Below, piece after piece: positions 1-64,000 of a stretch of 64,000 nt of DNA. Where the stretch lies: contig CM055821.1 of assembly GCA_029582265.1 (NCBI GenBank), positions 42,227,694-42,291,693 of the forward strand, written 5' to 3'. A model generated the notes under the pieces. It did no database searches. It saw only the letters and a list, made by a program, of their open reading frames with translations, and was not told the origin of the DNA. Position numbers and translations under genes: made by a program. The DNA is from Zoroaster sp. YZ-2022 (lineage: Eukaryota; Echinodermata; Asteroidea; Forcipulatida; Zoroasteridae). Positions within the stretch are counted from its first letter, which is position 1. The number at the start of each line of letters is the position of its first letter.

Positions 1-277
1 CCTGCAACAGACAATTTATATGAAAACAAATCCACGTAAACACAAGAATATCAAGTTAATATTTTTAAAGGGAAGGTACAACATTGGTTATGACCGGATT
101 ATGAAATTAACGTATAATTTGTACACATTCCATTGATGAAGATGCCGCCACTTCGACCAAAACACTTCGATCCTTATTACACGGACTGAGAATGAACCCG
201 ACAAAGACATCTTCAAAAGATGACCTATATATAGGTCAAAATTGACCTATATCTGAAGCAAATCAGTCGGCACTTAC

Positions 278-427
278 TCGGGTCTTTGGCTACGGCATCT
301 GAATATATGTAGAACCAGTCATCCAATGTTAGCAGCTGAAACAGTGTAAACATGGCCGAGCCCAGGTTACCGAAGCGTTTCGGGTCCACATCGGCGTACA
401 GACCTCGTCCGATTACGGCAAACATAT
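278..427 (-). CDS. CATSPER1: CATSPER1 exon 6: pore loop
   Basis: Encodes the end of S5, the turret and the pore helix, with the selectivity-filter signature LLTLDDW. One acidic Asp per subunit here lines the CatSper pore. Acceptor GATATCAG, donor CCCGA|GTAAGT, phase 1. No S6 exon is visible in the remaining 277 bases. Confidence 0.93.
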
Positions 428-3400
428 CTGATATCTACTGGTTAAGGAACTTACTGAATCAGATCGTCACTTCTGATTAAATAGTATTAGGCCCTACATT
501 TAAACAACACTTATCTGAAAACGTATCTGGTAGAATGTGTGCGCCACAGGTTTCGCACATGCACTGCCCATTGCAGCCATGGTCATAAGCTATGGCACCT
601 GATTGCATGCATTAGTTTTGGTTTTTGTTTTGTATTATTCCGGTCAATATGTTTAGCACTCCTCAATTTATTGTCATTGTTATAGTCGTCATAGTAAATT
701 ATTGTGGCATCATTATTAAAATATGTATCGTTAAGGCGTCCGACTTCGGATCGGAAGAATGATGGTTCGAATCTATTCATGGTCACACAATTTTTCTAAA
801 ACAATGGTAAAAAAAGTCTACAGAACAAGGACCCACCGAGATTTGAATTCGGATCACGAGATTCAGATTCTCGACTGCTAACCATTGCACCATGGGGCCA
901 TGTATTGATGACAGTTTAATTAATTTTGTGTAGCACTGTCCTTCTGTTGCTCAATGGTTTTCTAAAAGTGACGCAGGACGAGTTGTCTAATGTATAAGGC
1001 GTCCGACTTCGGATCGGAAGATTGAGGGTTCGAATCCCTTCGTGCTTGCACAAATTTGGATTTTTTAAAGATAATGTGCATGGGTGCACATCCAGCAACA
1101 GACTCTGATGACAATGTCCTTAATTTTTGTGTAGCACTGTCGTTCCCACCGAGATTTGAACTCGGATCGCGAGATTCAGAGTCTCGAGTGCTAACCATTA
1201 CACCCTGGGACCATGACTTGTATACTGAACATTATTAACAGAAGGCATTATTGGCGTCATTCTAAATTATTGTAGCTTAATTTTTTTTTTCTATATTCAA
1301 GTAGCTTTCCAAATAACCAAACCCGTGTGACCTAGAAATAAAATATTAATAACATTAATTGCTTCACGCAAGGACCCACCGATATTTGAACTCGGATCGC
1401 GAGATTTAGAGTCTCGAGTGCTAAACATTACACCATGGGGGCTATGTGTTGTACAGTGAACATTATTAAAAGAAAGTATTATCGGCGTCATAACAAATTA
1501 TTGTGGCTTTATCAATAATATATATAAATCTTCAAGTAACTTTACAAACAACGCAGGCCACTTGGCCTAATGGATAAGGCGTCCGAATTCCGATCGGAAG
1601 ATTGAGGCTTCGAATCCTTTCGTGGTCGCACAAGTTTTTGGATCTTTTTATGGTGATGTGCATGGATGCACATCCAGCAATAGACTCTGATGACAGTTTC
1701 CTTAATTTTTGTGTAGCGCTGCCGTTCTGTGGCTCATTGGTTTTCTAAAAGAATTGATACAAATGTCTCCAAACAAGATCCCACCGATATTTTAACTCGT
1801 TCGCAAGATTCAGGGTCTCGAGTGCTAAACATTACACTGTGTTGTGTAGTGAACATTATTAAAACATATCGGCATCATAGCAAATCATTGTGGCTTCAGA
1901 AAATAAAATATTAATAACATTAATTGCTTCACGCAAGGTCCCACCGAGATTTGAAATCGTATCGCGAGATTCAGAGTCTCGAGTGCTAACCATTACACCA
2001 TGGGACCATGTGTTGTATACTGAACATTATTAACAGACGGCATTATTGACGCCATACTCAATTATTGTAGCTTATTTTTTTCCCCTTTATTCAAGTAACT
2101 ATTCAAGGAAATGTTTAAATAACGAAGTCCGCGTGGCTTAATGGATAAGGCGTCCGACTTCGGATCGGAAGATTGAGGGTTCGAGTCCCTTCGTGGTCGC
2201 ACAATTTTGGGATCTTTTTATGGTGATGGGCATGGATGCACATCCAGCAATAGACTCTGATGACAGTTTCCTTAATTTCTGTGTAGTGCTGTCGTTCTGT
2301 GGCTCATTGGTTTTCCACAAAAGAATTGTTATAAACGTCAACAAACAAGGTCCCACCGATATTTGAACTCGTTCGCGATATTCAGAGTTTCGAGTGCTAA
2401 ACATAACACTGTGGCACCATGTGTTGTGCAGTGAACATTTTTAAAAGAAGCCGTTATCGGCATCATAGCAAATCATTGTGGCTTCAGAAATAAAATATTA
2501 ATAACATTAATTGCTTCACGCAAGGTCCCACCGAGATTTGAACTCGGATCGCGAGATTCAGAGTCTCGAGTGCTAACCATTACAGCATGGGACCATGTGT
2601 TGTATACTGAACATTATTAACAGAAGGCATTATTGGCGTCATACTAAATTATTGTAGCTTTTTTTTCTTTTCTTTATTCAAGTAACTATTCAAGTAAGTG
2701 TTTTAATAACAAAGGCCGCGTGGCCTAATGGATAAGGCGTCCGACTTCGGATCGGAAGATTGAGGGTTCAAGTCCCTTTGTGGTCGCACAATTTTGGGAT
2801 CTTTTTATGGTGATGGGCATGGATGCACATCCAGCAACAGACTCTGTTGACAGTTTCCTTAATTTTTGTGTAGTGCTGTCGTTCTGTGGCTCATTGGTTT
2901 TCCAAAAGAATGGTTACAAACGTGGTCCAACCGATATTTGAACTCGTTCGCGAGATTCAGAGTCTCGAGTGCTAACCATTACACCATGGGACCATGTGTT
3001 GTATACTGAACATTATTAACAGAAGGCATTATTGGCGTCATACTAAATATTATTGTAGCTATTTTTTTTCTTTATTCAAGTAACTATTCAAGGAAATGTT
3101 TAAATAACGAAGGCCGCGTGGCCTAATGGATAAGGCGTCCGACTTCGGATCGGAAGATTGAGGGTTCGAGTCCCTTCGTGGTCGCACAATTTTGGGATCT
3201 TTTTATGGTGATGGGCATGGATGCACATCCAGCAATAGACTCTATTGACAGTTTCCTTAATTTTTGTGTAGTGCTGTCGTTCTGTGGCTCATTTGTTTTC
3301 CAAAAGTATGGTTACAAACGTCTACAAACAAGGTCCCACCGATATTTGAACTCGATCGCGAAATTCAGAGTTTCGAGTGCTAAACATAACACTATGGCAC

Positions 3401-3783
3401 CATGTGTTGTGCAGTGAACATTTTTAAAAGAAGCCATCATCGGCCTCATAGCAAATCATTGTGGCTTCAGAAATAAAATATGAACAACATTAAACGCTTC
3501 ACGTAAGGTCCCACTGAGATTTGAACTCCGATCGCGAGATTCAGAGTCTCGAGTGCTAACCATTACACCATGGGACCACGTGCTGTATACTGAACATTAT
3601 TAACAGAATGCATTATTGGCGTCATACTAAATTATTGTAGCTTTTTAGGTGTTCGGGTATGTACCCGAAACACCTATTGTTTTTGTACGTTTTTTTTTTT
3701 TGTTTTTACTTCTTCTTAGGTGTTCGGGTATGTGCCCGAAACACCTATTGTTTTTGTTCGGTTTTTTTGTTTTTTTTTTACTT

Positions 3784-3816
<33 letters not shown>

Positions 3817-6800
3817 CTTCTTCTTCTTCTTCTCCCCAATAACTGTCCGGTAACAAACACATACTTGCAAACTTCACATGAACTTGAAACTTGGCATGTA
3901 CTTAGAACTTAACAAGTAGACGAAACACGAGTTGTGAGTGACCCCAATTTGACCTTACTTCCTGTCCAAACCAGAAGTCAAAGTTTAATATTTAAAAAAA
4001 TCATATCTCAACAACCACAAGAGGTAAATTCACAATTTTTGTATCATTGTACAGATCGTCAATTGTCAAAAAATATTTACAAAAAGGTGATCCCAATTTG
4101 ACCTTACTTCCTGTCCAAACCGGAAGTCAAAATTTAATAATTTAAAAAAATTATATCTCAACAACCAGAAGAGGTAAATTCACAATTTTTGTACCATTGT
4201 ACAGATCGTTAATTGTCAAAAAATATTTACAAAACGGTGACCCCAATTTGACCTTACTTCCTGTCCAAACCGGAAGTCAAATTTTAATATTTAAAAAAAT
4301 CATACCTCAACAACCAGAAGAGATAAATTCACATTTTTGTACCATTGTACAGATCGTTAATTGTCAAAAAATATTTACAAAACGGTGACCCCAATTTGAC
4401 CTTACTTCCTGTCCAAACCGGAAGTCAAAGTTTAATATTTTAAAAAATCATATCTCAACAACCACAGGAGGTAAATTGACATTTGTTGCACCATTGTATA
4501 GATTGTTAATTGTTGAAAAATATTTACAAAAAGGTGACCCCAATTTGACCTTACTTCCTGTCCAAACTGGAAGTCAAAGTTTAATATTTAAAAACAATCA
4601 TATCTCAACAACCACAAGAGGTAAATTCACAATCTTTGCACTATTGTACAGATCGTTATTTGTCAAAACAATTTTACAAAAAGATGACCCCAATTTGACC
4701 TTACTTCCTGTGCAAACCGGAAGTCAAAGTTTAATATTTTTAAACAATCATATCTCAACAACCACAAGAGGTAAATTCACAATATTTGCACTATTGTACA
4801 GATCGTTATTTGTCAAAACAATTTTACAAAAAGATGACCCCAATTTGACCTTACTTCCTGTCCACACCGGAAGTCAATGTTTAATATTAAAAAAATCATA
4901 TCTCAACAACCACAAGAGGTAAATTGACATTTTTGTACCATTGTACAGATTGTTAATTGTCAAAAGTATTTACACAAAGTTGACCCCAATTTGACCTTAC
5001 TTCCTGTCCAAACCGGATGTCAAAGTTTAATATTAAAATAATTTCTAAATTCAGTATTGTATTGTATTCACATAAACCTCTCGCGAGAACTTCAACAGAC
5101 GTTAACATTTGACTTCTCCAACACTTCGAATTGATGACGTAACCATTTTAACTTCAACCGAACACCTTGTTTTTGTTGTGACAAAAACTTATATTTCTTC
5201 TTCTTCTTCTTCTTCTTGTTCTTCTTCTCCCCGACGTCTGTCCACAAAGAAACACATACTTGCAAACTTCACATGAACTTGAAACTTGGCATGTACTTAG
5301 AACTTAACAAGTAGATGAAACTCGAGTTGTGAGTGACCCCAATTTGACCTTACTTCCTGTCCAAACCGGAAGTCAAAGTTTAATATTTAAAAAAATCATA
5401 TCTCAACAACCACAACAGGTAAATTGAAATTTTTTGCACCATTGTATAGATTGTTAATTGTCGAAAAATATTTACAAACAACATGACCCCAATTTGACCT
5501 TACTTCCTGTCCAAACCGGAAGTCAAAGTTTAACATTTAAAAAAAATCATATCTCAACAATCACAAGTGGTAAATTCAGAGTTTTGCACCATTGTACAGA
5601 TTGTTAATTGTCAAAAATATTTTTTAAAACATGACCCCAATTTGACCTTTACTTCCTGTCCAAACCGGATGTCAAAGTTTAATATTAAATACTATCATAT
5701 CTCAACAACCACAAGAGGTAAATTCACAATTTTTGTACCATTGTACTGAACGTGAATTGTCAAAAAATATTTACAAAAAGGTGACCCCAATTTGACCTTA
5801 CATCCTGTCCAAACCGGAAGTCAAAGTTTAATATTTAAAAAAAACATATATCAACAACCACAAGTAGTAAATTGACATTTTTGCACCATTGTATAGATTG
5901 TTAATTGTCGAAAAATATTTACACAAAGGTGACCCCAATTTGACCTTAATTCCTGTCCAAACCGGAAGTCAAAGTTTAATATTTAAAAAATCATATCTCA
6001 ACAACCAAAACAGGTAACTTCACAATTTTTATACCATTGTACAGACCGTTAATTGTCAAAAGATATTTACAAAAAGATGACCCCAATTTGACATTACTTC
6101 CTGTCCAAACCGGAAGTCAAGGTTTAATATTTTAAAAAAATCATATCTCAACAACCACAAGAGGTAAATTCACAAATTTTGTACCATTGTACAGATCGCT
6201 AATTGTCAAAATATATTTACAAAAAGATGACCCCAATTTGACCTTACTTCCTGTCCAAACCGGAAGTCAAAATTTTAATATTTAAAAAGATCATATCTCA
6301 GCAACCACAAGAGGTAAATTAAAAAATGTTACACCATTGTACAGATCGTTAATTGTCACAAAATATTTAAACAAAGTTAACCCCAATTTGACCTTACATC
6401 CTCCCGAACACCTAGAGTTTGTGTCGAGACAAACTCTGAATCTCTAGTTTTTTTTTCTTTATTCAAGTAACTATTCAAGTAACTGTTTAAATAACGAAGG
6501 CCGCGTGGCCTAATGGATAAGGCGTCCGACTTCGGATCGGAAGATTGAAGGTTCGAGTCCGTTCGTGGTCGCACAATTTTGGGATCTTTTTATGGTGATG
6601 GGCATGGATGCACATCCAGCAATAGACTCTGTTGACAGTTTCCTTAATTTTTGTATAGTGCTGTCGTTCTGTGGTTGATTGGTTTTCCAAAAGAAGGGTT
6701 ACAAACAAGGTCCCACCGATATTTGAACTCGTTCGCGAAATTCAGAGTTTCGAGTGCTAAATATAACACTATGGCACCATGTGTTGTGCAGTGAACATTT

Positions 6801-9800
6801 TAAAAAGAAGCCATCATCGGCCTCATAGCTAAACATTGTGGCTTCGGAAATAAAATATTAATAACATTAATTGCTTCACGCAAGGTCCCACCGAGATTTG
6901 AACTCGGATCGCGAGATTCAGAGTCTCGAGTGCTAACCATTACACCATGGGACCATGTGTTGTATACTGAACATTATTAACAGACGGCATTATTGGCGCC
7001 ATACTAAATTATTGTAGCTTATTCTTTTTTCCTTTATTCAAGTAACTATTCAAGGAAGTGTTTAAATAACGAAGGCCGCGTGGCCTAATGGATAAGGCGT
7101 CCGACTTCGGATCGGAAGAATAAGGGTTCGAGTCCCTTCGTGGTCGCACAATTTTGGGATGTTTTTATGGTGATGGGGATGGATGCACATGCAGCAATAG
7201 ACTCTGTTGACAGTTTCCTTAATTTTTGTGTAGTGCTGTCGTTCTGTTGCTCATTGGTTTTCCAAAAGAATGGTTACAAACGTCTACAAACAAGGTCCCA
7301 CCGATATTTGAACTCGTTCGCGAAATTCAGAGTCTCGAGTGCTAAACATAAGACTGTGGCACCATATGTTGTGCAGTGAACGTTATTAAAATAAGCCATT
7401 ATTGGCCTCATAGCAAATCATTGTGGCTTCAGAAATAAAATTTTAATATTACTTGCTTCACGCAAGGTCCGACTGAGATTTGAACTCGGATCGCGAGATT
7501 CAGAGTCTCGAGTGCTAAATATAACACTGTGGCACCATATGTTGTGCAGTGAACGTTATTAAAATGAGCCATTATTTGCCTCATAGCAAATCATTGTGGC
7601 TTCAGAAATAAAATATTAACAATAGATATTAGCAATAGACTCTGTTGACAGTTTCCTTAATTTTTGTGTAGTGCTGTCGTTCTGTGGCTCATTGGTTTTC
7701 CAAAAGAATGGTTACAAACAAGGTCCCACCGATATTTGAACTCATTCGCGAAATTCATAGTCTCGAGTACTAAACATAACACTGTGGCACCATATGTTGT
7801 GCAGTGAACGTTATTAAAAGAAGCCGTTATTGGCCTCATAGCAAATCATTGTGGCTTCAGAAATAAAATATTAACAACATTACTTGCTTCACGCAAGGTC
7901 CCACCGAGATTTGAACTCGGATCGCGAGATTCAGAGTCTCGAGTGCTAACCATTACACCATGGGACCATGTGTTCACTGAACATTATTAACAGACGGCAT
8001 TATTGGCGCCATACTAATTATTGTAGCTTATTTTTTCCTTTATTCAAGTAACTATTCAAGGAAATGTTTAAATAACGAAGGCCGCGTGGCCTAATGGATA
8101 AGGCGTCCGACTTCGGATCGGAAGATTGAGGGTTCGAGTCCCTTCGTGGTCGCACAATTTTGGGATCTTTTTATGGTGATGGGCATGGATGCGCATCCAG
8201 CAATAGACTCTGTTGACAGTTTCCTTAATTTTTGTGTAGTGCTGTCGTTCTGTGGCTCATTGGTTTTCCAAAAGAATGGTTACAAACGTCTACAAACAAG
8301 GTACCACCGATATTTGAACTCATTCGCGAAATTCAGAGTCTCGAGTGCTAAACATAACGCTATGGCACAATATGTTGTGCAGTTAACATTATTAAAACAA
8401 GTTATTATTGGCCTCATAACAAATCATTGTGGCTTCAGAAATAAAATATTAATAACATTACTTGTTTCACGCAAAGTCCCACCGAGATTTGAACTCGGAT
8501 CGCGAGATTCAGAGTTTCGAGTGCTAACCATTACACCATGGGACCATGTGTTGTATACTGAACATTATTAACAGACGGCATTATTGGCGCCATACTAAAT
8601 TATTGTAGCTTATTTTTTTCCCTTTATTCAAGTAACTATTCAAGGAAATGTTTAAATAACGAAGGCCGCGTGGCCTAATGGATAAGGCGTCCGACTTCGG
8701 ATCGGAAGATTGAGGGTTCGAGTCCCTTCGTGGTCGCACAATTTTGGGATCTTTTTATGGTGATGGGCATGGATGCACATCCAGCAATAGACTCTGTTGA
8801 CAGTTTCCTTAATTTTTGTGTAGTGCTGTCGTTCTGTGGCTCATTGGTTTTCCAAAAGAATGGTTACAAACGTCTACAAACAAGGTCCCACCGATATTTG
8901 AACTCGTTCGCGAAATTCAGAGTCTCGAGTGCCAAACATAACACTGTGGCACCATATGTTGTGCAGTGAACGTTATTAAAAGAAGCCATTATTGGCCTCA
9001 TAGCAAATCATTGTGGCTTCAGAAATAAAATATTAATAACATTACTTGTTTCACGCAAGGTCCCACCGAGATTTGAACTCGGATCGCGAGATTCAGAGTC
9101 TCGAGTGCTAACCATTACACCATGGGACCATGTATTGTATACTGAACCTTATTAACAGACGGCATTATTGGCGTCATACTAAATTATTGTAGCTTATTTT
9201 TTTTCTTTATTCAAGTAACTATTCAAGGAAGTGTTTAAATAACGAAGGCCGCGTGGCCTAATGGATAAGGCGTCCGACTTCGGATCGGAAGATTGAGGGT
9301 TCGAGTCCCTTCGTGGTCGCACAATTTTGGGATCTTTTTATGGTGATGGGCATGGATGCACATCCAGCAATAGACTCTGTTGACAGTTTCCTTAATTTTT
9401 GTGTAGTGCTGTCGTTCTGTGGCTCATTGGTTTTCCAAAAGAATGGTTACAAACGTCTACAAACAAGGTCCCACCGATATTTGAACTCGTTCGCGAAATT
9501 CAGAGTCTCGAGTGCTAAACATAACGCTGTGGCACGATATGTTGTGCAGTGAACATTATTAAAACAAGCTATTATTAGCCTCATAGCAAATCATTGTGGC
9601 TTCAGAAATAAAATATTAACAACATTACTTGCTTCACGCAAGGTCCCACCGAGATTTGAACTCGGATCGCGAGATTCAGAGTCTCGAGTGCTAACCATTA
9701 CACCATGGGACCATGTGTTGTATACTGAACATTATTAACAGACGGCATTATTGGCGCCATACTAAATTATTGTAGCTTATTTTTTTCCCTTTATTCAAGT

Positions 9801-12800
9801 GACTATTCAAGGAAATGTTTAAATAACGAAGGCCGCGTGGCCTAATGGATAAGGCGTCCGACTTCGGATCGGAAGATTGAGGTTCAGGTCCCTTCGTGGT
9901 CGCACAATTTTGGGATCTTTTATGGTGATGGGCATGGATGCACATCCAGCAATAGACTCTGTTGACAGTTTCCTTAATTTTTGTGTAGTGCTGTCGTTCT
10001 GTGGCTCATTGGTTTTCCAAAAGAATGGTTACAAACGTCTACAAACAAGGTCCCACCGATATTTGAACTCGTTCGCGAAATTCAGAGTCTCGAGTGCTAA
10101 ACATAACACTGTGGCACCATATGTTGTGCAGTGAACGTTATTAAAAGAAGCCATTATTGGCCTCATAGCAAATCATTGTGGCTTCAGAAATAAAATATTA
10201 ACAACATTACTTGCTTCACGCAAGGTCCCACCGAGATTTGAACTCGGATCGCGAGATTCAGAGTCTCGAGTGCTAACCATTACACCATGGGACCATGTGT
10301 TGTATACTGAACATTATTAACAGACGGCATTATTGGCGCCATACTAAATTATTGTAGCTTATTTTTTCTCTTTATTCAAGTAACTATTCAAGGAAATGTT
10401 TAAATAACGAAGGCCGCGTGGCCTAATGGATAAGGCGTCCGACTTCGGATCGGAAGATTGAGGGTTCGAGTCCCTTCGTGGTCGCACAATTTTGGGATCT
10501 TTTTATGGTGATGGGCATGGATGCACATCCAGCAATAGACTCTGTTGACAGTTTCCTTAATTTTTGTGTAGTGCTGTCGTTCTGTGGCTCATTGGTTTTC
10601 CAAAAGAATGGTTACAAACGTCTACAAACAAGGTCCCACCGATATTTGAACTCATTCGCGAAATTCAGAGTCTCGAGTGCTAAACATAACGCTGTGGCAC
10701 GATATGTTGTGCAGTGAACATTATTAAAACAAGCTATTATTAGCCTCATAGCAAATCATTGTGGCTTCAGAAATAAAATATTAATAACATTACTTGTTTC
10801 ACGCAAGGTCCCACCGAGATTTGAACTCGGATCGCGAGATTCAGAGTCTCGAGTGCTAACCATTACACCATGGGACCATGTGTTGTATACTGAACCTTAT
10901 TAACAGACGGCATTATTGGCGTCATACTAAATTATTGTAGCTTATTTTTTTTCTTTATTCAAGTAACTATTCAAGGAAGTGTTTAAATAACGAAGGCCGC
11001 GTGGCCTAATGGATAAGGCGTCCGACTTCGGATCGGAAGATTGAGGGTTCGAGTCCCTTCGTGGTCGCACAATTTTGGGATCTTTTTATGGTGATGGGCA
11101 TGGATGCACATCCAGCAATAGACTCTGTTGACAGTTTCCTTAATTTTTGTGTAGTGCTGTCGTTCTGTGGCTCATTGGTTTTCCAAAAGAATGGTTACAA
11201 ACGTCTACAAACAAGGTCCCACCGATATTTGAACTCGTTCGCGAAATTCAGAGTCTCGAGTGCCAAACATAACACTGTGGCACCATATGTTGTGCAGTGA
11301 ACGTTATTAAAAGTAGCCATTATTGGCCAAATAGCAAATCATTGTGGCTTCAGAAATAAAATATTAACAACATTACTTGCTTCACGCAAGGTCCCACCGA
11401 GATTTGAACTCGGATCGCGAGATTCAGAGTCTCGAGTGCTAACCATTACACCATGGGACCATGTGTTGTATACTGAACATTATTAACAGACGGCATTATT
11501 GGCGCCATACTAAATTATTGTAGCTTATTTTTTCCCCCTTTATTCAAGTAACTATTCAAGGAAATGTTTAAATAACGAAGGCCGCGTGGCCTAATGGATA
11601 AGGCGTCCGACTTCGGATCGGAAGATTGAGGGTTCGAGTCCCTTCGTGGTCGCACAATTTTGGGATCTTTTTATGGTGATGGGCATGGATGCACATCCAG
11701 CAATAGACTCTGTTGACAGTTTCCTTAATTTTTGTGTAGTGCTGTCGTTCTGTGGCTCATTGGTTTTCCAAAAGAATGGTTACAAACGTCTACAAACAAG
11801 GTCCCACCGATATTTGAACTCGTTCGCGAAATTCAGAGTCTCGAGTGCCAAACATAACACTGTGGCACCATATGTTGTGCAGTGAACGTTATTAAAAAAG
11901 CCATTATTGGCCTCATAGCAAATCATTGTGGCTTCAGAAATAAAATATTAATAACATTACTTGTTGCTTCGCAAGGTCCCACCGAGATTTGAACTCGGAT
12001 CGCGAGATTCAGAGTCTCGAGTGCTAACCATTACACCATGGGACCATGTGTTGTATACTGAACATTATTAACAGACGGCATTATTGGCGTCATACTAAAT
12101 TATTCTTTATTCAAGTAACTATTCAAGGAAATGTTTAAATAACGAAGGCCGCGTGGCCTAATGGATAAGGCGTCCGACTTCGGATCGGAAGATTGAGGGT
12201 TCGAGTCCTTCGTGGTCGCACAATTTTGGGATCTTTTTATGGTGATGGGCATGGATGCACATCCAGCAATAGACTCTGTTGACAGTTTCCTTAATTTTTG
12301 TGTAGTGCTGTCGTTCTGTGGCTCATTGGTTTTCCAAAAGAATGGTTACAAACGTCTACAAACAAGGTCCCACCGATATTTGAACTCATTCGCGAAATTC
12401 AGAGTCTCGAGTGCTAAACACAACGCTGTGGCACCATATGTTGTGCAGTGAACATTATTAAAACAAGCTATTATTAGCCTCATAGCAAATCATTGTGGCT
12501 TCAGAAATAAAATATTAATAACATTACTTGTTTCACGCAAGGTCCCACCGAGATTTGAACTCGGATCGCGAGATTCAGAGTCTCGACTGCTAACCATTAC
12601 ACCATGGGACCATGTGTTGTATACTGAACATTATTAACAGACGGCATTATTGGCGCCATACTAAATTATTGTAGCTTATTTTTTCTCTTTATTCAAGTAC
12701 CTATTCAAGGAAATGTTTAAATAACGAAGGCCGCGTGGCCTAATGGATAAGGCGTCCGACTTCGGATCGGAAGATTGAGGGTTCGAGTCCCTTCGTGGTC

Positions 12801-15800
12801 GTACAATTTTGGGATCTATTTATGGTGATGGGCATGGATGCACATCCAACAATAGACTCTGTTGACAGTTACCTTAATTTTTGTGTAGTGCTGTCGTTCT
12901 GTGGCTCATTGGTTTTCCAAAAGAATGGTTACAAACAAGGTCCACCGATATTTGAACTCGTTCGCGAAATTCAGAGTCTCGAGTGCTAAACATAACACTG
13001 TGGCACCATATGTTGTGCAGTGAACGTTATTAAAAGAAGCCATAATTGGCCTCATAGCAAATCATTGTGGCTTCAGAAAAAAAATATTAACAACATTACT
13101 TGCTTCACGCAAGGTTCCACCGAGATTTGAACTCGGATCGCGAGATTCAGAGTCTCGAGTGCTAACCATGGGACCATGTGTTGTATACTGAATATTATTA
13201 ACAGACGGCATTATTGGCGCCATACTAAATTATTGTAGCTTATTTTTTTTCCCTTTATTCAAGTAACTATTCAAGGAAATGTTTAAATAACGAAGGCCGC
13301 GTGGCCTAATGGATAAGGCGTCCGACTTCGGATCGGAAGATTGAGGGTTCGAGTCCTTTCGTGGTCGCACAATTTTGGGATCTTTTTATGGTGATGGGCA
13401 TGGATGCACATCCAGCAATAGACTCTGTTGACAGTTTCCTTAATTTTTGTGTAGTGCTGTCGTTCTGTGGCTCATTGGTTTTCCAAAAGAATGGTTACAA
13501 ACGTCTACAAACAAGGTCCCACCGATATTTGAACTCATTCGCGAAATTCAGAGTCTCGAGTGCTAAACATAACGCTGTGGCACCATATGTTGTGCAGTGA
13601 ACGTTATTAAAAGAAGCCATTATTGGCCTCATAGCAAATCATTGTGGCTTCAGAAATAAAATATTAACAACATTACTTGCTTCACGCAAGGTCCCACCGA
13701 GATTTGAACTCGGATCGCGAGATTCAGAGTCTCGAGTGCTAACCATTACACCATGGGACCATGTGTTGTATACTGAACCTTATTAACAGACGGCATTATT
13801 GGCGTCATACTAAATTATTGTAGCTAAAAAAAATTTCCTTTATTCAAGTAACTATTCAAGGAAGTGTTTAAATAACGAAGGCCGCGTGGCCTAATGGATA
13901 AGGCGTCCGACTTCGGATCGGAAGATTGAGGGTTCGAGTCCCTTCGTGGTCGCACAATTTTGGGATCTTTTTATGGTGATGGGCATGGATGCACATCCAG
14001 CAATGGACTCTGTTGACAGTTTCCTTAATTTTTGTGTAGTGCTGTCGTTCTGTGGCTCATTGGTTTTCCAAAAGAATGGTTACAAACGTCTACAAACAAG
14101 GTCCCACCGATATTTGAACTCGTTCGCGAAATTCAGAGTCTCGAGTGCCAAACATAACACTGTGGCACCATATGTTGTGCAGTGAACGTTATTAAAAGTA
14201 GCCATTATTGGCCAAATAGCAAATCATTGTGGCTTCAGAAATAAAATATTAACAACATTACTTGCTTCACGCAAGGTCCCACCGAGATTTGAACTCGGAT
14301 CGCGAGATTCAGAGTCTCGAGTGCTAACCATTACACCATGGGACCATGTGTTGTATACTGAACATTATTAACAGACGGCATTATTGGCGCCATACTAAAT
14401 TATTGTAGCTTATTTTTTTTCCCTTTATTCAAGTAACTATTCAAGGAAATGTTTAAATAACGAAGGCCGCGTGGCCTAATGGATAAGGCGTCCGACTTCG
14501 GATCGGAAGATTGAGGGTTCGAGTCCCTTCGTGGTCGCACAATTTTGGGATCTTTTTATGGTGATGGGCATGGATGCACATCCAACAATAGACTCTGTTG
14601 ACAGTTACCTTAATTTTTGTGTAGTGCTGTCGTTCTGTGGCTCATTGGTTTTCCAAAAGAATGGTTACAAACGTCTACAAACAAGGTCCCACCGATATTT
14701 GAACTCGTTCGCGAAATTCAGAGTCTCGAGTGCTAAACATAACACTGTGGCACCATATGTTGTGCAGTGAACGTTATTAAAAGAAGCCATTATTGGCCTC
14801 ATAGCAAATCATTGTGGCTTCAGAAATAAAATATTAACAACATTACTTGCTTCACGCAAGGTCCCACCGAGATTTGAACTCGGATCGCGAGATTCAGAGT
14901 CTCGAGTGCTAACCATTACACCATGGGACCATGTGTTGTATACTGAACATTATTAACAGACGGCATTATTGGCGCCATACTAAATTATTGTAGCTTATTT
15001 TTTTCCCCTTTATTCAAGTAACTATTCAAGGAAATGTTTAAATAACGAAGGCCGCGTGGCCTAATGGATAAGGCGTCCGACTTCGGATCGGAAGATTGAG
15101 GGTTCGAGTCCCTTCGTGGTCGCACAATTTTGGGATCTTTTTATGGTGATGGGCATGGATGCACATCCAGCAATAGACTCTGTTGACAGTTTCCTTAATT
15201 TTTGTGTAGTGCTGTCGTTCTGTGGCTCATTGGTTTTCCAAAAGAATGGTTACAAACGTCTACAAACAAGGTCCCACCGATATTTGAACTCGTTCGCGAA
15301 ATTCAGAGTCTCGAGTGCCAAACATAACACTGTGGCACCATATGTTGTGCAGTGAACGTTATTAAAAGAAGCCATTATTGGCCTCATAGCAAATCATTGT
15401 GGCTTCAGAAATAAAATATTAACAACATTACTTGTTTCACGCAAGGTCCCACCGAGATTTGAACTCGGATCGCGAGATTCAGAGTCTCGAGTGCTAACCA
15501 TTACACCATGGGACCATGTGTTGTATACTGAACATTATTAACAGACGGCATTATTGGCGCCATACTAAATTATTGTAGCTTATTTTTTTCCCCTTTATTC
15601 AAGTAACTATTCAAGGAAATGTTTAAATAACGAAGGCCGCGTGGCCTAATGGATAAGGCGTCCGACTTCGGATCGGAAGATTGAGGGTTCGAGTCCCTTC
15701 GTGGTCGCACAATTTTGGGATCTTTTTATGCTGATGGCCATGGATGCACATCCAGCAATAGACTCTGTTGACAGTTTCCTTAATTTTTGTGTAGTGCTGT

Positions 15801-18800
15801 CGTTCTGTGGCTCATTGGTTTTCCAAAAGAATGGTTACAAACGTCTACAAACAAAGTCCCACCGATATTTGAACTCGTTCGCGAAATTCAGAGTCTCGAG
15901 TGCCAAACATAACACTGTGGCACCATATGTTGTGCAGTGAACATTATTAAAAGAAGCCATTATTGGCCTCATAGCAAATCATTGTGGCTTCAGAAATAAA
16001 ATATTAACAACATTACTTGCTTCACGCAAGGTCCCACCGAGATTTGAACTCGGATCGCGAGATTCAGAGTCTCGAGTGCTAACCATTACACCATGGGACC
16101 ATGTATTGTTTACTGAACATTATTAACAGACGGCATTATTGGCGCCATACTAAATTATTGTAGCTTATTTTTTTCCCCTTTATTCAAGTGACTATTCAAG
16201 GAAATGTTTAAATAACGAAGGCCGCGTGGCCTAATGGATAAGGCGTCCGACTTCGGATCGGAAGATTGAGGGTTCGAGTCCCTTCGTGGTCGCACTATTT
16301 TGGGATCTTTTTATGGTGATGGGCATGGATGCACATCCAGCAATAGACTCTGTTGACAGTTTCCTTAATTTTTGTGTAGTGCTGTCGTTCTGTGGCTCAT
16401 TGGTTTTCCAAAAGAATGGTTACAAACGTCTACAAACAAGGTCCCACCGATATTTGAACTCATTCGCGAAATTCAGAGTCTCGAGTGCTAAACATAACAC
16501 TGTGGCACCATATGTTGTGCAGTGAACGTTATTAAAAGAAGCCATTATTGGCCTCATAGCAAATCATTGTGGCTTCAGAAATAAAATATTAACAACATTA
16601 CTTGCTTCACGCAAGGTCCCACCGAGATTTGAACTCGGATCGCGAGATTCAGAGTCTCGAGTGCTAACCATTACACCATGGGACCATGTGTTGTATACTG
16701 AACATTATTAACAGACGGCATTATTGGCGCCATACTAAATTATTGTAGCTTATTTTTTTCCCTTTATTCAAGTGACTATTCAAGGAAATGTTTAAATAAC
16801 GAAGGCCGCGTGGCCTAATGGATAAGGCGTCCGACTTCGGATCGGAAGATTGAGGGTTCGAGTCCCTTCGTGGTCGCACAATTTTGGGATCTTTTTATGG
16901 TGATGGGCATGGATGCACATCCAGCAATAGACTCTGTTGACAGTTTCCTTAATTTTTGTGTAGTGCTGTCGTTCTGTGGCTCATTGGTTTTCCAAAAGAA
17001 TGGTTACAAACGTCTACAAACAAGGTCCCACCGATATTTGAACTCGTTCGCGAAATTCAGAGTCTCGAGTGCTAAACATAACACTGTGGCACCATATGTT
17101 GTGTAGTGAACGTTATTAAAAGAAGCCATTATTGGCCTCATAGCAAATCATTGTGGCTTCAGAAATAAAATATTAACAACATTACTTGCTTCACGCAAGG
17201 TTCCACCGAGATTTGAACTCGGATCGCGAGATTCAGAGTCTCGAGTGCTAACCATTACACCATGGGACCATGTGTTGTATACTGAACCTTATTAACAGAC
17301 GGCATTATTGGCGTCATACTAAATTATTGTAGCTTATTTTTTTTCTTTATTCAAGTAAGTATTCAAGGACATGTTTAAATAACGAAGGCCGCGTGGCCTA
17401 ATGGATAAGGCGTCCGACTTCGGATCGGAAGATTGAGGGTTCGAGTCCCTTCGTGGTCGCACAATTTTGGGATCTTTTTATGGTGATGGGCATGGATGCA
17501 CATCCAGCAATAGACTCTGTTGACAGTTTCCTTAATTTTTGTGTAGTGCTGTCGTTCTGTGGCTCATTGGTTTTCCAAAAGAATGGTTACAAACGTCTAC
17601 AAACAAGGTCCCACCGATATTTGAACTCGTTCGCGAAATTCAGAGTCTCGAGTGCCAAACATAACACTGTGGCACCATATGTTGTGCAGTGAACGTTATT
17701 AAAAGTAGCCATTATTGGCCAAATAGCAAATCATTGTGGCTTCAGAAATAAAATATTAACAACATTACTTGCTTCACGCAAGGTCCCACCGAGATTTGAA
17801 CTCGGATCGCGAGATTCAGAGTCTCGAGTGCTAACCATTACACCATGGGACCATGTGTTGTATACTGAACATTATTAACAGACGGCATTATTGGCGCCAT
17901 ACTAAATTATTGTAGCTTATTTTTTCCCCTTTATTCAAGTAACTATTCAAGGAAATGTTTAAATAACGAAGGCCGCGTGGCCTAATGGATAAGGCGTCCG
18001 ACTTCGGATCGGAAGATTGAGGGTTCGAGTCCCTTCGTGGTCGCACAATTTTGGGATCTTTTTATGGTGATGGGCATGGATGCACATCCAGCAATAGACT
18101 CTGTTGACAGTTTCCTTAATTTTTGTGTAGTGCTGTCGTTCTGTGGCTCATTGGTTTTCCAAAAGAATGGTTACAAACGTCTACAAACAAGGTACCACCG
18201 ATATTTGAACTCGTTCGCGAAATTCAGAGTCTCGAGTGCTAAACATAACACTGTGGCACCATATGTTGTGCAGTGAACGTTATTAAAAGAAGCCATTATT
18301 GGCCTCATAGCAAATCATTGTGGCTTCAGAAATAAAATATTAACAACATTACTTGCTTCACGCAAGGTCCCACCGAGATTTGAACTCGGATCGCGAGATT
18401 CAGAGTCTCGAGTGCTAACCATTACACCATGGGACCATGTGTTGTATACTGAACATTATTAACAGACGGCATTGTTGGCGTCATACTAAATTATTGTAGC
18501 TTAATTTTTTTTCCTTTATTCAAGTAACTATTCAAGGAAGTGTTTAAATAACGAAGGCCGCGTGGCCTAATGGATAAGGCGTCCGACTTCGGATCCGAAG
18601 ATTGAGGGTTCGAGTCCCTTCGTGGTCGTACAATTTTGGGATCTATTTATGGTGATGGGCATGGATGCACATCCAACAATAGACTCTGTTGACAGTTTCC
18701 TTAATTTTTGTGTAGTGCTGTCGTTCTGTGGCTCATTGGTTTTCCAAAAGAATGGTTACAAACGTCTACAAACAAGGTCCCACCGATATTTGAACTCATT

Positions 18801-21800
18801 CGCGAAATTCAGAGTCTCGAGTGCTAAACATAACACTGTGGCACCATATGTTGTGCAGTGAACGTTATTAAAAGAAGCCATTATTGGCCTCATAGCAAAT
18901 CATTGTGGCTTCAGAAATAAAATATTAATAACATTACTTGCTTCACGCAAGGTCCCACCGAGATTTGAACTCGGATCGCGAGATTCAGAGTCTCGAGTGC
19001 TAACCATTACACCATGGGACCGTGTGTTGTATACTGAACATTATTAACAGACGGCATTATTGGCGCCATACTAAATTATTGTAGCTTATTTTTTTCCCCT
19101 TTATTCAAGTAACTATTCAAGGAAATGTTTAAATAACGAAGGCCGCGTGGCCTAATGGATAAGGCGTCCGACTTCGGATCGGAAGATTGAGGGTTCGAGT
19201 CCCTTCGTGGTCGCACAATTTTGGGATCTTTTTATGGTGATGGGCATGGATGCACATCCAGCAATAGACTCTGTTGACAGTTTCCTTAATTTTTGTGTAG
19301 TGCTGTCGTTCTGTGGTTTTCCAAAAGAATGGTTACAAACGTCTACAAACAAGGTCCCAACGATATTTGAACTCATTCGCGAAATTCAGAGTCTCGAGTG
19401 CTAAACATAACGCTGTGGCACGATATGTTGTGCAGTGAACATTATTAAAACAAGCTATTATTGGCCTCATAGCAAATCATTGTGGCTTCAGAAATAAAAT
19501 ATTAATAACATTACTTGTTTCACGCAAGGTCCCACCGAGATTTGAACTCGGATCGCGAGATTCAGAGTCTCGAGTGCTAACCATTACACCATGGGACCAT
19601 GTGTTGTATATTGAACCTTATTAACAGACGGCATTATTGGCGTCATACTAAATTATTGTAGCTTATTTTTTTTCTTTATTCAAGTAAGTATTCAAGGACA
19701 TGTTTAAATAACGAAGGCCGCGTGGCCTAATGGATAAGGCGTCCGACTTCGGATCGGAAGATTGAGGGTTCGAGTCCCTTCGTGGTCGCACAATTTTGGG
19801 ATCTTTTTATGCTGATGGCCATGGATGCACATCCAGCAATAGACTCTGTTGACAGTTTCCTTAATTTTTGTGTAGTGCTGTCGTTCTGTGGCTCATTGGT
19901 TTTCCAAAAGAATGGTTACAAACGTCTACAAACAAGGTCCCACCGATATTTGAACTCATTCGCGAAATTCATAGTCTCGAGTACTAAACATAACACTGTG
20001 GCACCATATGTTGTGCAGTGAACGTTATTAAAAGAAGCCGTTATTGGCCTCATAGCAAATCATTGTGGCTTCAGAAATAAAATATTAACAACATTACTTG
20101 CTTCACGCAAGGTCCCACCGAGATTTGAACTCGGATCGCGAGATTCAGAGTCTCGAGTGCTAACCATTACACCATGGGACCATGTGTTGTATACTGAACA
20201 TTATTAACAGACGGCATTATTGGCGTCATACTAAATTATTGTAGCTTATTTTTTTTCTTTATTCAAGTAACTATTCAAGGAAGTGTTTAAATAACGAAGG
20301 CCGCGTGGCCTAATGGATAAGGCGTCCGACTTCGGATCGGAAGATTGAGGGTTCGAGTCCCTTCGTGGTCGCATAATTTTGGGATCTTTTTATGGTGATG
20401 GGCATGGATGCACATCCAGCAATAGACTCTGTTGACAGTTTCCTTAATTTTTGTGTAGTGCTGTCGTTCTGTGGCTCATTGGTTTTCCAAAAGAATGGTT
20501 ACAAACGTCTACAAACAAGGTCCCACCGATATTTGAACTCATTCGCGAAATTCAGAGTCTCGAGTGCTAAACATAACGCTGTGGCACGATATGTTGTGCA
20601 GTGAACATTATTAAAACAAGCTATTATTAGCCTCATAGCAAATCATTGTGGCTTCAGAAATAAAATATTAACAACATTACTTGCTTCACGCAAGGTCCCA
20701 CCGAGATTTGAACTCGGATCGCGAGATTCAGAGTCTCGAGTGCTAACCATTACACCATGGGACCATGTGTTGTATACTGAACCTTATTAACAGACGGCAT
20801 TATTGGCGTCATACTAAATTATTGTAGCTTATTTTTTTTCTTTATTCAAGTAACTATTCAAGGAAGTGTTTAAATAACGAAGGCCGCGTGGCCTAATGGA
20901 TAAGGCGTCCGACTTCGGATCGGAAGATTGAGGGTTCGAGTCCCTTCGTGGTCGCACAATTTTGGGATCTTTTTATGGTGATGGGCATGGATGCACATCC
21001 AGCAATAGACTCTGTTGACAGTTTCCTTAATTTTTGTGTAGTGCTGTCGTTCTGTGGCTCATTGGTTTTCCAAAAGAATGGTTACAAACGTCTACAAACA
21101 AGGTCCCACCGATATTTGAACTCGTTCGCGAAATTCAGAGTCTCGAGTGCCAAACATAACACTGTGGCACCATATGTTGTGCAGTGAACGTTATTAAAAG
21201 AAGCCATTATTGGCCTCATAGCAAATCATTGTGGCTTCAGAAATAAAATATTAACAACATTACTTGCTTCACGCAAGGTCCCACCGAGATTTGAACTCGG
21301 ATCGCGAGATTCAGAGTCTCGAGTGCTAACCATTACACCATGGGACCATGTGTTGTATACTGAACATTATTAACAGACGGCATTATTGGCGCCATACTAA
21401 ATTATTGTAGCTTATTTTTTTCCCCTTTATTCAAGTAACTATTCAAGGAAATGTTTAAATAACGAAGGCCGCGTGGCCTAATGGATAAGGCGTCCGACTT
21501 CGGATCGGAAGATTGAGGGTTCGAGTCCCTTCGTGGTCGCACAATTTTGGGATCTTTTTATGGTGATGGGCATGGATGCACATCAAGCAATAGACTCTGT
21601 TGAGAGTTTCCTTAATTTTTGTGTAGTGCTGTCGTTCTGTGGCTCATTGGTTTTCCAAAAGAATGGTTACAAACGTCTACAAACAAGGTCCCACCGATAT
21701 TTGAACTCGTTAGCGAAATTCAGAGTCTCGAGTAGTAGTATGTTAGATGGGGGTACGGGGACAGTTGACCTTTTTGTGGGCGTGGTTGATGAGATTAAAA

Positions 21801-24800
21801 AGGGGGTGGGAGGCGTGGTTGTTGAGATTAAAAAGGGGTTGGTGTGGTTGTGTTGATGACGTCATCATTTTTGATGACGTCATGAAAGATTTGTGGTGGT
21901 AGGTTGGTATAGGTAAGATTTAAAAATAGTCTTAAAAATCTGTAAAATCTACCCCTGAAAAAAAGTTATCGTTTTTAGTCGTTAAAAAAATTGAAATAAC
22001 GATTCGATATTATGTAGATAAATAGTAAAGATGACGACGAGAGCGCTGATTCCCTGCGAATGGCTTTTAGTTGGCAAAACAGAAAAGTGTTGTAGACTAA
22101 GTGTGTGTGGTGGTGTATTTTGCCCGCTTCATGTGTGGCGTATTCGACACGGTCAAAGTATACCCGTTGCGTGTAGAAGATGTAAAAATGGCACAAAAAC
22201 ACCGATAAATTTATGTACGAAATGCGGTAATGTATTAAAAATAAATTATTTAAATCGCGTTGAAGAAAAAGCTAGACGGCATTATAATATAGTGATGAAT
22301 GAGTTGATAGAGACAACAACACGTTGATAGTGAATATATATAAAATTTAAAAATTATAATTATACGGCGGGGGAGCAAGCGACGGCGGAGGTCGCGTATC
22401 CTCGTTAAATCTGGATTTATTTACACTAAAGTTTATATTAATTTCATAAGTTTTTCTATAAGATCTTTTTTTTGATCTAAATTAACATCTTGTTTTTTAT
22501 CGACATTGTCATTTTTAGCCGCTGCACGGATACTTTCATTCAATTTATAATAGTTATCTCGTTCTTCGCAGATCCAAACAAATTCTTCTTGGGTAATGAC
22601 ATTGTCTTCGATAGCTTTTGAAACGCGGTTTTCGATCGAGTTGAGTTTAGCTTTAGCTAAAACTCTAATTTCATCGTGTTTTGTAGCTTTTTTAAATAAT
22701 ATATTTTTCGTGTGTATGAGAGCAACCGCACCACAGCATAACCCTGCAGCTAATCCTCCAAAAGCATATCCTACGGGCGACGCTACAACGCTGCCGATAC
22801 TGGCGATTCCAACGGCTCCTGTTCCCACACCTGCCATTTCAGCGAGATCTTCTACAATAGTACAAGTTTTGATGATTTTATTATATTTTTTATACGTTTT
22901 CTGGCGTTGGTACATTTCGGCTCGTAATTCTTTTTGAATATCGTCGATTTTTTGCAAACGAAATGCGTTTACGTTCGAGTTTTCGATATTGTTAGCTACT
23001 GAAGCATCCTTCATATACCGTACATCTGGATAAAGTACATTTGTTGATTCTATAGGTACACTCATTGTTTTCTATTAATAGTAAAAGGTTTAAAAAAAAT
23101 CTAATTTAGAAAGTTTTTCTCGAAATTGTCGTGCTTTTTCATGAATGACAGACATGGCATATACAGCAGCAGCACAGCTTAGTGCAATTGTCAGACCAAA
23201 CGTTGTTATCATTTTTACGTCGTTATAAATTTGGATGAAATCATCTAAATTTTCACACGTTTCATTGATTTCATTGATTTTTTTTATATACAACCTCACG
23301 TTGGTTTTTTCTGCTTGTAATTCTTTTTGTAAACGTTGCACTTCGCAGCGAACCAAGTCTTGGATATTATCTGTAGTCATTGTTTTTCTATTAATAGTAA
23401 AAGATTAAAAATAATTAATTTAACAGCCAAGTTTTAATTTTAATATCGTAACAGATTCCAGCTTCTAAAGAGCCGAAAAATGTCGCTTGTACAAATATTT
23501 TTCTGTTGTACTTGCTGTTGTTTTCTATTTTGAAGCAAATTCCACATTCTAGATGCTTTACTTTATTATCATTAAAAAAAAGTTTTCATCATCATTACTA
23601 GAACATTATTTATAAAAAAGTCAGGATTGTGCTGCGGAAAAATTTCACGTTTTTCAACGATTTGATAAACGTTTTCACCATGAATTATTTTTGCATAAGT
23701 TGAACAATCTGTTATTGGTACAAAGATATCAAACGAGGGCGTAGCTGTATGGTTTTGCCACGCGATCCAAAATATATCATCTAATTTATACAATGTTGTA
23801 CCAAATAAAACTTCATCATTAGTATATAATATGACCACTTTGATGAAAAAAGTTGTTATCGTTAGTGACAATACCACTTGTTTGACTCTTTTTGCTTGTT
23901 CGACTAGGACCATAAATACTCGCCATATTTATTATAGTATAAATTTAATTTAATGGCAAACTTTTAATTTTTATATTGAAACAGATTTTAGTGTTTAGCG
24001 CACCGAAAAAGCTTCCTTGTACAAAAACCTTTTCATTTCGCGTTTTGAAACAAATTTCGTATTGTACGTGCTGCGAAGTGTTGTTGAAAACTAAACTTTT
24101 ATCTCGAGCGGGAGAAGGAATATGATATACGTTAACGTCAAAACTACCTTCCGCCGAATGTGAATAAAAACCGTCAGCTTTCGCAAATTTTACAAAAATT
24201 GAGCAGTATGCGGGTGCTTGATTAAACATGTAAAAGGGTAGTTTAAGCCTACCGTGCCATCCGAGTATAATTTGATATTTTTCGACAAGAACTATCGTTT
24301 GTAAAATTTCATCACTATCGATATAGCCGTGATGTTGGTAAATGTTCGAGTTGATATAATTACCGCTAAATGAAATTTGCGCGCTCGTTCGACTGGGTCC
24401 GTAAATGCTCGCCATATTTATATAATTTCTAGATTTAAAATTATGGGGAAACCGTGATTATTTATGTCTCTACCCTTTGAATCTTTAATTTGAAAATTCA
24501 ATGCGTTAAAAGTACCGGTTTTAAGCTTTTTCATTAATGGATTTTTATATTCTATCCACATACTCTCTCCGAACGATTTGTCTTGTAACGGAAAAGCGTT
24601 TAAAAATAGTACAAGGTTTACCGTTGAAATAATTTTCGGTCGTAGAAATTTGATCGCAATGAATGTATAAAATTTTAAAAAGTTGTACATCAATTTTTTT
24701 ACTATATTCTCCCACAGTTAGAAATTCGTTGTGAAACCCGAGTAAATTAGCTAATTGTTTTCTTGAGTCAAATTTAGCAAGAAAAAACCTGTTTTTTCAT

Positions 24801-27800
24801 CGATGGTGAACGTGATCCAAGATGCGTCTTTTACTATAATATCGATAATTTCTTTAATGTTGTAAAGCCCCGGTTCGACATCTTGTCGCTCACTCACCAT
24901 AGATTATTCTTTCTTTTCTACGCACGTTGTAATATCCCACCCAAATGTTAACGCTATGTAATGAAATTGTAAGATTACCCTCGCGATTATCGATGACGTC
25001 ATTTAATTGAACCGACCCACTAAATTTTTTCAATTTCGATTTCGAAGGTATGATACATTTTCCATTAGCGTTTCAGAGTAATTTATCGAAACGGTATCCG
25101 CAATCTGGAAATTTTAACGCGCCTCTTAATTTTAATGCTAGTGATTTGACGAGTATAAAAATTTACATCAACAAAAATGATTTTTTTAATCTACAATTCG
25201 ATAATGTTTTTAGCAACTACAAGTTGCCTCAGGTTCGTAGTCAAAAAGTAGTCGATGATTGGCATCATAATCCGTTAAATTTTTATCAAAATCAAATAAA
25301 TGTTGTAACGTACTGCAGCACAACGAGATGTGGTGTGGGTTATAAACATTTAAATCATTCCAATGTGATGATTCGTAGTTTTTTTTAGATTTCACGTTTA
25401 TTATCAAATGAGACGATTACTCAAAGAAATGAGTTGTCCTACATCTTTTCAAAATTATTTTAGCGCGTTCGACAACAATATAGACATTAGCGCGTATAAA
25501 AAAATATGTAAAGACTTTCACCTCTCAACATTGGATCATTGGAAACAACGCGTCGATACGTACAGCGATGGATTAGGCACCGCTTATTTTTGGCGAAACA
25601 TTGGTAAAAGATACGATCCAGTACCTGGACACAACTACGACAATTCTATTTTAAACCGCAAAGCTGACCCTATTCCTCTCAACAATCTTTCCGCAGACTT
25701 TGAAGCGGGTGAAAAAAGAATGGATTTTGACGACGGTGTACATAATCGTAAAGAACATACCATTAGAGTAGGTTACATTTTGCAATCTGAACGCGTTGAA
25801 ACAGCGTGGACTAAATTTATATTGTCTTTGGGATTAGCTCAAGGTTTTACGGATATAGGTATAGAACGAATTAATGATTCTATAAGAACGTACGTTTACG
25901 TGATATTGGGAGCTCAAGTACAAGTTAAAAGTGGAATTCTTACACCCGGTACCGGTTTAGATGCACAGCGTGAATTTATAAATATAGTGGATGCTGAGAT
26001 TGATTCTCCGGTCGATTTACAATCTAGTATCGATCGCTATCAAAAATCTTTATCAGATACTAAAACGCAATTAAATTTTATCGTCGGAGATTTATTATAC
26101 ATGATGCCGAGCGATATGAATATGCGTATAGGGTCGTACGTCGGATACAACAATAATATTTTAATCGCAACGTCTGATTTATCGTTAGGATTGAATCAAG
26201 ACGTGAATTCAGATCCCATTCCTTCTCCTCTTCCACCTTTACAATCGACGCCACCGTTAGCCGCTAAACATGTGCAAGATGATTTAGCATCGAGCCCTAC
26301 AATAACAAATGTGCAAGAATTTCCCTCTACAATAACCCAAGACCCTTTGGAAGAATCGAACGATAGTCACCAAGAAGAAAAAAAATGCTTTAATTATTGG
26401 TTTTGCAGTGTTGACAGGATTAGGTTTAATTATTTATGAATTGCTTTACTAGAGTTTTTTCTGCATCCAAGTTAAAATTAAAACACCAACCCCCGTCAAT
26501 GCTAGCCATAAATGTTCTGCCGTCCATGTAACGATACCAGAAGCTGTTTTAAATAACCAACTTATCACCGCACCGATAATACTCGGTAAAGCGGCTAACG
26601 CTTTTTCTCCGAGTTTTGCTGATACACTCGCTAGATGTTTAAATGTTTTTTGTATCCACTCTTTTACAGTGCCACTGCTCGGTTCTGGCGGTGTAGGCGT
26701 CGGTTTAGGTAATAGGTATAGGAGGTTTAGGTTCGGGCGGTGTAGGTTTTGGTAAAACTGAATTTACAGCATTGACGATTTTAGTGACGATAAAAGCGAT
26801 GGTCATACTAAAAGCCGTTAATGTACTAACGACCGTAAAACCTTGTTCTCTAAATAAAGTTTTAATTTTATCTGCCAACGTGACATCTCTTTCTAAAAAT
26901 TTTTTAAACGTTTCTTTAATTCTATTGATTTGACTACGAAGAACGTAATCATGCACATCTATTTGCTCTGGCAAAAAAAATTTGAGATCTTTTAACCTTT
27001 GCAACTCTTGACGAGATTTTTCAATTTCATTCTCATTTAATCCTCTTTCTTCAGCGTCTGAAATTAATTCTTGAATATCGGATATTTTTTGATTGACTAC
27101 TTTTAATTTAGTTAAAAGATCTAATTGTTCACCTCGATTTGTCTTCATGATATCATTAAGTGCTATCACTTCTCGCCATGTAATGTTTAATTCTGTTTGA
27201 ATTTCTTGATCGCTTTTGAGAGTTTCCATCGCCATTTCGAAAGCTTCTTCTACTTGTATTGATTTTTCTACCCGTTGTCTAGGTATAGAAGGTAACTTTC
27301 TACCACCGCTTATTTTTGACGAAACATCAGTTAATGGGTTTTTTGTTTCTAATATGACATTTAATATAGCTTTTTCACTTTCATTAAATATTCCTAAATC
27401 ATAACTTGACAAGGGTTTTAATGAATTTAACTTTAAAAAAGCACCCTTTTTTCTCAAATTAGATAATCGTATCTTTTCGTCACCTTTTAAAAAATAAAGT
27501 ATACCCACTCCTTTTTCATTTCGTTCATACTTGAAGTTATTATAGTCTTTTATATCGGGTTCAATACCTATACTTTTATAAAACTCATCGACTACATCTT
27601 TGCGTAGTTGATGTTCTTGAGATAAAGTAGGCAGACTAAAAGATGTTTCGTGTGTGATTGGAACATCATCATCAATATATCCATCATTAGCTAATTGAAA
27701 ATTTTCATCTTCATCTTCGGGGTAGTTGAACATTGGATCCAGCTCGATGAAATCATGTCCTCCTTCCGCCATTTTACAATTACTTTACATATTATTTTAA

Positions 27801-30800
27801 TAATTTATAACTCGCGTAACCTACAGCGCTCATACCAATCAAAATGAATAAGATTTCTCGCGTTTTTTGATCTTCGCTAGGAACGTAAAAATCCTCAAGT
27901 TTTGGTTCGTTGTATAAATCTTTTGGTAAATTAAATTGATTACCCGTAACTCGTGAATATTCATTATCGCATCGTCAATGCTGTTAAAGGTTTTTTCAGC
28001 GTTTGATTCTTTTAATAATTGATCATTTATTAAATCTAGATATTTTAAACGCTTTTTACTAAATTCGTCTCTGGCTTTCGTAAGTTGTTCTAGCGCTAAA
28101 TCGTGTCTTTTACGTTCTTGTTCGGCATCGCTAGAACGAAAAGTACTAAACAAACAAATTGATCCGGTAAAAGCTAACGCGTTAACGACCGCGCCGCCAA
28201 TCATCATCGCTACAGACACCATTTTACTTTTTCTTTAATTTTTTTATATATTATTTTATATTTACCAACTATAAACTATGGCTAATACATACGGAGATGT
28301 ACTCGATCCATACAGAAGATTAAGAAATCCTTTGGGATTAAAAGGATTGCGTCAAAAAGTTGTCATTACAAACAATCCGAGCACCATTACCGAAAATCAA
28401 TTGTTGACGGTTCGTTTTCCAAATTTAGGAATAAATGACGTCATCGTTCCGGGGACGGTTAGATTAGCTTTCAACATTGTTCTTCAGTCTGCGGATGATG
28501 ATACGAGAACTATGGTACAGAATATAGGTAGAGCCATCGTAAAAAATATAATCATTAAAATGGAAGGAAATTAAATATTTTCATTAGACGATGCAGATGT
28601 GTTCAATTGTTATAAAGACGAATGGTTAACGAAAGATCAACGCGAAAATCTAGCGTACCAAGGAATCGAAAATCCTAACGTCACTAAATTAAGAGTAGAC
28701 GCTAGCGATGCGGTTCCCGCAGGCGGTGGAGGAAAATATAAAGCCATCGCGGATACATTGAAAAATAGGTATCACATTCCACTCGATTTTGAATTGTTGA
28801 CCGATCATCAGCCCTACTACCAATCGGGGATCGGAGATCGATTGACTTATGAACTCGTGTTTAATAAATTTTCAAAGGTGATTAAAAGCACCGACGATAA
28901 TGCAAAATATATCATAAGTGGGATTTCTTTAGAATACCACGTCGTTCATATACCGGAACTCGCTCGAATGATTAAAAATCAATATAGCAACCGGTTGTCG
29001 ATATTGTTTGATCGCATTTTAAGACAGAGCGTGACCCCGTTAAACAAACGCGATACGACGTGGAATATAAATTTAAATACCCCCGCAAAAAGTATGAAAG
29101 GAATATTGTTTTTATTCAAAGAACCCAATGTGAAAGAAACATCAAATTATATAATCCAAAAATCGATAAAGTTTCAATTACGATCGAAGGCGTTCCCAAT
29201 CAGCTCTACGCGCACGGAATGAAAAGGTATCAACATTGGGAAGAAATTCAAAAATATTTCGGTGATTCAAACAAACAACACGCTATTCAAATCGTTAAAG
29301 CTCTAAATTTATCCAACGTCAAACAAGCCGATTATTTACTCAATCGATACGGTTTATTTTTAGATATGAGAACGAGCGACGACAATAAAATACACGGAAG
29401 TGGAAGACGAGTACAAAACTTATCCGAAGGAATTACCATTCAAATAGATAAAGAAGCGGAAGCCGCGGGTGAATTATACATGTATACTTTTATTATTATG
29501 GACGCGCAACTCGTTATAAGAAACGGACGTTTTGAATCTGTCGATTATTAGTATTAGCGACTAATATTAAAAAGGAATGTTACCTAAATATCCACACGCT
29601 GCGTTAATTTGCGGTCAAACCGGATGCGGAAAAACTGAATTTGTTTTAAATTTGTTGGAAAAAGAATATTTAAAATATTTCGAAACGATCGTCATATTAT
29701 GTCCCACCATCGGTGACAACGACACGTATCAAAATAGAAAATGGATTTGGAACGACGAGGGAGTGCTCGTTGACGATTTACAAAATTATACGTTAAACAA
29801 AGCGATAAAAATGTATAGCGACGTATTCAAAGGAAACGAAACGTTGTTTATCATCGACGATTGTAGCGCGAGTAAAGATTTGCAATATAAATTTTTTTGT
29901 CGAGATGAGACGAATGCATTGGTACACTTGGCTTTTAGCGGTCGACACGCACATCACAGCTGTTGGGTTATTTCACAAAAATATAATAGCGTATTGAAAG
30001 ATTTTAGAGAGCAACTCAAATGGGTGTGTTTATTTTATTGTAAAGATAGAGATTCGTTTGAAAATTGTCTTCGAGAAAATGATGTCATACCGACAAACGA
30101 GTTGAGAAAGCAAATGCATGAGAAATTTAAACGAGTCAAACATTGTAAATTGATTTTAAAAACGGATCAACCTACCGATTATGTTATTCTAGACTAAATT
30201 ACTGATTCGTTACTCTCTCTCTTACTGATTCGTTACTGAATCGTTACTGATTGCTTACTTTCCATTACTGATTCGTTACTCTCTCTTACTGATTGCTTAC
30301 TCTCTCTTACTGATTCGTTACTCTCTCTTACTGATTCGTTACTCTCTCTTACTGATTCGTTACTCTCTCTTACTGATTCGTTACTCTCTTACTGATTCGT
30401 TACTCTCTCTTACTGATTCGTTACTCTCTCTTACTGATTCGTTACTCTCTCTTACTGAGTCGTTACTCTCTCTTACTGATTCGTTACTCGACATTACTTG
30501 ACATTACTGAATCGTTACTCGGCATTTTTTAAATAAATTATAAAATACTTATAATAAATGGAACAAGTTCAACAAGAGTCATTCATGTTACCCCCACCAT
30601 CAGATGATGCAAGTGACAACCTGCTGCTGCTGTTGCTGAAGCAAAAGCAACGAGACAAACAACTCTTGTCCATTACTGATTGGTTATCTAGCATTACTTA
30701 TTGGTTATTCTCTGTTGTTCTTAATTTTACTGATTATTCTATAAATACTTATAATAAATGGAAGACCTTCATAAACTAGTGACCGAAAATCCATCCATGT

Positions 30801-33800
30801 TAAGCCCACCATCCATGTTAAGCCCACCATCCATGGATGTTAATACAAGTGACAGCTTGCTGCTGAAGCAAAAGCAACGAAACAAACGACTCTTGGCTGT
30901 TGTAGCGGGAGGAGATTCAAAAAAATATTTAGGAAAAGAGTATTCCGTCAGCGACATTGAAGCTTTGTCTACAGAAGAGCGAGATGTATTACACACGCAA
31001 TACGAAACTAAATTAGGTCGTGATATAACAGAGTCTTTAGGTAGCGCCATTCTAACATTATATGCCAAATTATTAGGATTTAGTTTAAATCGCATTGATT
31101 TATATGGCCATCATTTTGAAATTGACGACGAAGGTAAATTAATTACAGATTTAGAAAAAGATCCATTCATTTTGAGCATGCTTTCTACCGAAGCGTGCGA
31201 TTTATACTACAACAATGGCATGTTGATAGCACCGCTCTCTGCAACGCTAATTACAGCAAAACATTTAAAAAGAAAAGAAGAATCTTGTATAGATAATAAA
31301 AGCGATGGAGACGAACGAGTTGGAGAAAGCGCAGCCAGAGCAGACGCAAGCTGTGGAGACACCGTCGTCAACACCGTCGTCAGTAACGAAGACGAACAAT
31401 AAAAAAATAAAAAATCCAAACAGAGTCGCAGCTGGTAAAAAAGCCGCCGAACTTAATAAAAAGAAAAAACAAGAATTAAAAAAAGGTGCAACCAAAACTC
31501 GTTATGCAGCTACGCTTGCGCCGCAGAGTGCTGTACCAGAAAGCGCTGGAATAAACTACTACTATATCGCTATTGCCTTAGCCGTTGGAGGTTTTGCTTA
31601 TTACTTGTTTTCCAATCAACAGCCAGCATCGGTAAAAGCTCCGCTAAAACCAATACCAAAACCCCCACCAACGCCCAAACCTACACCCACGTCAACGAGA
31701 GAACTTGTTGTTTTTGAAATGGAATTTTTTTTTTTTTTAATAAAATTATATTTACAAGTATAAAATATGATGGATACAAAAGGAATCGTCAATTCAGCTT
31801 ATCACAGTGCCGTTGTAGGACTTTTTACCATTTTATACAGCATGCTCGGTAAAAAAGTATTAAACATAAATCCACCCGATTTAGGAAAATTGGATATAAA
31901 AGATGGTCTAAAACTCACCACGACGGTTGCAGCGGCTTTAATGACTCAAACGTGGTTAGTTCAACAAGGAATTTTACCAGACTCGGTTATGCCTAATAAT
32001 TCTACAGAATAAAATATATTGTACAATATTAAAAAATGGATAAACGAATAAAACTAAAGCTAGCCAACGTCTATTATAGTCCGAAAGGATATTGGAAAGG
32101 TCTCGACGCGATTAAAAAATTAGCTCAAGAAACTAAAGTGAATAAAAAAATAGTTTCGCAGTGGATAAAAAAGCAAGTCTTGTGGCAAATTTATTTACCG
32201 TATCCTAAATACATTCCTAGACCGACCAGTTCAAATAGTATGTTGGAAAAACCAAATGAGGTTCATCAAGCAGATTTATTGTTTCTTCCGCACGATAGTA
32301 TAGGTAAAAAGACGTACAAGTACGCGTTAACCGTTGAGGATGAAGCCAGCAGATATAAAGAAGCGGAACCGTTAACCGATAAAACTGCCGCTCAAGTCGT
32401 TAACGCGTTTGAAAAAATTTATAAACGTTCACCGCTCACTTGGCCAAAAATTTTAAAAGTCGATCCTGGAAAAGAATTTATGTCGACCGTCACTAAAATC
32501 ATGAGTCAACACAATGTAAAAATCCAAAGAAGCGAAGCCGGGAGTCATAGAGCTCAGGGTATAGTAGAGCGATTTAATAGAACTTTGGGCGAAAGAATAT
32601 TTTCTCATCAATACGCTAAAGAAATAGCAACGGCTACAAGAAATAGAGAAAGACGCTATTAAATTACCCGTTGTCGAGCAAAATCCAGCCTCACCAGCTA
32701 TTGCTAAAAAGAAAGAAAAAAGAATCCCAACTAGCAGTTTAGTTCGGTATTTATACGCACCCGGTGAAGCTGAAAAAGATACGAGACGTCGCGCAACCGA
32801 TCCTATATGGAGTATAAAAATTTATAGATTAGCTAAAACGATGAAAGCTCCGAATCAACCCATCTTGTATTATTTAGAAGCAGGTCCCGCTCGTAGTTTT
32901 GTAAAAGAAGAATTACAAATTGTACCGCGAGATACAGAAAATCCACCCATTAAACAATTATAATTCTTTAGGTTATTGATGGAATCTTAGCAGCTATGCT
33001 ATAATGTCCGTAAGCAAAAGTATGTATTCCATCCTCTAAAATATATCTCTTTGTGTCTAAAGGAGATAAAGATATTTATTTACTCGCGTTGTATATAATC
33101 TATGGTTTTCATTTCTCATAAAATTCATAAAATTATAAAGCGGCTTTTTAAAAAAAAAATTTGTTAAATAAAACTTGTTTATATCGCGAGTGTTTAATTT
33201 CCTTTTCTAAAACTTGTTTTTTAACGCCTTTGGCTTTTCTTAGTTCTTTCGAAAAAACGGCGGGTCTTAAGCCGGTAGGTTTTTTCGTTTCTACTTCTTT
33301 TTGTAAAAGTATCGAATACATTTTCGGTCTTAAACCGACAATTTCGGAGATTAGAGTTCCTGCAGTCTCGTCTTTCATTTTACCGATTACTTTTTTATTC
33401 TCTTCAGAATATAAAAAATGTTGTTTTTCTTTGTCTTTATTGTAATAATTACTAAAATCGTATAAATGCTTGTCTTCTTCCATATCTTTATAAACGTCTT
33501 CCGTTTGAATCTCGAGTAATAAGCTATCCGTATCTGTGTAAAGTAAATTACACATCTTGCCGTATTTCTTTTTTAAATGATTGTAATAAAAATCGTACAT
33601 GTAAGCTTTAGATAATTCAAGTATGCTCATTCCGACGTATACTGGGTGGTTGAGTACTAGTTTTATTTTATGCATGTGAATCGCCACTAGATCGTGATCT
33701 TTAAACATTTTAGCCTCGGCAAAATTTGGTTTCGCAAATAATTTAAGCATTTGCTTTTTTTCGTTTTCATCGTTTAATCGCTTCAAATTTACGTTAACAC

Positions 33801-36800
33801 GATTTCGTACATTTTCCATCGTTTTTCCAAAGACTGAATTATTCATGAGTTTGTACAAATCTGTTTCAAACTCAGACGTTGCGTTTTTTCTGAGTTGGGT
33901 GTTTAAATTAATGTACGATTTCATCCAAGGCGATTCATCAAATTCTAAAACGCGATGAATTTTAGTCAGTTTCATACCGAGTTGTAAATACAATTGTAAA
34001 TTACGATAATGAAGCACGTAGTTTGATTTATCATATAAATTTGGAACTAATTTTCTAACGTTTGGAGCCGGTTTGTTGTTTAATAACTCGAGCTGATACG
34101 GTGACATCCATTCTTTCGGTACCCTCAACGACTCTGGCGCGAGTGGAAATGCATTGTGAGAATCGTGTAATTCTTGATTATATTCTAAATCAACTTCTAA
34201 AATGCATCCTTTTCCACGTATTAATCCTTTTTCCAGGAGTCTGTCAATTTGTTTTTTAGTCATCCATTTAAAATTATCCGTTGGCAAAGGTTGACTCATC
34301 GCCCATCCGTATAAATTATTCGTGTCTAAATATTGTATATAACTACAAGGTTTTGTTTTATCGTAATCGGGTAAATAGCGATTGTTTGCTTTTGCGTATC
34401 GTTTACCTACCATACACGTTCCTCCTCTAGTACCTTTTTCTATAAATAAATGCATGTCGACATCCGTAAACAATTCTAAAACGACTTTCGAATGTTTAAG
34501 CAAAGCGTCCCAGCTCAATCCTGGGCTCGTGTAATAATTAGCTGGATCCAAACCGTATTCTCGTATGCAAGTGGTACGAAATTTTTCAAACACGTCCGCC
34601 AATAAGCAAGTATCCGTGCGCACGTACAAATCGTGATAATCGCCTAGAGTTTTACAATCAAATTTAGTCCAAACCTTCTTTGCGTGCTCATATTCTTCTT
34701 TAGTAATACTGTCTTTATTTAAACTACTGTAAAAATGTTCTTGTGAAGGAAGTTCAGTTTCGTCAAAACGTTCAAAACTATCCATGTACTAATAAGGATA
34801 ATACCCTTTTGTAATAAAATTTTTACTTTCTCAGGATCATGCTCGTACTTTTTAGTGATTGAAAAAACGTCGTTTGATTCTACGAGTTTATCTAACGACG
34901 CTAGTAAAAATTGAGCGCTGTCGATAAATCGCAGTTGCCTGATTGAAAAAGTAATATACTTTTCCATATTGTTTGAAATACATTTTATTTTTCCTCTCGT
35001 TTGACTTGCGCCCTGCATAATGAGATGAGAGTCGTATCCTCGCAAATTATGAAATACAACCGGAATAAATGTTTTACCCGGTTGTAATTTCAGTTGGAAA
35101 TTACAACTATTGTGCGCTGCACCTCTATATTTCCCAGTGATGTGACAATGATCGCGTACTTTTCTAAACTTGTCAATTGTTTTAAACACCTTTTCTTCAC
35201 ATATCCAACATTTTTTTGCATTTTTTAAATCTTCTACATCTTCTTCAGTCATCATCATTTCTTTAGGTTTTGCAAATATCTCGTTAATCTTTTCTTCTTC
35301 TTTTTCTAATTTTTTTTGAAAATGACTCACGGCATCTTTTCCTCGGTATACAACGGGAGAACAAGTTTCACCGTCGCACCGAACGACGACGTACGAATAA
35401 CCGCAAACGACGTGTTCTTGCAGTTTTTTAGTATTGGTCGTACTCGATACATCTTTAATCTTTTTAATTATACTTCCAAAGTCTGCGTATATAACGAAAG
35501 GAACTTTCATCTTTTTGTAAAAAGTTTAAAATTTCAACGTATCGTTTTTACCCTTTTCTGGCATGACGATCGCCGTCGGTCTGCCGTTAACTCCCTCGCA
35601 CATTTTTGCGTGGTCTTCAAGATACGCTTCTGTTGAAAAACCCTGTAAACATCTCATACAAAAATGTTTACGATCTTTGTGGTTTGTTTGATCGTAAAGT
35701 AAACGACTTAAACTCTTTATCCAAACGTAGTGCGATACATCTTTTTCGTGAATTAATAATACATTTATACGATCTATATTTTTAGGTTGCTCGCTGAGCT
35801 GGTAAACTACAAACATATTTGAATCATAACCAAGAACGTTTATTGCCAAGTTATTTTGTTGTTCTACTTTTTCAATCTGACTGATTGGGGTCGGAAAATC
35901 GATTCCGTTAAAATTTAAACCGTCTTCCTTTGAATATTTGGACGTTCTTTCAGGATGAATTTTCACGGGTAAAAGGGCGCTACGAAGCGCCCATCGAAAA
36001 CATTCGTTGTCTTTATTTTTCACATTGACGCATGCCTGCTTTTTTGTATGTAGTCGCATAGCTCGATATAAGATGCACCTTGAAAAGGTTGATATCTCGT
36101 GTAGATAATACTCATATCTGCAATACGATATACGATCCAATTAGAGCCGTTGGCCGTCCACTTTTCTAAAGACTCTTGAATTTGTGAAAAAACAGTATCG
36201 AGTACATTTTCGAAGTCGTTAAAATTAAATAAAACAATTTGCCCGTTATTATGAAAACGTGGGTCAGCCGACCTCGTCATACCCTCTCCTATATCTTTGT
36301 GTAAATATATATGTATATATATCATAAACTTGAACGATGTAAAATCTTGCAAGTCTAAACCAAACTTTTCGATAATCTTTGGCTTTGCCGCTTCCCAAAA
36401 TATGTTTAAATCTTCTTCTTTGCTATGACCAAACGGTACAAACATCCATCGTTCACGTAAACATCTTCCACTGTCGATGGTCGCGTCAAATCTCAACTCG
36501 GGTTCTAAACCGCGAAACCTTTTAATAGCGACGATATACCCTTCTTTAGTGTGCTCTCCTCTTCTCCCGCGGTAATGTTCGGGTAAAACAATATTATTTA
36601 TTCTTACATACTCTTTAAGTTCGGCTAACGTCCACTTTGATAATGGCTTTTGTTTATGCCGTTTTATATATTTTTTTACCGCCAGATACCTAGACCGTTT
36701 ATCGATTCTACCCTTTTGGTTTTGCACAAAAATTAATGGTCTATGCGAGCGACCAAACTCTTTCAATTCCGCCAACGTCCACTTTGATAAATATTTTCTT

Positions 36801-39800
36801 CTCGTCGTCATCTTTACTATTCATCTACAGTACATAATATCGAATCGTTATTTCAATTTTTTAACGACTAAAAACGATATCTTTTTTCAGGGGTGGATTT
36901 TACAGATTTTTAAGACTTTTTTTAAATCTTACCTATACCAACCTACCACCACAAATCTTTCATGACGTCATCAAAACAACCACCCCACCCCCTTTTTTAA
37001 TCTCATCAACCACGCCTCCCACCCCCTTTTTAATCTCATCAACCACGCCCACAAAAAGGTCAACTGTCCCCGTACCCCCATCTAACATACTACTCGAGTG
37101 CTAAAGCCCCAGTCACACTGGAGGATACGACAACTTACAACAGGTTACGATCGTCTGCGACTGGAAATTACAAGGAATCGTAGAAAAGTCCTGCGACAAG
37201 TCCCGGGTGGTTGCGGGTGGTCTTGGGTAGTCGCAAGACCGAATTCGGTCTTGGGGAGGTTTTCGATCATGTTCAAAAACCTGGCTGCGACCAAACTGGT
37301 CGTAGCTGGTCGTAGCTAGTCGTAGGTAGGTCTTCAATAGTCGTGCGATGGTCGTGCTACAAGTCTTGGGTGGTCTTACGTAGTCGTGGTTCATCGTGGG
37401 ACTATCCAGTCGTCCAACAGTCGCACGACTATGCACGACTATTCGCACGACTTGTCGTGCGCGGAATGCACGACTAGTCACACGACTATGCGTGACTAGT
37501 CTTGCGACTGATCCTTGACAATCGTAGGTAGTCTTGGGTGATCGTACGACAAGTCCCTCTAGGTCTTGCGACCAGTCGTGCTATCAGTTGGCTACAAGTC
37601 GCAGAGGAGTCGGGGACATGTGACTGCTAGGCCGACATCGCAGAAAAAACCTACGACCGGGCCAAGACCGCCCTAGGTCGCACGACTGACATGGTCGTAG
37701 GCAATCGCAGCTCCAATGTGACTGGGGCATTAACATAACACTGTGGCACCATATGTTGTGCAGTGAACATTATTAAACTAATCATACTAAATTATTGTAG
37801 CTTAATTTGTTTCTATATTCAAGTAACTATTCAAGTAACTTTCAAAATAACCAAGGCCGCGTGGCCGAATGGATAAGGCGTTAGACTTCGGATCGGAAGA
37901 TTGAGGGTTCGAGTCCCTTCGTGGTCGCACAATTTTGGGATCTTTTTATGGTGATGGGCATGGATGCACATCCAGCAATAGACTCTGATGACAGCGCTGT
38001 CATTATGTGCCTCATTTGTTTTCTAAAAGTATGGATACAAACAGGGTCTCACCAATATTTGAACTCGGTCGCAAGATTCAATAATTATAAGGCGTCCGAA
38101 TCCGGAAGATTGACGGTTGGAGTCCCTTCGTGGTCGCACAATTTTGGATCTTTAAAAAAAAAAACTTGCGGGCGGCTGACGGTCATAGCCGTGGCCGGCT
38201 TGCAGCGAGGCCACTGGGCCGGTGGACGTGTATAGCCGTATTCCAGCACGTACGGAATTAATTGATTTTCGAGCTGCATTTGCTGGGGGTTTCGCCTTGA
38301 ATAGAAATCTTCATAGACGGCCAATAGTTTGGTGAACCATATTGTTCTTGAACGGGAGCGTTATATAATAGATTGGGCTTTCAAGAGCTTTCTGATGAAC
38401 ACAGCCCTTTCAATTACACTATGCGGGGATTTCGCGCGCTATTATACAGATATAACATGGTTTGAGGGTGGACAGTCGATATTAGCTCCCCGAGGTATTG
38501 GAAGTTGAGAAACTAGTTCCCGAGGCGAAGCCGAGGGAACTAGTTTCTCAACTTCCAATACCGAGGGGAGCTAATATCGACTGTCCACCCGAAATAAACC
38601 ATGTTATATCTAAGTAAGACTAATTGCGGTGACACCATGTAAGAATCTCAATTGAGTAGTAATTAGTTCTGAAAAGAACTGGGGGTACAACTCGACGTTT
38701 CGATCAGTATGCTCTGATCGTCCTCATGTTATATCTGTTTTACTATACCTCATACATATTCAGTTGCCATTACAATAAGAAGCAAGGGGAAAGGCAATAT
38801 AACCACTGTGAAATAAAACGCGAATTTACATTTACGTGTGCCGCCATCTTTTCATGTGTATGTGTACAGTACGTAGCTAGCTAGCGCTAGCTAAGGCGAT
38901 GTTCGCGCGTGCGTACTACTGTTCCCCGCTGGCATGTTCCCGGATGCAGGGAACAGATCGTTGGGACTATTTCCCCGCCGGGACTGTTCCCCGATGCGAC
39001 AGTCTACTACGCACTACTGCGCATGCGTATTTACCCTGTGCGTGAATACTCGCGGACGCGAGGTAAACAGCAAAAATAGCATCTGGCACGTGACGGTGAA
39101 TGGACCAGTGAGAATTCGGCTCTCGATCATGAATATGTATGAGGTATAGTAAAAATATTTATTGTTCGGTCTATATATGCTCGGTTGAACAGTGGGGTGT
39201 ATTATGCACAGTGCTGTCACTTCCACACAAGATGGCTTTGAGTGAAAACAAAGATACTCTCCCGAAAACCAGTGGTTCAGGATTCGAACCCACATTCTGA
39301 CGACTCGGCCATCAGAACACAAGTCCGAAGTACTTAACCGCTCGGCCATGGCACCCTACATTATTATTACAATTAGGCATTATTACACAAGGCATTAACC
39401 AAAAAATGTAATATGAAAAACGAAAGCTATGTGTATAGATTGGTTTAATCACTGTTATTGCATGTTTGCTTCTCATGTACAGAAATCTTATCGCCTATCG
39501 CCTTGTTTCTTCAGAAGCCTAGATGCGATTGTATAAGGCCAAAAAAAAAAAAAACATGTTTAGCGTCCTGCCTTTTTGAAAAAAGGAAGGAGGAGGGCCT
39601 TTTTTTAAATTTTTTTTTTTAAATGGCCGCTAGTCACATATTTAAAGACAACCGGCCGGGCGATTTTTCAAGATGGCTGCCAGCTTTTTTCAAAATGGCC
39701 GCCACTTAGATCTTATTTATTTTAAAATTAATTTTTTTCGTCTGAGATCGTTAAAATGTATCCTTTTTTTTCGTTAAAAAAAAATAAAAAAGGAGGCGGC

Positions 39801-42800
39801 CTCTAAAAAGGAAGCGGGCGGGGACGCTAAACATTTTTTTTGCTTTTTTGGCCTAACTTCCAAATGACGTATTTTATTAGGAGTTTTGTTAAGTAATAAA
39901 TATGTAATAAAATAAGTCCATTACTTCTGGCAAAAAAGGTAATGAACATCATCAGTCTGTTAAAACTCCGAGAATTTAAAGTTATATTTTTATTCACAAA
40001 AAAGGATCACATGATAAGATCAGCTGTACGCAAAATAGCATTATGGACAAATACTTCACTGGAGGTAAATCATGGAGGCATGAATAATTTATGCTTCATA
40101 TTTTACCTGTATGTTTTATAGTTATTAATAAATGTTATTCTCTCATTTCAAACTTACTGACTATTTTGTCGGTTGTTCCAATGTGGAAATAAATGTTGAA
40201 TTGAACTGAACATAAAGTAAAGTTTCCTCACAAAGTGATCACACATTTGAATATCAGTCAAACAAAGATTCAAACCCAGAACATCGTAGATGCATGTGCT
40301 ACCTATATGTGTCCCGGCCTGAGATACAAATTAATAGGAATAAAATAATGTTTGTTTTTCTGAAGTAAGATCACCTAAATATCAGATTAATTGCTTCATG
40401 GAATATTAATTTACATCGGGTAATATTTTGTGAAAGTTTGGGAAATTACAAAAAGTCTACCATGCCGTTAGACAAACCTTGTAAGATAAAACTTAAGAGT
40501 CAGTTTTAAAACTTGTAACTTTGTAAAATGAATAATCAAGCCCCTCGCAAACTTACTAAAATTTCAAAAGAAAATTTACAAAAAATAACTAAGTTAATTA
40601 AATGAATAAGAAAAAATATGATGCTATGTGTAAACTTCACATGTGTTTATACAATGTACAACACACGTTAAAATACACCATGCTTGTACAAATACAGTAA
40701 TATCTTCGGAAAGCATGCAGCAGGCCCTATGCCAATACATTTAATTTACTTAATTTATTTTCAGTTCTCAGTTTCTGGCTCACACTTTATTTCAATTTCA
40801 TTTAAATGTGTCAAATCATACTGTTCTTGGTGCATTTCATAGAAGGATCGTCTTTTGTATTCGTTCCTGACTCTTTTGCACAATTCATTGATGGCCTCTA
40901 CTGCCTTGCATTTACGGTCAGTAAACCAGTCATTGTAGTCCGGAAACTGCATCTTTGCCTGTTGGAAGATGTTCCGCATGACCTCCCTGTCAAGCTGGGG
41001 TATCTTGCATCTCTTATTGTTATCATCCCGTGAGTTTCCCGTCACGTTACCATTCCCCAGTTCCTCTCTTGGGATTTCCTGCTTCACCAGATACACACAC
41101 AGCAGTCGGCCCCTCTCGTTATCTGAACCATTGCGTCTCCGATGTTGTACGTCCCTCAGTAAGATCTTATAATCATGCAAGGAACGAACTGAGTTTTCGT
41201 TCCCACCAAGAAGATACGTGTCTGCATCCGGTCCCTCCACAAATCGCGGGGTAATTATTGTACTGGCAGACGCTGACGTATAGGAAGTAGATTGTTGGTT
41301 ACAGGTTGGCGAGGAAGACGAGGCAGCCTCTCTGTCGGGAGATTTTGGAGTGACGGTTATGGCTTCAGGCGTTGTCTTATAAGCGAGGAACGTCACCGCA
41401 TCTTTTAGCCGCTCTTGCTTGTTTTCAATATGGTCGATCTTATTTGAAATGTAGCCGATCTTGTTAACTACGACATTGAGCCGTTCCTCCATAGCAGTAA
41501 CCTGCTTCTTAACATCTCTAAGAAGATCTAAGATTAGAGGCGTGTTTTTGTCTTGGCGCGTTTTCTGCCCGGAAGTAGTGATCAAATGGACCTCGGCTAT
41601 GTTATCAGAACAGAGTTTCTTTCTGACACCGGCAAGTCCAAAATCAACATCAGACTCGTCACCGCTATCGGTGTCTGAAAACAAGAGGATAATGTATGGA
41701 AGCAAGGTGTTTTTACATGTTTTGTTTTGAGGCAGTGGCTTCATCTCCAAAAGAAAACACATCAGATAATGAACAAAATATAAATCGTCAATTTAACATT
41801 AAAAAAGACTTATTGACTTCACTTTAAATCACATACAAATATGAGATGTATACTATATTTGTATACTAAATTAATCCTCCATCACTGTTAATTACTATTA
41901 TATAGAAAGGCTTTGCTTCTGAATTAATTTTGTAGTAGAAAAATGTATACAAAAATTTATAAATATAAATCTATGAAAATATTGAAAAACCTAGTCTTGA
42001 TCCCGGTACCTTTTACTTGCAAAGCGATTGTTTTAACCACTTATTCTAACACAATTATTATCTATCCAGTTGTCTAATTATTATCCTTCTTTGTACTAAG
42101 TGATTTGTATACCACCTTTTGTGTAACAATTTTTTCTTATGAGAGTATGGAAATAAATGAGATATTGAATTTAATTGAATGGAAAGGAACCTTTTTTAAA
42201 TTAGATTTATATGCCAATTTCTAATTAAGCTATTGACGAAGGTTACTGCAGAAAAAATAGTGGGCAGCGATATGGGGGAATGCACATGTCCCCCAATCTT
42301 CATAACGGGGGTAGGGGAGGTAATGGCAATGTTCCCCAAATAATAGAGGTTATTTTCTCGTATATTTGAGGGAGGGACAGTATCGTCACAATTACAGCAG
42401 ACTTTCAACGGGGAACGGAATTGGTGTCAGAACACAGTGATTGAAAACCGCTGGCTCATTCCATGTATTGATCATGACGATATTTTCCCTTTGAAACACC
42501 CCCCCCCCCCAAAAAAAGGTCATTGATCCTTATCCCTACCGCCCGCCCGCCCTCCACCCCAATCGTAACAAGAAATCGCCAGCACTGTCTGGGGGTAAGG
42601 GTACATATAGCCCCCATCCGCCACCCCTGGATGATACAGTTGCACATTTTGTATTCATCACGTTCCTATTTCATTTATGGATCTGCTGCTGTCTGCCAAC
42701 CACGAAATGGGCCATGGTCTGGTGGCTGGGTCATGGTCACAGCTGACAAACGCCATGTACAAAAAGTGTGCTTTAAGCCTTCTACCATTTAACTGTAGCC

Positions 42801-45800
42801 TAGGCATACATGTACTTACGTTGTCGTTTATTTCCAGAATTATCATCCATATCGTCACCTGTCTTGAAACTATTCAATGTTTACATCAAGAACTGGTGGC
42901 TGACGTGTGTAGTTTGTTTACATCAAGAACTGGTGGCTGACGGTGTCACTTTGGACAGGATGTATTAAGTACGTAAGTTTACGCGTCGACTGGGCAACTG
43001 GCTATTACAAGCAGTGTACCGCGCTGAATCAAACCGGTAATGTAGCGTTTGAACACCGTAGTCCGTCTCCAACCTGAAACCTGCACGTATTCGGTGGCGC
43101 CAGATTCCTTTGTAAATCTCTAACAATAGGCTGTTAATCCGCTGTGTAGTGACCGAGTGGCATGACTGCCAAGTGACTCTGAAGAATGTTTTGCTCTATT
43201 AACCGTTTGCCGTGTATTGTGAATGAACGGTTTGTGTATCATGCTTGAGCCACGTGAATGCCTGTATACCCCTAGACTTGGTTCCAAGTCTGTGATTGTG
43301 GTTTTTTGTCTGCCTGAAGCCAATACGGCTCTGCAGTATCGCATTAAATAGCGCCCTCGTGTGTATTAACCTCCTACATTAACCTTCGATCACAGACTTG
43401 GGAATGTTTTTCGTCGGTTTGTACACACCCTATTGCGAATTAGTCCAAAAGTGGACTGAACAATCTGATTGGTCGGAAAGCCTTCCATAACATGAATATT
43501 CAAACTAAACCTTCCTACTTGCAGTTGGAGGAGATGTACTCAACGATTCCATTTAAACTGTAGGTAAGACGTTTTTTGTAGAGAAGGAATTATGTATTTT
43601 ATTTTGTGCTTTTTTACAACTCTAAGATCTCATTAAATTTAGCTATCACTTCAAATACTGTTTACGTACCAAGCACTATACAAATTTAATATCGAATGAA
43701 TATTACAGAAAGAATTTTAAGCGAGTGTAACCTGTTAGTAATAGACGCGGCCTACAAGGTTTTTGTGGCCTCCTGATTGGCCATCTCTCTAGCATCCGTA
43801 TTATTATGTTAATTTTAGCTATGATACATGAATATCCCACAAACACAAGAGGGTCAAGTCTGAGATCGCGAGTTAGGGCTGTGATAGCCAGTAGGGGTAA
43901 ACGGCGTTTTGCGTGGCTGATGCAGACAAAAATAACCGCGATCTCAGACTTGAAATCAAGTCTAGTATACCCCGCGAGTGAGACAGAATTCTGCCACATC
44001 TGTTGTGTAACCCGGTTATTGTGTGAATACACGACGACTCGGCCACATCACATCTCCGGTCCCGTGTACACAATATAATTCGCCTGGTATTTTTCTTTGA
44101 TTTGATTACCGAGAAAAACACAATAAATTCCTGGGGGCTAAAGTTTGCAGAAACTGCTTTCAACCGGTGCCAAGACAGAATTCTACCTCCATGGTGTACC
44201 CTACCGGTTTTATGTGTGAATACGTCTCCGTACGACATCAACGGCGGTACAACTCTGGTCGTCTTCAAAATTCAACACAAGTTTGTTTTACTTCAGACAC
44301 CATACATTGGCCTGTTAAAATGCATATAATTTTCCTATCAGTAATTCAGAGGAAATAACACTGATCATAAAGAGTTAAGTAGGGCCTAATTGTATTTAAA
44401 TTGTAAGTTAAATACAATTAGGCCCTACTTAACACTTTTTCAATAGTTTATTTGTGCAACATCTGAAATTGAGCAGGACGCAATTAACATGCCGAAAACT
44501 CTGCGGTTGTAATGCGGCCTATTTTACATGATTATGATAATTCAGCATTTCGTTGTCCCTTTGAGACGTCAGTAGTTGTGTTCGATGTGTACGTAACAAA
44601 TACCAATAGCGCATACATGGTCCCATGGTGTAATGGTTAGCACTCGAGACTCTGAATCTCGCGATCCGAGTTCAAATCTCGGTGGGACCTAATTGTTTTG
44701 TTCTCCGATCGGACTAAATTATTTTTAATAACATTTTATAATTAAAATAAAAAATAATGAGATATGTTTATTTTTTCAATTATATCTTGAACTTATGAGC
44801 AAATAATAATGTCAGCATCATTTACCAACTTATATCTATGATGCAATTCATGAACCAATACATTTTTTATCAATTACTTAAATAATTTTAATAAAATTTA
44901 TAACAGAATTTTATGATTTTAATTATTTTTTTAACTTACTTTTCAAAGCCTAAATTTAATAACAATTTATTGGACTGTACTCACTGTGTTCTTTTATCAA
45001 AATGATTTGATGGTGGTAATTTCAGTCGTGTTAAATACTGAGTATTTCCTAAAAACAATAATTGTTGTGAAAGAACATGCCTAATTATCTTATTACCCTC
45101 ATCATTATACCGAAATGGACTCTCTATCTCCATCTTTAAACACTGCAAAGGAGTATACAAAGATTTAAGTCCAACATCATTACGAATTGAGATTAAAATG
45201 TTACCATTTTATTTCTAAACCACTTGAAGAGCTGTTAAAGTTCCTGTACAAAACACCCCTCCAATAAAACAATGGTACAAAAGGCCCAACAGAGGGCGGT
45301 ATGTAGAAAGGATACATAGGAATAGTGAAATAAGCATGGTGATGGCTCCCATTGACTGGACTGATTGAAGACATGTGTTCATAATCACCTGAAGACTCTT
45401 CAAAAACCTTACACAGGTCACGCAAAGACCACATTCAAAAGAAGTCATTTTAGTTTCACATTGTTTAACATGCAGAAAAAACACACATAAATATATTTTT
45501 TAAATCCATTACTGAACTTAAACAGATCACTGTTATGAGGTGGGGACCAGATACAAAATTGTGGAATAATTGGGAGAACAAGTTAAAGACAAGTGTGTGT
45601 GGATGTATTTTATAAAGCAATGTGATCGTCACTATAGTTTCCAGCACATTTAATGATCTATACACACTGCGTGTAGTTGTCTGGTACTCAGACTTTAATG
45701 ACAATGTAACCATGTGAAATTTAAAGTTTGAAAGGCACCAGTCTTTGATGAAGCATATCAGATACCCATAGTTGCTGTGATAAAGGATTAAATCATAGTC

Positions 45801-48800
45801 CTTACCTGACAGTGCGGAGAACACGCAGAGCTCTGAGCGCCCTCATTGCTCTAAAGATGCCAATGAAATTGAGAATGTTGACATCATTGCCAACCAATGT
45901 AGCTATACTGAAGTCGGCAATGTTAACAACAACGATAGTAAAATCTACAAACCAAACAAAGGCTTCCAATAATTTGTTAATAATAATTATACAAATTATA
46001 TGCAATCCTTTTTGCCAATTCAAATAAACTGAGTCCACCATTTCTTACCGACTGCACGTTGTCGGTTTATTAAATTAGTTTAATAATCTAATCAATTTGG
46101 TTTTACTCATCACTTAGAGGTAAACCTTACCGATTATGTTCCAGTGCTCCTTGAAGTAATCCAGTCGCCACACATACAATTTGAGAACGCACTCCATGAA
46201 ATAAATGACAAGGAACACGTGATCTAAGACCGTGGCGTGCCATCCTGTTGATTATATCAAAATAATCAAAGAATTAGCTGTTGGAAACTGCTTACCAACC
46301 TAAAGGACCTGTAGTATAAATGCAAAATAAATGGCCTTGCGTTTCAAACCTAGCAGGTTCTTTCTGCTATAAGGTTCGAAACGTAAGGCCAATAACCATT
46401 ATTTTGTATACAGTAATCAGTAATTCAGAGAAAATAACACTGATCATAAAGAGTTAAGTACGGCCTAATTGTATTTAAGTTAAATACAATTATGCCCCAC
46501 TTAACTCATTTTCAATAGTTTATTTGTGCAACATCTTTAAATTGACCCGGACGCAATTAACATGCCGAAAACTCTGCGGTTGTAATGCCGCCTATTTTAC
46601 ATGATTAAGATAATTCAGCATTTCGTTGTCCCTTTGAGGCTTCAGTAGTTGTGTTCGACTTATAAGTAAGTAACAAACACCAATATCGCACACGAGGTCC
46701 CATGGTGTAATGGTTAGCACTCGAGACTCTGAATCTCGCGATCCGAGTTCAAATCTCGGTGGGACCTAATTGTTTTGTTCTCCGATCGGACTAAATTATT
46801 TTAATAACATTTTATAATTAAAATAAAAAATAATGAGATAGCTTATTTTTTCAATTATATCTTGAACTTATGAGCAAATAATAATGTCAGCATCATTTAC
46901 CAACTTATATCTATGATGCAATTCATGAACCAATACATTTTGTATCAATTACTTAAATAATTTTAATAAAATTTATAACAGAATTTTATGATTTTAATTT
47001 TTTTAAACTTACTTTTCAAAGCCTAAATTTAATAATTTAATAGGCCAAAATGCTGTAATTAATTTACTCTAAATGTGCCTATTAAATGACAGGACATTTA
47101 ACAACCTATGATAACCGTCGACACTCACGAGAAACATAAATAATCACAGACACTGGTCATTTATTTAGAGTTTGTTGCATTAATTGTTTATAACTTGAAA
47201 CTTTCTTGTAATCTTATTACGTTGATTAAGAACCTTCGGCTTTTTGACCCTTGTAATTGATGTCATTCATAAGTGAAGATTAAGCCTGAAGAGGCTGGGA
47301 ATAGCTGCAGACTACTTAAGTTAAAACGAAAATGTTTTAAAACTGGAAGTAAATTTGCAATTATATGGTCCTGATTTGTAGTCTAGAAACGGGTTTTAAA
47401 TCTATAAAACAATACCTGCCCGTACGGCCACTGTGTCGTAAGTAAGAGCACACATGATGCCCGTGTTGAGTAGAATCACGCCGAGGATCAGTCCGTTGAA
47501 AGCAATGGACTCCGTCAAGTCGTACATGTGCAGCCGGAACGTTCCGGCCGTGCTCAGGACTTTCTTCTTGCGGAGTTCCAAAGCCATTTGTTCCAGAGCA
47601 TCCTTGTCGTTCAGGTTGGCTGCTTCGAAGGCGTGCACACTCTGTAAATACTCCTCATGGTGGATTCCGCTCGATCCCTGAGTTGAAAAGTGTCTAAACA
47701 TGTTAATCATGCAGTCGTATAGTACACCGTTATTTTGATTCATAAATAACTTTGTTATTAATTTCACGGTTCTTGTTTAAAAGTTTTTAAAAGTTTTCAA
47801 CTGGGTTTTGACAAATACGCGTTTAGAACAGAAGTTTTACTGTCCTTATTTTTTCAAAACACTGCCCTCCTCTCAGAAAGCTCATGCAAAAAAGGATTAA
47901 AATTTCGAAAAAGTCTCAGGTTTCTGGTCTCCGAGCGCGTCGCCCTCGACCCTCGATGGCCAATTGTAGCCAAAATTGCTGGATCGATTGGAATTCTGCC
48001 GTGCTGCAGACGTTTTGCCCGATTTGTGAGGCCTCTCTTAGCCACCATACTTTTGTATATAAAATGGGAAATTTGATCCCTGCGTAGTGTTCATATGGAC
48101 CATAATGTCCGCAAGTAGCATTATGTCCGCGAACCGATTTGGGCCCATTATGTCCGGACCATTAAGTCCGCGCGCCCATTATTTCCGGCCCAATATGTCC
48201 GCGAGCCCATTATGTCCGGCCCATTACGTCCGCGGGCGCCTCTCTGGTATATATACTGGCATTATGATGTTGCAGGTAGCAGTGTAGGCCTATATGGTGA
48301 TGAACAGCGACGTCAAAGATGACATCACATACCATGTAAAGCGCATTGAGACTATAAGCGATATATCAGAATTAAATATAATAATTAGTATTATTATTGT
48401 GTTACGGTCACAGTTTGTAACTGGACTATTGACTACTGAAAAACTAAAACATAAAACAATGAAGACATTTATACGAAAAAGTTCATACTATTTTTATGTC
48501 ATTGTATGATTGGTAAACATAATTCCAGCTTATCCATGCAACTTTTTGGGAGGACTTTCTGGACAATAATATGTAAATAGTACTTTTGGAAGACTATGCA
48601 CTGCTTTGTAGGCGTTATTTATGGAAATTTAGAGAGTTTAAAGTTTAAAAAGGAACATTAAGAACTATTATAAGAACTATAGATATGAGCTGTTACCAAG
48701 ACATTGGAAGAGAAAGTTAAGAAACAAAAGTATTAACGGCTCAGTGAACATGAGCTGGAAATAACTTAAGGGGCACAAACTGTGACCGTAACACAATAAT

Positions 48801-49475
48801 AATAATTATTATTATATTTAATTCCTATATGGCACTTACAGACTCAATGCGCTTTACATGGTATGTGATGTCATCTTTGACGTCGTTGTTCATCACCATA
48901 TACACTGCTACCCGCAACATGCCAGTACATATAGAAGAGAGGAGCCCTTGGACGTAATGGGGGCGGGACATAATGGGCTCGTGGACAAAAAAAAGATTGA
49001 AAACAAAAAGCGCGTCACCGCACCGAAGCCGACCGATGACCAGAAACCGGAGACCTTTTTTTTGGCCTTACCAATCTCACATCAAGTCAGCTTTTGAATA
49101 ATAATGCGGTACTTTGTAATCTGGTATAGGCCTAATGACTAATGTTGTATATAAGCGTAAAGATCAAAAATAGCTGCTACCAAAACGAATACTTTCCCCT
49201 TAGAACGATTTCTTACTCATAACATTTACCTCAGATGTCGTGTCAAGAGAATCTACGACTGATCCTAGCGCCGTGGCTGCTACCGCAGCGGCGGCAGCTG
49301 TTTTCTTCAAAAGGCCGGCAGCAGGCGGCGGAAGATGGGTGTGCCTGTAATGCTGATCACGATGATGCTTCATTTTATCCTTGAAGAATGATACCGTTCT
49401 GGGTCCGATGCTCTCCTTATCCTCGCTTTGGCCATATGTGCCAGTCGGCAGTGGAGCTTGTAGTTTGTCAGTCAT
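278..49475 (-). CDS. CATSPER1: CATSPER1 gene, 5' part (six exons; continues past the left edge)
   Basis: Pore-forming alpha subunit of the sperm-specific, alkalinisation-gated CatSper calcium channel of the flagellar membrane. Exons on the minus strand: 49475-49230, 47677-47416, 46244-46131, 45944-45806, 45407-45316 and 427-278. All have AG acceptors and GT donors, and the phases 0,1,1,2,1 agree at every junction, which strongly supports one gene. They encode a His-containing N-terminus, S1, S2, S3 with an Arg-rich S4, S5 and a pore with the LTLDDW filter. The pattern DPKRF...FTLF.LLTLDDW favours CATSPER1 over paralogues 2-4. S6 and the C-terminus are off-window. The fifth intron is about 44.9 kb and is full of tRNA genes and transposons. 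Head to head with NAPA. Confidence 0.88.
828..899 (-). pseudogene. tRNA-Gln-like pseudogene
   Basis: Same length and boxes as tRNA-Gln(CUG), but substitutions in the acceptor (GGCCCC against GGGTCC) and at loop position 32 break canonical structure. Confidence 0.6.
1141..1212 (-). pseudogene. tRNA-Gln-like copy with damaged acceptor stem
   Basis: The T, D and anticodon arms match tRNA-Gln(CUG). The two acceptor strands carry unpaired changes, so function is doubtful. Confidence 0.55.
1371..1442 (-). pseudogene. tRNA-Gln-like pseudogene
   Basis: Mutated T stem (GATATTTG), D arm (TAAACATT) and acceptor (CCATGGGGG). Confidence 0.55.
1556..1628 (+). pseudogene. tRNA-Arg-like pseudogene
   Basis: Aligns to tRNA-Arg(UCG), but has changes in the acceptor (GGCCACT), the anticodon region (GAATTCCGATC) and the T arm. 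Confidence 0.6.
1936..2007 (-). tRNA. tRNA-Gln(CUG), diverged
   Basis: 72 nt with anticodon loop CTCTGAA. Changes around the T arm/variable region (GAAATCGTATCG) weaken the T stem. Confidence 0.6.
2127..2199 (+). tRNA. tRNA-Arg(UCG), diverged
   Basis: Anticodon loop CTTCGGA intact; acceptor G2 is T and D stem C12 is T. Confidence 0.6.
2523..2594 (-). tRNA. tRNA-Gln(CUG)
   Basis: Near-identical to the array consensus; one change next to the 5' acceptor strand (ACAGCATGGG). Confidence 0.8.
2714..2786 (+). tRNA. tRNA-Arg(UCG)
   Basis: Cloverleaf retained; T loop reads TTCAAGT. A TTTT Pol III terminator follows within about 10 nt. Confidence 0.85.
3112..3184 (+). tRNA. tRNA-Arg(UCG)
   Basis: Identical to the consensus described for the main array. 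Confidence 0.9.
3506..3577 (-). tRNA. tRNA-Gln(CUG), diverged
   Basis: T-stem substitutions (ACTGAG and CTCCG) create mismatches; the anticodon arm is intact. Confidence 0.55.
3782..3833. repeat. (CTT)n microsatellite
   Basis: About 15 perfect CTT triplets, followed by a block (ACTTGCAAACTTCACATG...) that recurs at 5253-5330 after a second (CTT)n at 5193-5229. This shows an internal duplication of the element. Confidence 0.95.
3945..5040. repeat. About 150-bp tandem satellite, block 1
   Basis: Tandem copies each containing CCCCAATTTGACCTTACTTC and CATATCTCAACAACCACAAG. Copies differ by point changes and small indels. Chance open frames in this block are repeats, not genes. Confidence 0.92.
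5330..6400. repeat. About 150-bp tandem satellite, block 2
   Basis: The same satellite as block 1, separated from it by AT-rich spacer and the second (CTT)n tract. Confidence 0.92.
6499..6571 (+). tRNA. tRNA-Arg(UCG)
   Basis: First Arg copy after the satellite element; T stem has one mismatch (GAAGG/CCGTT). Confidence 0.75.
6883..6954 (-). tRNA. tRNA-Gln(CUG)
   Basis: Consensus copy: acceptor GGTCCCA/TGGGACC, D arm with TAATGGTTAGC, anticodon stem CGAGA/TCTCG with loop CTCTGAA, T loop TTCAAAT, discriminator T. CCA is not encoded, as expected in an animal. Confidence 0.93.
7074..7146 (+). tRNA. tRNA-Arg(UCG)
   Basis: One T-stem change (AAGGG/CCCTT) that keeps pairing. Confidence 0.88.
7465..7536 (-). 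pseudogene. Chimeric tRNA-Gln / Gln-relic pseudogene
   Basis: The low-coordinate half matches intact tRNA-Gln (ATTTGAACTCGGATCGCGAG). The high-coordinate half matches the relic (TAAATATAACACTGTGGCACC). The join lies in the shared CAGAGTCTCGAGTGCTAA, as expected from unequal recombination that also removed this unit's Arg gene. Confidence 0.8.
7896..7967 (-). tRNA. tRNA-Gln(CUG)
   Basis: Consensus copy; its 5' flank lacks a few bases (TGTTCACTG for TGTTGTATACTG). Confidence 0.92.
8080..8152 (+). tRNA. tRNA-Arg(UCG), reference copy
   Basis: 73 nt. Acceptor GGCCGCG pairs with CGTGGTC (two G-U pairs), D stem GCC/GGC, anticodon stem TCCGA/TCGGA with loop CTTCGGA (anticodon TCG), T stem GAGGG/CCCTT with loop TTCGAGT, discriminator G. 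B box GGTTCGAGTCC. TTTT begins about 8 nt downstream as a Pol III terminator. Confidence 0.96.
8299..8370 (-). pseudogene. tRNA-Gln relic (one per unit; example)
   Basis: Aligns end to end with tRNA-Gln(CUG) but has GGTGCCA against TGGGACC in the acceptor, a ruined D arm (GTTATGTTTAGC), T-stem mismatches and GAATTTCG in the anticodon stem. The same changes recur in the other units, so decay came before amplification. Confidence 0.85.
8474..8545 (-). tRNA. tRNA-Gln(CUG), two changes
   Basis: One acceptor change (AAGTCCC) and one anticodon-stem change (GAGTTTCGAG); the latter allows a G-U pair. Confidence 0.7.
8664..8736 (+). tRNA. tRNA-Arg(UCG)
   Basis: Consensus copy. Confidence 0.95.
9058..9129 (-). 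tRNA. tRNA-Gln(CUG)
   Basis: Consensus copy. Confidence 0.94.
9247..9319 (+). tRNA. tRNA-Arg(UCG)
   Basis: Consensus copy. Confidence 0.95.
9641..9712 (-). tRNA. tRNA-Gln(CUG)
   Basis: Consensus copy. Confidence 0.94.
9831..9902 (+). pseudogene. tRNA-Arg(UCG) with broken T arm
   Basis: One G is lost from the T stem and the loop reads TTCAGGT, destroying the B box and the T-stem register. Confidence 0.75.
10223..10294 (-). tRNA. tRNA-Gln(CUG)
   Basis: Consensus copy. Confidence 0.94.
10412..10484 (+). tRNA. tRNA-Arg(UCG)
   Basis: Consensus copy. Confidence 0.95.
10806..10877 (-). tRNA. tRNA-Gln(CUG)
   Basis: Consensus copy. Confidence 0.94.
10995..11067 (+). tRNA. tRNA-Arg(UCG)
   Basis: Consensus copy. 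Confidence 0.95.
11389..11460 (-). tRNA. tRNA-Gln(CUG)
   Basis: Consensus copy; its 3' spacer carries the GGCCAAATAGC variant. Confidence 0.94.
11580..11652 (+). tRNA. tRNA-Arg(UCG)
   Basis: Consensus copy. Confidence 0.95.
11974..12045 (-). tRNA. tRNA-Gln(CUG)
   Basis: Consensus copy; the flank reads TTGTTGCTTCGCAA instead of TTGCTTCACGCAA. Confidence 0.93.
12147..12218 (+). pseudogene. tRNA-Arg(UCG) lacking one T-stem base
   Basis: One C is missing from the 3' T strand (TTCGAGTCCTTCG), leaving an unbalanced stem. Confidence 0.65.
12540..12611 (-). tRNA. tRNA-Gln(CUG)
   Basis: One change at the D-stem end (TCGACTGC). Confidence 0.82.
12729..12801 (+). tRNA. tRNA-Arg(UCG)
   Basis: Consensus body; the downstream spacer has the GTACAATTTT / CTATTTATGG variant shared with the unit at 18556. 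Confidence 0.94.
13112..13175 (-). pseudogene. tRNA-Gln(CUG) with 8-bp deletion
   Basis: The D-arm/acceptor segment ATTACACC is deleted (GCTAACCATGGGACC), removing the A box. Confidence 0.85.
13295..13367 (+). tRNA. tRNA-Arg(UCG)
   Basis: One T-stem C to T change giving a G-U pair. Confidence 0.9.
13689..13760 (-). tRNA. tRNA-Gln(CUG)
   Basis: Consensus copy. Confidence 0.94.
13880..13952 (+). tRNA. tRNA-Arg(UCG)
   Basis: Consensus copy; the upstream T tract is replaced by AAAAAAATTTCC. Confidence 0.94.
14274..14345 (-). tRNA. tRNA-Gln(CUG)
   Basis: Consensus copy; its 3' spacer carries the GGCCAAATAGC variant. Confidence 0.94.
14465..14537 (+). tRNA. tRNA-Arg(UCG)
   Basis: Consensus copy. 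Confidence 0.95.
14859..14930 (-). tRNA. tRNA-Gln(CUG)
   Basis: Consensus copy. Confidence 0.94.
15050..15122 (+). tRNA. tRNA-Arg(UCG)
   Basis: Consensus copy. Confidence 0.95.
15444..15515 (-). tRNA. tRNA-Gln(CUG)
   Basis: Consensus copy. Confidence 0.94.
15635..15707 (+). tRNA. tRNA-Arg(UCG)
   Basis: Consensus copy; downstream spacer variant ATGCTGATGGCC is shared with the unit at 19716. Confidence 0.95.
16029..16100 (-). tRNA. tRNA-Gln(CUG)
   Basis: Consensus copy. Confidence 0.94.
16220..16292 (+). tRNA. tRNA-Arg(UCG)
   Basis: Consensus copy. Confidence 0.95.
16614..16685 (-). tRNA. tRNA-Gln(CUG)
   Basis: Consensus copy. Confidence 0.94.
16804..16876 (+). tRNA. tRNA-Arg(UCG)
   Basis: Consensus copy. 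Confidence 0.95.
17198..17269 (-). tRNA. tRNA-Gln(CUG)
   Basis: One acceptor-strand change (GGTTCCACC on the plus strand). Confidence 0.82.
17387..17459 (+). tRNA. tRNA-Arg(UCG)
   Basis: Consensus copy. Confidence 0.95.
17781..17852 (-). tRNA. tRNA-Gln(CUG)
   Basis: Consensus copy; third unit with the GGCCAAATAGC spacer variant. Confidence 0.94.
17971..18043 (+). tRNA. tRNA-Arg(UCG)
   Basis: Consensus copy. Confidence 0.95.
18365..18436 (-). tRNA. tRNA-Gln(CUG)
   Basis: Consensus copy. Confidence 0.94.
18556..18628 (+). tRNA. tRNA-Arg(UCG), anticodon-stem mismatch
   Basis: The 3' anticodon strand reads TCCGA instead of TCGGA, giving one central mismatch. Confidence 0.75.
18950..19021 (-). 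tRNA. tRNA-Gln(CUG)
   Basis: Consensus copy. Confidence 0.94.
19141..19213 (+). tRNA. tRNA-Arg(UCG)
   Basis: Consensus copy; about 10 bp are missing from the downstream spacer (CTGTGGTTTTCC). Confidence 0.95.
19527..19598 (-). tRNA. tRNA-Gln(CUG)
   Basis: Consensus copy. Confidence 0.94.
19716..19788 (+). tRNA. tRNA-Arg(UCG)
   Basis: Consensus copy. Confidence 0.95.
20110..20181 (-). tRNA. tRNA-Gln(CUG)
   Basis: Consensus copy. Confidence 0.94.
20299..20371 (+). tRNA. tRNA-Arg(UCG)
   Basis: Consensus body; the 3' flank is GCATAATTTT. Confidence 0.95.
20693..20764 (-). tRNA. tRNA-Gln(CUG)
   Basis: Consensus copy. Confidence 0.94.
20882..20954 (+). tRNA. tRNA-Arg(UCG)
   Basis: Consensus copy. 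Confidence 0.95.
21276..21347 (-). tRNA. tRNA-Gln(CUG)
   Basis: Consensus copy; last tRNA-Gln before the Polinton. Confidence 0.94.
21467..21539 (+). tRNA. tRNA-Arg(UCG)
   Basis: Consensus copy; belongs to the unit interrupted by the Polinton. Confidence 0.95.
21734..22042 (+). repeat. Polinton left terminal inverted repeat
   Basis: Matches the reverse complement of 36800-37094 with small indels. It includes GTGGGCGTGGTTGATGAGAT-type G-rich repeats, two TGACGTCA palindromes (21857-21864, 21875-21882), and ends just inside the first gene (ATGACGACGAGA). Confidence 0.95.
22031..22327 (+). CDS. Small zinc-ribbon-like Polinton protein
   Basis: 98 residues, Cys-rich: C9, C20, C21, C26, C31, then CRRC (48-51) and CTKC (62-65), a spacing typical of a zinc ribbon, followed by a basic C-terminal tail. 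It resembles small Cys-rich proteins I recall near Polinton ends; function unknown, possibly nucleic-acid binding or transcriptional. It is the outermost left gene, reads inward, and its first four codons (MTTR) lie in the terminal repeat, so promoter and start are shared with the polymerase gene at the other end. Intact as read. Confidence 0.75.
   Translation: MTTRALIPCEWLLVGKTEKCCRLSVCGGVFCPLHVWRIRHGQSIPVACRRCKNGTKTPINLCTKCGNVLKINYLNRVEEKARRHYNIVMNELIETTTR
22433..23065 (-). CDS. Conserved Polinton membrane protein, 210 aa
   Basis: N-terminal helical, charged region (residues 35-70), a long Gly/Ala-rich hydrophobic stretch (about 78-118, probably a hairpin of two membrane segments), then a charged C-terminal half with predicted helices. 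This layout recurs in an uncharacterised Polinton family; role unknown, plausibly a virion or host-membrane protein. Start at 23065 is preceded by an A/T-rich motif also found before the next gene. Intact as read. Confidence 0.7.
   Translation of the reverse strand: MSVPIESTNVLYPDVRYMKDASVANNIENSNVNAFRLQKIDDIQKELRAEMYQRQKTYKKYNKIIKTCTIVEDLAEMAGVGTGAVGIASIGSVVASPVGYAFGGLAAGLCCGAVALIHTKNILFKKATKHDEIRVLAKAKLNSIENRVSKAIEDNVITQEEFVWICEERDNYYKLNESIRAAAKNDNVDKKQDVNLDQKKDLIEKLMKLI
23066..23088 (-). promoter_or_regulatory. Candidate promoter motif before the 210-aa gene
   Basis: Reads CTTTTACTATTAATAGAAAA then CA directly against the ATG. A nearly identical copy lies at 23381-23403 before the next gene. 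Inferred late-type promoter or leader. Confidence 0.45.
23090..23380 (-). CDS. Small coiled-coil plus membrane-anchor protein, 96 aa
   Basis: N-terminal helical region rich in Gln/Glu/Lys (residues 10-45), one hydrophobic segment (about 58-76), and a short basic tail. Its order of helix then membrane segment echoes the 210-aa product just downstream on the same strand, so it may be a shortened relative; alignment is too weak to be sure. Not recognised otherwise. Confidence 0.6.
   Translation of the reverse strand: MTTDNIQDLVRCEVQRLQKELQAEKTNVRLYIKKINEINETCENLDDFIQIYNDVKMITTFGLTIALSCAAAVYAMSVIHEKARQFREKLSKLDFF
23381..23403 (-). promoter_or_regulatory. Second copy of the candidate promoter motif
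   Basis: Same text with one extra A, abutting the ATG of the 96-aa gene. Confidence 0.45.
23416..23926 (-). pseudogene. Broken tandem paralogue of the 156-aa gene
   Basis: The reading frame opens with MASIYGPSRTS, identical to the start of the neighbouring 156-aa protein. It hits a stop after about 35 codons, continues in a second frame (codons for TNDEV and a FDIFVPI segment), and finishes in a third with a C-terminal CGICFK...FVQATFFGSL block matching EICFK...FVQGSFFGAL of the paralogue. So there are at least two frameshifts. Function unknown; the beta-rich look with alternating aromatics could suit a small structural protein, but this is a guess. Confidence 0.75.
23945..24415 (-). CDS. 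Unrecognised 156-aa Polinton protein (intact paralogue)
   Basis: A single open frame with no membrane segment, rich in Phe/Tyr and predicted beta strands. Shares N-terminal MASIYGPSRTS and C-terminal blocks with the broken copy at 23416-23926, so the pair arose by tandem duplication. It lies within the minus-strand cluster of accessory genes, just downstream of the penton-like pseudogene. No function assigned. Confidence 0.65.
   Translation of the reverse strand: MASIYGPSRTSAQISFSGNYINSNIYQHHGYIDSDEILQTIVLVEKYQIILGWHGRLKLPFYMFNQAPAYCSIFVKFAKADGFYSHSAEGSFDVNVYHIPSPARDKSLVFNNTSQHVQYEICFKTRNEKVFVQGSFFGALNTKICFNIKIKSLPLN
24418..25058 (-). pseudogene. Candidate Polinton minor capsid (penton-like) gene, frameshifted
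   Basis: Fragments in different frames line up in order with a conserved Polinton protein family: a start at 25058, a segment with NLTISLHSVNIWVGYYNV, then PGLYNIKEIIDIIV, then LLGF and LYIHCD, and a C-terminal block with FGESMWIEYKNP, LKTGTFNALNFQIKD and FPIILNLE. The last block is the only sizeable open frame (24418-24693). At least four frame breaks or stops separate the parts. Assignment to the minor capsid family is from memory of the family pattern, not a search. Confidence 0.55.
25050..26452 (+). pseudogene. Large conserved Polinton protein with C-terminal anchor, two frameshifts
   Basis: Reads from 25050 to a T-run near 25378-25386, where a one-base slip ends the frame. It continues in another frame (FHVYYQ then the long frame from 25408) through a well-kept core (WKQRV, GKRYDPVPGHNYD, EHTIRVGYILQ) and a Pro-rich region. 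An A-run near 26380 breaks the frame again, just before a hydrophobic tail (ALIIGFAVLTGLGLIIY) ending at 26452. About 465 codons in all. I recognise the core as a recurrent Polinton accessory protein; function unknown. Both lesions are in homopolymers, so sequencing error is an alternative. Its start overlaps that of the divergent penton-like gene. Confidence 0.7.
26449..27772 (-). pseudogene. Coiled-coil, multi-membrane-segment Polinton protein, frameshifted near the C-terminus
   Basis: 355 codons are open to 26705; the family's C-terminal part continues in another frame (EWIQKTFKHLAS..., ALPSIIGAVISWLF, HLWLALTGVGVLILTW) to a stop at 26449-26451. In order: acidic N-terminus, a region shared with other Polinton copies, a long coiled coil (about residues 200-300), a hydrophobic segment (about 310-335), a Pro-rich linker, then two more membrane segments. 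Probably a virion membrane or fusion-type protein, by inference only. The stop overlaps the stop of the convergent plus-strand gene. Confidence 0.7.
27792..28222 (-). pseudogene. Small Polinton membrane protein, frameshifted
   Basis: Opens with a hydrophobic helix (MMIGGAVVNALAFTG), then a charged helical region (ERKRHDLALEQL...). The frame shifts near 27960, after which another frame gives FYVPSEDQKTREI and a second hydrophobic helix (LIGMSAVGYASYKLL) to a stop at 27792-27794. This N-anchor, coil, C-anchor layout is a recurring Polinton family of unknown function. Divergent from the capsid gene with 55 bp between starts, so they probably share a promoter region. Confidence 0.72.
28278..29551 (+). 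pseudogene. Major capsid protein (double jelly-roll), nonsense and frameshift
   Basis: Major capsid protein family of Polintons, which would form the icosahedral shell. Visible hallmarks: NDVIVPGTVRLAF, GRAIVKNI, SLDDADVF near the N-terminus, KFSKVI in the middle, and IEGVPNQLYAHGM and AAGELYMYTFIIMDAQL near the end. An in-frame TAA at 28572-28574 replaces a codon inside the block ending KMEGN, and the frame shifts between about 29120 and 29160. Total span of about 425 codons is family-sized. Upstream 28223-28277 is AT-rich. Followed after 25 bp by the packaging ATPase. Confidence 0.9.
29577..30197 (+). CDS. FtsK/HerA-type packaging ATPase
   Basis: 206-aa ATPase predicted to pump DNA into the capsid. 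Walker A GQTGCGKT (residues 13-20), Walker B TLFIIDD (89-95), and the family's GRHAHHSCWVISQ sensor region (about 120-132). Size matches compact Polinton ATPases. It sits directly after the capsid gene, the usual morphogenesis order. Open throughout, one of the few undamaged core genes. Confidence 0.92.
   Translation: MLPKYPHAALICGQTGCGKTEFVLNLLEKEYLKYFETIVILCPTIGDNDTYQNRKWIWNDEGVLVDDLQNYTLNKAIKMYSDVFKGNETLFIIDDCSASKDLQYKFFCRDETNALVHLAFSGRHAHHSCWVISQKYNSVLKDFREQLKWVCLFYCKDRDSFENCLRENDVIPTNELRKQMHEKFKRVKHCKLILKTDQPTDYVILD
30198..30515 (+). repeat. 21-bp minisatellite inside the Polinton
   Basis: About 14 copies of TTACTGATTCGTTACTCTCT plus one base, with shorter and mutated copies at each end. 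Lies between the ATPase stop and the next gene. Related TTACTGATT text appears inside the following short frame (30675-30740). Confidence 0.95.
30558..30779 (+). pseudogene. Truncated duplicate of the N-terminus of the next gene
   Basis: Starts MEQVQQESFMLPPPS and contains LLLKQKQRDKQLL, matching SMLSPPS...LLLKQKQRNKRLL of the gene at 30758. It then runs into repeat-derived sequence. Both copies are preceded by ACTTATAATAA next to the ATG. Best read as a local duplication that copied promoter and first exonic part, not a separate protein. Confidence 0.6.
30758..31402 (+). CDS. Conserved Polinton protein of unknown function, 214 aa
   Basis: Pro/Ser-rich start with a SMLSPPS repeat, then a well-conserved helical core (YETKLGRDITESLGSAILTLY, residues about 87-107; LEKDPFILSMLSTEACDLYY, about 129-148; LIAPLSATLITAKH, about 153-166), and a Ser/Asp/Glu-rich tail. 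The core pattern recurs in Polintons across animals; no enzyme motif is seen. Overlaps the next gene by 98 bp in another frame. Start chosen at the ATG after ACTTATAATAA. Confidence 0.7.
   Translation: MEDLHKLVTENPSMLSPPSMLSPPSMDVNTSDSLLLKQKQRNKRLLAVVAGGDSKKYLGKEYSVSDIEALSTEERDVLHTQYETKLGRDITESLGSAILTLYAKLLGFSLNRIDLYGHHFEIDDEGKLITDLEKDPFILSMLSTEACDLYYNNGMLIAPLSATLITAKHLKRKEESCIDNKSDGDERVGESAARADASCGDTVVNTVVSNEDEQ
31305..31763 (+). CDS. Basic single-membrane-span Polinton protein, 152 aa
   Basis: N-terminal Ser/Thr-rich region, a Lys-rich stretch (KNPNRVAAGKKAAELNKKKK, residues 36-55), one membrane segment (about 84-102), then a Pro-rich tail. The NPxRVAAGKxxAE pattern recurs in small Polinton proteins. 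Its start lies inside the preceding gene. The last 15 codons come from a T-run (31724-31738), so the natural C-terminus may have been altered by a slip there. Confidence 0.65.
   Translation: METNELEKAQPEQTQAVETPSSTPSSVTKTNNKKIKNPNRVAAGKKAAELNKKKKQELKKGATKTRYAATLAPQSAVPESAGINYYYIAIALAVGGFAYYLFSNQQPASVKAPLKPIPKPPPTPKPTPTSTRELVVFEMEFFFFLIKLYLQV
31767..32012 (+). CDS. Small hydrophobic Polinton protein, 81 aa
   Basis: Predicted membrane helix in the first half (about residues 10-30) and a second, weaker one near 50-68. Starts 4 bp after the previous stop. Conserved position between the 152-aa protein and integrase; function unknown. Confidence 0.6.
   Translation: MMDTKGIVNSAYHSAVVGLFTILYSMLGKKVLNINPPDLGKLDIKDGLKLTTTVAAALMTQTWLVQQGILPDSVMPNNSTE
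32036..32963 (+). pseudogene. Polinton integrase (retroviral DDE type), internal deletion
   Basis: Integrates the element's DNA ends. N-terminal helix-turn-helix-like part, then the catalytic core with HQADLLFLP (D80), ILKVDPGKEF (D143) and GIVERFNRTLGE (E178), the DDE triad spaced as in retroviral integrases. After FSHQYAK the frame is lost: the stop at 32660-32662 is followed in another frame by EIEKDAIKLP, VRYLYAPGE, RRRATDPIWSIKIYRL and FVKEELQIVP to 32963. The conserved stretch normally between these parts is absent, so a deletion of perhaps tens of codons plus a shift is inferred. Converges with the polymerase gene, 4 bp between stops. Confidence 0.9.
32968..36811 (-). pseudogene. Protein-primed DNA polymerase B, multiple frame breaks
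   Basis: Replicates the element. N-terminal part (36811-36020) has two copies of LSKWTLAELKE (residues 8-18 and 57-67), SAP-like. Then come CWICEEK...DHCHITGKYRG (zinc/HNH-like insertion), FHNLRGYDSHL (exo II), motif A YLDTNNLYG, NNSVFGKTMENV (motif B) and YTDTDSL (motif C). Lesions: frameshift near 36040; stop at 35526-35528; frameshift in the AAAAGGG tract and a TAG near 34797; slips in an A/T run near 33150 and near 33090. The C-terminus (KRYILEDGIHTFAYGHYSIA) ends at 32968. The exo I Glu is Gly (YADFG). About 1,270 codons span. Confidence 0.93.
36800..37094 (-). repeat. Polinton right terminal inverted repeat
   Basis: Mirror of the left repeat, with one TGACGTCA (36963-36970) instead of two. 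It includes the start codon and first four codons of the polymerase gene. Confidence 0.95.
37105..37730. mobile_element. Harbinger-like MITE, 626 bp
   Basis: Terminal inverted repeats GCCCCAGTCACACTGGAG and its near-mirror, flanked by TAA on both sides (a 3-bp duplication, as PIF/Harbinger elements make). The interior is a string of imperfect palindromic CGTACGAC/GTCGTGCGAC-type motifs without coding potential. It interrupts the repeat unit 10 bp outside the Polinton's right end. Confidence 0.75.
37731..38160. repeat. Last, decayed unit of the tRNA repeat array
   Basis: Unit text resumes (AACATAACACTGTGGCACCA) after the MITE. It contains an Arg-like copy, spacer, a partial Gln relic near 38046-38080 and a fragment of an Arg 3' half at 38088-38140, then ends in an A tract. 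Confidence 0.85.
37855..37927 (+). pseudogene. tRNA-Arg(UCG)-like copy with broken anticodon stem
   Basis: Acceptor and T arm match the array gene, but the 5' anticodon strand is TTAGA against TCGGA, leaving two mismatches. A TTTT terminator is present. Confidence 0.6.
38466..38590. repeat. 125-bp foldback repeat
   Basis: Near-perfect inverted arms of about 55 bp (GGGTGGACAGTCGATATTAG outward) around CGAGGCGAAGCCGAGGG. Confidence 0.9.
38617..38726 (+). repeat. Dispersed repeat, copy 1 (Penelope-like terminus?)
   Basis: About 110 bp shared with 63357-63470, including GTGACACCATGT, TTGAGTAGTAATTAGTTCTG and TCGATCAGTATGCTCTGATC. On the minus strand the end resembles a hammerhead core, but the first core base is changed here. 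Confidence 0.7.
39271..39355 (-). pseudogene. Class II tRNA-like sequence (Leu/Ser type), probably SINE-derived
   Basis: Has an A box (TGGCCGAGCGGTTAAG), a long variable region and a B box (GGTTCGAATCC), but the acceptor strands pair poorly. Function as tRNA unlikely. Confidence 0.5.
39537..39853. mobile_element. MITE-like repeat with inverted ends
   Basis: Begins GGCCAAAAAAAA...ATGTTTAGCGTCC and ends GGACGCTAAACATTTTTTTT...TTTTTTGGCC. The interior is low-complexity (AAAAGGAAGGAGG-type). No coding potential. Confidence 0.6.
39854..40760. other. AT-rich intronic stretch, nothing assigned
   Basis: No open frame, tRNA or clear repeat boundary. Contains ATGGAAATAAATGTTGAATTGAA-like text near 40185 resembling retroposon 3' tails. 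Confidence 0.5.
40761..42850 (-). CDS. BEN-domain protein, two exons, nested in the CATSPER1 intron
   Basis: Exon 1 42850-42820 (ATG, 10 codons plus 1 nt, donor C|GTAAGT) joins in phase to exon 2 41674-40761 after a TTTTCAG acceptor, giving 314 residues. The N-terminal acidic stretch DTDSGDESDVDFG is followed by a coiled coil (about residues 60-105), a Ser/Thr-rich linker, and a C-terminal BEN domain (LLCVYLVKQEIPREEL, GNVTG, LDREVMRNIFQQA, AINELCKRVR). BEN domains bind DNA or chromatin partners. AATAAA lies just after the stop. The two-exon model is inferred from splice signals. Could be a host gene or a captured transposon gene. Confidence 0.72.
42851..44336. other. Intronic stretch without recognised gene
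   Basis: Contains a short direct repeat pair at about 43980-44045 and 44168-44235 (AGACAGAATTCT... GTGTGAATAC). No tRNA and no credible exon seen. Confidence 0.5.
44337..44962 (+). repeat. Duplicated segment A carrying tRNA-Gln
   Basis: About 620 bp nearly identical to 46408-47034. Begins with a TTAAGTAGGGCCTAATTGTA inverted repeat (44375-44432), then the tRNA, then AT-rich sequence. No target duplication could be defined. Confidence 0.85.
44619..44690 (+). tRNA. tRNA-Gln(CUG), dispersed copy A
   Basis: Body identical to the array consensus but in unrelated flanking sequence and on the opposite strand. A TTTT follows about 6 nt after the gene (TAATTGTTTTG). Confidence 0.95.
45316..45407 (-). 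CDS. CATSPER1: CATSPER1 exon 5: S5 segment
   Basis: A 92-nt exon after a TGTGTAAG acceptor. It encodes FLKSLQ, then the S5 helix (SMGAITMLISLFL), and ends at CCTAT|GTATCC in phase 1. It joins in frame to the pore exon 44.9 kb away, at a Tyr codon split between the two exons. Confidence 0.82.
45806..45944 (-). CDS. CATSPER1: CATSPER1 exon 4: S3 and S4 voltage sensor
   Basis: Encodes the S3 helix (DFTIVVVNIADF) and an S4 helix with Arg at every third position (FRAMRALRALRVLRTVR), the gating charges. Acceptor GTTTGTAG, donor GTCAG|GTAAGG, phase 2. Confidence 0.92.
46131..46244 (-). CDS. CATSPER1: CATSPER1 exon 3: S2 segment
   Basis: A 38-codon exon too short to stand out as an open frame. It lies between an ATCAACAG acceptor and an ATCG|GTAAGG donor. 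It encodes an S2 helix with the acidic residue of voltage sensors (FLVIYFMECVLKLYVW), then the S2-S3 linker. Phase 1 at both ends matches its neighbours. Confidence 0.85.
46320..46402. repeat. Imperfect hairpin repeat
   Basis: Arms GGCCTTGCGTTTCAAACC and GGTTCGAAACGTAAGGCC around AGCAGGTTCTTTCTGC. Related text recurs at 62849-62880. Confidence 0.7.
46408..47034 (+). repeat. Duplicated segment B carrying tRNA-Gln
   Basis: Second copy of 44337-44962, in the CATSPER1 intron between the S1 and S2 exons. Confidence 0.85.
46696..46767 (+). tRNA. tRNA-Gln(CUG), dispersed copy B
   Basis: Identical body to copy A; same downstream TTTT. Confidence 0.95.
47416..47677 (-). CDS. CATSPER1: CATSPER1 exon 2: pre-S1 and S1
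   Basis: Begins after a CAACTCAG acceptor and ends at a GCAG|GTATTG donor in phase 1. A charged N-terminal part is followed by the hydrophobic S1 helix (SIAFNGLILGVILLNTGIM region). Confidence 0.85.
48103..48236. repeat. Short tandem repeat, CCCATTATGTCCGG type
   Basis: Seven or so imperfect copies of a 16-18-bp motif. Partly overlaps the left arm of the foldback element. Confidence 0.75.
48197..48985. mobile_element. Foldback element with about 150-bp inverted arms
   Basis: The left arm (48197-48350) and right arm (48830-48985) are inverted copies, sharing GACGTCAAAGATGACATCAC, CATGTAAAGCGCATTGAG and the CCATTATGTCC motif. Additional inner pairing (GTGTTACGGTCACAGTTTGT) at 48399 and 48776. 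No coding potential. Confidence 0.8.
49230..49475 (-). CDS. CATSPER1: CATSPER1 exon 1: cytoplasmic N-terminus
   Basis: Codes for 82 residues from the chosen ATG at 49475 to a phase-0 donor (GAG|GTAAAT). Includes a basic His-containing stretch (HHRDQHYRHTH, residues 37-47) and an Ala-rich run near residues 60-70. CatSper1 N-termini are typically His-rich. The open frame continues upstream to 49586 with another ATG. I preferred the internal ATG because the upstream part is hydrophobic and unlike a CatSper N-terminus. Confidence 0.7.
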
Positions 49476-49959
49476 CTTTAATTCGAGGTCTCTTAGAAAC
49501 TGTACAATATCAACGAATGTATAGTTATAATCTCTTATCGAGGTTACGACTAATTTCAGAACTATAATTACTACTAGATAATTCATGTGGTGTCACCGCA
49601 AACAGTGTTTACTAACTGCTAGATGGTTGTAAAATCGTGTAAAATTTAAATGGTATAGGGCCTGTTTTAGCTCAAACAATTTGTAATCAATATTCTTGGA
49701 AGTCCAATACGAATGGACGGCGGTTATGTTTCATATTGTCAATTAATGTCCACTACTGATCAAGTAAACATCAAATAATTAAGAAGTACAAGTCCTTGTT
49801 CGCAAGCAGACAACGTAGAACATTACAATCATAGATGTTCGTTCATGAGAAGAATAATATAGGTCTTGTACATCCCTGAATATTTGCATGATTGTACTAG
49901 TAAAATCGATGGATAGACAACTTCCATTTTCACAAGCACTTCCCAGTGAAATCATACAC

Positions 49960-50086
49960 GGTTTCCCTTAGTTCGAATGCTTCTTCCGTTCACAGTCTCC
50001 TATTTTTATAATAATTATGTAATTTGTCGCTGTGAGCGACAATTTTTACAATGTGAACGGAAGAAGCATTTGGACTAGGTTTCCCT
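49960..50086. repeat. Short inverted repeat in the CATSPER1-NAPA spacer
   Basis: Arms with ATGCTTCTTCCGTTCACA and its inverse around an AT-rich loop that includes TTGTCGCTGTGAGCGACAA. Confidence 0.8.
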
Positions 50087-50256
50087 ATGATTTTTCTTGT
50101 TGCAGCAAGCACTACACACGTTTACGTAACTAGTAGCTAGCGCCATAGCTTCGAGAAATGAGTGATAGGCAAAAGGCAAATGCGTCTAACATGAGGCGAT
50201 ATGTTTTATCGTACACAGACGATAGTTTAAATTTATTTATTTTAAAATCTTAGGAC

Positions 50257-50421
50257 CAGTGGAGTAGCCAAAGGGGGGCAGCAGCAGGGGAGCCTCCCCC
50301 ACTTGTTGGCAAAATAGTGTCAGTCGGATGATAATTTGTCGATTTATTTGAGTTTCCTGTTGGTAAATTTATCCCAAAAATTTTTCCCCTCCCCACTCTA
50401 AAAATTCTGGCTACGCCACTG
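50257..50421. mobile_element. hAT-type MITE, 165 bp
   Basis: Termini CAGTGGAGTAGCCA and TGGCTACGCCACTG, flanked by the 8-bp duplication CTTAGGAC / CTTAGGTC (one mismatch). Eight-bp duplications and CAGTGGCGTAGC termini are typical of hAT elements. Confidence 0.85.
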
Positions 50422-50949
50422 CTTAGGTCTTTAGCCTAGAACAATATACTAACGTTAGTACAGGTCCTTTATGTTAGGTTAGTAAGCAGTTTGCAACAGT
50501 TAATTCTCTACTGGCCTGTCCAGGGTAATTGGAACAGTTATACAAACTGTGATTAAAAAGATGTGCCCTCCCAAGACCTCTGGGCTATGATTTTAATAAC
50601 AGGGGCAAGCAAAATGACAAACCTGTTTAACGTCTTTTGTGATCCCGACGCGTGCACTTCGATCCTTTGACCTTTGTAAATTATGAAACTCTTCAGCAAA
50701 TATAGGCCTGTATATCTGAAACATTAAATGCCTCGCTTACTTGATGTCCAAGGAATGAACACAAATAAAGAGAAATAGTTTCATGGTCTGTGGATAGAAA
50801 AGCCAAAGAAGCAGATTGAACTTGGCGCCTTGCTAAACAAGCTGAACTTGCTGAACGCGGGTCGAACTAACAGCGAGTCCAACAAAGAATTTCATAAAGT
50901 GATCGTCACGTGCGCGCTGTTTACATTCCCGTCATGCAATATTTTTAAA

Positions 50950-50957
50950 TGACGTCA
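50950..50957. promoter_or_regulatory. CRE palindrome upstream of NAPA
   Basis: TGACGTCA, about 150 bp before the NAPA start codon; a plausible CREB/ATF site in a proximal promoter. Confidence 0.45.
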
Positions 50958-51108
50958 TGTGTCAAAGGTCATGAAGGCACTGACTGATGTTGTTTGGCAG
51001 GTCGTACGACGATGTGACAATACTCTTCTCTCTTTTTTACTGATTATAAACAATTCCATTGTATTTTAACGGATTCATAAGTGTAGGTATCTTTATAAGT
51101 TTTCCACG

Positions 51109-54100
51109 ATGGCGGAGAATGAAGCAAAAGGGAAGGCTTTTATGGAAGAAGCAGACAGAAAATTAAAATCGGCAGCGGGATTTTTCGGAAACCTTTTCGG
51201 GTATGTATGTTATTTTTTTCTATGTAGGCCTACAACTACAATTTAACATTACATTGTAATGTACAACATCCGTACAGTCGTGAATATGTAGAAATGGGCA
51301 GGGCGGATCCCAGGTGGCTGAAAGGGGAGGGCGTAGACTGTCAATAAAGGATGTAAACATAAAAGTATAATAAATCCACGGTTTTACTTTTAAAAACAAT
51401 GTGGCTGTGGTTATGGTAGGGTTTTCAGTTTGGATGTGCTTGACCGAAGCCCGCCACACATACAGCGCATCGCCCGCAACAAAAAACATCAAAATTTTAA
51501 ATCAAAAACATTTACTACTTTTACCTGTCAAAATCTTACATGAAATAGCTCATTGGAAAGCTTATAGTTTCAGCTATCCAACAATGTACATAAAATAGCA
51601 ATCGGAAGTACATGCGAAAGCCTAGGTTTTTATGAATGAACCACTCTCGTCCCGCCCAGCCTTTCGCGAAGTGTTCCGAGATCGGGTGCATTCAGCCCGT
51701 AAAATTTGCCGCGCTCTGCTGAGGGCATCCACTTCGAAGCTGCCTCCGCACCCGAATACTTTGTGATTGACATGAAAACAGGTTCCCCTAGTGAGTCAAA
51801 GGGCTCCTTTACATACCCATGCTTGCTCAATCTCCATAACTACTCTACAACCGAAGTTACGAAGAGATAAAAAATAAATACCGTTTTTTCGAGGTGAAAT
51901 CTTCAAGGTGAAAGGTAAGAGCGGTGTCTAAATGAATTTTACACCTCTTTTCTATCATATGTGAAAGTTTTGAGCCATAATTTTGTTTAGTTTTGACCGG
52001 AGAGTGTATTTTGTACACCCTTTCAAAAGCTCTTTTGAGGGAAACGAGCACGAACGCTGTGCGTGTGTATCACGGTGTGTGTAGGCTGATTCAACGGTTT
52101 TGGTGTTTTTAGGGATGTACACAGTGTATGGACAGTCGCGCTTCATCGAATGCTGTATATTTGATTAAATAAAATAGGATTCCTCAAAAACTACTGGTCC
52201 GATTTTCTTGATTTAAAAACCATTGTATTTCTTTCATCAAGACCTTTAATTTGATATAAATATTGAGCATATTGGTTTAGGAATAATTTTTCACCTGAAA
52301 ACCCTAGTTATGGCCATCTTTTAAACATGTTTATTTATTGCTGGTTGCATATATTCCAATGCAGTATCACTATCAATGACACGGGGCGGGGGGGGGGGGG
52401 GTGGGGGGTATTATTATGACATTAGTATAATGTGGTGCAACCTCCAAACATGACAGTAGCACATTTTCTCTAATATTTTTACACCAAATTGCCAATGAAT
52501 CAAGGTTTAGACCTATACGAACTACAAAATATCATGTTTAGCAAATTCTCTTATTGCTATCTTGTAAATGTATGATTTTTCCTTCCAGAAAATCCCCACG
52601 CTTTCAATCATAATGAATATATGATCTTCAAGTATCGGCCATTACTACTGTCATGATTATAGTTCACTTACCTTTATACATGTACTTTAAAAAGTGTGAT
52701 TATTTCAATCTTCCAGACTCTTAGTCTTAACACATAATTATTTATGTCAGATGCATGTGTGCAGCTGGCACTCATTTTGATTTTGATGTGATTTTCTTGC
52801 AGGGGTTCTCAGAAACAAGAAGATGCATGTGAGCTGTACAGCAGAGCTGCCAACATGTTTAAAATGTCCAAGAAATGGAACGGTAAAAAGATTTAAAGAC
52901 TCTATACCCTATTGGTATTCTCAAAAAACGTGAATGAACACGGAAAGAATGTTGAACCCAACCGCCACTTGTATTTAAGCATGTGTTTTTAGCAGACGAC
53001 AAAATGGCCAACATCTCATTGGATGTGCATACAATCATTGCTCAAAATCTCCCACAATATCATTTCCAATCCTCACTTGAAGGCTGGTTCATACTTCACA
53101 TGAAAGCGAATGCGAAGCGAATTTTACGTCATCAAATTCGCGGCGAATGATTCGCGCCATTGAAATGTGTTCAACGAATATTTGCCCTGAGCCATTGTCA
53201 ACATCACGAATTTCTCTTCGCATTCACATTCGCGTGAAGTATGAACCGGCCTTTACACTTTCCTCTCCTTAAGTGTGTCCTCTATCACCTTTTAACCCTA
53301 ATTCCCTAGGCCCATTTGCTTACACATAACCTGAATTCTCCAAAATCCTTCAGTAGTAAAGCAAGCACATATGCATGCATGTGTTTATGGCCAGGGACCC
53401 TCCCTGCATGCATGGAGCAATAAACTCACCCAAGCACTGACCTTGCAATCACGACAACAAACATGAATGTACATGTACCATGGAAAGGCAAGTATGCCTA
53501 ATAACCTCAATCACCCTCAATCAAAATCCTTCACCTTAGCAAAGAGCGTGTAGCATGTAACCTCAATCCTTCAAAATCACTTTGGCAAAGAGGATTTTGG
53601 AGGATTTGGGAAGGTTAGGGTTAAAGGAAAATCTTTGATATTTTTTGTCATATTTGGACAGAAAGTGGTTGTTGTATTCTACATTCTTTCCATGAACACG
53701 TGAAATTTACTTGGTCTTAATTTGATGATGGTATCAAACAAATGGACATCATTTCATAGCAAAAAAAACAGGAAAATGCCGACGAGTTGTTCTGAGGTGA
53801 TGCGCCCAGAAACCGGAGACTTCTTTTTGGCCTAACATAACAAAAAACACAGGTAGTACATCTTCAAAGAAAGAAAGAATAAGTTTGTAGGATAATTTTG
53901 GTCAGAACAAACTGTTTCACTTCATTCTCATATTTCAAAATTGCAAATTGTGGGCATTTACCAAAAGTGTACCATGACATCACTGACGAATTGTATTGTA
54001 ATGTTACCTACCATTAAACAGAGGCAGGCAAAGCATTTTGTTTGTGTGCTGAAATTCGACTGCGTCTTGAGAGCAGACATGAAGCCGCCACCAGCTATGT

Positions 54101-56605
54101 TGATGCCGGTAACTGCTACAAAAAGAGTAATCCACAGGGTAGGTACTGATAACCCACTAGCTGGGGAAAGTAACATTGCATTCACATTATCCACTCGGGG
54201 TAAGGCCTGTGGTTTTTCAGATTTTCTTCAGATTTCAGGATTTCCCTTCAAGATTTCAAACCCTAATACATATGTGATGTCTTTTGTTATGTCTGACCAG
54301 AAGTCTGTTACCTACATGAAGTGTGCCAGTTGTGTGTACTAACCGAGTCCACAATATAGTACTCCAAGAACAGTGGATTTGACCCATTCATGACATTTTG
54401 TTCCACAAATTGATGCGCAAGATCTCAAAAACAAGCGGTGCAGTCTTACCCGGCGTGTGAGAGAACTGTATCTCTTGCGCAAACGCATTTATTGAACGAG
54501 CCAGTTGTTCGCCCCACAGATTGTTCGTCCATGTCTAGTTTAAGATTGTGTCTAGTTCTCTAGGAACTAGTTTCATGTGAAAGTGCATATCCCATGATGC
54601 CCCACGGCAAGCCGAGCAGAGCGAGCAAAACCCGTAATCATGCACGTTGTGCGTGTGCACATTTGGAGTACAATGCCTTGGTGTGGGTTACAGCAGGCTG
54701 GCATACTTCATGTAGGTAATAGACTTCTGGTCTGACTCAAGTGTTTTGAAATACTATAATAATAACTCCTCTGTTTGGTCAATTGTTTAATTATATTGTT
54801 GTAATGATATATTGTGTGACCTTAATTTACTCTGATTCTTCTGTTGTGAGAATAAAACGCTCTGATCAGTACATGTACTGACATGTGTTACCACATGTGC
54901 ATTGTCATTGATCTCCATACATTCAGCAAAATGCTGTACAAAATTCATAATATACTACTCAAAATTCAAGATTTGTTTTTCAGTTAACGTTACGTCACAA
55001 ATATTTCTACCAAAAAATGTTGCTTTCCAAATTTTTGAATAAAATTGTTTCCTGATACATGTACATTTGCTTACAGGAAATCACCATGTGTATATGCAAT
55101 GCTGTGAAATATCGCATGATGATCATTCTGCATTTGCCCCATTTCAGCACAGGGAACAATTGTCTTTCAACAATTTTGCATACCAAAATTTTTAAGCTGA
55201 TATTTTTGTGTGTTCATGAAATACTAGTTTTGAAAAACAAATCCTGAATTGTAATTCTATCATTTTTAGAAAGTCACATGATGCTTACTCCAAATCGGAT
55301 CCATTTTGAAAAATTTCTTTAAAAAATGTATGTTTGTAGGAAATTCTGATTTTAGAATTTAGAATTTTGTTTAGAATGCTTTACAAGTGAAATCATTCAT
55401 TGGGGTATAATTCATTCATTGGGGTATAATTCATTCATTGGGGTATAATTCGGAAACTAAGCCTGAGAATTTTCCATATGCGTCGTATTGAAAGTCGAGT
55501 TGATGTTTGATCCTTTGCAGAAGCTGTCAAGGTACTCCTGCGGGCTATTGAAATCTACATCGATATGGGACGGTTCACCATCGCAGCAAAACATCACATC
55601 TCAATCGCTGAAATCTACGAGAATGAAATGGTTGACTTGGAGAAAGCTGTCGAGAATTACGAGAGGGCAGCAGACTACTACAAAGGGGAGGAGTCAAACA
55701 GGTACGTGCAGAAAAGCATGAAGCCCCAGTGCAACATTGGTCATTAAATTATCAAATTATCTACCTAAAACCTTCTTGTGTAAAATTGATAAAATATCCT
55801 TTGAAATATTATTAAATAAGACCTGAAGGTCTGCATGGTGGAAAATAATAGAGTAGGTTTGCGGTAGTACCATGTAATAATCTCAGTTGAGTTGCGTATT
55901 ATTGTCTGATGAGTTGCTCTCATTTTTGAGAAAAGTCATATAGTTTCCTGTAATTTTCAAAATAATTAATCAGATGGTCCAACTGAATTTATGTCTTTCG
56001 GAAATGTAAATTCCATGTAAGAATTGATACAAATGTCTCAAATAGCTTAATCTTTCACAGGTTTGTTTCTGTACATATCCCTTGATTCTTATAAAGTATG
56101 GATGCATTTACAGACAAATTGACCCAAAGTATGTACTGGTTTGAAGGTGTGTGAAAATAAAAGCTGTATATCTTTTTTTATTTACCAGCTCTGCTAATAA
56201 GTGTTTATTGAAAGTAGCCATGTACGCCGCACAATTAGAAGATTACGGCAAAGCAACAGAGATCTATGAAGAAGTTGCCAAGACTGCTATGGATAACCCA
56301 CTGCTCAAATACAGTGCTAAAGATTACTTCTTCAAGGTAAACATTTGTGTATTGGAGTTAAACTAGACAGGTCCATACACAGAATTTTCGATGGGGATAT
56401 GCAGCTCTGATATATGGACTGTGGAACATAGTGTAATTCAGTATCGTCTGAAATGTCTTCAATTTTCACTGACCATCTCCCAAATTCTCTCAACTGTAAA
56501 GGGTGGGTGGGAAGGCTGTGTAATTGCCATCTTCTGAACTGCTCTTATACACTGTAGACCGTGTGATTAGAAGAATTCTGCAAAAGAGCGCAGCTGTTGT
56601 ATATT

Positions 56606-56652
<47 letters not shown>

Positions 56653-59600
56653 TTGTAGTAAAACTAGTGGAACGCTGGTAGTTGTAACTCCGAGTTTCAC
56701 GCGTTATGCGATCATCAGACAACTTGTCTGATGATTGCATAACGCGTGAAACTCGGAGTTACAACTACCAGCGTTCCACTAGTTTTACTACAAGTATATT
56801 ACGCTCTGTCTATGTGGCATTGAGCACTCTACTTCAAGATAGACCGCTACATTTAAGTATATATATATATATATATATATTTTTTTAAATATATAAATGT
56901 ACTTTGTGTACAACCACATAAAAGGCTTGTGTCCCGTTAATTGTGTGATCCCCGCTACTGCCGTTACCCAGGTTGTTTGCATCTGACCGGGGCTTGATCC
57001 CTGGCTACTCGGCAGATATGGTTTGGCCTCTGACCTGGCCCCATAGAGCAATAGATAATTGGCATAAGTGGACCGCCCACCAATATAGGGGCTGGTTAGC
57101 TCAGTTGGTAGAGCGCTCGTACAGTATTCGAGAGGTCGCGGGTTCGAGTCCGGCATCAGCCAATTTTTCTTTGCTCGCTACCCGTTTATATATATATATA
57201 TATATATTATTTCCTTTTAAATTTATTATTTATTATTTTTGGCGGAGGAGGAGGGGGCATACACTCTCACTGTGTATGTAATAACGATATACATTCAAAC
57301 TGTGGTTTTTAACCCTAACCTTCCCAAATCCTCCAAAATCCTCTTTGCAAAAGTGAAGGATTTTGAAGGATCGAGGTTACATGCTACATGCTCTTTGCTA
57401 AAGTGAAGGATTTTGGAGGATTGAGGTTATTAGGCATACTTGCCTTTCCATGGTACATGTACACCCATGTTAGTTGTAGTGATTGCAAGGTCAGTGCTTG
57501 GGTCAGTGGACACTGTTTATTGCTCCATGCATGCAGGGAGGGTCCCTGGCCATGTACATGTATCACAGAGTAGAAACACATGTGTGCATACATGTCATGT
57601 GCTGGCTTTACTACTGAAGGATTTTGGAGGATTCAGGTTATGTGTAAGCAAATGGGCCTAGGGAGTTAGGGTTAATGAGGTGATTCCCAAAATGGCCATG
57701 TCACTTGAGCATGGCAGTGATCTGTGACATATTTGCGCAAGTTCTCTATAAATACTCACATTCTGTTATTTATCCACCAGCAAGCACATAAGCTAGATGT
57801 CTGTGTCATCTGTCAGTCCACCGTGACGTGATAACTAATAACTTGTAATTACTTTTATGATCCTCTGCACAGGGTGCCCTATGCCATATGTGTGTTGACG
57901 TTCTGAATGCCCAGCACGCTGTTGCAAAATATGATGATATGTTCCCAGCTTTTACCGATAGCAGGGAGCACAAGCTCCTCAATGTAAGTATGAGAGTTGC
58001 AGTTACTGGAAAAAAGTGTACACAGTTTACTCATGTAACATGTAACTCGTCCACTTTTCATTAGACTGGCAGGCATTGAAGTATGGTTGTGAAGGGGCAA
58101 TGCATGTTCTCCTTTAACCCTCCTACTATTGATGCACTTTTTGTAGTGGAAAGTTGCTGTAGTGGTCAAAACCAGTCAACTGCCTGTTTCGACTATTGAC
58201 CCAAATGTGCACACAGGGGCATTTTTGACTTGTTTTGACTGTCATTTTGACCACCCTGAACAATACAAGACAATGCTTTTACCAGTCAAAAACAGTTGAC
58301 TCATTTTGACCTGTAAATGTACTTACTACACGTAAGGTTTGACAGTGTTTGACATTTAAGTGCACTAGATATACATTGTACCTTGGGAAGTATTTCAACA
58401 TTTTGACTGATTTTGACCCTTGCAGTAGTAGGAGGGTTAAGTGCACTAGATATACCTTGGGAAGTATTTCAACATTTTGACTGATTTTGACCCTTGCAGT
58501 AGTAGGAGGGTTAAGTGCACTAGATATACCTTGGGAAGTATTTCAACATTTTGACTGATTTTGACCCTTGCAGTAGTAGGAGGGTTAAGTGCACTAGATA
58601 TACCTTGGGAAGTATTTCAACATTTTGACTGATTTTGACCCTTGCAGTAGTAGGAGGGTTAAGTGCACTAGATATACCTTGGGAAGTATTTCAACATTTT
58701 GACTGATTTTGACCCTTGCAGTAGTAGGAGGGTTAAGTGCACTAGATATACCTTGGGAAGTATTTCAACATTTTGACTGATTTTGACTCTTGTAGTAGTA
58801 GGAGGGTTAAGTGCACTAGATATACCTTGGGAAGTATTTCAACATTTTGACTGATTTTGACCCTTGCAGTAGTAGGAGGGTTAAGTGCACTAGATATACC
58901 TTGGGAAGTATATCAACATTTTGACTGATTTTGACCCTTGCAGTAGTAGGAGGGTTAAGTGCACTAGATATACCTTGGGAAGTATTTCAACATTTTGACT
59001 GATTTTGACCCTTGCAGTAGTAGGAGGGTTAAGTGCACTAGATATACCTTGGGAAGTATATCAACATTTTGACTGATTTTGACTCTTGTAGTAGTAGGAG
59101 GGTTAAGTGCACTAGATATACCTTGGGAAGTATATCAACATTTTGACTGATTTTGACTCTTGTAGTAGTAGGAGGGTTAATAGTAAATAGCAGTTCCATT
59201 AGAAAATCCAAATGTCTATGAGAACATTTCAAGAGGCACCAAGGCTATCAAGAGGCTATCAACGGCTGAGGTAATTAAAGTTAGTGCGAGTAGCCTTAAA
59301 CGTCCATTCTACTCTGTAACATAATACTGCATATGCCTGCATGCCGAGATGGTTTTCCATTGATACATTGCAGAGCACACAGTTAATATGTTCAAATAAT
59401 CAGTCGTAATTACTGTAAACAGACCTACAGGAAATCCATGTGGCCCATAGAGAATCATAGGGAGTTCTGTTTAAGTAATTGAAGATGGTCATTTTTACAG
59501 TGGCCTTGAGTGGCCTCTGAGTTGAACTTACAATATTACTTATAAGATTAGGGCAGTCTGGCTTATAAACACAAACTGTATGTGTACAACATCATTGGAA

Positions 59601-60985
59601 ATTTAGTGGATGGGAATGACCTCTTTGTGAAAGAGGGTTAAGTTCAAGACATGGATTGGTAAAATCATGGGACTTCAAATATTGTTACTATGATGATGAA
59701 GAGAATGCAATGCTTCTGTTAGATTTGTTTCATTTGAAGCTTGTCATAAATAGATACCAAGACAAAGTGGGCACCTGCTCAATGTGGCCAGCTTCAGATG
59801 TGCCCTGAAAATGTTGTATGCATACTCCATACAAACCTGTATATTGTGGGCACTTTTCATCAGTTGCTTGGTTGTGTCTACAATCGACAGGTTTGACTGT
59901 TTGGCAATTATCCTTTTTACTTGTTTCATCTTGACAGAAATTAATGGATGCTATTGAGGAGCAGAACGTTGACAGTTACACAGAAGCAGTAAGTATGTCA
60001 TGAATCAACGTTAAGAAACTGGTTGGATGCATTTCACTGGTAACCAGGTCTTGTATCTAGTGCACTCCATCCATACTGTAGCTTGGTACCAGGGACCGAT
60101 TTCACAAAGAGCTAAGATTGATCTTAACTGTGTATCAATCTTAATTGCTTAGCAAAGTGTGATGTCACAATACAAATCACTATGGTAATACTACAAGATG
60201 GCAGCAGACCGTTTCTTTTCCATTGTTCTCAATATCGTACGCATGATCAGAATTACGTAAACAATGGGATAGGACCAGTAAGTCTGCATCTTAAAAGTCT
60301 CCCTGCCCCCATCATTTTTGTATACATTAAGCTTGTGTGATAACACGATAATATCGAATATCGCGATACTTTTTTTTTATTCGATTACAATATCGAGAAC
60401 CTTTTTAAGTTATCAAGATATCGGCAAATCGCGATTAAAAAAATATATCGCGATTAAAAAAATCTCAATTGTGAGTCAAGTCAGAAATTCCATGGAAACA
60501 AAATCTGAACAGTCTGTTCTGCTTTTGGAAGTGAGAAACAAAAGCGAATTACTTCAGAAGTGCATACACGAATTTGCGATTTATTGTGACGCTTGTAGAA
60601 GGGTACATACTTGTGGTTATCGGCTCTAAAGCAATCATGCATGAATGACAAAATAATCGCGATATTATCGAAAATCGCGATATATGTTTGCCGATATATC
60701 GTGGATGAAAAAAAATGGATATCGCCCAATCTTAGTATGCATCCAAGTGAAGTCAAGAGTATACTGATCGAAACATCAGGTATCTCACCACCGGTTCTTC
60801 TCAGAACAAAAACATTGTTTACATGGTGCTACAATAAACCTTACATCTACTTATTATTAACATGGTTGAATATGATTTGTCCGCAGGTCAAAGATTTTGA
60901 TTCTATCTCCCGATTGGACCAATGGCTGACCACCATTCTGTTGAGGATTAAGAAGAGTATCAACAGTGATCCGGATCTACGGTAA
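51109..60985 (+). CDS. NAPA: Alpha-SNAP (NSF attachment protein alpha), complete, eight exons
   Basis: Adaptor that binds SNARE complexes and recruits NSF to disassemble them after membrane fusion. Exons: 51109-51200, 52803-52882, 54022-54138, 55521-55701, 56189-56336, 57873-57983, 59938-59988, 60887-60985; all GT-AG with matching phases, 292 residues (human about 295). Signatures: N-terminal GFFGNLFG loop (residues 24-31), which in the family touches membrane; TPR-like helices with [37 protein letters not shown] and [13 protein letters not shown]-terminal [18 protein letters not shown] and a final DLR, the region that activates NSF. Exons 2, 3 and 7 are too short to stand out as open frames. 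Intergenic distance to CATSPER1 is about 1.6 kb. Confidence 0.96.
53080..53253. mobile_element. MITE, about 174 bp
   Basis: Inverted ends AAGGCTGGTTCATACTTCAC and its near-mirror (AAGGCCGGTTCATACTTCAC from the right). The interior is rich in TTCGC/GCGAA palindromes. Superfamily not fixed. Confidence 0.75.
53296..53620. mobile_element. TTAA-flanked MITE, copy 1 (piggyBac-like)
   Basis: Ends CCCTAA...TTAGGG, flanked by TTAA at 53292-53295 and 53621-53624. Same family as 57313-57671, in the opposite orientation. Confidence 0.75.
56617..56649. repeat. (AT)n microsatellite
   Basis: About 16 AT dinucleotides; further AT runs lie at 56860-56880 and 57187-57208. Confidence 0.95.
56650..56798. repeat. 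Near-perfect 149-bp palindrome
   Basis: Arms of about 70 bp reading ACTTGTAGTAAAACTAGTGG inward, with centre ATCATCAGACAACTTGTCTGATGAT. Flanked by AT microsatellites; could extrude as a cruciform. Confidence 0.95.
57090..57162 (+). pseudogene. tRNA-like sequence, probably SINE head
   Basis: Has A box (TAGCTCAGTTGGTAGAGC) and B box (GGTTCGAGTCC) and a pairing acceptor (GGCTG/CAGCC). The anticodon arm is irregular (ACAGTAT loop without U33), so it is not a normal tRNA. Confidence 0.55.
57313..57671. mobile_element. TTAA-flanked MITE, copy 2 (piggyBac-like)
   Basis: Flanked by TTAA at 57309-57312 and 57672-57675, with CCCTAACC...TTAGGG ends. Shares CATGCATGCAGGGAGGGTCC and CCTTTCCATGGTACATGT with copy 1 in inverted orientation. 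Confidence 0.75.
58118..59176. mobile_element. TTAA-flanked element expanded by a 74-bp minisatellite
   Basis: Left end CCCTCCTACTATTG follows TTAA (58114-58117); right end TAGTAGGAGGG precedes TTAA (59177-59180). From about 58360, roughly ten tandem 74-bp units (GTGCACTAGATATACCTTGG ... AGTAGTAGGAGGGTTAA) each end in a copy of the right terminus plus TTAA. The same ACCAGTCAA / TTTTGACTG text occurs in the unique part. Lies in the NAPA intron before exon 7. Confidence 0.85.
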
Positions 60986-61435
60986 TCTGCCTTGCCAGTC
61001 GCTCCACGGTGCAGATTAAGATAAGCCATCGTCTTCTTTTTGATCTCTGTATAAAATGCTCAAGAAAATATTCATTTAAGGATTAAAATGCTCAATTGTT
61101 TGATAGACAATGATCTTTATGATACTTTGGGAAATATGTTACATGTAGTTATCCATTTTTTTTTTTTTTTACTATCTCTGAGTGAGAAGGGGTAATGCTT
61201 TATATCTAGGCCCTTATCAGTTTGTGGGGGGGGGGAAGGAGTCATACCATGTGATATGTATTCAGTTTGTTTTGGTGTTATGAATTTTAAAAAAACTTAT
61301 CAATTTTGAAAAGATCAAATACCAATTTGTCTAATGACAGTGGAACATAGCCTCATCTCCTGTAACTTGCAGAAACTGTCTGTTAAAGCCAATACATGTA
61401 CATGTACAAGAGAACGTTGATTACATCAGTTGGTT

Positions 61436-61878
61436 GGCTAAGTATTGGGTTGGCCAAGTATTGGGTTGGCCAAGTATTGGGTTGGCTAAGTATTGGGTTG
61501 GCCAAGTATTGGGTTGGCTAAGTATTGGGTTGGCCAAGTATTGGGTTGGCTAAGTATTGGGTTGGCTAAGTATTGGGTTGGCCAAGTATTGGGTTGGCCA
61601 AGTATTGGGTTGGCTAAGTATTGGGTTGGCCAAGTATTGGGTTGGCCAAGTATTGGGTTATAGTATTAGGTTGGCCAAGTATTGGGTTGGCTAAGTATTG
61701 GGTTAATAAGTATTGGGTTAGCTAAGTATTAGGTTGGCTAAAGTATTAGGTTAGCCAAGTATTAGGTTATTAAGTATTAGGTTAATAAGTATTGGGTTAT
61801 TAAAGTATTAGGTTAATAGTATTAGGTTGGCCATATTATAAGTATTGGGTTAATAAGTATTGGGTTGGCCAAGTTTTT
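61436..61878. repeat. 17-bp minisatellite downstream of the NAPA stop
   Basis: TAAGTATTGGGTTGGCC repeated about 25 times, alternating GGCTAAG and GGCCAAG variants, decaying to shorter forms at the right. If the AATAAA at 62274 is used, it lies in the NAPA 3' UTR. Confidence 0.95.
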
Positions 61879-62273
61879 GTTTATGAACTACTGTATTGGA
61901 TGTAGGTGGATTTTAAAAGTTTTTCCTTTACACAATTTCACTACATTTTTTATTTTATTTTTAGGTTAAGAGCAAAATCCTCATTTTAATGATGATTTGT
62001 TTACTACAAAGATGAAATTAGCTTAAAACCCAAAGATTTGTCCAGCGTTAATAAGTGGATAAATGAACATGTTGAATCATTGAATTCATGCATTTTGTTA
62101 CATTCATTTATTGTTATACATCTACCATAAAAATAGTGTCATTTCTTATGCATTGGCACCAATCATGAAAGTATAATACTAGCTGAATATCATGATTTTT
62201 GAAGAAAATTGGGAAATGTTCATGTATTGTATATTTATATGTTTATGATTGTACCCACCAAAAAGGTCATCTG

Positions 62274-62279
62274 AATAAA
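62274..62279 (+). terminator. Candidate NAPA polyadenylation signal
   Basis: AATAAA about 1.29 kb after the NAPA stop, followed by GTTTG-type sequence. Inferred only. Confidence 0.35.
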
Positions 62280-62613
62280 TAGAATGTTTGAATGGAGCAT
62301 AAGTTAATTCTGCAAATCTGGATAATTCCAGCGCTCAACAGTCGTTGGAACTGTTGGACATCATTTTCACAAATCAAATTGTCTGGTCTAGCAGGTGGTG
62401 ATCAAGATGGTAGTGTAGTCAAATCAATGTCAATTGTATGTCAGATACATACATTTGATGCTCATTTTAGGTTGGATTAGTTGTGGGGTATATTGAGCAG
62501 TGAAATCATCTCAAATGAAAGGTAATTACCGGAATTGAACGAATCATTATCTAAAAGCTTACTTGGTGTGGGTACAACTGTCAAATTATCATGATATTTT
62601 AGTTCTAACATCA

Positions 62614-62840
62614 TGCAGAGATGCCAACATTCCAAATTGAAAAAGAGTAATTTGCCTAACGAAAGGTTTTCATCATGTAAACGGCTGATGAACTACGGTG
62701 CGCGTGCCGTAAACACATGTGGTTCTTTACATCGTTGGTTTCGCAGCTGGCCAAAAATTGATACAAGGATCGTACAATCGTAATTGGACTCAATAAATCG
62801 TAAAAATTACGCCCAAATCGTAAATGTTGGCATCTCTGCA
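62614..62840. mobile_element. MITE, 227 bp
   Basis: Inverted ends TGCAGAGATGCCAACATT and AATGTTGGCATCTCTGCA. The interior contains CGTAAAAATTACG-like short palindromes. No coding potential. Confidence 0.8.
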
Positions 62841-63356
62841 TAATGGTTGCCTTATGTTTCGAACCTAGCAGGTTCTTTCTCAAAGACAGAATGGATGACA
62901 TACGTCCATGTACATACATACATAAACACAAGACTGAGCAGCAGTTTTTACAGGTGTGAAATGAACACAGAAGAAAAAGGTACAAAAAGCAGAGGCAGGT
63001 TCTGGTCCTGGGACCGGATAAAACAGGGATTACACATGAATAGATAGAGGTTACAATTACAATGAGTTTTTGGCTGGAAGAAGAGAGTATGAGATGAGTG
63101 AAAAGCAACGAGTCAGACAGGGGGAGTAAAACCAAACAGATATATAGACTAACAAGTAATACAAATGTAAAAATGTCTGTGGAGAATGAAACGGCTAATT
63201 CTCTATTTAAATGATGTATTATTCCGTTAGAGGTGCTTTCATCTTGGAGAAAAAAGGATTTGTTATGTTGCCAGACTACTACTTCTTGCAAAACATTTAA
63301 AAAAAACTGTAAGACAGTTTTTGTCTTTTTGAAAAAACTTTGGCACCTTTTGTGAT

Positions 63357-63470
63357 AAGACTAATTGTGGTGACACCATGTGAAATTCTTAATTGAGTAG
63401 TAATTAGTTCTGAAAAGAACTGGAGGTTACAACTCGATGTTTCGATCAGTATGCTCTGATCGTCCTCAGA
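63357..63470 (+). repeat. Dispersed repeat, copy 2, with hammerhead-like core on the minus strand
   Basis: Homologous to 38617-38726. On the minus strand the end reads CTGAGGA, stem GATCAG/CTGATC with loop AGCATA, then GAAAC, the core order of a hammerhead ribozyme as found in Penelope-like retroelement termini. Confidence 0.6.
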
Positions 63471-64000
63471 TTGAAACCTTTGCAGGCTAGTTTTATGATA
63501 TATTTCTTGAAAAACTAGAGGACTGAAATAAATTCATTTTCAAATAGCAATGTTGTACCTTCCCTTAAATCCTAATAATTTTCCTACAAATATTTCATCT
63601 GTTTGTATCTCTTACGACATATTGGGTATTTTAGTTTGTGATATTGTGGTACATATGTAAATCAAATAATTTATATATTTCAGCAGGTTGTTATTAAGTT
63701 ACATTGCCTGATTAAATTTATCGTAATTTTAAGCATATTTACTCAGTGATAAAGTGTTTGTTATCAATGTCAGTTGTGATTTGTAAAAAAACCAGGGTAA
63801 CTGATGAAAATGCAATATATTACAATGCTACATATTATATTCAGAATTATTTCATTTCTTTCTGAGCTCACTGTACATTGGATCATTTATCACATAAACT
63901 CAAATGTGTAGATACACGGTGAATGATTTTCAGAATTTGGGCACATTTCAACTATTCATTGGCTTCTCATTCACCTCATGTATTAGTCTTGGTTCAAGAC
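63471..64000. other. AT-rich sequence, nothing recognised
   Basis: No exon, tRNA or repeat boundary could be supported here. Confidence 0.5.

What the first reader, a model, noticed from the sequence alone, without database searches (positions are those of the whole stretch)
6499..21539. Tandem array of about 26 units each pairing tRNA-Arg(UCG) with an opposed tRNA-Gln(CUG)
Two different isoacceptors on opposite strands are amplified together as a 585-bp unit. Most copies keep complete cloverleaves and Pol III terminators. Large fixed-ratio tRNA arrays are uncommon, and the purpose (supply of Arg CGA and Gln CAG decoding, or a structural or boundary role) is open.
Basis: seen in the sequence. 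Interest (0 to 1): 0.75.

Follow-up and report, generated by a model that had tools for sequence, protein, structure and literature searches.

The report
Sea-star tRNA-Arg/tRNA-Gln tandem gene array
This stretch of a sea-star-like genome holds dozens of copies of a small unit with a tRNA-Arg and a tRNA-Gln gene pointing away from each other; it is one of several large tRNA-gene arrays in that genome and most likely a store of working tRNA genes kept uniform by recombination and selection.

Summary
In detail: 26 tRNA-Arg(UCG) genes on + and 24 tRNA-Gln(CUG) on - in 6499-21540. The array is longer than reported: decayed units from 719, a 2.8-kb satellite-bearing insertion, a ~15.4-kb Polinton (21734-37094) and a decayed tail to ~38153. 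Gln and Arg are head-to-head, ~119 bp apart; each unit also carries a dead Gln copy (PsiGln).

In 23 core units the two genes vary 6-8 times less than PsiGln (5 and 2.5 times if gaps count). Promoter boxes survive in 23/24 Arg, 22/23 Gln and 0/23 PsiGln. Edge units are diverged.

In the 1.0-Gb genome a homologous array on C15 pairs Arg(UCG) with Gln(UUG). The two arrays hold 61 of 70 Arg-UCG matches and all 32 exact ones. The other families searched by pattern (Glu, Val, Ala) also have big arrays, as do Lys/Thr and Cys.

Best reading: a functional tRNA-gene reservoir under concerted evolution and purifying selection. Expression was not testable. Tandem tRNA arrays are known (Entamoeba, Arabidopsis SYY, human 1q23.3); this is a new member. 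The isoacceptor split between sister arrays and the anticodon-shifted Gln bodies are unusual.

The parts
719..3640 (.). left, decayed part of the array: truncated and diverged Arg/Gln units
   Evidence: ARAGORN/Rfam; unit BLAST; divergence per region
3641..6433 (.). insertion carrying 150-bp satellite arrays that splits the array
   Evidence: TRF, sequence; boundaries approximate, read by eye
6499..21733 (.). main array: 26 Arg(UCG) + genes, 24 Gln(CUG) - genes (ARAGORN); homogeneous core 8080-21733
8664..8736 (+). representative tRNA-Arg(UCG) gene; A and B boxes, T4 run from +6
   Evidence: 20 of 24 core copies identical over 73 nt
8807..8883 (.). 77-bp block (unit positions 144-220) without a substitution in 23 core units (indels occur); unexplained
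   Evidence: 31 of 20000 random placements have a run as long; no Rfam family other than tRNA above cut-off, fold no better than shuffles
8883..8953 (-). representative PsiGln: degenerate tRNA-Gln relic without A and B boxes
   Evidence: 0 of 23 core copies have either box
9058..9129 (-). representative tRNA-Gln(CUG) gene
   Evidence: 19 of 23 core copies identical over 71 nt
9130..9246 (.). shared 5' flank between divergent Gln and Arg
21734..37094 (.). Polinton/Maverick inserted in a PsiGln of the array; ends alike over ~310 bp; target duplication CGAGT at 21729-21733 and 37095-37099
   Evidence: ATPase and integrase domains, polymerase frame. Described only
37105..37729 (.). MITE-like element with inverted ends next to the Polinton
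   Evidence: sequence, ends read by eye
37730..38153 (.). right decayed tail with one Arg (37855-37927) and relics
44619..44690 (+). tRNA-Gln(CUG) outside the array, same gene sequence, unmatched flanks
46696..46767 (+). second such Gln copy, in a local duplication of the first

Best explanation
This is a tandem array of working tRNA genes. An ancestral divergent Arg(UCG)-Gln gene pair was amplified by unequal exchange. The array is kept uniform by continued exchange or gene conversion (concerted evolution), while selection keeps gene-damaging variants from spreading; copies at the edges escape exchange and decay. Shown: composition, homogeneity, conserved genes beside a decayed internal control, diverged edges, a homologous array on another chromosome, arrays for other tRNA families in the same genome. 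Inferred: the exchange mechanism, and that the copies are transcribed by Pol III and supply Arg-UCG and Gln-CUG tRNA in at least some cells or stages (egg or early embryo would be speculation).
For: Core diversity without gaps: Arg 0.0048 and Gln 0.0060 against PsiGln 0.038 and spacers 0.010-0.038. Variants shared by two or more units: 1 at 145 gene positions against 33 at 438 others, Fisher p=0.0008. A and B boxes both in 23/24 Arg and 22/23 Gln, neither in 23/23 PsiGln; T4 runs downstream. Two Gln copies outside the array share the gene sequence but not the flanks. Identity does not fall with distance along the array. C6 and C15 units are homologous yet each set is one side of a 100/100 branch. 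Edge Arg copies differ from the consensus at 5.4%, spacers at 4.3-9.3%. 61 of 70 Arg-UCG and 63 of 79 Gln matches genome-wide lie in the two arrays, as do all 32 exact 57-nt Arg cores.
Against: No expression data. Singletons are not clearly rarer in genes: 7/145 against 34/438, p=0.27. With gaps counted, Gln diversity is 0.0156, only 2.5 times below PsiGln, and in a rotation test 116 of 583 windows are as low as Gln (16 of 583 for Arg). One spacer block (unit 144-220) is as invariant as the genes. At the edges Gln still differs least (2.6%), which a plain 'edges decay freely' story does not predict. In the C15 sister array 21 of 32 Arg matches and 32 of 33 Gln matches differ from the C6 core, 23 of the latter carrying UUG. 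In other arrays genes are not always calmer than spacers: C22 Thr-AGU 0.040 against 0.033, C10 Thr-UGU 0.105 against 0.052 in 6 units; 36 Cys-GCA genes have 30 distinct sequences. Fisher tests treat columns as independent.
Confidence: 0.65

Rival explanations
1. A mostly silent, satellite-like amplification: the array grew by neutral unequal exchange, few or none of its copies are expressed, and uniform genes reflect recent homogenisation.
For: Diverged edges and relics, insertion of a Polinton and satellite DNA, no clear deficit of singletons in genes, uneven constraint in other arrays, and nine near-identical Arg matches outside the two arrays that could do the work. Entamoeba authors think many array copies may be inactive (PMC2652664, section 'Function' read). 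The Arabidopsis SYY array is silent in most tissues (PMC12308677, abstract and passages).
Against: PsiGln in the same units is as variable as spacers while its intact paralogue is not; exact Arg-UCG cores were found only in the two arrays.
Confidence: 0.25
2. A chromatin boundary or organising element: Pol III factor sites in bulk separate domains, as proposed for the human 1q23.3 tRNA repeat with CTCF.
For: Precedent in PMC4041453 (passages); an unexplained invariant 77-bp block in each core unit.
Against: No CTCF-like motif at up to 2 mismatches between 719 and 21733; 13 matches elsewhere in the window, 8.5 expected by chance (motif recalled). CTCF-independent boundaries were not tested.
Confidence: 0.05
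3. A mobile, tRNA-derived repeat (SINE-like) that spread and then became tandem.
For: Homologous Arg-Gln units with alike spacers on C6, C15 and C13.
Against: Units are head-to-tail and hold two full-length tRNA genes on opposite strands; matches are clustered (61 of 70 Arg in two arrays); Gln copies outside the array in this window share only the gene. No tail was seen by eye. The whole unit was not searched genome-wide (unanswered, not repeated).
Confidence: 0.03
4. Assembly artefact: copy number inflated or collapsed by misassembly.
For: Tandem arrays are hard to assemble; raw reads were not available.
Against: The 23 core units differ by 75 substitution variants and by indels, the array is anchored by unlike flanks and insertions, and arrays on several chromosomes look alike in kind.
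Confidence: 0.02

Closest known systems
Arabidopsis SYY cluster (tRNA-Ser/Tyr/Tyr tandem repeat), PMC12308677 (abstract, passages, section 7 read)
   Same: tandem units holding genes for two amino acids; a uniform core flanked by variable regions with more pseudogenes; dispersed copies also exist
   Different: plant; Arg/Gln here, divergent strands, a fixed PsiGln per unit; expression and methylation unknown here
Entamoeba tRNA gene arrays, PMC2652664 (abstract and two sections read)
   Same: several distinct array types, each unit with a set of tRNA genes, for several amino acids; mostly uniform within arrays
   Different: there almost all tRNA genes and over 10% of the genome; here only eight amino acids were seen in arrays, dispersed copies exist, and the arrays met are a tiny part of 1 Gb
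Human 1q23.3 tRNA VNTR, PMC4041453 (passages)
   Same: tandem unit with tRNA genes on both strands, ~98% identity within the array
   Different: 7.3-kb GC-rich unit, five tRNA genes, CTCF binding; the unit here is ~585 bp, two intact genes, no CTCF-like motif found
Large animal tDNA clusters (Nematostella, teleost fishes), PMC2888827 (passages)
   Same: clusters of fifty and more, mixed amino acids, pseudogenes interspersed; head-to-head pairs reported
   Different: the Arg-UCG/Gln pairing and its split into CUG and UUG arrays were not in the passages seen

Membership tests
Tandem tRNA gene array | many head-to-tail copies of a unit with intact tRNA genes | tested here: met
   26 Arg and 24 Gln in 15 kb; 23 core units at 96.9% mean identity
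Tandem tRNA gene array | units evolve in concert | tested here: met
   identity flat with distance; C6 and C15 each one side of a 100/100 branch, 32 C6 rows and the 11 full-length C15 matches in the 8 kb fetched
Pol III tRNA genes (internal A and B boxes) | A box, B box and downstream T run | tested here: met
   23/24 Arg, 22/23 Gln; T4 at +6 and +28/29 (box patterns recalled)
Pol III tRNA genes (internal A and B boxes) | transcription and charging | not testable with these tools
   no RNA or ChIP data on hand
Entamoeba-type genome organisation | almost all tRNA genes in arrays | tested here: inconclusive
   the five families answered by pattern (Arg, Gln, Glu, Val, Ala) have large arrays, Lys, Thr and Cys arrays were met; Leu, Pro, Ser, Gly, Asp, Phe and others were not searched, initiator Met stayed unanswered, and lone Lys, Asp, Asn and Leu genes lie in fetched stretches
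Human 1q23.3-type CTCF boundary array | CTCF motif per unit | tested here: not met
   0 matches in 719-21733 at up to 2 mismatches (motif recalled)
tRNA-derived SINE | dispersed single copies | tested here: not met
   Arg and Gln matches are clustered
tRNA-derived SINE | A-rich or repeat tail and target duplications | not tested
   looked at by eye only

The most novel reading that the evidence does not exclude
In this sea star most nuclear tRNA genes sit in tandem arrays with a set gene content, an Entamoeba-like organisation in an animal. After an Arg-Gln array was copied to another chromosome the sister arrays split the Gln isoacceptors (CUG on C6, UUG on C15), and homogenisation spread further anticodon changes: 8 of 33 Gln matches on C15 carry UUU (Lys) and 1 carries UUA (stop) in a Gln body. 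Array turnover would thus make and fix anticodon switches, possibly feeding stage-specific or mistranslating tRNAs.
Probability: 0.3. Interest if true: 0.75.

Novelty: new member of a known kind. Interest (0 to 1): 0.5.

Why it matters
Each repeat is a natural experiment: intact Arg and Gln genes next to a dead Gln copy in the same unit, so selection on array copies can be measured. Homologous arrays that differ in Gln anticodon let one watch isoacceptors arise and spread. If tRNA arrays prove to be the rule in this animal, sea stars become tractable animals for asking why genomes keep tens to hundreds of copies of one tRNA gene.

Tried and rejected
SINE-like origin and CTCF boundary were considered and set aside (see rivals). 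A hidden RNA gene in the invariant 77-bp block: up to E 1 only tRNA and weak, below-cut-off matches over the tRNA genes themselves; its fold is no better than shuffles (54 of 200 as good); in edge units it diverges like its surroundings. Neighbouring units as closest relatives: rejected, identity is flat with lag. CpG observed/expected: unit 1.03, spacers 0.81, right flank of the window 0.73; no depletion, no conclusion. Pfam on ten window frames: domains only in the Polinton ATPase and integrase frames; the polymerase frame itself had none. Papers: the listed parts (one search found none) show no title or abstract on nuclear tRNA arrays in sea stars; several of those lists were cut (e.g. 12 of 79, 15 of 65). 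Arbacia lixula (PMC11310861, passages) has 3,393 annotated tRNAs; in Ophioderma (PMC9367165, passages) the passages speak of mitochondrial tRNAs. Initiator Met was tried as a further family and never answered.
Full report
WHAT IS THERE. ARAGORN tRNA genes in the window: 31 Arg-TCG, 32 Gln-CTG and one each called Gly, Pyl and Thr; the Gly and Pyl are decayed Arg and Gln copies by position. Rfam lists 68. In 6499-21540 there are 26 Arg on + and 24 Gln on -, so 'about 26 units' is right. The two genes point away from each other with ~119 bp between them. Each unit holds a third element, a tRNA-Gln relic (PsiGln) on - between Arg and the next Gln.

EXTENT AND INSERTIONS. Unit matches run from 680 to 38153. 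The left part is decayed and cut from the core by ~2.8 kb carrying 150-bp satellite arrays. On the right a Polinton of ~15.4 kb lies inside a PsiGln, with a CGAGT target duplication and ends alike over ~310 bp with a few gaps. It has A32-like ATPase and integrase domains and a polymerase-like frame: no Pfam match of its own, but relatives at about 60% identity carry PF03175, a type B DNA polymerase domain (name recalled). A MITE-like element and a decayed tail with one Arg follow. The 10 kb on either side of the window hold no tRNA gene by ARAGORN (L024, L025).

ORGANISM. The alpha-SNAP exons at 51-58 kb, joined by eye to 243 residues, are 92% identical to Asterias amurensis and 87% to Acanthaster planci. 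An ORF at 40761-41792 matches 4 proteins, of which the two named ones are from sea stars. The window is C6:42227694-42291693 of an assembly of 1,001,958,528 bases in 616 contigs. I take it to be a sea star; the species is not known.

SELECTION. I aligned 23 core units (8080-21466). Diversity without gaps is 0.0048 in Arg, 0.0060 in Gln, 0.038 in PsiGln, 0.0098 in the Arg 3' flank, 0.038 in the middle spacer and 0.036 in the shared 5' flank; with gaps as a state Arg is 0.0071, Gln 0.0156, PsiGln 0.038. Variants carried by two or more units: 1 at 145 gene positions, 33 at 438 others (p=0.0008). All variants: genes 8/145 against PsiGln 14/71 (p=0.003). Singletons alone do not differ clearly (7/145 against 34/438, p=0.27). 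PsiGln is as variable as the middle and shared spacers (p=1.0). So mutations arise in genes but rarely spread. In a rotation test 16 of 583 windows are as invariant as Arg, 116 of 583 as Gln. A 77-bp block (unit 144-220) has no substitution; 31 of 20000 random placements have a run as long. It is unexplained.

PROMOTERS. 20 of 24 Arg and 19 of 23 Gln core copies equal the consensus. Both boxes (patterns recalled) are found in 23/24 Arg and 22/23 Gln, neither in 23/23 PsiGln. T4 runs start at +6 after Arg (24/24) and at +28 or +29 after Gln (23/23).

CONCERTED EVOLUTION. Mean identity is 0.964-0.978 at every lag, with no excess for neighbours. Pooled over 12 edge pieces, differences from the core consensus are Arg 5.4%, PsiGln 7.3%, spacer regions 4.3-9.3%, Gln 2.6%. 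At the edges Arg looks unprotected; Gln still differs least.

GENOME-WIDE ARG AND GLN. A 57-nt Arg core with up to 3 mismatches (no indels) gives 70 matches: 29 in this array, 32 at C15:378-403 kb, 3 at C13:16.6 Mb, 2 at C6:43.9 Mb, 3 on C8 and 1 on C18. The 32 exact ones are 21 here and 11 on C15 (counted by hand). A 55-nt Gln core gives 79: 30 in this array, 2 more in the window, 33 on C15, 8 at C13:16.6 Mb, 3 at C6:43.9 Mb, 1 on C12, 2 on C18. On C15, by the matched text, 23 of 33 carry TTG (Gln-UUG), 8 TTT, 1 TTA and 1 CTG. ARAGORN on 8 kb of it finds 18 genes in the same divergent Arg/Gln order and calls two TTT copies Lys. The C15 stretch is homologous to the C6 unit: 85-86% over 224 bp from Arg in the best copies and 77-78% over ~242 bp in others, 84-88% over ~145 bp at Gln. 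A tree of 32 C6 rows and the 11 full-length C15 matches in that 8 kb puts each set on one side of a branch with 100/100 support (22 of 30 inner branches open, bootstrap not settled). The C13:16.6 Mb cluster (17 genes in 5.5 kb: 8 Arg, 7 Gln-TTG, 2 Gln-CTG) is also homologous.

OTHER FAMILIES. The family search scored only 63 of 146085 candidates, but its places led to arrays: Lys-UUU/Thr-AGU/Thr-UGU on C10 (165 genes in the 40 kb fetched, right end not reached) and C22 (105 in 30 kb), a smaller cluster on C1 (16), and C20 (40 genes in 10 kb, 36 called Cys-GCA). Patterns recalled from animal tRNAs gave: Glu, 121 matches, 100 listed, of which 59 on C3 (Glu-CUC and Glu-UUC, two per ~434 bp), 22 at C13:22.2 Mb, 9 on C5, 10 elsewhere; Val, 161 matches, 100 listed, 93 of them in one C6 array at 20.47-20.49 Mb with AAC, CAC and TAC mixed; Ala, 90 matches, 84 on C11, the 8 genes read there all CGC. 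Each of the five families answered by pattern thus has an array; the other anticodons were not tested, and lone Lys, Asp, Asn and Leu genes lie in other fetched stretches. Constraint in other arrays is uneven: C22 Lys 0.018, Thr-UGU 0.010 and Thr-AGU 0.040 against spacer 0.033; C10 (6 units) Thr-UGU 0.105, Lys 0.027 and Thr-AGU 0.012 against spacer 0.052; C20 Cys 0.069 against 0.142.

COMPARISON AND VERDICT. The core-and-variable-edge plan matches the Arabidopsis SYY cluster. A set of arrays with fixed gene content resembles Entamoeba. Mixed animal clusters are known. I file this as a new member of a known kind. The most likely function is supply of Arg-UCG and Gln-CUG tRNA; expression, timing and the fate of the anticodon-shifted Gln bodies are open.

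Noticed in passing
L040 (C15:386000-394000), e.g. 3178-3249 and 5370-5441; genome C15:378-403 kb: tRNA-Gln bodies with anticodon TTT (8 of 33 Gln matches) and one TTA; the TTT copy printed also has acceptor and D-loop changes, so it may be a pseudogene.
   Followed up: partly
21734-37094: Polinton/Maverick with nearly matching ends inside the array; described only.
   Followed up: partly
8807-8883 and the same place in other core units: 77 bp without any substitution in 23 units, no known RNA family, not specially conserved in edge units.
   Followed up: partly
L042 (C13:22192000-22194500): A Glu array in which ARAGORN also tRNA-Ile(GAT) on the opposite strand; an unusual anticodon for an animal (recalled), and one Glu body with CTT.
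   Followed up: no
L044 (C6:20484000-20488000): Val array with a ~157-bp monomer whose neighbouring copies differ in anticodon (AAC, CAC, TAC): 23 genes in 4 kb, 22 called Val, 1 undetermined.
   Followed up: partly
44300-45000 and 46400-47040: Local duplication, each copy with an identical tRNA-Gln(CUG) outside the array.
   Followed up: no
58379-59180 and 61432-61871: A 74-bp tandem repeat next to the alpha-SNAP exons and a 16-bp tandem repeat.
   Followed up: no
40761-41792: 343-aa ORF with only 4 relatives found, the two named ones in sea stars; no Pfam domain.
   Followed up: no
57090-57162: Lone tRNA-like sequence called Thr(AGT), 50.9 bits, between alpha-SNAP exons.
   Followed up: no
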